Notes under the pieces: model-generated | The model's input: only the letters and a program-made list of their open reading frames with translations | Database searches by the model: none | Told to the model about the DNA's origin: nothing | Position numbers and translations under genes: made by a program | Origin: a virus | Reading direction: 5' to 3' (one strand) | DNA length: 28,872 nt | IMG/VR virus record: IMGVR_UViG_3300043446_003869 | Coordinates: 1-28,872 of that record | Shown here: piece after piece, positions 1 through 28,872 of the stretch | Layout: each line of letters begins with the position of its first letter | Position numbering within the stretch: position 1 is the first letter of the stretch

Positions 1-1
1 C

Positions 2-619
2 GGTCGCGGCGGTGGCACTGGTTCATTCGTGCTTGAGATCGTTCCCGCGTCGCTTTCAGCCTCAAGAACGCTGACGGCCCCCAACGTCAGTGGGACCATC
101 ATTACAAGCGCTGATAGCGGAACAGTCACCAACGATATGTTGGCTGGCTCAATTGATCAGGGCAAGCTTGGCAACATTACAACTCCAGGCAAGGTCAGCG
201 GCACAGCTATCACCTACGGCAACATCAGCACAACTGGCAACATCGCAACAACGGGCTCAGTTGCCGTTGGCCAAGCAAGTGCAGCAGCCAATACAGATCT
301 TGATGTCAATGGCACCTATGCGCAGGTTCCAGTCGCCGTCCCATCGCTGAACATTGACTGTTCGGCTGGCAACTACTTCACGAAAACGATCTCATCCTCT
401 GTTACTTTCACCGTTAGCAATGTTCCAGCCAGCAGAGCATACAGCTTTACTCTTGAGATCACGCATACAAGCGGTTCAATTACATGGTTTAGCGGTGTTG
501 GGTGGCCCAACGGAACAGCTCCGTCCCTGACAACCGGAAAAACCCACCTATTCATGTTTATCACCGATGATGGTGGCACTCGCTGGAGAGCCGCTTCGCT
601 CACCAACTACACGAACTGA
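2..619 (+). CDS. Phage tail fibre protein, C-terminal part (5' partial)
   Basis: The frame is open to the left window edge, so the gene starts outside; the GTG at 29 is only an internal codon. The visible 205 residues are rich in Gly, Ser, Thr, Ala and Asn and carry short imperfect repeats (ITTPGKVSGTAIT, GNISTTGNIATTGS), typical of trimeric beta-structured fibre shafts. The second half (from about position 330) alternates hydrophobic and Ser/Thr residues (FTVSNVPASRAYSFTLEI, GSITWFSGVGWPNGTAPSLTTG). This resembles the C-terminal module of many phage tail-fibre and structural proteins that reads SITWPSGVKWPGGTAPTLT. The next genes encode a DUF1566 protein and a tail chaperone, which supports a receptor-binding role at the distal tail. 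Fibre character is inferred from composition and context; no enzymatic motif is seen. Confidence 0.75.
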   Translation, partial: GRGGGTGSFVLEIVPASLSASRTLTAPNVSGTIITSADSGTVTNDMLAGSIDQGKLGNITTPGKVSGTAITYGNISTTGNIATTGSVAVGQASAAANTDLDVNGTYAQVPVAVPSLNIDCSAGNYFTKTISSSVTFTVSNVPASRAYSFTLEITHTSGSITWFSGVGWPNGTAPSLTTGKTHLFMFITDDGGTRWRAASLTNYTN

Positions 620-624
620 TTGAT

Positions 625-1296
625 ATGGATCCAAGCACATTTCGTCTTTTTGCTTCGGCCAAGCTTTCACTCAGTCTTGCCGTTGGCGAGGCTACTGGAG
701 GCGGCTATTTCGCCGGCTACATAAGTCACAACGCAAACGGCATTGCAACACATGCCCTGATCATTGCTCCAGCTGAAACAGGCGCAAGTGGCAGTGGCTA
801 TACACTTGCGACCAGTTACACCAACTCCAACACGGGCGGGTCACAGCCAACCATCATAAGCGTTTACGACGGAAGGCTGAACACAGACAGAATAATTGAA
901 GCTGGCATATCCACGTTTCCTGCTGCTGAATTTTGTGTTGGACTTAGTATCGGCGGGTTTACGGATTGGTATTTACCATCTCTAAGTGAGCTTGAAATAG
1001 CATATCGAAATCTCAAGCCGACCACGCAAGCGAACTCAACTTTCTATGGCATCAACCAATATTCAGTCCCACCGTCAAATTCAAATTACACTTCCGGGAC
1101 GCCATCTCAAACCGCGCTGACAATTTTTCAGTCTGGCAATGCACAGGCTTTTATGGCAAACGGGCACTGGACCTCTACTTATGACAGTCTTTTTAATAAT
1201 ACTTATAGACTGAATTTCTCCAGTGGAGATTCGCCAGCTATCGCTCCAACTGGAAACACAGGATCAGTTAGAGCGTTTCGGAGAATAGCCCTCTAG
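625..1296 (+). CDS. DUF1566 (Lcl C-terminal domain) protein, putative tail adhesin
   Basis: The protein has 223 residues and starts 5 nt after the tail fibre stop, with no Shine-Dalgarno. DUF1566/Lcl_C hallmarks are visible: GGFTDWYLPSLSELE at about 110-124, GHWTST at 180-185 and the terminal VRAFRRI at 215-221. This domain has a C-type-lectin-like fold and occurs in surface adhesins, phage receptor-binding proteins and some targets of diversity-generating retroelements (family knowledge). The segment between HWTST and VRAFRR is rich in Ser, Tyr, Asn and Asp, as expected for a surface-exposed loop. The stop codon lies inside a perfect inverted repeat. Position between a tail fibre and its chaperone suggests a distal tail receptor-binding protein. 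Domain assignment is fairly sure; host-binding role is inferred. Confidence 0.78.
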   Translation: MDPSTFRLFASAKLSLSLAVGEATGGGYFAGYISHNANGIATHALIIAPAETGASGSGYTLATSYTNSNTGGSQPTIISVYDGRLNTDRIIEAGISTFPAAEFCVGLSIGGFTDWYLPSLSELEIAYRNLKPTTQANSTFYGINQYSVPPSNSNYTSGTPSQTALTIFQSGNAQAFMANGHWTSTYDSLFNNTYRLNFSSGDSPAIAPTGNTGSVRAFRRIAL

Positions 1297-1309
1297 CTCA
1301 CTTGAGCTA
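1294..1309. other. Perfect hairpin spanning the stop codon of the DUF1566 gene
   Basis: TAGCTCA at 1294-1300 is the exact reverse complement of TGAGCTA at 1303-1309, with a CT spacer. The TAG stop of the upstream gene is part of the left arm. There is no T-run after it, so it is a poor intrinsic terminator. Its location at the 3' end of a lectin-fold gene recalls the hairpin/cruciform downstream of diversity-generating-retroelement variable repeats, but that is inference. Confidence 0.6.
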
Positions 1310-1336
1310 TGCTTTGCTTAAGTATTTCAGCGAGCA

Positions 1337-1786
1337 ATGACAGCCAGAATCTTTCTCCGTCTTGAGGGCGAGGAGGTTGCGGAATTCCCGCTTTACGAAC
1401 AGCAAATCATTGCTCGCTTCCCTGAAACAAGCTTTCCGATTCCGTTTGAAGCGCCGAATGGCTACGAGGAAGTCCTTCCCGTCGAGCAGCCCCTAATTGG
1501 CTACTGGCAAAATGCTATCAGCAGAACCGCCATCTTGGTAGATGGGGTTTGGGTCCAGCAATGGGGTGTTGAGGATGCTAGTGGCGAGGAAGTTTCGGCA
1601 AGGACGCAGACAAAAGCTGCCGAAGTCAGAACTGAACGAAATGCTGAACTTGCGGCAAGTGATTGGACGCAGATCTGGGATGCAACTTGCGATAAGGATG
1701 CCTGGGCTGAATATCGTCAAGCCCTGAGAGATATTACATCTCAGCCTGGTTTTCCATGGGAGATCGGCTGGCCGGAAAAGCCATAA
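1337..1786 (+). CDS. Phage tail fibre assembly chaperone
   Basis: A 149-residue protein. Its C-terminal third has the well-known phage tail assembly chaperone module: RNAELAASDWTQ (about 103-114), then DAWAEYRQALRDI and QPGFPWEIGWPEKP at the end. This block (Phage_tail_APC-type, related to C-terminal parts of DUF4376 proteins) is typically encoded directly after tail fibre genes. Such proteins are thought to help fold or attach the fibre and are usually not in the virion. The N-terminal region (ARIFLRLEGEEVAEFPL, then IIARFPETSFPIPFE) resembles the variable front half of the same family. It follows the DUF1566 gene by 40 nt containing a hairpin; the start has no Shine-Dalgarno. Assignment rests on the conserved C-terminal motif and the gene order. 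Confidence 0.8.
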   Translation: MTARIFLRLEGEEVAEFPLYEQQIIARFPETSFPIPFEAPNGYEEVLPVEQPLIGYWQNAISRTAILVDGVWVQQWGVEDASGEEVSARTQTKAAEVRTERNAELAASDWTQIWDATCDKDAWAEYRQALRDITSQPGFPWEIGWPEKP

Positions 1787-1801
1787 AACGGGCGGCCTAG
1801 A

Positions 1802-2104
1802 GTGCCCTTGAGGGAACCGGTATCGCCCGTGGAGCCAGAACAGACGAGCGCGGCCGAGCCTCGCAGATTCAGCAAGGTTCAAGTCCTTGAAGCAACTGCT
1901 GCAGCTGTTCTTGCAGCCGCGATCTTGGGTACGGCAACTGGAATGACATGGCTTGTCATTTCACTTCCGAACGAGCTGCAAAAGATGAAGGAGCAGATTA
2001 ACCTAATCATCCAGAACCAAGCTGCGTTTGGACAGCAGTTCAACGAACTTAGGGAACAGGTCAACGAACACGATCGCCGTCTTATCAAGCTTGAACTGAA
2101 ATGA
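1802..2104 (+). CDS. Small membrane protein with C-terminal coiled coil, possible lysis protein
   Basis: A 100-residue protein with a GTG start, 15 nt after the chaperone gene. The first 28 residues are hydrophilic. Residues about 30-54 (ATAAAVLAAAILGTATGMTW onward) form one transmembrane helix. Residues about 58-99 (LQKMKEQINLIIQNQAAF..LREQVNEHDRRLIKLELK) form a heptad-like coiled coil. A single membrane helix followed by a long coiled coil fits an inner-membrane spanin or an XhlA-like haemolysin/holin accessory protein, and this position after tail genes is usual for lysis cassettes. No endolysin is next to it, so the role stays tentative. Its last codon overlaps the next gene (ATGA), so the two are probably translationally coupled. 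Confidence 0.6.
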   Translation: MPLREPVSPVEPEQTSAAEPRRFSKVQVLEATAAAVLAAAILGTATGMTWLVISLPNELQKMKEQINLIIQNQAAFGQQFNELREQVNEHDRRLIKLELK

Positions 2105-2391
2105 AGTTCTCTGGCCTTGGTGGTGCGATTGCTGCAATTGGCAGCGTTGTTAATTCCGCCGCTAATGTTGGACTTGCGGTTGGCATTGTTTATCTGATCG
2201 ACTGTAGATCGCTGTCTAAGCAAATTGAGCAGATCAACAGCTGCTACTTTACGGCGCTCCCGATCATGGGAATAAGCGGGGCCGCGAAAGGTGGATTCAG
2301 CATTGGCTACGCAACGTACAATCCGGCCCTTAAGCGGGAGGATGAAAAAATCCAGCAACGAGCTGGAGACGCAATGGGAGGCCGATCATGA
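2101..2391 (+). CDS. Small membrane protein, holin-like
   Basis: A 96-residue protein whose ATG overlaps the previous stop (ATGA). Two hydrophobic stretches are visible: residues about 5-33 (GGAIAAIGSVVNSAANVGLA..IVYLID) and about 48-68 (FTALPIMGISGAAKG.FSIGYA). They are Gly/Ala rich with a short loop between them and a charged C-terminal tail (KREDEKIQQRAGD). Two short membrane helices with a charged tail is a common holin layout, and the flanking genes are also small membrane proteins. I recognise no family. Coding is supported by the exact overlaps at both ends (ATGA at 2101 and at 2388). Confidence 0.55.
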   Translation: MKFSGLGGAIAAIGSVVNSAANVGLAVGIVYLIDCRSLSKQIEQINSCYFTALPIMGISGAAKGGFSIGYATYNPALKREDEKIQQRAGDAMGGRS

Positions 2392-2687
2392 TTCTCTTCA
2401 ACCTGTTTATTGCCTTTTTGTCAATCGGCTTTGCCGAGGCAGTTGTAAAGCCGTTGGCGAAGCGCTTTGTTGAGCGTCGGATTCGTGCAGTCGCTCCGAT
2501 GGTCCTGGGGGAGCTGGACAGGCGTCTTCCCCAGCTACTGGAGGCCGGTGGCCGGGAGGCGATCGAGAGCCTGGTGGCGAGCGAGCTGGAGGCCGCTACA
2601 GGCCAGGTAGTGCGCCGTGGGGACGTAGAGAGGATCTTCGCCCTGTTCGACCCGAGGATCGCGGCGGATCATCTGCAGAGGGGCTAA
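2388..2687 (+). CDS. Membrane-anchored hypothetical protein
   Basis: A 99-residue protein whose ATG overlaps the previous stop (ATGA). Residues 1-22 (MILFNLFIAFLSIGFAEAVV) form an N-terminal membrane anchor or signal-like helix. The rest is a charged, probably helical domain (KRFVERRIRAVAPMVLGELD.., then SLVASELEAATGQVVRRGDVERIF). Third-codon GC is clearly higher from about 2480 onward than in the upstream genes, a local composition change that continues to about 2900. It is the last gene of the left plus-strand run and is followed by an imperfect hairpin. No family recognised; the context suggests a lysis or membrane accessory protein. Confidence 0.55.
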   Translation: MILFNLFIAFLSIGFAEAVVKPLAKRFVERRIRAVAPMVLGELDRRLPQLLEAGGREAIESLVASELEAATGQVVRRGDVERIFALFDPRIAADHLQRG

Positions 2688-2719
2688 GCCCAGGAGCCTG
2701 TGGGGGCTGTGTCCTGGGC
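2688..2719. other. Hairpin after the left gene run, weak terminator candidate
   Basis: GCCCAGGA at 2688-2695 pairs with TCCTGGGC at 2712-2719 around a 16-nt loop, which itself contains AGCC and GGCT. It begins at the base after the TAA stop at 2685-2687. No T-run follows, so if it terminates transcription it is not a classical intrinsic terminator. Confidence 0.35.
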
Positions 2720-2951
2720 CGCCATCCCGCCCGTCCAAGAGCGCTCTGGAAGCTTACAGCAGCGTTGGAGGGGCCGGACAATGAATCCGACCCCAACCGC
2801 GCGGCGCCAACCTTCTGCGAGCTGGACTTGTACCGTGGGGTTCACCTTCTGAGCCAGCTGCAGAAACAGGCTCAGCGCACGGGATGCAGAGCGACTCGTC
2901 AGCCGCCCGCGACCAGAAAATACTACAGCACTGCAGACAGAGGCGACGGTG
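2720..2951. other. GC-rich stretch with no decidable gene
   Basis: Two plus-strand readings both look partly protein-like. One is a TTG-start frame at 2765-2998 (start PDNESDPNRAAPTFCELDLY, then LLSQLQKQAQRTG). The other, in the frame of the upstream gene, is open from 2688 to its stop at 2850-2852 (SWAAIPPVQERSG.., MNPTPTARRQPSASW). Both have high third-position GC and neither has a ribosome binding site or known motif. The minus-strand frame covering this area looks like low-complexity antisense. It may be a short gene or a decayed one; I cannot choose. Confidence 0.3.
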
Positions 2952-3299
2952 CTAGTCGTCGTACTCGCTCCAGTCGTCAATTCTCTTCACTGGTTTGAGC
3001 GGTGGCCACCAGCCAGTGCGTGCAGGCTGCGAGCTATTGATTTTTCTGCTGCAGTTGCGCCAACCGGCAACTGTAAGCCAGCGTTCAACCTCGCGCTTAT
3101 GCTCCGGCCAGGATTTACTTGGTATTTCAAGCGCCAACTGAATTTCAGAAATCTTTACCGGGATTCCATTGTTAGACCATCTAACCTCAAGAAAGCGCTT
3201 GAGTCTCGACCTTAATGGATTGAGTTGACGCACTGGGCGCGGAGGCGCTTTGTATCCGGGCGGCAGCTCGGTTACAGCAAGATTTGGCTTGCGTGGCAT
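2952..3299 (-). CDS. Small basic protein, winged-helix-like, divergent from the primase-like gene
   Basis: A 115-residue protein on the minus strand, divergently oriented to the primase-like gene at 3455. The N-terminus is Pro/Arg/Lys rich (PPGYKAPPRPVRQLNPLRSRLKRF). The middle alternates helices in a way that fits a small winged helix: LKRFLEVRWSNNG, VKISEIQLALEI, EHKREVERWLTVAGWRN. The end is aromatic and acidic (TGWWPPLKPVKRIDDW, then SEYDD). No family is recognised. A basic DNA-binding-like protein transcribed away from a replication gene is a common regulator or initiator arrangement, but this is inference. A TGC-TAGATA extended -10 lies just upstream (3315-3323, minus). Confidence 0.6.
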   Translation of the reverse strand: MPRKPNLAVTELPPGYKAPPRPVRQLNPLRSRLKRFLEVRWSNNGIPVKISEIQLALEIPSKSWPEHKREVERWLTVAGWRNCSRKINSSQPARTGWWPPLKPVKRIDDWSEYDD

Positions 3300-3314
3300 T
3301 TGTAGCTGGCGGGG

Positions 3315-3323
3315 TATCTAGCA
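3315..3323 (-). promoter_or_regulatory. Extended -10 for the minus-strand gene at 3299
   Basis: Read on the minus strand, TGC precedes TAGATA (plus positions 3323 down to 3315), giving a TGn extended -10 with a start about 8 nt before the ATG at 3299. No good -35 is visible at 17 nt. It sits back-to-back with the plus-strand promoter at 3330-3358. Confidence 0.35.
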
Positions 3324-3329
3324 GTGTAC

Positions 3330-3358
3330 TTGCAGCTTCTGCGCCACTGCGATAGACT
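3330..3358 (+). promoter_or_regulatory. Sigma70-type promoter of the primase-like gene
   Basis: TTGCAG at 3330-3335 and TAGACT at 3353-3358 are separated by exactly 17 nt. The expected transcript has a leader of about 90 nt that ends in the hairpin at 3424-3443, just before the start codon at 3455. Confidence 0.5.
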
Positions 3359-3423
3359 GGCTACCAGCTGCCCTGAATGGGGTGGGGGACCAGGATCCAC
3401 CTCCTGAATCCCCCCTTTCGGTC

Positions 3424-3443
3424 GAAGTGATGGGGATCACTTC
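3424..3443. promoter_or_regulatory. Perfect 8-bp inverted repeat in the leader of the primase-like gene
   Basis: GAAGTGAT (3424-3431) and ATCACTTC (3436-3443) are exact reverse complements around GGGG. The repeat ends 11 nt before the ATG at 3455, where a ribosome would bind. It could be an operator for a dimeric regulator (for instance the divergent gene product or the HTH protein at 5738) or an RNA hairpin that controls translation. Confidence 0.5.
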
Positions 3444-3454
3444 ACACTGACCGG

Positions 3455-5137
3455 ATGAGCGTCACTACCACGCTCCCTCCCACTTTAATGGGTTCTCAGG
3501 ATGACTGGCAAGAATCTCCCCCAGAGTGGCCCGAGGAATGGCTGCGACTCGGGGATCCCTGCGAGGAAAGTTTTGAGCAGAGCTATTCGCTCGCCGCTGA
3601 CGCCAAAGATGAAAAAGGCCTTCAATTTAGAGTAATTGATAAAGAGCTTAAGCGCGAATATGAAAAGCTGCTTGGCTCGGCCTTTAACACAAGCTGTCTA
3701 AACTATATCTACAAGAAGGCTGGTGCCGATTGGCTCTCTGGATGGCACCCACTGTCATTTTCTCAGATTGCATTCCGAGCCGCTTCTGATGATGCGGAGA
3801 TTATTGGAGTCAGGCATGAGCGGCAAGTAAGGCTTATCGTCGTTGACATCGACAATAAACCCAAAAAGACAAGTAAATACTGGCACCCACTCGGCAAAAG
3901 CAAAGAACTGCTGAGACTGCAAGAAGTTGCCGAAGACTGCGGTTGCAAGGTTGACTTCGTTGTCAGCAGCAATTCTGGTGGGCTACACGTCTACATCGCC
4001 CTGCCGGAGTGGACCCATGCCTTCCGTGCTCACTGGATCGGCCGTGCGCTTCTCCAGAGGGCCTGGATTGCCCCAGGAGCAGGCCAGGCCGAGCTGTTCC
4101 CCAGCGAGATGCCCTTCCATGACGGAAGCCCCTCTCAGCGGCCCATGAGCAACGGGTTCCGCCTCCCCGGTCAGGAGGGTTCAGCCCTGGTGGTTGGCGA
4201 TCGAACCATCACCCATCCGGTCCTGATCTTGCAGCAACTGCAGAGTGCTGTAGAAGAGGCGCAGAGCTGCCTGAACTTCAAGAGGCTGGTATCCCAGGCC
4301 GATAGCTTGCGAAAGCAAAGCAAGCGGTGCAGCAAGGTGTCCAACGGGATTTCTGAATTCAAGCGCTCGTCTGGCAACGTTGAATGGACTGGCCCAAGTC
4401 AAAGCAATAAAAACATTGGCCTGCTGACAACGCAAGCGAGGCTGCGCTGCAAGCCCGAGACACCAGATAGACTTGCAGCCATCGTTGAGCAGCTTGCCAT
4501 TGAGTCTCCTGGATTCAATGAGCACGCTTCCGATCACACAAAGAAGATCCTGACCAGTTGGTGCAAAAGCTGGGCTAATTGCTCGTTCAGAAGAGGCTGG
4601 AACGCAAACGGAAAAACAGTAAAAGTTAAGGCGAGTGCAGATAGCAACCGCAATGAAAGACTTTTCAATGCAAGTCGCGAGCGTTTACGCAACCTGTTCA
4701 GCAAGATGAAAGATGCAGCAGCGGGCCTGAGCAAGAACCAGGTCAGGCAGCTCCTCAGCATGGGCTGGGCAACCGTCCAGAAGCACTGGGAATACTGGCT
4801 TCAGCTGCTCCAGGGAGAGGTTCACCATACCCCCCTCTATAAGGGGTGTGAGCACCGGAACCCCGGAACCCCCCAGCAGGAGGAGCAGGCAGCAGCAGAA
4901 CCTGCAAGATTTTTCGAGCAAAAACTGCAAGAAAGTCGGGATATTTTTGAAAAAACGTTCAATAGTTCACCGGATAGAAGGTATTTAACGCACGAGGAGC
5001 TGATAGATATGTCAACGCAGTGGATGATGGATGACGATCTGCCAGATTTTTTGCGAGATGATGTGACCGCATCAATCCCTGAGGGCTCTCCCGACTTCGA
5101 TTTAGAGCCGGGCACCCTCAGGTCAGTGATGTCGTAA
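3455..5137 (+). CDS. Archaeo-eukaryotic primase (AEP/TOTE-like) domain protein
   Basis: A 560-residue protein. Residues about 75-250 carry the AEP primase-polymerase core: RLIVVDIDNK with the DxD metal-binding pair (D131, D133), SSNSGGLHVYI with the catalytic-type His178, a following AELFPSEMPF acidic/hydrophobic strand (E213), and NGFRLPGQ (about 233-240). This pattern matches TOTE-type and plasmid/phage AEP primases, which make primers or copy DNA. Residues about 330-470 are helical and basic (PETPDRLAAIVEQLAIESPG, later a Lys/Arg-rich stretch) and may be a helicase-binding or PriCT-like part. The tail (about 480-560) is acidic. No helicase Walker motif is present; DnaB is encoded separately at 10898. 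Codon use is GC-rich in 4010-4300 against its surroundings. The AEP call is by motif only. Confidence 0.65.
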   Translation: MSVTTTLPPTLMGSQDDWQESPPEWPEEWLRLGDPCEESFEQSYSLAADAKDEKGLQFRVIDKELKREYEKLLGSAFNTSCLNYIYKKAGADWLSGWHPLSFSQIAFRAASDDAEIIGVRHERQVRLIVVDIDNKPKKTSKYWHPLGKSKELLRLQEVAEDCGCKVDFVVSSNSGGLHVYIALPEWTHAFRAHWIGRALLQRAWIAPGAGQAELFPSEMPFHDGSPSQRPMSNGFRLPGQEGSALVVGDRTITHPVLILQQLQSAVEEAQSCLNFKRLVSQADSLRKQSKRCSKVSNGISEFKRSSGNVEWTGPSQSNKNIGLLTTQARLRCKPETPDRLAAIVEQLAIESPGFNEHASDHTKKILTSWCKSWANCSFRRGWNANGKTVKVKASADSNRNERLFNASRERLRNLFSKMKDAAAGLSKNQVRQLLSMGWATVQKHWEYWLQLLQGEVHHTPLYKGCEHRNPGTPQQEEQAAAEPARFFEQKLQESRDIFEKTFNSSPDRRYLTHEELIDMSTQWMMDDDLPDFLRDDVTASIPEGSPDFDLEPGTLRSVMS

Positions 5138-5241
5138 GCTTTGCGTACCCAGCTTGCCAAAAGCCATCGGTGATGCTTAAATTGTTCAATGGGTCGCTCA
5201 GGCGAACCACCCAAGCTAAAACCTGTTTTCAGTAAATACCG

Positions 5242-5619
5242 ATGAAACGAGCGGTGCGTGCCTCTAAAGGCTTTGGAAATCCGAGCAATGCAAGTAAGGC
5301 TAGGGATGAAGGATTGGCGATGCACCGTAATATGATTGAGAACTTGGCTGCTGAGCTTGATGCAATTTTTCGGCTGGCCTATGAAAAGCTTGCTGCCATG
5401 TCAGCTCAGGGTGTCAAGCCGGAAATTCTTCAAGATCTGCCATGTTTTGGGCATATGCTGCTTGAACTTGAGATTCACCCTGATAAAGGCCCGGAGATTT
5501 GCGTTAATCGCTCGGATCGCCCGGAAGTCGTTGGATACTGGTACGCGCCAGGCCATCAATACAATCCACTTCCAGCCGACAAAATATGCTGGCCAACTTT
5601 TCTTGAGGATTTATGCTGA
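5242..5619 (+). CDS. Hypothetical protein
   Basis: A 125-residue protein following the primase-like gene after a 104-nt gap that contains no other gene. The frame is chosen over an overlapping one (5336-5641) because it reads like a folded protein: NLAAELDAIFRLAYEKLAAM (helical, about 32-51), then a C-terminal part with aromatic and Pro residues (YWYAPGHQYNPLPADKICWP). Two start options exist: ATG 5242, used here, or ATG 5320 (AMHRNMIENL region), which would drop a basic Ser/Lys-rich leader. No domain is recognised. Confidence 0.55.
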   Translation: MKRAVRASKGFGNPSNASKARDEGLAMHRNMIENLAAELDAIFRLAYEKLAAMSAQGVKPEILQDLPCFGHMLLELEIHPDKGPEICVNRSDRPEVVGYWYAPGHQYNPLPADKICWPTFLEDLC

Positions 5620-5667
5620 CGGACTCCACGCTTGGCGTTAGGCACGGTGGACCAGCAGTGCTAGCGC

Positions 5668-5693
5668 TTGCAGGTTGCCATCCATGGTAGAAT
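5668..5693 (+). promoter_or_regulatory. Extended -10 promoter upstream of the HTH gene
   Basis: TGG-TAGAAT at 5685-5693 is an extended -10. TTGCAG at 5668-5673 lies only 14 nt upstream, shorter than the usual -35 spacing, so the promoter probably relies on the TGn element. The predicted leader of about 38 nt contains the hairpin at 5701-5717. Confidence 0.5.
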
Positions 5694-5700
5694 CTGGACT

Positions 5701-5717
5701 GCCCTCGTCTTGAGGGC
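5701..5717 (+). promoter_or_regulatory. Leader hairpin before the HTH gene
   Basis: GCCCTC (5701-5706) pairs perfectly with GAGGGC (5712-5717) around GTCTT. It lies between the -10 and the GTG start at 5738 and has no T-run directly after it, so it is more likely a leader structure than a terminator. Confidence 0.45.
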
Positions 5718-5737
5718 TTCCAACCAACTACAAAATC

Positions 5738-6481
5738 GTGTCCAAAGCGTATCAAGAGGTACTCGATCGCCAGCTGGAGTCTCGTAAGGCTTTTGGCAGG
5801 ATGATGCTCAACTGGCGACTTTCTAATGGTTGGACTCAGTACACAGCCTGCAAGTGGGCTAAGGAAGCTGGCTTTGAAACCATCTCCTATGGCAATCTGT
5901 CAGTTCTTGAGCAGGGAAAAGCTGGCGAGCTTCGCCAAAAGGCTTTCTTCCAGCTTTATGAATTAAATCGCAGATTGGCTTGGCAAAAAGATCTCACAAA
6001 GATAAGCGACATCAACCTGCGATCACTTATCGAAAAAGCAAGACCAATAGAATGCGATGACAATGGAATTTGGGGTGCTGTAGATTTCTGGAAATGTTAC
6101 ACCGGATTCATTGAGGTGCCCTACCGCTACAGGTCTTCTCCAGCTCCGCTTATTTCGTCAAAAAGGGCTGCAGAACTCTGTAACAAGTGGCGCTTGCACA
6201 CCCAGGAAGTGCTCAAGCGGAGAGGCGGCGTATTCACAGAATCCATCTCTGCTCTTGTCGATCAAGCTCCACAAAAAGATAGAGAGCGATTTTCAGCCGT
6301 TCTACTTTTTGATAATTACACCCCCGAGGAGTTGCAGTTGCTTTGGGTGGATGGTAAATACAAGCCTGAAATATGGATTAAAGAGTGGGATGGAACAGCA
6401 CTATTGGAACGGCTAAAATCAAGTGGTCAACTGGCTAACAGCTCGCGCCTGAACGGAGGCGATCACCGGCGGCCAGCATGA
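5738..6481 (+). CDS. Helix-turn-helix (XRE-like) DNA-binding protein
   Basis: A 247-residue protein with a GTG start. Residues about 18-77 have an XRE-like HTH layout: FGRMMLNWRLSNGWTQYTAC (helix 1-2), then AKEAGFETISYGNLSVLEQG as turn and recognition helix, and KAFFQLYELNRRL as the packing helix. The remainder is an unrecognised alpha-rich region with two Trp-rich patches (GIWGAVDFWKCYTGFIEVPY and EEWIKEWDG-like end), perhaps a dimerisation or ligand domain. It has its own promoter and leader hairpin, so it is probably separately controlled. A transcriptional regulator role is inferred from the HTH; the operator could be the inverted repeat at 3424 or sites elsewhere. Confidence 0.6.
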   Translation: MSKAYQEVLDRQLESRKAFGRMMLNWRLSNGWTQYTACKWAKEAGFETISYGNLSVLEQGKAGELRQKAFFQLYELNRRLAWQKDLTKISDINLRSLIEKARPIECDDNGIWGAVDFWKCYTGFIEVPYRYRSSPAPLISSKRAAELCNKWRLHTQEVLKRRGGVFTESISALVDQAPQKDRERFSAVLLFDNYTPEELQLLWVDGKYKPEIWIKEWDGTALLERLKSSGQLANSSRLNGGDHRRPA

Positions 6482-6507
6482 AACCCTGCAAGGCCAAGGC
6501 TTGCCTC

Positions 6508-6537
6508 TTGTGCGAGTCTTGGGTTTTGTGGTATATT
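6508..6537 (+). promoter_or_regulatory. Extended -10 promoter upstream of the GRTTR gene
   Basis: TTGTGC at 6508-6513, an 18-nt spacer, and TGG-TATATT with the -10 at 6532-6537. The leader is about 38 nt and includes the hairpin at 6546-6558. The promoter lies inside the longer open frame that starts at 6501, so the true gene start must be the downstream ATG at 6582. Confidence 0.55.
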
Positions 6538-6545
6538 GTGATTGC

Positions 6546-6558
6546 CCCGCCTTGCGGG
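6546..6558 (+). promoter_or_regulatory. Leader hairpin before the GRTTR gene
   Basis: CCCGC (6546-6550) pairs with GCGGG (6554-6558) around CTT; G6544 and C6559 can extend it with one bulged base. It lies 23 nt before the ATG at 6582, the same relative place as the hairpin before the HTH gene. Confidence 0.4.
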
Positions 6559-6581
6559 CCGCAAATCTCAACTCTACTTAT

Positions 6582-6917
6582 ATGAACCGTCTTACTGATT
6601 TGAGGCGTACTGGTCGCACAACCAGAATGGTTAAACGCGCTGGATTGGCAGCGCTTGATGGTCGCGCTGTCTACATTATCTGCGCCTCCGCAAAAGAGGA
6701 GTCGCGCATTGAGCACCTTGTTGAAAAGCTTGGCTATGGAAATCTTGGCATCAAAGTCGAAACTCAAGCAGGTCTACCTAATTTTGACTGGCAGACAATG
6801 ACGCTTTGTGGTGCCCATCCAAACTGCAAAGTATTTGTTGACCACTATGCAATTGAGGCTAGATTTAGCCGTATACTTACTGAGCTTCATCGCTATGACG
6901 CGGACCCCTCATCATGA
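6582..6917 (+). CDS. GRTTR-motif phage protein (putative nucleotide-binding)
   Basis: A 111-residue protein. The ATG at 6582 is chosen because the promoter for it overlaps the upstream in-frame extension. Residues about 5-17 read LRRTGRTTRMVKR, a GxTTR motif seen at the N-terminus of many small phage proteins and resembling a degenerate Walker A loop. It is followed by a hydrophobic strand (RAVYIICAS) and later KVFVDHYAIEARF, which could be a Walker B-like strand ending in Asp. This beta-alpha order fits a minimal P-loop fold, but a classical GK[ST] is absent, so ATP binding is uncertain. It ends the plus-strand run and faces the convergent sigma operon. Confidence 0.55.
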   Translation: MNRLTDLRRTGRTTRMVKRAGLAALDGRAVYIICASAKEESRIEHLVEKLGYGNLGIKVETQAGLPNFDWQTMTLCGAHPNCKVFVDHYAIEARFSRILTELHRYDADPSS

Positions 6918-6957
6918 TTCGGTGATCGGAAGGGTACGCTAAGCTATTCGCAGCACT

Positions 6958-6979
6958 CATCAGGGCTGCAGGCCTGATG
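6958..6979. terminator. Hairpin in the convergent intergenic region
   Basis: CATCAGG (6958-6964) pairs with CCTGATG (6973-6979) around 8 nt. It lies after the plus-strand gene ending at 6917 and could stop plus-strand transcription together with the larger stem at 6992-7035. No T-run follows. Confidence 0.4.
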
Positions 6980-6991
6980 GACGCTCCCGCC

Positions 6992-7035
6992 AAAGCCCAG
7001 GATTCGTCTCCACTCAGGCGCGAATCTTGGGCTTT
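6992..7035. terminator. Strong 15-bp stem between convergent gene runs
   Basis: Positions 6992-7006 (AAAGCCCAGGATTCG) pair with 7021-7035 along 15 bp with a single G-T wobble, around a 14-nt loop. The ends read AAAGCCC and GGGCTTT, so the stem is flanked by A and T on either strand, as in bidirectional terminators. On the minus strand it encloses the stop codon (7014-7016) of the small gene downstream of sigma. Confidence 0.6.
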
Positions 7036-7172
7036 GTGCTAGCTTGCTTTTGTGGCACGACGATGCTGGAAATGTCCGGTGCGTCCTTCCACTTTCCAGG
7101 CTCAAGGTCCAGCCCGTTCATTCCTTGAGAGTCGGCCCTGGTAAAAAGTCCGCCGTAACGGGACGGTGGCAA
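7014..7172 (-). CDS. Small hypothetical protein at the end of the sigma operon
   Basis: A 52-residue frame on the minus strand, starting with TTG 4 nt after the sigma factor stop. It reads like a real protein: PPSRYGGLFTRADSQGMNGL, then DLEPGKWKDAPDISSIVV and a basic tail (QKQASTKPKIRA). An in-frame ATG at residue 18 is an alternative start. The close spacing to the sigma gene and the terminator stem over its stop codon support it as the last gene of the operon. No family is recognised. A small protein co-transcribed with a sigma factor could be an anti-sigma or co-activator, but nothing in the sequence shows that. Confidence 0.55.
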   Translation of the reverse strand: MPPSRYGGLFTRADSQGMNGLDLEPGKWKDAPDISSIVVPQKQASTKPKIRA

Positions 7173-7176
7173 CTAC

Positions 7177-8115
7177 TCAGCCGTCAGGCGCGGTAAAAGT
7201 TGTAACGATATATCGTATCTTTGCTGTAGCCTTTTGATATCTCTCCTTTGCTGCTTGTACTGTTAGGCCCGTTGCTTCGGATAGCTCCTTGAAATTGGTT
7301 GGCTCACAACCAATTCCATGTCTCCTTGTGACAAGCTCTCTGTCAATTGGCTCAAGTGCTTGAATTGCAAGCATGATGAAGTTCAGCTTGCTGGTATCTT
7401 CCTCTTCGCTTTTCGCTTCTGCGTAGCCGTCGCCAGTCAGATCTGACAGCGTGAAGAAAGACCGATCTCCCGTCTCTACCCACTTGTCAATCCATAGGAT
7501 CGCGGGTGACATGAGGAAGTGCATTGAGATGATGCTTCTGAGCTTTTCGTGATCAGCCTCTCCCATCTGATCGGAAAGCTCCTTGAAGTTTGGTTCTCTG
7601 CCAAGCTTTGCTGCAAGCCGAATCCTTATTTCACCAGCCCTGCGTATCAGGCGCTGCAGGTGAGCTGGGAGCTTGATGATGCCTTCCTGGGCTTCACACC
7701 CCCTTGTCATTCCCTGCTTTATCCATAGATACGCATACGTCGAAAACTTGTAGCCCCGTGCTGGATCAAACTTCTCAGCAGCTCTTGTAAGTCCGATAGC
7801 ACCTTCTTGAATTAAGTCCTGCATTGTCATGTGGACTTGCTTGTTGACGTACTTTTTGGCTATCGCAACGACGAGTCTCATATTGGCTGAAACCATGCGA
7901 TTTCTCGCTTTGATTCCAAGTCTTACAAGCCGCTTCTCGTCTTGATTCAGCTGCTGCAGCGCTTCGTCAATATTGCTCGCCGATAACTGATAGCCAATTC
8001 CATGCGATTCAAGCATTCTGATCATTGCCTGGACCCTATTGCCAAGCACGATCTCTTCTTCGCTTGTCAACAGTGGCACTCTGCCAATATCCTTCAAGTA
8101 GTCCTCGCATGTCAT
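7177..8115 (-). CDS. Sigma70-family RNA polymerase sigma factor
   Basis: A 312-residue protein. The ATG at 8115 is chosen because it overlaps the thyX stop (ATGA) and begins with region 1.2 (YLKDIGRVPLLTSEEE, about 6-21). Region 2 is at about 71-142: NRMVSANMRLVVAIAKKYV, then MQDLIQEGAIGLTRAAEKFD (core binding) and YKFSTYAYLWIKQGMTR (-10 melting and recognition). Region 3 begins at IIKLPAHLQ (146-154). Region 4 ends with ALEPIDRELVTRRHGIG and NFKELSEATGLTVQAAKERY (about 274-293). The usual recognition-helix signature TRERVRQIE is replaced by TVQAAKERY, so -35 preference may differ from the host factor. It resembles cyanobacterial group 2 factors in layout and length. It probably directs RNA polymerase to phage promoters and is co-expressed with thyX and dcd. 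Confidence 0.92.
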   Translation of the reverse strand: MTCEDYLKDIGRVPLLTSEEEIVLGNRVQAMIRMLESHGIGYQLSASNIDEALQQLNQDEKRLVRLGIKARNRMVSANMRLVVAIAKKYVNKQVHMTMQDLIQEGAIGLTRAAEKFDPARGYKFSTYAYLWIKQGMTRGCEAQEGIIKLPAHLQRLIRRAGEIRIRLAAKLGREPNFKELSDQMGEADHEKLRSIISMHFLMSPAILWIDKWVETGDRSFFTLSDLTGDGYAEAKSEEEDTSKLNFIMLAIQALEPIDRELVTRRHGIGCEPTNFKELSEATGLTVQAAKERYQKATAKIRYIVTTFTAPDG

Positions 8116-8831
8116 GGTGCAAGCCTCGCTTTGCCGTAGCGGGTGGTCTTGTACCAGGCTGCAACTTCTGGCGACCATTTTTCGAGATGTGGCCACATCA
8201 GATCGCAAAGTTGCCGAATCTCAAGCTGCGCATCCAACTTGGCGCGAAGATCCAAGAAGTGCAGGAAAGCTCTGAGCGTAAAACTAACTACAAAATGTTG
8301 GCGATAATCAAATGGTAAAATGCCGCGTGCGTGCTCTTCTGCAAATCCGTCAAGAATTAACTCGTAATATCTGTTAGCGGCCTCTTTGCAGAGTGCTAGA
8401 TCTTTGTTTCTCTGACTCTCTGTGTAGTGATACTTTTTTCCATTTCTATCCGAATAGTATCCAGCTGGCCTTAGGTAAAAAACTTCTTCAATAGCAAGTT
8501 CTTCGTTGGCTGCTTTGCAGATTCTGTCACCCGTGTAACGCATACTCTGAACATCAAACGAGACTCCGATTCTGTGAGTTCTCGCCTGTTGCATCACTGA
8601 ATGCGGGAACCAGCCAACATTCAAAACAATTTGAACGTGCTCCAGTGGTCCGTAGTGCCCTCTTTCTCCTGCTAGCAAGCGCTTGATGATGATTTCGCCA
8701 GCCCTTGATTCATCGGGCCATTCCTCAGCTGCTACAAATCCCTCCGAATAATCTTGGTGCATTCCGCACCAGATCGCCCGGTTTGGCTCCGGCGTTCGTG
8801 TGATCAGTGAAACCCGGAACCGTGGATCCAT
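8112..8831 (-). CDS. thyX: FAD-dependent thymidylate synthase ThyX
   Basis: A 239-residue protein that methylates dUMP to dTMP using methylene-tetrahydrofolate with FAD and NADPH. The ThyX signature is at about 84-99 (RTHRIGVSFDVQSMRYTG), in the variant form used by cyanobacteria and their phages, with the conserved Arg-His-Arg, Ser and terminal Arg. The GHYGPLEHVQIVLNV block (58-72) supplies the substrate-binding His/Glu. FTLRAFLHFLDLRAK (184-198) is the C-terminal conserved Leu-Arg/Arg motif. YLRPAGYYSDRNGKKYHYTE (about 119-138) is an insert also familiar from cyanobacterial ThyX. Length is normal. It lies between dcd and the sigma gene, whose start overlaps its stop. With dCTP deaminase it gives a dCTP-to-dTMP supply route for phage DNA synthesis. 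Confidence 0.93.
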   Translation of the reverse strand: MDPRFRVSLITRTPEPNRAIWCGMHQDYSEGFVAAEEWPDESRAGEIIIKRLLAGERGHYGPLEHVQIVLNVGWFPHSVMQQARTHRIGVSFDVQSMRYTGDRICKAANEELAIEEVFYLRPAGYYSDRNGKKYHYTESQRNKDLALCKEAANRYYELILDGFAEEHARGILPFDYRQHFVVSFTLRAFLHFLDLRAKLDAQLEIRQLCDLMWPHLEKWSPEVAAWYKTTRYGKARLAP

Positions 8832-8910
8832 AGCAGCAGAAAAGGGGTGGACAGCGACCGAAGCCTACTTAGCCACACCCCTTGCCGTCAATCTTCAAGC
8901 TGTCTTAACG

Positions 8911-9516
8911 CTAAACCCTTGCCGTGACAATCCTCCGTGGCTGATTCTGGTACTTTCCGTTCCTGTCCTCGTAGGTTGTATCGCAGGGTTCACCTTCAAA
9001 AAAGAGAAGCTGACAGATGCCCTCGTTCACATAAATACGACAGTCGGCACTACTTGAGTTGCTAAACTCAAGTGTCAGATGTCCCTTCCAGGCCGCCTCT
9101 GCAGGAGTTGTATTCACAATGATGCCCACTCTTGCATACGTGCTCTTCCCGAGACATATAACAGTGATGTTACTCGGAACTTTTAGTTTTTCCACGGCAA
9201 CACCAAGCCCGTAAGAATGCCCCGGAAGAATATAAAACACCCCATCTTCATCTGAATGAAGACTTGCCCGCTCAAGATTTAATGGGTCAAATCGCTTTGG
9301 ATTCACTACCGAGCCTGGAATCCTGTGAAATACCATGAACTCGCTTGCTGCAAGTCGAATGTCGTAGCCATACGAAGAGCATCCGTAGCTAAGCACATTT
9401 CGATTTACAGTTGCTCCGTCTAGTGTTGCCTCAACTTTGCGTACTAGGCTTGGCTCAAACGGGGAGATCATGCCAGCGGCGGCCTGCTCCTTGATCCAGC
9501 GATCGTTCTTAATCAT
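8911..9516 (-). CDS. dcd: dCTP deaminase
   Basis: A 201-residue protein that converts dCTP to dUTP, feeding dUMP to ThyX. Conserved Dcd/dUTPase-fold motifs are present: SYGCSSYGYDIRL (43-55), the active-site GKSTYARVGI (123-132), TTPAEAAWKGHLTLEFSN (136-153) with E140 as the likely catalytic Glu, and the C-terminal GKYQNQ. The start at 9516 (MIKNDRWIKEQ) is preferred over the ATG at 9552 because it lies one base after the upstream stop (TGATATG) and matches the usual family N-terminus; the longer form would overlap the upstream gene by 35 nt. No separate dUTPase is seen here, so the enzyme may be bifunctional or may rely on the MazG-like protein; this cannot be told from motifs. Confidence 0.9.
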   Translation of the reverse strand: MIKNDRWIKEQAAAGMISPFEPSLVRKVEATLDGATVNRNVLSYGCSSYGYDIRLAASEFMVFHRIPGSVVNPKRFDPLNLERASLHSDEDGVFYILPGHSYGLGVAVEKLKVPSNITVICLGKSTYARVGIIVNTTPAEAAWKGHLTLEFSNSSSADCRIYVNEGICQLLFFEGEPCDTTYEDRNGKYQNQPRRIVTARV

Positions 9517-9517
9517 A

Positions 9518-9808
9518 TCAGATGGGGAGTTGGAGTTGACGACGGTTTCCACCGCTCACTTCTGACAGAAGGTTTCTGGTTGATAGGTGCAGCTTGGGAA
9601 CAAGATACACATCTCCGTCAACTTCGCACAGATAGTGCGGAAATGGTGCATCTACCTTGGCGATTCCAACAATACGCAAAACCCTGTCGCCGTGGTAGCG
9701 TGCATAAACTGCATCGCCAACACTGAGTTCAGTTGTCTGGACGGTTGGCTTGCCCTCCGGAAATCGTTTCGGTGTTAGTTTTTTGGGGCTTGGCTTGACT
9801 GGCTCCAT
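9518..9808 (-). CDS. SH3-like-fold hypothetical protein, first gene of the sigma operon
   Basis: A 96-residue protein. The N-terminal 30 residues are Pro/Lys rich (MEPVKPSPKKLTPKRFPEGK). The centre (about 31-76) alternates short strands in the manner of an SH3/KOW or Tudor-like barrel: TTELSVGDAVYARYHGDR, VLRIVGIAKV, HYLCEVDGDVYLVPKLHL. The ATG at 9808 is used because a good promoter (-10 at 9835-9840, minus) overlaps the longer alternative start at 9835, which would place that start before the transcript begins. It is followed after one base by dcd. Similar small barrels in phages bind nucleic acid or proteins, but no function is claimed. Confidence 0.55.
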   Translation of the reverse strand: MEPVKPSPKKLTPKRFPEGKPTVQTTELSVGDAVYARYHGDRVLRIVGIAKVDAPFPHYLCEVDGDVYLVPKLHLSTRNLLSEVSGGNRRQLQLPI

Positions 9809-9834
9809 GGCACTTGCTGGTTGGCGCGATCTCA

Positions 9835-9862
9835 TTATTACAGATTGCGGCGACTCTTGCAA
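9835..9862 (-). promoter_or_regulatory. Promoter of the dcd-thyX-sigma operon
   Basis: On the minus strand TTGCAA (plus 9862 to 9857), a 16-nt spacer and TAATAA (9840 to 9835), preceded by TG. The transcript would begin near 9828, about 20 nt before the ATG at 9808, and run through the small barrel protein, dcd, thyX, sigma and the 52-residue gene to the stem at 6992-7035. Confidence 0.55.
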
Positions 9863-9916
9863 CAAGCTCAGCAGTTGTGGCTCACATTGAGGCTCGCGTG
9901 TCCCCCTGGTCCGGGG

Positions 9917-9945
9917 TTGACGCCACCGAAAGCAGGTGCTACCTT
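9917..9945 (+). promoter_or_regulatory. Promoter of the replication operon
   Basis: TTGACG at 9917-9922, exactly 17 nt, then TACCTT at 9940-9945 preceded by TGC (extended -10). The leader to the ATG at 9972 is about 20 nt. It is divergent from the promoter at 9835-9862; the two start sites are roughly 120 nt apart. Confidence 0.5.
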
Positions 9946-9971
9946 TCTGCAAGCATCCGGCTTCGCAGCCC

Positions 9972-10175
9972 ATGGCAAAGAGAAACATTTACATTCCAGA
10001 CAGGCTTTATGGCTCCATGGCATCAGAGGCGGAAAGGCGTGGTATCAGCTTCTCTCACGCTTGCTCTCTTGCATTTATGAACTGGTTGAACGGACTGAAA
10101 CGCCAGGAGCCAACAAGCGACGATTCAGCCAAAAATCAATTGGCTGAGAAAAAAGACCCCAGCGAGATTCGCTGA
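9972..10175 (+). CDS. Small ribbon-helix-helix-like DNA-binding protein
   Basis: A 67-residue protein starting at ATG 9972, downstream of the promoter at 9917-9945. Residues 2-10 (AKRNIYIPDRLY) form a short beta strand typical of the first segment of MetJ/Arc/CopG proteins. Two helices follow (YGSMASEAERRGISFSHACS and LAFMNWLNGLKRQ) separated by a Gly-Ile-Ser turn. The C-terminal 20 residues are hydrophilic (TSDDSAKNQLAEKKDPSEIR). RHH proteins bind DNA as dimers through the strand. Its place at the head of the replication operon and next to the divergent promoter pair suggests an autoregulator. The fold call is by pattern only. Confidence 0.6.
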   Translation: MAKRNIYIPDRLYGSMASEAERRGISFSHACSLAFMNWLNGLKRQEPTSDDSAKNQLAEKKDPSEIR

Positions 10176-10205
10176 GGCCCTGCCCAACCAACCTGGGAAT
10201 TCTAC

Positions 10206-10901
10206 ATGGTAGATGACGCTACTGGCAAGCAATTCAGCGGGCCGCTGTTTTCAGCGCGTCCGGTAAAGCGCAATTTCACGCTCATTTCAAACAATGCACT
10301 GCACGATCCCCGCCTAAGTCTCGCAGCCAAGGGTGCCCTCGCAGTTTGCCTTTCTGGAGGTGAACTTTTTAGCAAGGAGTGGCTGCTTTCTGCCAGCAGG
10401 GATAGTTCACCTTCTGTTAGCAATGCCCTCAAGGAATTAGCCAAAGCTGGCTACCTGAAGATCTTCATTCAAGGCGACTCAAAGCACTATCACTTTGTTG
10501 ACGAGCTGGATGATCTCAAGCAGCAGCATCTCTCCATGCTCACCCCGGCATCCCCAGCAGCCCCCCAGGAGCGCAGGCGGAAGCGCCAGGCGGCATCGAC
10601 GCAGCTTCAGCTGTCGGACTGGCTGGAGCCCCATAGGGAGGCTCTGGAGAAGTGGCTGGATCAGCGGGCCAAGGCCCACCCGAGGCTCCCGAGGGAGGTC
10701 AGCGGTCGTTCGATGACAGCACTTCTATACGCAAAGGAATGTGATGTTCTTGGCGATTTCTGCGAGCTTGCGAGTGAAGCAACATGGCAGTCACTAGGAT
10801 TCAATGGTTTCAAGGGTTATATCAACAAACTCGTCGAAGACAAACAGCCAGCCAAATCTGGTAAGCCAGCCATGTCCGCTATCAACTATACGCTGAGATG
10901 A
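10206..10901 (+). CDS. Phage replication initiator / helicase loader (winged-helix, DnaD-like)
   Basis: A 231-residue protein. Residues about 22-95 match the winged-helix start of many phage O-type or DnaD-like replication proteins: RNFTLISNNALHDPRLSLAA, KGALAVCLSGGELFSKEWLL, then SPSVSNALKELAKAGYLKIF (recognition helix and wing). A Pro/Ala/Arg-rich linker follows (about 112-135), encoded by a GC-rich stretch. The C-terminal part (about 165-220) is helical (SMTALLYAKECDVLGDFCEL, WQSLGFNGFKGYINKLVED) and may contact the helicase. It overlaps the DnaB helicase gene (ATGA at 10898), the standard initiator-helicase pairing. It probably binds the origin and loads DnaB. No DnaC-type ATPase is seen, so this is the best loader candidate. 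Confidence 0.7.
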   Translation: MVDDATGKQFSGPLFSARPVKRNFTLISNNALHDPRLSLAAKGALAVCLSGGELFSKEWLLSASRDSSPSVSNALKELAKAGYLKIFIQGDSKHYHFVDELDDLKQQHLSMLTPASPAAPQERRRKRQAASTQLQLSDWLEPHREALEKWLDQRAKAHPRLPREVSGRSMTALLYAKECDVLGDFCELASEATWQSLGFNGFKGYINKLVEDKQPAKSGKPAMSAINYTLR

Positions 10902-12349
10902 CGAAAGGGACCAATGCTCGACCTCAAAAAACCCTTGAAGATCTCCTCTCTGGAATCAAGACCTGGGATACCGATGAATTTGAAATCTCATTCCTGTCAA
11001 CAATCTGCTTTCTGCTTGAAGGTGACGCAAAGGAGGATGATGTTCAGGCGCTAATGAGAATCTTTACGGTTCTTGACGAGAACTGGTTTACTCAGCCTCA
11101 TAGAAAGGCCATCTTCTTCGTTGCTAAGAAGATCTTTTCTGGCACGTCTAAATCACAATTTCTTCTTCCTGGCAGCATCGGCATGATGGCTATGCAGATG
11201 CTGAAGTTGCGCGGATATAATCAAGAGTGCGAGTTTGTAGAGTCCGCGGTATCTTCTCCGTCTATTTTTTATTCAATTGAAAGCCTTGAGTCAATCCTTC
11301 CCGTCTGGCGCATCAAGCTAGTTAGGCGAGAGATGATTTCCAGCTCAGAGCAGATGCTGGATATTTTTAATGATCAGCCAGACGTATCAATAATTCTTGA
11401 CAAGGTTCCAAAGCTTATTGAAGCTCAGCAGGAAACATGGAGCAATCTTTTTGTATCCACAAAAAAGGCCGATGATTGGAATTCATCTGTTGATGAACTT
11501 CTTTCTCCCCTGCCTGAGAACGTTGCAATTAGCACTGGCTTGCGAGTTCTTGACGATGCCATACAGGGTGGCATTGCATCCAGGAACTCGCCCTATTCCG
11601 GCAGATTGATCATCGTTGCAGCAAGACCTGCAATGGGAAAAAGTACGATTGCTATCTCTCTTGCAACACAGCTTGCCGATTCGCACGGCGATGTCGCTTT
11701 CTTTAGCCTTGAAATGTCAAGAACGCAAATTCAATACAAGGCTATCTCATGTTATGACTACATGAATCTAAGCATGTCCAAGAACCTTACGAATCCAATT
11801 CGATCAAACAACCTGAGACTCAGGAGTTATACGGCTGATCAGCGCCAAAGGCTTGAGAGCTATCGTGATTCTCCGTTCGTTAAAAGATTTCACATCTATG
11901 ACTCAGCGGAAAGTATCAACACTATCTCAACAAAAGTTGCGCTACTGGCAAAGACAAGATCAAAGCTCTCGGCTGTATTCGTTGATTATCTTCAGTTGAT
12001 CGAAGGCTGCTCGGGCGACGCGAACAACACCGAAGCGTCAAACATCGGCCATGTAACCAGGGCTCTCAAGCAGCTTGCTGTCAGGACTGGCATTGACATC
12101 TTTCTGCTGAGCCAAGTCAACAGGGGTGTTGAAAGCAGGAATGATAAGATGCCGACGTTATCTGATCTTCGCGCCTCGGGCCGCATTGAAGAAGATGCTG
12201 ATATTGTTATGTTTCTGCTAAGGCCCTGTTACTATGATCCTCAGAAAGATCCCTACGAATTAGCGATTAGTGTCGCTAAGAACCGCCATGGAACTTGTGG
12301 GATTCTGCAGTGCGCGATAGATCTGCAAAGCTCAATCGTTTTTGACTGA
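10898..12349 (+). CDS. dnaB: Replicative DNA helicase, DnaB family
   Basis: A 483-residue protein, the normal size for DnaB, that unwinds DNA at the phage replication fork as a hexamer. The RecA-like C-terminal domain has Walker A ARPAMGKST (about 242-250), the following FFSLEMS (268-274), Walker B SAVFVDYLQLI (358-368), H4 LLSQVNRGVESR (403-414) and the arginine-finger area SDLRASGRIEEDADIV (422-437). The N-terminal domain (about 25-120) is diverged from bacterial DnaB but still helical. Its ATG overlaps the initiator stop. An exact ISTGLRVLDDAIQGG lead-in (211-225) is the usual start of the helicase domain. Function is well supported by motifs. Confidence 0.95.
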   Translation: MTKGTNARPQKTLEDLLSGIKTWDTDEFEISFLSTICFLLEGDAKEDDVQALMRIFTVLDENWFTQPHRKAIFFVAKKIFSGTSKSQFLLPGSIGMMAMQMLKLRGYNQECEFVESAVSSPSIFYSIESLESILPVWRIKLVRREMISSSEQMLDIFNDQPDVSIILDKVPKLIEAQQETWSNLFVSTKKADDWNSSVDELLSPLPENVAISTGLRVLDDAIQGGIASRNSPYSGRLIIVAARPAMGKSTIAISLATQLADSHGDVAFFSLEMSRTQIQYKAISCYDYMNLSMSKNLTNPIRSNNLRLRSYTADQRQRLESYRDSPFVKRFHIYDSAESINTISTKVALLAKTRSKLSAVFVDYLQLIEGCSGDANNTEASNIGHVTRALKQLAVRTGIDIFLLSQVNRGVESRNDKMPTLSDLRASGRIEEDADIVMFLLRPCYYDPQKDPYELAISVAKNRHGTCGILQCAIDLQSSIVFD

Positions 12350-12365
12350 ACCTTGCGCAGAATTG

Positions 12366-12602
12366 ATGGCTGAACTCAACAGGTCAAATTGCCCAGACTG
12401 GTCGGCAATCTTCGCCGAACGCCCCGATCTTGAAGCCCCTGGCTACCAAGAGGCTCTTAAGTCAGTTCGCGATCAAAAAAATAGGGCCGAGATCGAGAGA
12501 ATCAAGGCTCAGATGCAAGAAATCAAGAAACAGAAGATAAGCTCTAAGAACAAAAATAGAACTCAGAACAAGAAGAGGTCAGCCTTGTCGAATGGCCAGT
12601 AG
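12366..12602 (+). CDS. Small basic coiled-coil protein after dnaB
   Basis: A 78-residue protein from ATG 12366; a TTG at 12342 overlapping the dnaB end by 8 nt is an alternative start giving 86 residues. Residues about 9-32 (NCPDWSAIFAERPDLEAPGY) look folded. The rest is one long charged helix (DQKNRAEIERIKAQMQEIKK) with a Lys/Asn/Gln-rich tail (SSKNKNRTQNKKRSALSNGQ). No domain is recognised. From about 12560 another frame also looks protein-like, so the true C-terminus may differ by a frameshift (see findings). A basic tail suggests nucleic acid contact, but this is inference. Confidence 0.5.
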   Translation: MAELNRSNCPDWSAIFAERPDLEAPGYQEALKSVRDQKNRAEIERIKAQMQEIKKQKISSKNKNRTQNKKRSALSNGQ

Positions 12603-12809
12603 ATGATCTTCCGCATCAACGATCATCGGCGCCAGAAGCGGAAGACACTGCGGAGCATTTTCAAGAACCGTTCGGCGAATCTTGGCGATGTCCGCAAGAA
12701 CTGCACAAACCTGCTCTGGAATCTTCACAGAATTTTCCACGTCGAATCAACCGAAGAATGTAGGCGCCGACTGGCTTATGGCCATCTCGCCCTGGCCCAT
12801 CCACGGTAG
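12603..12809 (+). CDS. Possible small basic protein, uncertain frame
   Basis: A 68-residue frame whose ATG directly follows the previous TAG (TAGATG), in the same frame. Composition is strongly basic (RINDHRRQKRKTLRSIFKNR, then LLWNLHRIFHV). Third-position GC is high, as in some neighbours. Competing readings of the same DNA are protein-like too: a frame from 12560 (VEWPVDDLPHQRSSAPEAED) and one near 12760 (GADWLMAISPWPIHG). I list this one because it has a proper start, but coding here is not secure. Confidence 0.3.
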   Translation: MIFRINDHRRQKRKTLRSIFKNRSANLGDVRKNCTNLLWNLHRIFHVESTEECRRRLAYGHLALAHPR

Positions 12810-12824
12810 CTGCGGCGCCTGCTG

Positions 12825-13157
12825 CTACCAGTTCGGTTCTTCCTCGTCCTCCTCAATGATTTCTGGTTCCAGCAGTTGCTCAAGCGATTTCAGCTCTATG
12901 GCATTGAAGTCGATCGGCGGCATCGGCATTCTCCTGACAGCTTTCTTGCTTGTATCTGCACCGGTTAGGCCGTGTGTCTCCTGATACCGCTGATGCCACT
13001 TGCGAATCATGGCCGGGGCGACGAAGCCCTGCAGCAGATTCATGACGCTTGCAGGATCCTCGCCTTTCTCAAACAGCAGGTTGGCCGTGGTCCGCAGTAT
13101 CCGATTCAGGTTGCTTCCACCAGCTGTTGACACTGTTGCTTTTCGGCTTCTGGACAT
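12825..13157 (-). CDS. Hypothetical protein with acidic C-terminal tail (antisense to neighbours)
   Basis: A 110-residue protein on the minus strand between the dnaB and rad52-like runs. The ATG at 13157 is used because the longer frame to 13268 lies within the rad52-like gene. The N-terminus is basic (MSRSRKATVSTAGGSNLNRI). The centre is helical (LRTTANLLFEKGEDPASVMN, then VAPAMIRKWHQRYQETHG). The end is highly acidic and closes with EEDEEEPNW, somewhat like the acidic tip of single-stranded DNA-binding proteins. No domain is recognised. Its start codon overlaps the promoter of the rad52-like gene on the other strand, so expression of the two may exclude each other. Could be a small regulator; not shown. 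Confidence 0.55.
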   Translation of the reverse strand: MSRSRKATVSTAGGSNLNRILRTTANLLFEKGEDPASVMNLLQGFVAPAMIRKWHQRYQETHGLTGADTSKKAVRRMPMPPIDFNAIELKSLEQLLEPEIIEEDEEEPNW

Positions 13158-13165
13158 GGTAGTAT
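13136..13165 (+). promoter_or_regulatory. Promoter of the recombination operon
   Basis: TTGCTT at 13136-13141, 18 nt, then TGG-TAGTAT with the -10 at 13160-13165. The leader to the ATG at 13198 is about 26 nt. The element covers the start codon (13157-13155) of the minus-strand gene, so the two genes share this short region. Confidence 0.5.
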
Positions 13166-13197
13166 GACGGAGGTGTAAGCCCCCAGCCATCAAGCCA

Positions 13198-13971
13198 ATG
13201 AAATCGGCAATTTTTACGGATGCCCAGAACGACGAGCTGAAAGGAGCACTGTCGTCCCAGGTCGTCAAGCAGCGTCAGCAGAGCGGTCGCAACCTTTCGT
13301 ACATTGAAGGTTGGTGGGTTATCCGCGAACTCAACCGTATTTTCGGCTTTGATGCCTGGCATCAGGATCTTGTTGAGATTCGTGCCGTTAGTGAAAAAGC
13401 TCGCAAGATTGGTCGTGATCAGCGCGATGGCTGGGGAGTTTCCTACATCGCTCGCATCAAGCTGACTGTTCTTGGTGTTAGCCGCGAAGGTGTTGGCGCT
13501 GGTCACGGCATTGATGCTGATCTTGGCCTGGCTCATGAATCCGCAATCAAGGAGGCGGCAACTGATGCACTGAAGCGTGCTGCCATGACATTCGGCAATC
13601 CGTTCGGCCTTGCTCTGTACGACAAGGATCAGCGCTCTGTCGAAGATGCCCCGCCGAATACTGTTCAAGTCTCTGACATTGATCGCGTCAATGCGGAGTT
13701 CGTTTCCACGCTTACCGACAAGCTGGAATCTGTTGGAATCAATAAGACTGGCATTCTTGCGCTGAAGACGATTCTTGGCGTCAAGAAATGGGAAGATGTC
13801 AAGCCTGGGATCAGGTCGAAACTTATCGCTAATCTCACGTCCGGGTATGCGGCAAAGCTCAATGCTGGTCAGAACAGCAAAGGCGAACAGATCATTGAAG
13901 TAGCCGAAGACGTTCAGGCTCCTTCTATTTCTGATCTTCAGTCTGCCGCGAAGGACGCGCTCAATGTCTGA
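13198..13971 (+). CDS. Rad52-family single-strand annealing protein
   Basis: A 257-residue protein that anneals complementary single strands for recombination and repair. The Rad52/22 core is at about 18-145: LSYIEGWWVIRELNRIFGFD (33-52), AWHQDLVEI, then VGAGHGIDADLGLAHESAIK (99-118) and KEAATDALKRAAMTFGNPFG (118-137), ending LALYDKDQ. These are the most conserved stretches of the family, including the DNA-binding DALKRA helix. Residues about 150-257 are a less conserved helical part, probably for partner binding. The next gene, a PD-(D/E)XK nuclease, overlaps by 8 nt, and two OB-fold proteins follow. That arrangement (annealase plus exonuclease plus SSB) is typical of phage recombination modules. 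Confidence 0.88.
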   Translation: MKSAIFTDAQNDELKGALSSQVVKQRQQSGRNLSYIEGWWVIRELNRIFGFDAWHQDLVEIRAVSEKARKIGRDQRDGWGVSYIARIKLTVLGVSREGVGAGHGIDADLGLAHESAIKEAATDALKRAAMTFGNPFGLALYDKDQRSVEDAPPNTVQVSDIDRVNAEFVSTLTDKLESVGINKTGILALKTILGVKKWEDVKPGIRSKLIANLTSGYAAKLNAGQNSKGEQIIEVAEDVQAPSISDLQSAAKDALNV

Positions 13972-14758
13972 TCACGAGTTTTACGAAAGGGATGGGCTTG
14001 AGTATGCAAGGATTTCCACGATCCTTGGTAAAACAATGCCTATCTTTCATCCCGCCAAGGCAAAGGGACTTGCAATTCGGCAGGACAAAGAGCCCAACCA
14101 CCAAGAGATCCTTGAAAAAGCCTGTCGTCGTGGAACCATTATTCACTACATGGCGGAAGGTTATCTGACGGGTGAGCACGTAAAGCACAGTGGCGAGTCG
14201 CCCTCTATAGAAGAGCTGACGCATCACAACATCGGCGCTTACATGCACTACCTAGAACCCTTGCTCAAGGAGATCAAGGAGTCGAACGATGGTAACTGTC
14301 CGCTTTGGCCAGGGCTTGCTGAATCAAATCTGATCATTGAGAAGGAGCTGTTCTGTCCTTATGGTTTTGCCGGCAAGCCTGACCTCAGGCTTTGGTGGAA
14401 CCAAAAGTACACCGTATGGGACTGGAAAACTTCAAGATCGCATCTTGAGGAAGGCGTTGAAAAAAAGCGCAAGCCAAGGAGCCGCTATCACGAAGGCTTC
14501 ATTCAAATGAGCGCTTACGCTCTTGCTCATAACATTGCTGCAAAAGAAACCGGTAACTATCCACCAATTGAGCAGATCGTCATCTGTTCCTGCTACGACT
14601 GGTGCGAGCCAACGCTTTTCATTGAGCCGATTGAGAAAATTCGTCAATTCGCCGACGAATTTATTGAGCGCTTCAAGATCTACCAAGAACTTGAAGACTC
14701 TTCATTTCCGCGTAAACTCATTCAACCACTGCAAGATGCCAGTAACAGCGACTTTTGA
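13964..14758 (+). CDS. PD-(D/E)XK nuclease, Cas4/RecB-like exonuclease
   Basis: A 264-residue protein with the RecB-type nuclease core. RGTIIHYMAEGYL (56-68) gives the first-motif His61. IEKELFCPYGFAGKPD (125-140) gives E128 and D140. YTVWDWKTSRS (149-159) is the D-x-K motif (D153, K155). FIQMSAYALAHN (179-190) is the QxxxY motif. All expected metal-binding and catalytic residues are visible. The ATG overlaps the rad52-like stop by 8 nt, so the products are probably made together: the nuclease resects DNA ends and the annealase pairs the strands. The protein resembles the Cas4/AddB-like phage exonucleases, but there are no CRISPR genes and I do not see the four Cys of an iron-sulfur cluster in the usual places. 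Confidence 0.88.
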   Translation: MSDHEFYERDGLEYARISTILGKTMPIFHPAKAKGLAIRQDKEPNHQEILEKACRRGTIIHYMAEGYLTGEHVKHSGESPSIEELTHHNIGAYMHYLEPLLKEIKESNDGNCPLWPGLAESNLIIEKELFCPYGFAGKPDLRLWWNQKYTVWDWKTSRSHLEEGVEKKRKPRSRYHEGFIQMSAYALAHNIAAKETGNYPPIEQIVICSCYDWCEPTLFIEPIEKIRQFADEFIERFKIYQELEDSSFPRKLIQPLQDASNSDF

Positions 14759-15137
14759 TGGCTACGTCGTTGAAGACCCAGAAGAAAAAGACGGCGAATA
14801 TGGCAGATATGTCGATATTGTCTTAAAGGTTTCTCTTGGCAATCGCGAAGTCCACTACGCTCAGGGGCGTTTCTACGGTCGAAAGATCAACATAATCCTT
14901 GAGTTCGTTCGCGCAAACGAGTACATGACAATGAGCGGCTCCATCAGCCGCATCATGCCAAGGACCAGGAAAGACGGGATCAAATGCTGTCACATTTACC
15001 TGCGGGACGCTTTCTTTACACTTCCGCCAAAGCTTGGAGCTGCGCCCAGCTTCAACGTTGATCTGTCAAAGGCTTACAGCTTGGAAGAGCCTATTGACAA
15101 CGGCCCCATGGCCGACGATAATGAATTGTCACTTTGA
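14736..15137 (+). CDS. SSB-like OB-fold protein
   Basis: A 133-residue protein starting at ATG 14736, which overlaps the nuclease end by 23 nt; the longer in-frame extension to 14523 lies wholly within the nuclease gene. The strand pattern is that of a single-stranded DNA-binding OB fold: VTATFDGYVVEDPEEK, YVDIVLKVSLGNREVHYAQG, RFYGRKINIILEFVRANEYM, TMSGSISRIM, CCHIYLRDAFFTLPPKLG. It lacks the exact bacterial SSB signatures. The C-terminus is moderately acidic (PMADDNELSL) but lacks the final Pro-Phe. It sits directly before a canonical SSB gene, so the phage may carry two different single-strand binders. Confidence 0.62.
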   Translation: MPVTATFDGYVVEDPEEKDGEYGRYVDIVLKVSLGNREVHYAQGRFYGRKINIILEFVRANEYMTMSGSISRIMPRTRKDGIKCCHIYLRDAFFTLPPKLGAAPSFNVDLSKAYSLEEPIDNGPMADDNELSL

Positions 15138-15155
15138 CCAACCAGCCCCTACCGC

Positions 15156-15551
15156 ATGGCCTCCTTTAATTCCTGTACTTTCAGTGGTCGTGTCGGAAAC
15201 GACCCTGAACTGCGTTTCCTTGATGGCGGATCGGCAGTAGCGAAATTCAGCCTCGCTGTTGATCGCTACGGCAAAAAGAACGGCCCGAAGCCTGCTCCTC
15301 TGTGGCTTCGTGTTGAAGTGTGGGGCAAGCGTGCTCAAACCATTGGAGATCACGTCAAGAAGGGCAGTGCAATCCTTGTTCAAGGAGAACTCGGCCTTGA
15401 CGAATGGGAGAGGGATGGCAAGAAGAATTCTTCCATGACTCTCAACTGTTCTCAGTTCACTTTCATTGGTGGCGACAAGCCGAAAGGTTCCGCTCCATCT
15501 GGCAGCAAGGGAAGCCGCCCCGAACCAGAAGAGGAAGAGATTCCCTTCTGA
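15156..15551 (+). CDS. ssb: Single-stranded DNA-binding protein SSB
   Basis: A 131-residue protein. The OB-fold core is at about 1-108: SFNSCTFSGRVGNDPELRFL, AVAKFSLAVDRYGKK, PLWLRVEVWGKRAQTIGDHV, KKGSAILVQGELGLDEW, then MTLNCSQFTFIGG. The linker is Gly/Ser/Pro/Lys rich. The C-terminal tip EEEEIPF is the conserved acidic tail that recruits replication and repair proteins. Length is slightly short for bacterial SSB but normal for phages. It lies 18 nt after the SSB-like gene in the recombination run and protects single strands for both DnaB-led replication and Rad52 annealing. Confidence 0.93.
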   Translation: MASFNSCTFSGRVGNDPELRFLDGGSAVAKFSLAVDRYGKKNGPKPAPLWLRVEVWGKRAQTIGDHVKKGSAILVQGELGLDEWERDGKKNSSMTLNCSQFTFIGGDKPKGSAPSGSKGSRPEPEEEEIPF

Positions 15552-15585
15552 CCTATGTAAGCTACTGCTGAATCGGTAGCGAGAC

Positions 15586-16344
15586 ATGCTGAGCAGAAAC
15601 GATCCGTATTACGGTGCTCTGCTGGTAGAAGACGCAAGGCTCCATCTTGGCACGGTTATGGCCGGTCAAGATTCGGAGCCTTTTTTTGCGGCAATGCTAC
15701 GAATCGTTGAAGCCAATGTTCATCATGGATATACAACGCTTCGCAACAAGGAAATTAAGCTTAAGGGCATCAAAGACTTCATCCATAGCGTTTACTACGG
15801 ACTTGGCGTCAAGAATCTAAATCAATTCATCATTGCTGTAACAAAGTCAGCACTGAAAGAAAGATCAAAAAACAAGTACGCTTACAAGTTTATTGATTGG
15901 CTCAGGAAAGAAGACGAATCATTCGACTTTCCACCAGAGTTTTTTGAGTTCAGGCGCTTGATTGCATCTGTTGCGAAAGACAGAAGAAAAAGGAAGTACG
16001 ATAAGATTATTGACTATCGCACTATTAAATATCTGTACCAGATGCAGCCGTCGCTTCTTGCTGATGTAGGTCCAGGAAGAAAGTATAAAAACATACAGGA
16101 ATGCTATTATGCTGAGGGCTATGCGGAAAAGAAGCAAGCTCTCAAGCCGATCAAGCTATTTAGGAATCCGACTAACTTACAGCTTGAGGAGGCTGGCAAG
16201 ATCTTGTTTGAGCGTTTCGGTCCAGCTAAGTCTAGGATTCTTGCGTTGAACCTTTTGAGTCATTGCGCCAATGCGCGTGCCGCCAGGGCAGGGGATTCAG
16301 GCGCTGATGATGATGCTGCTGCAGTCCGGCCCGAATGGGCCTGA
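15586..16344 (+). CDS. Hypothetical protein between ssb and rusA
   Basis: A 252-residue protein, mostly alpha-helical and Lys/Arg/Tyr rich. No motif is recognised. Segments worth noting are GIKDFIHSVYYGLGVKNLNQ (about 62-81), SVAKDRRKRKYDKIIDYRTI (about 129-148) and ILFERFGPAKSRILALNLLS (about 207-226), which look like packed helices with a basic face. The tail is low-complexity Ala/Asp/Arg (about 230-252). Its 3' end overlaps the RusA-type gene. Position inside the recombination run suggests a DNA-processing role, but nothing catalytic is seen. Confidence 0.6.
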   Translation: MLSRNDPYYGALLVEDARLHLGTVMAGQDSEPFFAAMLRIVEANVHHGYTTLRNKEIKLKGIKDFIHSVYYGLGVKNLNQFIIAVTKSALKERSKNKYAYKFIDWLRKEDESFDFPPEFFEFRRLIASVAKDRRKRKYDKIIDYRTIKYLYQMQPSLLADVGPGRKYKNIQECYYAEGYAEKKQALKPIKLFRNPTNLQLEEAGKILFERFGPAKSRILALNLLSHCANARAARAGDSGADDDAAAVRPEWA

Positions 16345-16714
16345 CTGGCTCACCCTCTCTCTGGATGGCCCCCTGCAGCCCAAGGAACGGCCACGGCAGG
16401 GGCAGGGCCGATCGTTCACCTCACCGAAGTACAGGGCCTGGCTGGCGGCCTCCCAGGCCAGTCTCAGGAAGCAATGGCAGGGGCGCGAGCCGCTGGATCA
16501 TGCCCTGGTCGGCATTGAGTTTCATGGCCACGGGCGCAGCGACGTTGACAATTTGTCAGGCGCCGTGCTCGATGCAGCTGTCAAGGCTGGCGTTCTGGTG
16601 GACGACCGTTGTTCACGCCTGCCGGGAGCTGTGACATGGTGGCAGCCGGCTCCAACAGACCAGCAGCGGACGTACCTGTATCTGCTGCCGTGGTGGCCTC
16701 CTCAAAAAAGGTGA
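16307..16714 (+). CDS. rusA: RusA-family Holliday junction resolvase
   Basis: RusA resolvases cut four-way DNA junctions as dimers. The signature is clear: the IEFHGHGRSDVDNLSGAVLD stretch followed by AAVKAGVLVDDRC carries the conserved Asp residues of the DxDN and DD motifs, as in GDxDNLxKxxLDxL...DD families. The start is uncertain: ATG 16307, 16310 or 16313 are adjacent, with an AGGGCAGGGG stretch about 13 nt before; the frame also extends to ATG 16271. From 16307 the protein has 135 residues, the usual size. Nearby GC content is raised (16320-16700). It ends the recombination operon, resolving intermediates made by Rad52 and the nuclease. Confidence 0.85.
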   Translation: MMMLLQSGPNGPDWLTLSLDGPLQPKERPRQGQGRSFTSPKYRAWLAASQASLRKQWQGREPLDHALVGIEFHGHGRSDVDNLSGAVLDAAVKAGVLVDDRCSRLPGAVTWWQPAPTDQQRTYLYLLPWWPPQKR

Positions 16715-16724
16715 GCACCTGGGC

Positions 16725-16753
16725 TTGCGCGTTCCGTTCCTGCAAGGTATGAT
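16725..16753 (+). promoter_or_regulatory. Promoter of the AbrB-like gene
   Basis: TTGCGC at 16725-16730, exactly 17 nt, then TATGAT at 16748-16753. The leader is about 20 nt and contains CAACG (16765-16769) and CGTTG (16778-16782), which can pair across the TTG start codon. It is one of the best promoter matches in the window. Confidence 0.65.
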
Positions 16754-16779
16754 TTCTTGGTCGTCAACGGCTTTTCACG

Positions 16780-17352
16780 TTGCCCCGCCGAAAAGCAGCC
16801 GCCGCCGAGCCGGCTGAAACCACCACCGATAGTTCCACTACCCAACAAATGTCCGAAGCTCCCGCCGAAAACCAGAAGGCCACCACCCGTACCAAGGGCA
16901 CTCCGCTGTCGCCTGCCGAAATCAAGCAGAAGATGGCCGAGATGGAAGGCAGCCAGATTGATGCTGTCGCCAAAGCCTGCGGCTTCTATACCGAAATCAC
17001 CGACAACGCCACTGGCAATGTCGAAGTCCGTGTTACCCAGGCGGACCTCAACGAATTCCTGAAGGCTTCGCTTGAAGCTCAGACCGGCATCAAGCTGGCC
17101 CCTCCCTCGCGTCCGTATCGCCGCACCAACCGCAGCCCGGTTGTGAAGATCGGCAAGACCGGCAACATTGTGGTTGGCGGCCGTCACACCACGATCGCTG
17201 GCTTCCCCTTCGGCGAGGACGTTGATTCCTACGTCAAGATCGAAGCATCGCCTGGTCAGATCGTGATCACCGCTGGCGTCAAGGAAGCCTCCGATCAGGT
17301 TGAAGCCGATCTGGGCGACGACCTGGATGGCGAGAGCGATCTGGATCTCTGA
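16780..17352 (+). CDS. AbrB-like transcriptional regulator (cyanobacterial type)
   Basis: A 190-residue protein with a TTG start; ATG 16849 is an alternative that would remove the first 23 residues. The N-terminal 40 residues are low complexity (Ala, Glu, Thr, Lys). The middle (about 42-108) matches the cyanobacterial AbrB family: TPLSPAEIKQKMAEM, VAKACGFYTEI, RVTQADLNEFLKASLEAQTG. The C-terminal part (about 118-165) has GRHTTIAGFPFGEDVDSYVK, then SPGQIVITAG, the expected AbrB DNA-binding sheet. Cyanobacterial AbrB proteins control carbon and nitrogen genes; a phage copy could bind host promoters. It has its own promoter and terminator. Codon use is strongly GC-ending and unlike the flanking genes, suggesting high expression or recent host origin. 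Confidence 0.82.
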   Translation: MPRRKAAAAEPAETTTDSSTTQQMSEAPAENQKATTRTKGTPLSPAEIKQKMAEMEGSQIDAVAKACGFYTEITDNATGNVEVRVTQADLNEFLKASLEAQTGIKLAPPSRPYRRTNRSPVVKIGKTGNIVVGGRHTTIAGFPFGEDVDSYVKIEASPGQIVITAGVKEASDQVEADLGDDLDGESDLDL

Positions 17353-17372
17353 TCCACTTCCACTGAGTCAAC

Positions 17373-17400
17373 GGCCTCGGGAAACCGGGGCCATTTTTTT
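17373..17400 (+). terminator. Intrinsic terminator after the AbrB-like gene
   Basis: GGCCTCGG (17373-17380), GAAA tetraloop, CCGGGGCC (17385-17392) with one T-G wobble, followed by seven T at 17394-17400. This is a textbook rho-independent terminator and isolates the AbrB-like gene as a single transcription unit. Confidence 0.9.
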
Positions 17401-17408
17401 ACCCGAAA

Positions 17409-17630
17409 ATGTCAGAAACTGATGCAAGCAGCAATGCTGCACGACCCAGCCTTTCGGATCTTCAAAGGGCTGAGGCTGCCTATCTTGCAGCAAACTGGAG
17501 CAAGATGCCCAGGAGTGAGCGCAGATCGGTGATTCGCCTGTGGTGGCGAACTGGCGTGCGCTTCGCTGATACGTTTGACAACCACTGGCGTCACATCAGC
17601 AATAGCATCACTACTGCAAGATTTGCCTGA
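17409..17630 (+). CDS. Small hypothetical protein
   Basis: A 73-residue protein starting 9 nt after the terminator T-run. The N-terminus is Ser/Ala rich (ETDASSNAARPSLSDLQR). The rest is helical and Trp/Arg rich (AEAAYLAANWSKMPRSERRS, then VIRLWWRTGVRFADTFDNHW). No domain is recognised. It lies 5 nt before the MazG-like gene, so they are probably co-transcribed, though no clear promoter is visible after the terminator; read-through may serve both. Confidence 0.55.
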   Translation: MSETDASSNAARPSLSDLQRAEAAYLAANWSKMPRSERRSVIRLWWRTGVRFADTFDNHWRHISNSITTARFA

Positions 17631-17635
17631 CGAAC

Positions 17636-18073
17636 ATGAACCGCACTCAACAGGCCGTTGAATTTCGGCGCGTCTTCGGTCAAAAGACAATTCAAGCTGG
17701 TGAAGCTTACATCCAGCCTGAATCGCTGCCAGTCCTCAGGATGCAGCTTGGCTTGATTCAGGAGGAGGGTAACGAGTTCAAGGAAGCCCTTGATCTGTGG
17801 GTGAAGTTGTCGGAAGATGGAGAATCCGCTGATAGCGACATCAATGCTGTTCGCCAAGCCAAGGAATGTGTCATCAAGGAGCTGTCTGATCTTGCTTTTG
17901 TATGCGAGCAAATGGCAGCTTTCTTGGGAATCGACCTTGAGGAAGCGATGTGTCGCGTTTTCCGTTCAAACATGAGCAAGCTTGACTCAAACGGAAAACC
18001 CATCTACCGAGAAGATGGCAAGATCCTGAAGGGGCCAAACTACCAGCCCCCCGACCTTTCCGATCTTGTCTGA
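17636..18073 (+). CDS. MazG-like / phosphoribosyl-ATP pyrophosphohydrolase-like NTP pyrophosphatase
   Basis: A 145-residue all-alpha NTP pyrophosphohydrolase. The metal-binding motifs are EEGNE (E43, E44, E47) in LIQEEGNEFKEAL and KELSD (E82, D85) in IKELSDLAFVCEQMA, the ExxE...ExxD arrangement of the MazG/dUTPase/HisE superfamily. The C-terminal part (FRSNMSKLDSNGKPIYREDG, then KILKGPNYQPPDL) matches the phage-type PRA-PH-like subgroup, where the lysine-rich segment closes over the nucleotide. It probably hydrolyses a nucleotide triphosphate such as dUTP, dCTP or (p)ppGpp; cyanophage MazG proteins have been proposed to alter host nucleotide or alarmone pools. With dcd and thyX it could supply dUMP. 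The exact substrate is not readable here. Confidence 0.82.
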   Translation: MNRTQQAVEFRRVFGQKTIQAGEAYIQPESLPVLRMQLGLIQEEGNEFKEALDLWVKLSEDGESADSDINAVRQAKECVIKELSDLAFVCEQMAAFLGIDLEEAMCRVFRSNMSKLDSNGKPIYREDGKILKGPNYQPPDLSDLV

Positions 18074-18325
18074 CTACTTGAGTGCTCTTGCAGCTCCAAA
18101 CTTGAGCATTTTGTGCCTCTGAACTGACAGCTCAAAAATGCCAGCCCCAACAGGAGCGCTGGCGTTCCTGATCTTGTCGATTCTCGCGTTGCCAATAAAA
18201 GCGGCCTTGGCTTTCAGGACTTGATTAAGTTCTTGAATTGCCTGGGCCGCTTCTGCTAGCCTTCGTTCAGCTTCGTCAAACGCTGCAGAGATCTCTTCGC
18301 GCTCCAAGTCTGCAAGTGGAAACAT
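18074..18325 (-). CDS. Small coiled-coil protein (minus strand)
   Basis: An 83-residue protein whose stop abuts the convergent MazG-like gene. Residues about 5-43 form a long charged helix (LEREEISAAFDEAERRLAEA, then AQAIQELNQVLKAKAA) likely to be a coiled coil. The end is basic (IFELSVQRHKMLKFGAARAL). No domain is recognised. It is the second gene of a two-gene minus-strand unit and overlaps the first by 50 nt. It lies opposite to the plus-strand flow on both sides, as regulators of phage decisions often do, but there is no direct evidence of that role. Confidence 0.58.
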   Translation of the reverse strand: MFPLADLEREEISAAFDEAERRLAEAAQAIQELNQVLKAKAAFIGNARIDKIRNASAPVGAGIFELSVQRHKMLKFGAARALK

Positions 18326-18482
18326 CTTTTACCTTGTTCAATGTGATTTGAGTCCAGTCTGGATACATGGATTCCAGGTGCTGGAGTGCGGACGCATTTC
18401 CACCCATCCACCCCTCAAGGCAGCCAACCGCAGGGAGTGAATCCCCCCTGAGGACCAGAAATCGGTAAGAAGCGCGATCCAT
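18276..18482 (-). CDS. Small hypothetical protein, apparently leaderless
   Basis: A 68-residue protein. Its ATG at 18482 lies 7 nt after a strong promoter -10 (18495 to 18490), so transcription should begin at or next to the A of the start codon. The first half reads like a folded protein (DRASYRFLVLRGDSLPAVGC, LEGWMGGNASALQHLESMYP); the C-terminal 20 residues overlap the next gene and look less constrained. No domain is recognised. Support is the promoter-start geometry and the protein-like reading. Confidence 0.5.
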   Translation of the reverse strand: MDRASYRFLVLRGDSLPAVGCLEGWMGGNASALQHLESMYPDWTQITLNKVKDVSTCRLGARRDLCSV

Positions 18483-18489
18483 GCCTGCT

Positions 18490-18518
18490 ATCTTACATCA
18501 CAATCAACCTTTTGTCAG
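18490..18518 (-). promoter_or_regulatory. Strong promoter of the minus-strand two-gene unit
   Basis: On the minus strand CTGACA (plus 18518 to 18513), exactly 17 nt, then TAAGAT (18495 to 18490), with TG directly before the -10. It matches the promoter at 20121-20149 (TTGACG-N17-TAAGAT). Its -35 abuts the TTG start (18519) of the divergent plus-strand gene. Confidence 0.65.
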
Positions 18519-19121
18519 TTGGCGCGAACATTCAAGGGAAAGACGAGGTTCCCGTACCGCATCCTGATCGTCCCCAAGGATCAACCGGCCAAGCCGAAGC
18601 CATACGTTGGCACCCAGCAGTGGAAGTACAGAGCGCTCTATAACATCAAGATGATGCTATCTATTCAGATTCACAAGGCATCAAGACGCGCAAAGTGGAA
18701 ATGGTATCAGTTTTATGCTGTTCGTGGATATGGTGCGCCAGGTGGACTTGAGTTTGTCTGTCCGGTATCCGGCATGATTGCGACGCCCATCAGGCAAGAG
18801 CAGGCTGTGTCGCCAAGAAAATACTGGGCAAGCTGTGCCGCGAAGTCAAAATTGATACTCAAGTGGCTTGATAGCTTTCCACCACAACGATACACGAAAG
18901 AATTAAACCATTATCTACTCAGGTTGATTGTCATCACATACGGCCAGCGGGAAATAGACGAGTACACTGAGCTAAATCCTTTCACGAAGCCGAAGCTGTG
19001 GCAAGAGCAGTTCAGTACCACCAGCGATACACCGCGACAGGATGGCCACGGTTTACCTCTTCACAAACTATCAACAGAATTGCCCTGTGCAGAAAAGCTC
19101 TATGCCCTGACAGATCTTTGA
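18519..19121 (+). CDS. Hypothetical basic protein
   Basis: A 200-residue protein with a TTG start at 18519; no ATG fits without losing a well-formed N-terminus (ARTFKGKTRFPYRILIVPKD). It is basic and aromatic (KWKWYQFYAVRGYGAPGGLE, then QEQAVSPRKYWASCAAKSKL) with a single CPVSG and no second Cys pair. No domain is recognised. Its start touches the -35 of the minus-strand promoter, so the two directions may interfere; no good plus-strand promoter is visible just upstream. The next gene overlaps its stop (TTGA). Confidence 0.6.
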   Translation: MARTFKGKTRFPYRILIVPKDQPAKPKPYVGTQQWKYRALYNIKMMLSIQIHKASRRAKWKWYQFYAVRGYGAPGGLEFVCPVSGMIATPIRQEQAVSPRKYWASCAAKSKLILKWLDSFPPQRYTKELNHYLLRLIVITYGQREIDEYTELNPFTKPKLWQEQFSTTSDTPRQDGHGLPLHKLSTELPCAEKLYALTDL

Positions 19122-19537
19122 CTGTTAAATTCAAGGACTGTTATGAATCTGACTCAGTTGCTCAACGGTTCTGTAAGCTTGAGTTTCTGTACGGTGAATA
19201 CTTCACTGAAAATCTGAAGAAGATTGACGAACTTGGTTGGGGTGGAATGTTCACCACGCCAAAGTTTGCGCTGGAGGGGGCGTTCTATCCTTTCATTCGC
19301 TGCCTGCAAAGACATCGACCAACTGACATTGGCTGTATCTGGATCGGCACTAAGCATGAATATCCGCGTATCTTTGTTGACAATCGCGTAGCTGACTGGA
19401 TCTGCCCTTACTCGAAAATGGGGCACATTATGACTGAGCCCTTTGAACCGCTTGGTAACGTTCTAACCAACTGGAATCGCTTATCCGACAAGCGGATGTA
19501 TCCCTGTCTTGATCTTCCGCCGATCCCAGAGCTGTAG
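19118..19537 (+). CDS. Hypothetical protein coupled to the preceding gene
   Basis: A 139-residue protein. The TTG at 19118 overlaps the preceding stop (TTGA), and this start is chosen over a frame reaching back to 18998 inside the previous gene. The protein is aromatic and mixed alpha/beta in appearance: AQRFCKLEFLYGEYFTENLK, GGMFTTPKFALEGAFYPFIR, DIGCIWIGTKHEYPRIFVDN, RVADWICPYSKMGHI. No family is recognised. Co-translation with the 18519 product suggests that they act together. Confidence 0.6.
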   Translation: MTVKFKDCYESDSVAQRFCKLEFLYGEYFTENLKKIDELGWGGMFTTPKFALEGAFYPFIRCLQRHRPTDIGCIWIGTKHEYPRIFVDNRVADWICPYSKMGHIMTEPFEPLGNVLTNWNRLSDKRMYPCLDLPPIPEL

Positions 19538-19573
19538 AGATGACGATTTGCAACGGTATCACCTGACACCGCC

Positions 19574-19598
19574 TTGCAGGTTCCCGGCCTGCTAGGAT
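19574..19598 (+). promoter_or_regulatory. Extended -10 promoter candidate
   Basis: TGC-TAGGAT (-10 at 19593-19598) follows TTGCAG at 19574-19579 by 13 nt. The weak -35 spacing is like that at 5668-5693, which also begins with TTGCAGGTT. The leader to the ATG at 19621 is about 16 nt and includes GGAG as a possible ribosome binding site. Confidence 0.42.
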
Positions 19599-19620
19599 TT
19601 GCAAGTTCTCGACGGAGACT

Positions 19621-20124
19621 ATGGAATCCAGGTCAAGCCTCGGTCCGACCCTCACCCGCCATGAAATGGAGCGCACCCAGCGCCCACCACGGTCCCTCCA
19701 TGAGCAGATGATGCTGGAGGCCGAGCCGATCATCCAGCACAACTGGACCGACGTGGCGATCCATGACAAGGCGAAGCTCAAGGGCATCCCGGTCGGCCAC
19801 GTCTGCTATTGGGTCGTAACCGAGATGGGAAGCTTTCTCACGCCCGCTTACTGCAAGATCTCCGAGCGGTCAAAATGGACAAGTGATGGAATTTCCAGTC
19901 TCGCGCCCATACAGATCCTAGTGGCCCGCCGCTGCGGCCAGGCTCACAAGTACGCGAGCAGCAAAGCCTGGCAGCGTATCTATGGATTTCTTGACTACTG
20001 GCACTGCTACCTCGTTGTCAAGACCGACGCAACGAACGGACATATCATTCCGATTCCCTACTTGGACTTGGCCGACCTGGCCGTTTGTAAGACTCGCCCC
20101 ATGTCAGTCGAGATGGATGCTTGA
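19621..20124 (+). CDS. Hypothetical protein
   Basis: A 167-residue protein with an ATG preceded by GGAG 5 nt upstream, one of the few genes here with a Shine-Dalgarno. The N-terminal 40 residues are polar (TRHEMERTQRPPRSLHEQMM). The following part alternates strands and helices with many aromatics (KGIPVGHVCYWVVTEMGSFL, then WQRIYGFLDYWHCYLVVKTD and GHIIPIPYLDLADL). No domain is recognised. Third-position GC is high in the first 200 nt and lower later. Own promoter at 19574-19598. Confidence 0.6.
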   Translation: MESRSSLGPTLTRHEMERTQRPPRSLHEQMMLEAEPIIQHNWTDVAIHDKAKLKGIPVGHVCYWVVTEMGSFLTPAYCKISERSKWTSDGISSLAPIQILVARRCGQAHKYASSKAWQRIYGFLDYWHCYLVVKTDATNGHIIPIPYLDLADLAVCKTRPMSVEMDA

Positions 20125-20149
20125 CGAGCAGCTCGTCAGCCTGTAAGAT
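20121..20149 (+). promoter_or_regulatory. Strong promoter of the small-gene run
   Basis: TTGACG at 20121-20126, exactly 17 nt, then TAAGAT at 20144-20149 with TG directly before it. The -35 overlaps the TGA stop of the previous gene. The leader to ATG 20196 is about 40 nt and holds GCTGC/GCAGC arms (5 bp, 6-nt loop). Confidence 0.65.
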
Positions 20150-20195
20150 TCCATCAGCTGCAACCCAGCAGCCCCGCCAACCAACGATTCTACAA

Positions 20196-20381
20196 ATGCA
20201 AGCCCCCGCAAAATTCCCACTGGTTGACAACATGCGTCGCTATGGCGGCAACTTTGTCTCCAAACTGGCTGACGCCATGGTCGCCGCAGATCCAACCAAC
20301 TACCAGCGTCTGTGCTCCGCTTTTCCAGACATCGTGGAAAAGTACAGCGAAGAAGAAAGCTCCACCCAGTCCGTTGCCTGA
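20196..20381 (+). CDS. Small hypothetical protein
   Basis: A 61-residue protein. ATG 20196 is used because the in-frame TTG at 20121 is the promoter -35 itself. The sequence is helical (QAPAKFPLVDNMRRYGGNFV, then SKLADAMVAADPTNYQRLCS and FPDIVEKYSEEE). No domain is recognised. It is the first gene behind the strong promoter at 20121 and is followed after 9 nt by the next gene, so it heads an operon. Confidence 0.6.
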   Translation: MQAPAKFPLVDNMRRYGGNFVSKLADAMVAADPTNYQRLCSAFPDIVEKYSEEESSTQSVA

Positions 20382-20390
20382 GGAATCGCA

Positions 20391-20726
20391 ATGACGACCA
20401 AAATCATTTCCTATAACGGATTCGGTCCCTATGAAGTCATCAGGACCGAGGCAAAAGTTGAGAGCCTTAGCGAGTTCATCAAGGAGTTTCGCGGCCTCTT
20501 TGAAGAGCGTGTCGAAGCCATAGCTGTCATCAAGAACGGCGCTCCGGTTTCGATGATGATTGCCGAACCTGATGCTGACTGGAACGAGGACGGCTTTTAT
20601 GAAGTCGCCGGTCAGTATCCCGGCCAGGAGTACAACCGCTACAGGCCGAAAAGCAAAACTTTCTGGAACAGATTTGCCTACTACTTTTCACCTAGCTGCA
20701 TTGCGACCAATGCCGGAGCAAATTAG
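20391..20726 (+). CDS. Hypothetical protein
   Basis: A 111-residue protein. Its N-terminal half resembles a small alpha/beta domain: KIISYNGFGPYEVIRTEAKV, SLSEFIKEFRGLFEERVEAI, AVIKNGAPVSMMIAEPDADW. The C-terminal part is Tyr/Pro/Lys rich (QYPGQEYNRYRPKSKTFWNR). No domain is recognised. Reading frame is supported by the 9-nt spacing from the previous gene and the overlap with the next one (17 nt). Confidence 0.6.
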   Translation: MTTKIISYNGFGPYEVIRTEAKVESLSEFIKEFRGLFEERVEAIAVIKNGAPVSMMIAEPDADWNEDGFYEVAGQYPGQEYNRYRPKSKTFWNRFAYYFSPSCIATNAGAN

Positions 20727-21027
20727 CATTTCTGAGATCACAGGAAAGACCTTATTGGACATCATTGTGTCCAATGACGGCGATCAGCTCTTGCTTGTCT
20801 TTGCTGATCAAACCTACGCAGCCGCTAAACTCTCTATTTATAGCGAGGCGTCAATCTCTGTAATAGAGGATCCAATGGTTTCATTGGATCACATTATAGA
20901 CAACTATCACCCTGAAGTCGTTATTTATCTCGGTCTTGCTACTCGCGATCAGATCTTGGATCACATTATAGACAACTATCACGCTAGCGAGCGAAAAGCC
21001 GCTCGGCAGTTGCACAAAGGGCATTGA
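20710..21027 (+). CDS. Hypothetical protein with an internal exact DNA repeat
   Basis: A 105-residue protein from ATG 20710; the longer frame to 20560 lies inside the previous gene. Residues about 5-55 (EITGKTLLDIIVSNDGDQLL, then LVFADQTYAAAKLSI) look like a compact alpha/beta domain. The peptide LDHIIDNYH occurs twice, encoded by an identical 27-nt stretch repeated in frame after 72 nt, with different sequence between. The tail is basic (ASERKAARQLHKGH). No domain is recognised. The repeat may reflect recent duplication or a nucleic-acid-level element. Confidence 0.58.
   Translation: MPEQISISEITGKTLLDIIVSNDGDQLLLVFADQTYAAAKLSIYSEASISVIEDPMVSLDHIIDNYHPEVVIYLGLATRDQILDHIIDNYHASERKAARQLHKGH
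20754..20775. repeat. 8-bp inverted repeat within a coding region
   Basis: ATTGGACA (20754-20761) and TGTCCAAT (20768-20775) are exact reverse complements around TCATTG. A second inverted repeat, GATCCAATG (20869-20877) and CATTGGATC (20882-20890), lies about 100 nt further and overlaps the first copy of the 27-bp repeat. Both share the ATTGGA core. Confidence 0.5.
20884..20910 (+). repeat. 27-bp direct repeat, copy 1
   Basis: Positions 20884-20910 are identical to 20956-20982 over 27 nt. Key parts are TTGGATCAC at the start, then CATTATAGAC and AACTATCAC at the end. The period is 72 nt, so both copies are read in the same frame. Flanking sequences are unrelated, so it is not a simple tandem duplication of the whole interval. 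Confidence 0.85.
20956..20982 (+). repeat. 27-bp direct repeat, copy 2
   Basis: Exact match to 20884-20910. Only two copies were seen in this window, so it is not a CRISPR-like array. Confidence 0.85.
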
Positions 21028-21055
21028 ACCATCCCAGCAAGCCAGGGATAAGCCC

Positions 21056-21280
21056 ATGCCCGTTTACTACATCTCTTACACGACAAGGAATGACGACCAT
21101 GCCATCAAACACGACATCGACTGGGTTACGCCAGGAGGATGGACAGCAGAGCAAGCAATCGAATCCTTCAAGCAACGTCACCCTGAAGCTTCCATCACTC
21201 AATTCGTACAAGACCCTTTCTACCCCAGCAACTCAGATCAGCCTGAGCCCTGTCAATCCCTCTCCTCAGCGGATTCGTAA
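21056..21280 (+). CDS. Small hypothetical protein
   Basis: A 74-residue protein. It reads as a small alpha/beta protein: VYYISYTTRNDDHAIKHDID, then WVTPGGWTAEQAIESFKQRH and SITQFVQDPFYP. Codon use is typical of the neighbours. No domain is recognised. The overlapping frame from 21099 runs through its 3' two-thirds and encodes the N-terminus of the next, membrane-anchored protein. Confidence 0.62.
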   Translation: MPVYYISYTTRNDDHAIKHDIDWVTPGGWTAEQAIESFKQRHPEASITQFVQDPFYPSNSDQPEPCQSLSSADS

Positions 21281-21470
21281 TCCTGGTCAAAGGGAGATTC
21301 TTGCAAAGTATCGCCTCAAGGATGGCAAGCGTAATCGCCGTCCTCCGATTTTTAGGTGGTTCGTCGTTATTGCGTTGCTCGCCATGGCGGTTTCGATGGC
21401 AAACCTGGCAATTCGCAATGAATCTCGACTGGTCGAGCTTGAGCGTCAACAAGCTGGGAAAAAGAAATGA
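21099..21470 (+). CDS. Membrane-anchored small protein overlapping its neighbour
   Basis: A 123-residue reading from ATG 21099. The secure part is the C-terminal half: a basic stretch (IRNPGQREILAKYRLKDGKR), a transmembrane helix (FRWFVVIALLAMAVSMANLA, about 79-98) and a short charged tail (ESRLVELERQQAGKKK). The N-terminal half is Ser/Thr/Asn/Gln rich and lies in the frame shadow of the 21056 gene. No ATG, GTG or TTG exists in this frame between 21099 and the basic stretch, so either the genes truly overlap by about 180 nt or translation begins at a non-standard codon such as CTG 21243. An upstream TTG at 21024 (TTGA overlap) is a further option. Confidence 0.5.
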   Translation: MPSNTTSTGLRQEDGQQSKQSNPSSNVTLKLPSLNSYKTLSTPATQISLSPVNPSPQRIRNPGQREILAKYRLKDGKRNRRPPIFRWFVVIALLAMAVSMANLAIRNESRLVELERQQAGKKK

Positions 21471-21723
21471 TCTGGAAAGGCCCCCTGGCAGTCTGTCACT
21501 TGACGATCCCGACGCCTTATACGTTCCAGAGGAGGATGAATTCATCAGGATAACAAGTGAGGGTGGTAGTATTGGTCGCTTTCACTGGCACAACCAAGGC
21601 CGCTTTGAAATCGAATTATTCAACGCCGATGGAACACTGCATGAACGCACAGTCTGGGAAGTCCCAGGAGGCTTCTCCTTTGTCTGGACCGTCTTTGACT
21701 ACTTCGTCTGGCTCACGTCATGA
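21418..21723 (+). CDS. Hypothetical protein
   Basis: A 101-residue protein from ATG 21418, overlapping the membrane protein by 53 nt. The well-formed part is residues about 25-95: LSLDDPDALYVPEEDEFIRI, then TSEGGSIGRFHWHNQGRFEI, ELFNADGTLHERTVWEVPGG, FSFVWTVFDYFVW. The beta-rich, aromatic pattern suggests a small sandwich fold. No domain is recognised. The first 24 residues lie in the overlap and may not be translated if a later start is used. Confidence 0.55.
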   Translation: MNLDWSSLSVNKLGKRNDLERPPGSLSLDDPDALYVPEEDEFIRITSEGGSIGRFHWHNQGRFEIELFNADGTLHERTVWEVPGGFSFVWTVFDYFVWLTS

Positions 21724-21739
21724 AGCTACGCCGCGCTTT

Positions 21740-22366
21740 TTGCGAGAAGAGCTTTTTGAGCTGGTTGACGAGTGGCACGAACAGCTATTTGGCACGGATC
21801 AAAAGCCAGAGCCCGCAGCTTATGAAATCGCTCGACTTGCCGCTAATCATGCAGCAATCGAAGCTCTCTACAGCTTGCGCATTCGCATGGGCGACCACAC
21901 TTATCGCTACCAAGAAGACGATGGGGGCCTGAATTACGAGCAAGCTGAGCAACTTGCTTTTGATGGACTGGCAGCCTTGGAGCAACGTGAGCGGCAGGTT
22001 GAGCGAGAGGCTTGTTGCAAGTACCTAAATGATGAAGCCTGGGAAGGTCTTGGTGATAAACTTCGCGCTCACAGAGCTGTCAGCGATGTGGTCAGTCCCA
22101 CGCCAAGGCCACAGTTCAATCTGGCCATTGAAACCGGATCGGTTTGGCGATCTAGGAGTAACCCGGAGGCCGGAAACTACGTCGTTATTTATGGTGGATA
22201 CCGTGTAATCGGTCGGAATCCCCAAGGGCACGCATTCCGATCTTCTGTTGGATCTTTTTTGCGAGCCTTTGAAAAAGTCTCAACCGAGTCAGTTTTCTAC
22301 GGTATTGAAGGTTCGGCGATTCCGGCGATCCAAATTCAGCAAGTCAATCACGATCAAAACCAATGA
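21740..22366 (+). CDS. Hypothetical protein
   Basis: A 208-residue protein. TTG 21740 is chosen because it follows the previous stop by 16 nt; the frame is open further upstream to 21557, but that part is antisense-like overlap with the previous gene. The N-terminus is a long charged helix (REELFELVDEWHEQLFGTDQ), the centre helical (ACCKYLNDEAWEGLGDKLRA) and the C-terminus beta-like (SVWRSRSNPEAGNYVVIYGG, then YRVIGRNPQGHAFRSSVGSF). No domain is recognised. The stop overlaps the next ATG (ATGA). Confidence 0.58.
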   Translation: MREELFELVDEWHEQLFGTDQKPEPAAYEIARLAANHAAIEALYSLRIRMGDHTYRYQEDDGGLNYEQAEQLAFDGLAALEQRERQVEREACCKYLNDEAWEGLGDKLRAHRAVSDVVSPTPRPQFNLAIETGSVWRSRSNPEAGNYVVIYGGYRVIGRNPQGHAFRSSVGSFLRAFEKVSTESVFYGIEGSAIPAIQIQQVNHDQNQ

Positions 22367-22785
22367 ACTCAAATCAACTCGCTACGTCTACCACCTTCCA
22401 AGAGCGCATGTTTCAGCGTGTGCGTGAAAGCCTTGGTGAACTTCTTACGGAAGAAGAGGCCAAGGCTCTTGTTGATCGCGCAATTGATGAAGGCCTGTTC
22501 AAAAGAACAATTGAAAGGGGGTACGGCTATAACGGGAGAGAAGTTGAAAAGCCGTCAATGTTTGAATTGATGGTAGCCGAAGAGGTCAAGCCGATGATCA
22601 AGGAAGCAGCTGAGAAATGGATCTCCGAAAACAGCGAGGAGGTCAACAGGCTTATTCGCGAAATCATTGAGCAGGGAATCACTGGCATCCTCTCAAGGGT
22701 TATTACCGAAGCTTTCAGGCAGCCTCTTTATCAGCTGCAGGGAAATCTCGCTCAGGTCATTAGCAAAATTGGAGGTATCAATTGA
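22363..22785 (+). CDS. Helical hypothetical protein
   Basis: A 140-residue protein with an ATGA overlap with the previous gene. It is almost entirely helical and charged: FQERMFQRVRESLGELLTEE, AKALVDRAIDEGLFKRTIER, then VAEEVKPMIKEAAEKWISEN and IREIIEQGITGILSRVITEA. No metal or nucleotide motif is seen. It may oligomerise. Its stop codon overlaps a TTGACA hexamer (22782-22787). Confidence 0.6.
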   Translation: MNSNQLATSTTFQERMFQRVRESLGELLTEEEAKALVDRAIDEGLFKRTIERGYGYNGREVEKPSMFELMVAEEVKPMIKEAAEKWISENSEEVNRLIREIIEQGITGILSRVITEAFRQPLYQLQGNLAQVISKIGGIN

Positions 22786-22807
22786 CAAATTATCAACTTG
22801 GTATTCT
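22782..22807 (+). promoter_or_regulatory. Weak promoter candidate
   Basis: TTGACA at 22782-22787 and TTGG-TATTCT with the -10 at 22802-22807 are 14 nt apart. The perfect -35 and the TGn element argue for a promoter; the short spacing argues against. It would serve the 31-residue frame at 22834 and the coiled-coil gene at 22922. Confidence 0.33.
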
Positions 22808-22833
22808 TTGTCTGACGTATTGTTGTACGCAGT

Positions 22834-22929
22834 ATGCCATCCATGGAGATTCCAGAATTTTCTTGGTTGGCCTGGTTGCTGCCACTCTCGCCCCTTTTCT
22901 CCCATAGCGCCACTCGCAAAAATGACTAG
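22834..22929 (+). CDS. Possible 31-residue hydrophobic peptide
   Basis: ATG 22834 opens a 31-residue frame (PSMEIPEFSWLAWLLPLSPL, then FSHSATRKND) that ends by overlapping the next start by 8 nt (ATGACTAG). The hydrophobic centre could sit in a membrane. The only support is the position and overlap; it may be a leader peptide or chance. Confidence 0.3.
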   Translation: MPSMEIPEFSWLAWLLPLSPLFSHSATRKND

Positions 22930-23824
22930 CACTCCAGAAGTCGCGGCCATTGCTGTTGATCAGCAGACTCAGGCTATCTCAAGGTTTGAGGCTCTTTCGC
23001 ATGAAATCGAAATTGCGATGCAAGAGTCACTCGAAAAACGGTTTAACTACGAGTCAAAGGACGGAAACAAGCTTGCCCGTTCATGGGTGTCAAGGCTTCG
23101 TCGTATTAAGGGCTCAATCGAAAGGGCTCGCAAGGATGCTAAGGCAGTTCACATTGAGCGGGGTAAAAACGTTGATGCTGCAGCTAAGTCACTTGAATTA
23201 GCTGTTCAGGAATTGATTGACCCCCATGAAAGGGAGATCAAGGCAATCGAGGGAAGGGAGCAGGCCAGAATTGACGCACACAGGGCTGTTCTTGATCGGA
23301 TCTTGCAACTTACCGAAGGGATCGCAACCTCTTCTGAGGCGCAAGAGAGGCTTCTTGAACTCTCTGCTATTGATGTGTCCAAGCTTGAGGAGTTTGCTCA
23401 AGCTGGCGCAAATCGGCAAGCAGAGGCTGGCGAAAAGCTCAGGGCTATCTGGGAAGAGCTTGTTATCAGGGAATCCGAGCAAGCGGAGCTTGAGGCTTTG
23501 AGGAAGGAAAAAGCCGAACGAGAGGAAGCTGAAAAAAATGAGCGCATTCAGCTTGAGGTTGCTGCTGATGCTATTGCTGTTGCAGAGGCTGCCGAGAAAC
23601 GCGCCAAAGAAGCAGAGCAGCGTGCAGCGGAGGCCGAAGCTCTTATCTCGAAGAAAGAAGCGGAAACTGCAATCGCTGAGATTGAAGCACTTTCAAATAG
23701 GGATGCGTTGATTTCCGCCATTGCCGAGGCAATGGCTGGCATGAATAGGCTTAAAATTGCTGAGGCAATTATTGACGGCAAGCTGCATCCAGCCGTCTCT
23801 ATCGACTGGTCAAAAGCGGTCTGA
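22922..23824 (+). CDS. Long coiled-coil protein (DUF1351-like)
   Basis: A 300-residue protein from ATG 22922; the frame reaching back to 22667 runs through the previous gene and is rejected. Residues about 40-110 (GNKLARSWVSRLRRIKGSIE, RARKDAKAVHIERGKNVDAA, LIDPHEREIKAIEGREQARI) resemble the phage DUF1351-type proteins found near recombination genes. Residues about 180-260 are an Ala/Glu/Lys coiled coil (EREEAEKNERIQLEVAADAI, AEKRAKEAEQRAAEAEAL). The C-terminal 40 residues (NRLKIAEAIIDGKLHPAVSI) look like a small capping domain. Family assignment is by pattern and not certain. It may scaffold a DNA-processing complex. Confidence 0.6.
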   Translation: MTSTPEVAAIAVDQQTQAISRFEALSHEIEIAMQESLEKRFNYESKDGNKLARSWVSRLRRIKGSIERARKDAKAVHIERGKNVDAAAKSLELAVQELIDPHEREIKAIEGREQARIDAHRAVLDRILQLTEGIATSSEAQERLLELSAIDVSKLEEFAQAGANRQAEAGEKLRAIWEELVIRESEQAELEALRKEKAEREEAEKNERIQLEVAADAIAVAEAAEKRAKEAEQRAAEAEALISKKEAETAIAEIEALSNRDALISAIAEAMAGMNRLKIAEAIIDGKLHPAVSIDWSKAV

Positions 23825-24045
23825 GGTTTACGACTATAGCAATTCCCGAGTACATTCGCTGCGTCAAGCACAGTTCGGCAGATATTTTGCTGGTGAACAA
23901 GAGTTGGTGCGGTCGCAGCCTGTCAAGCTTTGACAAGCCCTTCTTGTCTGTGGATCACGCTGCTTACTCAGTCATGAGCCAAGCACGCATAATTCCATGC
24001 CAAGACTGTATCAAGCAAATCTCTAAAACCTTAAATCAATTATGA
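23821..24045 (+). CDS. Small Cys-rich protein, putative zinc-binding, non-standard start
   Basis: A 74-residue reading that is clearly protein-like: TTIAIPEYIRCVKHSSADIL, then VNKSWCGRSLSSFDKPFLSV and ARIIPCQDCIKQISKTLNQL. CG..., DHA and PCQDC resemble the small phage zinc proteins with the CGR...C-x2-C layout. No ATG, GTG or TTG precedes the conserved start; the CTG at 23821 overlaps the previous stop (CTGA) and is the natural candidate. Its TGA overlaps the next ATG (ATGA), so it lies inside a translationally coupled chain. A TTG at residue about 22 would lose the first third. Confidence 0.55.
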   Translation: MRFTTIAIPEYIRCVKHSSADILLVNKSWCGRSLSSFDKPFLSVDHAAYSVMSQARIIPCQDCIKQISKTLNQL

Positions 24046-24368
24046 GCGAGTCCGACTGGTCTTTGCCAAAAGCTGTTGACGATGTGTTTCTTGCGTTTCC
24101 GGCACAAGTGATCGGCACCTTGATTCCGCCCTGGAATGACATTCCAGATGAATTCAAGAATTTTTCAAGCGGACACGAGGAACTAGCATCTTACGCTTGC
24201 TTCCATCCTGTTGAATTTCGTCAAGAAGCCTTAACTGATGGAGTCAGTGCAAAACTTGCGACAAGGCATCTAAGTGCTGTTGCAAGGAGTTTTGAGCCCA
24301 AGCATGAGCACAAAGAGGCAGCAATCGCTTTTCTGATCTCACTGTGGCTCAAGAAAGGGGAAGCGTGA
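24042..24368 (+). CDS. Hypothetical protein
   Basis: A 108-residue protein with an ATGA overlap with the zinc-like gene. Appearance is helical with a Pro/Trp-rich N-terminal half (LPKAVDDVFLAFPAQVIGTL, then IPPWNDIPDEFKN) and a His/Glu/Ala-rich end (ATRHLSAVARSFEPKHEHKE, AAIAFLISLWLKKGEA). No domain is recognised. Confidence 0.6.
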   Translation: MSESDWSLPKAVDDVFLAFPAQVIGTLIPPWNDIPDEFKNFSSGHEELASYACFHPVEFRQEALTDGVSAKLATRHLSAVARSFEPKHEHKEAAIAFLISLWLKKGEA

Positions 24369-24553
24369 TGGAGGAAATGGACTACAGGTCTGCATACTTG
24401 GAAATTGCATTTATCGTTGCACAGCGATTTCCAACCTGTGAAATTACTGCCGTTGATATGGTGCGACTCTTGGTTCATGAAAACGACACGCTAAGAATTG
24501 CATTAGGCATTCCAAATCCGTCCAAAGTTATTAACGAGGCAGAGCATGACTAA
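24368..24553 (+). CDS. Small hypothetical protein
   Basis: A 61-residue protein. ATG 24368 shares its A with the previous stop (TGATG), which decides against the GTG at 24344. Helical: EEMDYRSAYLEIAFIVAQRF, then TAVDMVRLLVHENDTLRIAL. No domain is recognised. Confidence 0.58.
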   Translation: MEEMDYRSAYLEIAFIVAQRFPTCEITAVDMVRLLVHENDTLRIALGIPNPSKVINEAEHD

Positions 24554-24575
24554 GCTATCACCATAAGCTCAGGCG

Positions 24576-24743
24576 GTGTTGGATGTTGCAAATGAGGCAG
24601 CCTTTTCACCTGACGCCGAAGTTACTGCAGCCGCAGCCCTCCGCGCTGCCTCAACCACACTCACCAACGCCAGGGCCGCCGACGCGTTGCGAGCTAACGC
24701 CGCTGAGCTGGAGGGCGGCACAGACACAAGTTTTACACACTAA
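24576..24743 (+). CDS. Small Ala-rich protein
   Basis: A 55-residue reading with a GTG start (TTG next to it as an alternative). It reads VLDVANEAAFSPDAEVTAAA, then ALRAASTTLTNARAADALRA, NAAELEGGTDTSFTH. The pattern of Ala on one helical face with charged residues between suggests a coiled or amphipathic helix. Third-position GC is high. The other frames here give Pro-rich antisense-like readings. It fills the gap between two secure genes; no domain is recognised. Confidence 0.5.
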   Translation: MLDVANEAAFSPDAEVTAAAALRAASTTLTNARAADALRANAAELEGGTDTSFTH

Positions 24744-24750
24744 TTAAGCC

Positions 24751-25023
24751 ATGCCCTACTTCACCAAGAAACCCGTCCAGATCGAAGCCCGTCGGTACGA
24801 CGGCACCATGTATGACGCTTTTGAACACGCCAACTGGATTCACGACGGCGGCCACAAAGCCTATATTGAGTCGACAGCTGCCGGGCATTTTCTTATCATT
24901 GTCACACTGGAAGGAGAGCACCGCGCCAATCCTGGCGACTGGATCATCAAAGGCGTGGCAGGGGAGTTCTATCCCTGCAAGCCGGACATCTTCGCTGCAA
25001 CTTATGAACCGGTCAATCACTGA
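24751..25023 (+). CDS. Conserved phage hypothetical protein (PGDWIIKG type)
   Basis: A 90-residue protein of a type I recognise from many unrelated phages: an N-terminal YFTKKPVQIEARRYDG strand and a C-terminal block TLEGEHRANPGDWIIKGVAG, EFYPCKPDIFAATYEPV. The motif PGDxIIxGxxGExYPCxPDIFxxTYEP is strongly conserved in such proteins. Function is unknown. It starts 7 nt after the Ala-rich frame. Confidence 0.72.
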   Translation: MPYFTKKPVQIEARRYDGTMYDAFEHANWIHDGGHKAYIESTAAGHFLIIVTLEGEHRANPGDWIIKGVAGEFYPCKPDIFAATYEPVNH

Positions 25024-25061
25024 AGCCTGAACCACTACCAGCCCACAAGACAAGAACACCA

Positions 25062-25313
25062 ATGGACACAGCATCCGCACCAGCTCCCTTTCGCAACTTC
25101 GACGGCATGTGCTGGCCTGTGCCATGCGAAAGGCTTGACCTCCTAGAACATTGCCTCAGGTATGGCCCCAAGGTCGCCGGTTTTTCCATGGAAGATCGAC
25201 TTCTTGCAGCTTCAACTATCGCCGGCTACAAGGACTTGATCTGGGGAACAAACGATCGACGCAATGCTATCTGCCGAGAGTTGCGCAAAGGCCCTGGATC
25301 TGCAGTCGAATGA
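25062..25313 (+). CDS. Small hypothetical protein
   Basis: An 83-residue protein. The centre is helical (ERLDLLEHCLRYGPKVAGFS, then MEDRLLAASTIAGYKDLIWG). No domain is recognised. Two Cys (about 17 and 22) are too close to the N-terminus for a clear metal site. The stop overlaps the next ATG (ATGA). Confidence 0.58.
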   Translation: MDTASAPAPFRNFDGMCWPVPCERLDLLEHCLRYGPKVAGFSMEDRLLAASTIAGYKDLIWGTNDRRNAICRELRKGPGSAVE

Positions 25314-25600
25314 CCAACCCACAAGACTTACTCGCTAATCAAATGAACGAAAGTATTACAGTTGCAAACACTGCAACCGCAAACGTTGTGGCTGCTCGCG
25401 TTGAATCTGGCGCCCCAAAGGCGTACCGATTGATACGTCGTGGGGATGGCGATGGCAACATGATTCCAGTTCTCCGGGGTCTTTTTACATGGACGCAGGG
25501 ACGGAGCCAGCATGGTGCAGAGTGGCGTGACCTTGAAACTCAGGACGCGCCATATCTTGATGATGCTATTCCGTTTGGCCCGATCACATTTAATGGCTAA
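25310..25600 (+). CDS. Hypothetical protein
   Basis: A 96-residue protein with an ATGA overlap; the longer frame to 25151 lies in the previous gene. Segments: NESITVANTATANVVAARVE, then APKAYRLIRRGDGDGNMIPV, LRGLFTWTQGRSQHGAEWRD. The second half looks like a small beta domain of the Trp/Gly type. No family is recognised. Its end overlaps the next ATG by 8 nt. Confidence 0.58.
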   Translation: MTNPQDLLANQMNESITVANTATANVVAARVESGAPKAYRLIRRGDGDGNMIPVLRGLFTWTQGRSQHGAEWRDLETQDAPYLDDAIPFGPITFNG

Positions 25601-25871
25601 TCTACCAGAATCAAGTAGCAGCTTCTCACTGGCTGAACTGCTTGAGTGCTTACATTCAATGCAAAACTACACCAACAAAAATGAGCTACCGCTAAGGGAA
25701 AGGCAGTGTGCTGACTGTGCCGTTAAGTGCGGGCTTTACACTATTTACAGTGAGGCTCTCAGGCTCGCAACGCCAGAAGAGAGGCTTGAACTATCAAAAC
25801 GATGGTTCTGCCACGAATCACCTAGCATGGCGTGTCGCGGCAATGCAGACAATCTTGGAATCAGCTGGTAA
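25593..25871 (+). CDS. Cys-rich putative zinc-binding protein
   Basis: A 92-residue protein from ATG 25593 (8-nt overlap, ATGGCTAA). The Cys pattern RERQCADCAVKCGLYTIYSE, then KRWFCHESPSMACRG gives two clusters: C-x2-C-x3-C and C-x8-C. This RWxCH...CxG layout is reminiscent of small zinc-binding proteins in phages and cyanobacteria. The N-terminal part is a Ser-rich helix (SSSSFSLAELLECLHSMQNY). DNA or protein binding is likely but not shown. Confidence 0.6.
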   Translation: MANLPESSSSFSLAELLECLHSMQNYTNKNELPLRERQCADCAVKCGLYTIYSEALRLATPEERLELSKRWFCHESPSMACRGNADNLGISW

Positions 25872-25873
25872 AG

Positions 25874-26341
25874 ATGGCCGTTTGTGAAAACTGCAATGGC
25901 GTTGCTTATGTCACTCAAACACGCAGGAGCCAGTCAGGCGATGTTCGTCGTCGCTTCCAATGTAGGAGTTGTGACTTTGTGTGGACCGAGCTGAATGGAA
26001 TTACACCTAAAGGCGCAGCACCAGAGGTAAGACTGTCTGACGAAGCAATCCTTGACATCCTGACTGATACGTCTCCCCAGTATGTTCTCGCCGAAAAGCA
26101 CGGATGCAGTGCATCTGCTATTGGCAGGATACGCCGTGGTGAAATGCACGCTAATATCCATCCTGAGATACCAAGATTCAAAAGCAAAACCAAAACAGGC
26201 AGGAAAACCTGCAGGAAATGCACTCATTACACTGGCACCAAGCAAGACCCGTGCGACTTGGGGCACATGGATCCGGTTGAGGAGGGCTTGACATTTGCTT
26301 CCTATTGCTCTAACTTTACTTTGATTCCAAAGGACCAATGA
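25874..26341 (+). CDS. Zinc-ribbon and HTH protein
   Basis: A 155-residue protein from ATG 25874, 2 nt after the previous stop. The N-terminal zinc ribbon is C-x2-C (CENC, 4-7) and C-x2-C (FQCRSCDFVW, about 29-32). Residues about 55-92 form a Fis/HTH-like pair (LSDEAILDILTDTSPQYVLA, then EKHGCSASAIGRIRRGEMH), of the kind used in homing endonuclease DNA-binding parts. The C-terminus has a second Cys cluster (KTCRKCTHYTGTKQDPCDLG, then TFASYCSNFTLI). No nuclease motif is seen. A DNA-binding regulator or adaptor is inferred. Confidence 0.62.
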   Translation: MAVCENCNGVAYVTQTRRSQSGDVRRRFQCRSCDFVWTELNGITPKGAAPEVRLSDEAILDILTDTSPQYVLAEKHGCSASAIGRIRRGEMHANIHPEIPRFKSKTKTGRKTCRKCTHYTGTKQDPCDLGHMDPVEEGLTFASYCSNFTLIPKDQ

Positions 26342-26499
26342 ACGAATCCGAGCTTGAAGTTCTTTTCCGCGAATGGTGGACGCAAAGCTTTCCGAATTCC
26401 CCCCCTGGAAAGCACGCCATCTCAACACACATCGGATGGGCGCAGTATCTGTTGCAGCACGTCAAAAGCGAATCTCAACAGGAGGAGCAACAGTCTTGA
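26338..26499 (+). CDS. Small hypothetical protein in a coupled gene chain
   Basis: A 53-residue protein whose ATG overlaps the previous stop (ATGA) and whose stop overlaps the next TTG start (TTGA). Sequence: NESELEVLFREWWTQSFPNS, then PPGKHAISTHIGWAQYLLQH and a polar tail. The WW...PxxPPGKHA...HxxWAxxLL pattern is like that of small proteins seen in other cyanophages. Overlaps on both sides make coding likely. Confidence 0.6.
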   Translation: MNESELEVLFREWWTQSFPNSPPGKHAISTHIGWAQYLLQHVKSESQQEEQQS

Positions 26500-26765
26500 G
26501 TGAGGCTAAGGATGTAGCCGCTTGGAAATCAATCCTTCGTCAATGGATTAAAAAGTTTCCAAGTGGAACGATCTTTCGATCAAAGGATGTATTTTCTTGG
26601 GTTGCCGATGGTGGCGTTGACTTGAATCCAGGCGACCTCAAGCCTATCAACAATGCAGGGCGTGAAATCTGGCGTCACAGAGTAAGCAGGGCTCTTAAGC
26701 AGCTGCATGGAACCCGCGAGCTTTCGCATCCGGGTATCTCCAGTCACGCATGGAGGATTCCATGA
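26496..26765 (+). CDS. Hypothetical winged-helix-like protein
   Basis: An 89-residue protein with a TTG start overlapping the previous stop (TTGA). The frame to 26373 is rejected because it lies in the previous gene. Segments: SEAKDVAAWKSILRQWIKKF, then PSGTIFRSKDVFSWVADGGV and NNAGREIWRHRVSRALKQLH. The last part ends in a hydrophobic wing-like HPGISSHAWRIP. A small winged helix is possible. Followed by an ATGA overlap with the next gene. Confidence 0.6.
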   Translation: MSEAKDVAAWKSILRQWIKKFPSGTIFRSKDVFSWVADGGVDLNPGDLKPINNAGREIWRHRVSRALKQLHGTRELSHPGISSHAWRIP

Positions 26766-27448
26766 AAAAAGTATTCTGGTCGTCAGAAGAAAAAGCTGCC
26801 CTTGAATCTATTGCAGGCAACGTTTTGCCAACCATGATTTTCAGTGCCTACAACAGATGGGCAAAGAAGAATGGTTACACAGAGCGCACCAGGCAGTCTA
26901 TCGCAAGTGCGATGGGTAGGCGCAAAGTTTCACGTAAGGCCGAGGGTGACTGGATAGCCGCTTCATACATTGCAAGTACCTTGGGCACCAGCATTGACGT
27001 TCCGCAGCGATGGGCAGAGAAAGGACTGATTGAGTCCTACAAAAATGCGGGCAGCAAGTCAAGACGCTATTTTAGGCGTGCCGATGTTGTTGGCCTCGCC
27101 CGTAAGCATCCAGATCTATTCGGCGGAATTGATTGCCAGAGGCTTTTCATGCTTCTGGAGGACGGGGATCTTGCGGATTTCATCGCCCAGAACTTCCCGA
27201 AACGCCGTGGATCTGGTAAGATGGTTCAGGCCGTCGAAAGCGGTCGAATCTACGAAAGCGTCACCGCTGCCGCCAGGGATGTTTTTGCAACGCCTCAGGG
27301 CATCCATTCGGCGATGAGGGTCGGCGGAACATGCGCTGGTTATCACTGGAAACGAATTGAATTAAATGGATTATCAATTGTCAGTCAAGCTGCGCAACTG
27401 CATCACGGCTCGCGCTCACTTGTATGGCGCAGAGGCTCTGATTCTTGA
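26762..27448 (+). CDS. Multi-domain DNA-binding protein (SANT-like, MerR-like HTH, NUMOD-like)
   Basis: A 228-residue protein from ATG 26762 (ATGA overlap). Residues about 4-52 are Myb/SANT-like (FWSSEEKAALESIAGNVLPT, then YTERTRQSIASAMGRR). Residues about 62-110 form a MerR-type HTH (DWIAASYIASTLGTSIDVPQ, RWAEKGLIESYKN, SRRYFRRADVVGLARKHPD). Residues about 150-200 resemble a NUMOD repeat, with a GRIYESVTAAARDVFATPQG loop and a closing CAGYHWKRIEL. Such modules guide homing endonucleases, but no HNH or GIY-YIG nuclease motif is present. The last 26 residues overlap the next gene. It may be a regulator that recruited homing-type DNA-binding parts. Confidence 0.65.
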   Translation: MKKVFWSSEEKAALESIAGNVLPTMIFSAYNRWAKKNGYTERTRQSIASAMGRRKVSRKAEGDWIAASYIASTLGTSIDVPQRWAEKGLIESYKNAGSKSRRYFRRADVVGLARKHPDLFGGIDCQRLFMLLEDGDLADFIAQNFPKRRGSGKMVQAVESGRIYESVTAAARDVFATPQGIHSAMRVGGTCAGYHWKRIELNGLSIVSQAAQLHHGSRSLVWRRGSDS

Positions 27449-27638
27449 GAAAGAGGCTGATGCCCTGGCCGATAGGGGTGGTCCAGCTCCGGCGACCATT
27501 CAAGACGCGAGCCCCTTCCACCTGGAGGCCCTGAGCCGCGCCCAGCTGGCCCACCAGGCCCGCCGCCGGTACTTCCGGGAACTGGAGGCAGCCGATCTGC
27601 TCGGCGGCCATTCAAGCCCGTTTGGGGAGCTGGGGTGA
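27366..27638 (+). CDS. Small hypothetical protein
   Basis: A 90-residue protein overlapping the previous gene by 83 nt. The N-terminus is helical (DYQLSVKLRNCITARAHLYG, then AEALILEKEADALADRGG). The C-terminal half is GC-rich and Ala/Arg/Leu rich (HLEALSRAQLAHQARRRYFR, ELEAADLLGG). No domain is recognised. Its TGA shares its A with the next ATG (TGATG). Confidence 0.52.
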   Translation: MDYQLSVKLRNCITARAHLYGAEALILEKEADALADRGGPAPATIQDASPFHLEALSRAQLAHQARRRYFRELEAADLLGGHSSPFGELG

Positions 27639-27760
27639 TGGAAAACGCCATTCAGGTAGCGCAAATCTCACTGCTAGCCACAATAGTTGCCGGCTTGGCT
27701 GCTGCCGTCGTCTGTGCAGTGATTTTGCTGGTCTACTACACATTGAAGATTATTAAATGA
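27638..27760 (+). CDS. 40-residue single-helix membrane protein
   Basis: ATG 27638 shares its A with the previous stop (TGATG), and the stop overlaps the next ATG (ATGA at 27757). The sequence is one transmembrane helix (SLLATIVAGLAAAVVCAVIL, about 11-30) with short polar ends and a basic tail (LKIIK). Coupled to a kinase-like gene. Coding is supported by both overlaps; function is unknown. Confidence 0.6.
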   Translation: MENAIQVAQISLLATIVAGLAAAVVCAVILLVYYTLKIIK

Positions 27761-28308
27761 AGCACATCGCGCTTTGGAGTTCAACGCCGCAACAGGGTAA
27801 GTCAACTATTGCCCACTACCTTGTTCATTGCCATGGCTATCAAGCACTGAGTTTTGCGTCTCCTTTGCTTGAGATGGTGCAAACTTTCCTGATGCACCAT
27901 GGCCTTAACATTGAGGACATTGAGCACTATTGCTACGAAGCAAAAGAAACGCCCATTCCTGGCATTGGCAGAAGCTACAGGCATCTTGCCCGCACGCTTG
28001 GTACGGAATGGGGGCGCAATCTTGTCAAGGGGACGACCTGGCTTGATGCGTTTGAGCAAAAGTTTGATCGCTATTCAAGTAAGCATCCGATCGTTGTTGA
28101 TGACATGCGGTTTCGCAATGAAGCTTTTCTGTTAAAGCAAAAAGGCTTCGCGCTGGTTCAAGTCAGGCGAAAAACCGACAGGCTAAGAGATTCGGATAAC
28201 CATCAGTCTGATGTTGACCTTGCGGAATATGGCGCTTGGGATCACACCATTGACAACAATGGCACCATTGACGACCTGCACGAATCCGTAAAACAAATCA
28301 TTAGCTGA
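27757..28308 (+). CDS. Deoxynucleoside monophosphate kinase-like protein
   Basis: A 183-residue P-loop protein. Walker A is STPQQGKSTIA (about 9-19). LSFASPLLEMVQTF (31-44), RHLARTLGTEWGRNL (75-89) and IVVDDMRFRNEAFLLKQKGF (112-131) match the phage dNMP kinase family: the RxxLxxLGTExxR and VVxDDxRFxNEA motifs are its most recognisable parts. It would phosphorylate dNMPs to dNDPs and fits with ThyX, Dcd and the MazG-like protein. The substrate-closing HxSE motif is partly changed (NHQSDVD). Start overlaps the membrane peptide (ATGA). Confidence 0.8.
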   Translation: MKHIALWSSTPQQGKSTIAHYLVHCHGYQALSFASPLLEMVQTFLMHHGLNIEDIEHYCYEAKETPIPGIGRSYRHLARTLGTEWGRNLVKGTTWLDAFEQKFDRYSSKHPIVVDDMRFRNEAFLLKQKGFALVQVRRKTDRLRDSDNHQSDVDLAEYGAWDHTIDNNGTIDDLHESVKQIIS

Positions 28309-28312
28309 TTAC

Positions 28313-28872
28313 ATGCAAGCATCCAGTAAGACCATTCATCACGACGACAATCCAGAAAATCGCAAGCCTTACACATTTCGCATTCAAAGCGAAGCGCTTG
28401 GTCGCACTGTTTATGTGACCGAGCTGGCGACCATTCATGTTGACGATCTGCGAACGCTGTATCACGAAGTCTATTGTGATCGGCAGTCCATGTTCAAGGC
28501 TATCAACGAGTTCACGGTCGAGCTGCAAAGAGCTGCACATGCTAGCAGTCAGGACGGGGAGCACATTGAATCTAAGCTCAACCAGCTGAGCCGCAAGATC
28601 AATGTCTACAACTCATTCTACAAGCTGATTAAGCGCGAAGTTACCTGGCGTGTTTCGCTGCACAATGTTGCTAAGGCGAAAATCGTCATTCAAGCGAAAC
28701 AGGTCGGGCTAACCGATGCCCAGATCAATGCGCTGCTTGACCCTGATAATTGCATTCATAAGCTGTTCACTATCAACAGTTATCCAAGCTCGACAACGAA
28801 GCGAAAAGAGATCACGGTAGCTGACCGGCTTGAGTCCATGCGCAACGAAATGTTCATGGCAGAGTTCTGCAG
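28313..28872 (+). CDS. Hypothetical helical protein (3' partial)
   Basis: ATG 28313 opens a frame that runs without a stop to the window end (186 codons visible). Sequence is helical and charged: YTFRIQSEALGRTVYVTELA, then LRTLYHEVYCDRQSMFKAIN, SKLNQLSRKINVYNSFYKLI, VSLHNVAKAKIVIQAKQVGL. No domain is recognised. It starts 4 nt after the dNMP kinase-like gene, in the same operon. Confidence 0.65.
   Translation, partial: MQASSKTIHHDDNPENRKPYTFRIQSEALGRTVYVTELATIHVDDLRTLYHEVYCDRQSMFKAINEFTVELQRAAHASSQDGEHIESKLNQLSRKINVYNSFYKLIKREVTWRVSLHNVAKAKIVIQAKQVGLTDAQINALLDPDNCIHKLFTINSYPSSTTKRKEITVADRLESMRNEMFMAEFC

Follow-up and report, generated by a model that had tools for sequence, protein, structure and literature searches.

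Cyanobacterial promoters of type 2 consist of a -10 element alone, and the excerpts of PMC2758279 describe an artificial -10-only promoter that was used in vitro by SigD and not by SigA. The same excerpts present the SigB-preferred lrtA promoter, whose -10 comes with extended TGTGn and GC sequences described as resembling those that RpoD and RpoS recognise. In E. coli, C(-13) is recognised by Lys173 of RpoS, and RpoD has Glu458 at the same place (PMC6719511, in part). Among phages, T4 reads late promoters that have no -35 with gp55 and gp33 (PMC2988020, in part), and a cyanophage without gp55 or gp33 has been described (excerpt of PMC5780444). Several cyanosiphoviruses, namely S-CBS1, S-CBS3, KBS-S-2A, S-LBS1 and P-SS2, carry an RpoD-like or group 2 sigma. 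The authors of the P-SS2 study expect its group 2 factor to read canonical promoters (PMC2784084, in part), and the divergence of the S-LBS1 sigma sequence has been noted (PMC6157547, in part). Among the literature matches listed, judged by titles and abstract openings and drawn mostly from outside the subscription literature and the original S-CBS papers, there was no report of a rewired region 4.2 in cyanophage sigmas. The main text of PMC11119718 mentions neither phage, virus, region 4 nor recognition helix.

Here we analysed the sigma factor encoded by a cyanophage sequence, an IMG/VR virus record of 28,872 bases (the window). Phage replication genes for a DnaB-like helicase, an annealing/repair protein, an exonuclease and a single-stranded DNA-binding protein (SSB) are found in the same stretch. 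The start codon of the sigma gene overlaps the stop codon of thyX (ATGA), and the genes for dCTP deaminase, thyX and sigma therefore likely form an operon (Table 1). Between convergent genes at 6991-7037 lies a long inverted repeat, CAAAGCCCA...TGGGCTTTG, which may serve as a terminator for the sigma genes. Elsewhere in the window, at 20884-20985, a 30-nt sequence occurs twice with a spacing of 72 nt and 97% identity, within small overlapping ORFs.

Table 1. Features of the sigma locus and promoter-like sites in the window
Feature	Position	Strand	Basis or remark
Phage sigma-70 factor, 312 aa, cyanobacterial RpoD-like	7177..8115	minus	ORF; Pfam, NCBIfam
Region 1.2, residues 5-30	8026..8103	minus	Pfam PF00140, 3.9e-10
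Region 2, residues 74-139	7699..7896	minus	Pfam PF04542, 1.2e-17
Leu130, place of sigma70 Trp433	7726..7728	minus	Alignment
Arg155, place of sigma70 Glu458 / RpoS Lys173	7651..7653	minus	Alignment
Region 4, residues 250-301	7213..7368	minus	Sub-cut-off Pfam match; helix-turn-helix model
Altered recognition helix TVQAAKERYQKA, residues 285-296	7228..7263	minus	Alignment to E. coli RpoD
thyX	8112..8831	minus	Pfam Thy1 1.5e-41; immediately 5' of sigma gene, same strand
dCTP deaminase	8911..9552	minus	Pfam DCD 2.3e-21; same strand as sigma
TTGCAG-N14-TAGAAT, promoter-like	5668..5693	plus	G005 has TTGTAG-N14-TAGAAT
TTGACG-N17-(TGC)TACCTT, promoter-like, before replication genes	9917..9945	plus	Conserved in G005 and G007
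TTGCAG-N13-TAGGAT, promoter-like	19574..19598	plus	Conserved in G005
TTGACA-N14-TATTCT	22782..22807	plus	Overlaps end of predicted gene

Pfam matches to regions 1.2 and 2 place the protein in the sigma-70 family; region 2 of these factors binds core polymerase and melts the -10. Region 4 scored 18.6 bits against a Pfam cut-off of 24.1, in a match spanning positions 1-49 of 50. It was modelled by AlphaFold as a helix-turn-helix (helices 256-266, 275-282 and 286-307) with a pLDDT of about 90, the whole-chain pTM being 0.52. The top NCBIfam family was cyanobacterial RpoD TIGR02997, at 211.5 bits and below the curated cut-off of 384.5, and the RpoS family TIGR02394 gave 144.6 bits against a cut-off of 378.7. 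Among the PDB matches listed for the model, the best were mostly SigA chains, with a different domain arrangement (TM to query of 0.39-0.50 and rmsd of about 23 in the best 50 rows). Eight viral contigs from eight different metagenome ids carry the same sigma at 75-98% identity; a first scan of genome contigs matched 13 stretches, none of them a relative of the sigma.

The recognition helix of region 4.2 departs from the TRERVRQIE type and reads as the first-pass annotation gave it. Canonical group 1 and 2 factors have R584, E585 and Q589 here, and the phage sigma has V, Q and E (R584V, E585Q and Q589E relative to E. coli RpoD), with loss of the E. coli -35 contacts. The helix reads TVQVAKERYQKA in five of eight relatives and APQVIRERQQ(R/L)A in the other three; since these relatives come from eight metagenome ids and also have replaced helices, a sequencing error is unlikely. 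The triple is absent as well from relatives at 75-77%, 48% and 44% identity, each of which has Gln585.

Comparison of the window, L006 and L008 gave a mean identity of 1.00 for region 2, which is invariant, and of 0.61 for the recognition helix. For region 4.2, pN/pS was 0.046 between the window and L001 and 0.105 among L006, L007 and L008, where the recognition helix alone gave 0.032. Over the whole family, that is between subclades, region 4.2 gave 0.316 versus 0.012 for region 2, and in the S-LBS1 clade the helix gave 0.449 versus 0.321 for region 2, values to be read in the light of a helix of only 12 codons and of synonymous sites near saturation in the wider comparisons. On these ratios the helix is under constraint inside subclades and yet outpaces the rest of the protein between them. 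The alteration is neither unique nor plain decay. Two relatives have particular arrangements: adjacent sigma genes in G017 (L310:405-1388 and L310:1489-2496) have the helices LSREKLQSIEK and TNEQAIRRRQQ, and the sigma gene of G020 adjoins a 305-aa ORF (L309:528-1445) that looks glycoside hydrolase-like by eye.

Two surveys of viral sigma factors covered the best 80 loci each (160 in all, a biased sample), of which 152 had a full sigma and eight partial ones were left out. With named phages added and identical proteins merged (169 to 146 rows), 140 viral sequences formed 56 clusters at 70% identity. The R584/E585/Q589 triple is kept in 24 of these 56 clusters and not in 32, counts that follow from the best-80 selection and are not a census. 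An alignment with cyanobacterial group 2 sigma factors had been suggested in the first-pass annotation as a check; all 15 host sigmas scoring over the cut-off in three cyanobacterial genomes keep the triple, and the phage helix differs from them. In a tree built without region 4, phage sigmas sit beside host group 2 and the helix state changes 11 times, at least five of these changes being forced by well-supported branches. Removal of the host group 3 sigma and of the very long P-SS2 branch gave 10 changes, four of them forced; both trees are quick ones with many open forks.

Regions 1.2, 2 and 3 had been annotated as close to sigma70. This needs correcting at two positions. Trp433 of sigma70, a key residue in -10 opening, is Leu, and Arg stands where sigma70 has its reader of the extended -10, Glu458 in region 3.0. 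Leu occupies the 433 position in all nine family sequences, and Trp is found there in the G020 and G017 relatives. The near-invariance of Trp433 in our surveys is partly an artefact, many loci having probably been retrieved with the peptide YAYWWIRQ, and is not evidence of conservation. Arg155 is a basic residue at the position of RpoS Lys173.

To our knowledge, late-gene timing in cyanophages outside the T4 group has been little studied. The 86-kb relative G005 carries head, portal and terminase genes, and the label of late genes used here rests on gene content. Upstream of 24 of its 48 late genes, those with a gap of at least 25 nt upstream, we found the motif t.GCTA.aaTtt with a log-likelihood of 58.1, as compared to 38.0 or less in 12 mononucleotide-shuffled sets (25 motif finder starts per shuffled set and 120 for the real data). 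Thirteen of the 20 assigned sites end 17-25 nt before the start codon. The late-gene box of the relatives is C(-13)TANNNT; it lies some 22 nt ahead of the start codon and mostly has no -35. Searching all upstream regions gave a mixture of motifs, and GCTA..aTtt ranked first in G005 alone. In a per-contig search run with no shuffled control, the GCTA box came top in G017 and G015 and second in G016, and was absent from the three motifs listed for each of G020, G019 and G013. All 12 phages or contigs examined had G[CG]TANNNT more often at 15-32 nt from the start than at greater distances upstream, several of the counts being small. Upstream of genes, TGNTANNNT occurred 13 times in G005 (3.4 in shuffles) and 7 times in the window (1.6 in shuffles, 5 on the antisense strand); its 6 occurrences in G007 were not significant against 3.5 in shuffles.

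A minority of these promoters have a -35. When 58 sites were pooled, none of the columns upstream of -18 stood out from background at p<0.01, and T(-15) is not favoured (17/58). Seven of the 58 match TTGACA at 5 of 6 positions at 16-18 nt (1.6% at random positions), TTG at spacers 16-18 was seen 12 times for about 4 expected, and the mean best -35 match was 2.90 versus 2.34. Four of the seven 5-of-6 sites read TTGACG, and three of these are one orthologous replication-gene promoter in the window (9917..9945), G005 and G007, which we infer to be a host-type early promoter. The excess is gone when near sites are compared with far TANNNT sites (9/95 near vs 7/80 far), and at 14 late sites of G005 the best -35 match averaged 3.14 versus 2.84 at random. 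A scan of window positions 1-20000 for TTGACA-N16-18-TATAAT returned 15 sites, with 14.0 expected from shuffles. A -35 class, probably early and read by host sigma, thus coexists with a larger -10-only class.

The first-pass annotation had proposed that the factor may need only -10 or extended -10 contacts, a reading that would fit extended -10 motifs with poor or misplaced -35s. Promoters of a -10 type, most of them lacking a -35, do exist, as seen from the G005 motif and the 58 sites. The extended -10 (TGn) sense of the proposal is not supported by the positional test, with T(-15) not enriched near starts and Arg in place of Glu458, even if TGN boxes do occur. In 13 contigs of phages with a canonical helix, the best -35 match was 2.60 in 88 near sites and 2.62 in 61 far ones, a comparison that is weak both ways in that many near sites need not be promoters. 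Since canonical-helix phages show no more -35 signal, the missing -35s are not attributable to the helix. Region 4.2 itself does not look dispensable, given its constraint within subclades and its confidently modelled helix-turn-helix.

The three promoter sites on which the proposal drew all exist as sequences, but their conservation differs. The sites at 5668-5693 and 19574-19598 have counterparts in G005, with 82% and 84% identity around them, and were looked for in G007 without success; the site at 22782-22807 has no significant match in either G005 or G007. At 19573-19604, the -10 TAGGAT is flanked by the inverted repeat CTTGCA/TGCAAG, which is perhaps an operator; its TTGCAG and TGCAAG parts are present also in G005.

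We compared the letters preceding TANNNT between near sites (15-30 nt from starts) and far sites (40-100 nt), using deduplicated sites on whole contigs and p-values that treat sites as independent. The window lineage was represented by nine contigs, of which G013, G015, G016 and G019 lack a sigma gene and were placed in it on the strength of shared late genes; contig G034 was excluded because its 458 residue was not assignable. In this lineage C(-13) is present at 55 of 95 near and 24 of 104 far sites (p=6e-7), the preference of RpoS-type promoters, here a statistical one of predicted promoters only. T(-15) is found at 22/95 near versus 35/104 far sites, and T(-15) with G(-14) at 12/95 versus 17/104. 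In 15 contigs of Glu458 phages, C(-13) is not enriched (39/103 near vs 33/84 far), T(-15) stands at 21/103 versus 18/84 and G(-14) at 48/103 versus 27/84 (p=0.05). Near sites of the lineage and of Glu458 phages differ in C(-13) at p=0.007.

Widening the near window to 12-34 nt gave 59/108 versus 24/104 for the lineage (p=3e-6; p=0.024 versus Glu458 phages). With a far window of 38-74 nt, the signal was present in the five contigs whose own sigma was verified to have Arg or Lys at 458 (42/79 vs 16/71, p=2e-4) and after removal of G005, the contig of motif discovery (48/79 vs 15/70, p=1e-6), and p stayed at about 0.001 or less when any one of the nine contigs was left out. Neither Asp458 phages (six contigs, C(-13) 20/47 vs 19/56) nor Gln458 phages (nine contigs, 14/38 vs 9/38, p=0.32) show a significant C(-13) or T(-15) preference, and the residue-base code is thus not general. 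Two earlier signals, a T(-15) preference of Glu458 phages (27/60 vs 9/61, p=3e-4) and a C(-13) signal of Gln458 phages (p=0.017), were gone on the deduplicated whole contigs, with the values given above. Since the Arg458 phages amount to a single lineage, the joint occurrence of residue and box counts as one event, and the link between Arg458 and C(-13) is a correlation that fits known biochemistry and is not replicated. C(-13) is found also in the TTGACG promoters, which host sigma should read, and the box could be a host habit.

The sequences show that the core-binding and -10-melting part of the protein is kept, that residue 458 is Arg or Lys as in RpoS, and that the recognition helix was exchanged for others, which the subclades have since maintained. 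Two promoter-reading parts of the sigma have apparently been changed to suit promoters that mostly lack a -35. Our preferred explanation, which we hold with about even confidence, is that a working phage sigma-70 derived from cyanobacterial group 2 would take host RNA polymerase for phage genes, mainly late ones, at RpoS-like, -10-only late promoters. The sigma would be active, with Arg155 reading C(-13) as RpoS Lys173 does and region 4 still docking on the beta flap, where it may hold on to DNA farther upstream, or to a partner from the phage, with no reading of TTGACA. This would steer the holoenzyme from -35-dependent promoters to phage -10-only promoters, and late 5' ends would fall 6-7 nt downstream of GCTANNNT boxes. 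More tentatively, and with considerable doubt on our part, cyanophage sigmas may have been freed repeatedly from the TTGACA code by independent rewiring of region 4.2 in several phage lineages, the window lineage converging on the RpoS solution and gaining a one-polypeptide late switch from -35 to -10-only promoters without T4-type accessory parts.

The -10-only promoters might instead be transcribed by host SigA, with another, minor role for the phage sigma. Start-proximal G[CG]TANNNT boxes (15-32 nt) do occur in S-CBS1 (4), S-CBS3 (2) and KBS-S-2A (6), whose sigmas are canonical, and their -35 match does not exceed the chance level (13 sites, 2.15 vs 2.41; the same holds in the 13 canonical-helix contigs). 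The excerpts of PMC2758279 report that SigA also takes part at type 2 promoters, which speaks against our preferred explanation. However, SigA could not use the artificial -10-only promoter in vitro according to these excerpts, and C(-13) enrichment is significant only in the window lineage; we regard this alternative as rather unlikely.

The two remaining alternatives are partly compatible with our preferred explanation, and their probabilities overlap with its own. A rewired helix could read a new, lineage-specific -35-like element, as would fit a helix that is kept within subclades and differs between them; CTTGCAGGT lies 13-14 nt before TAGRAT at two window sites with G005 counterparts. 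The shared TTGCAG element was considered as such a phage -35 and is kept as a rival only. This arrangement is confined to those two promoters of the window and G005, intergenic TTG[CT]AGG with TANNNT 13-14 nt on was found in none of G007, G020, G016, G017, G015 and G019, and the 58 aligned sites have no column beyond chance upstream of -18, which makes a new element unlikely in our view. Region 4 could also have become the place where a co-activator of the phage, or a protein tracking along DNA, docks, similar to T4 gp33 with the sliding clamp. Late promoters mostly lack a -35, region 4.2 is kept within subclades though no general -35 is seen, and T4 gp33 occupies the site of sigma domain 4 and reads no DNA (PMC2988020, in part). 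The model of region 4 is nevertheless that of an ordinary helix-turn-helix, and we consider a dedicated docking site improbable.

If our preferred explanation is true, residue 458 and helix 4.2 would help predict the promoter type of a phage sigma from its sequence, and phage sigmas would constitute a set of natural mutants in which to ask how region 4 acts where there is no -35 to read. The closest family, the cyanobacterial group 2 sigmas (SigB-SigE; TIGR02997), shares regions 1.2 and 2 with the phage sigma and is its top NCBIfam match, but the phage protein scores below the curated cut-off and its helix is altered, whereas every host member examined is canonical. With E. coli RpoS it shares the basic residue at the Lys173 position, and the promoters of its lineage share the C(-13) box; unlike the phage sigma, RpoS has the TRERVRQ helix, and the RpoS family score falls short as given above. 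Among cyanosiphoviruses, P-SS2 likewise has dnaB, dcd, ssb, exonuclease and thyX-type genes. The sigmas of S-CBS1, S-CBS3 and KBS-S-2A have a canonical helix and Glu458, unlike that of the window, and those of S-LBS1 and P-SS2 have other altered helices; in our alignment region 4 of P-SS2 is unlike the canonical one, and this sigma aligns poorly. Finally, T4 gp55 with gp33 likewise represents a phage sigma that serves late promoters lacking a -35 (PMC2988020, in part), but the T4 sigma domains are divided between two proteins, whereas the window sigma has region 4 on the same chain by both Pfam match and model.
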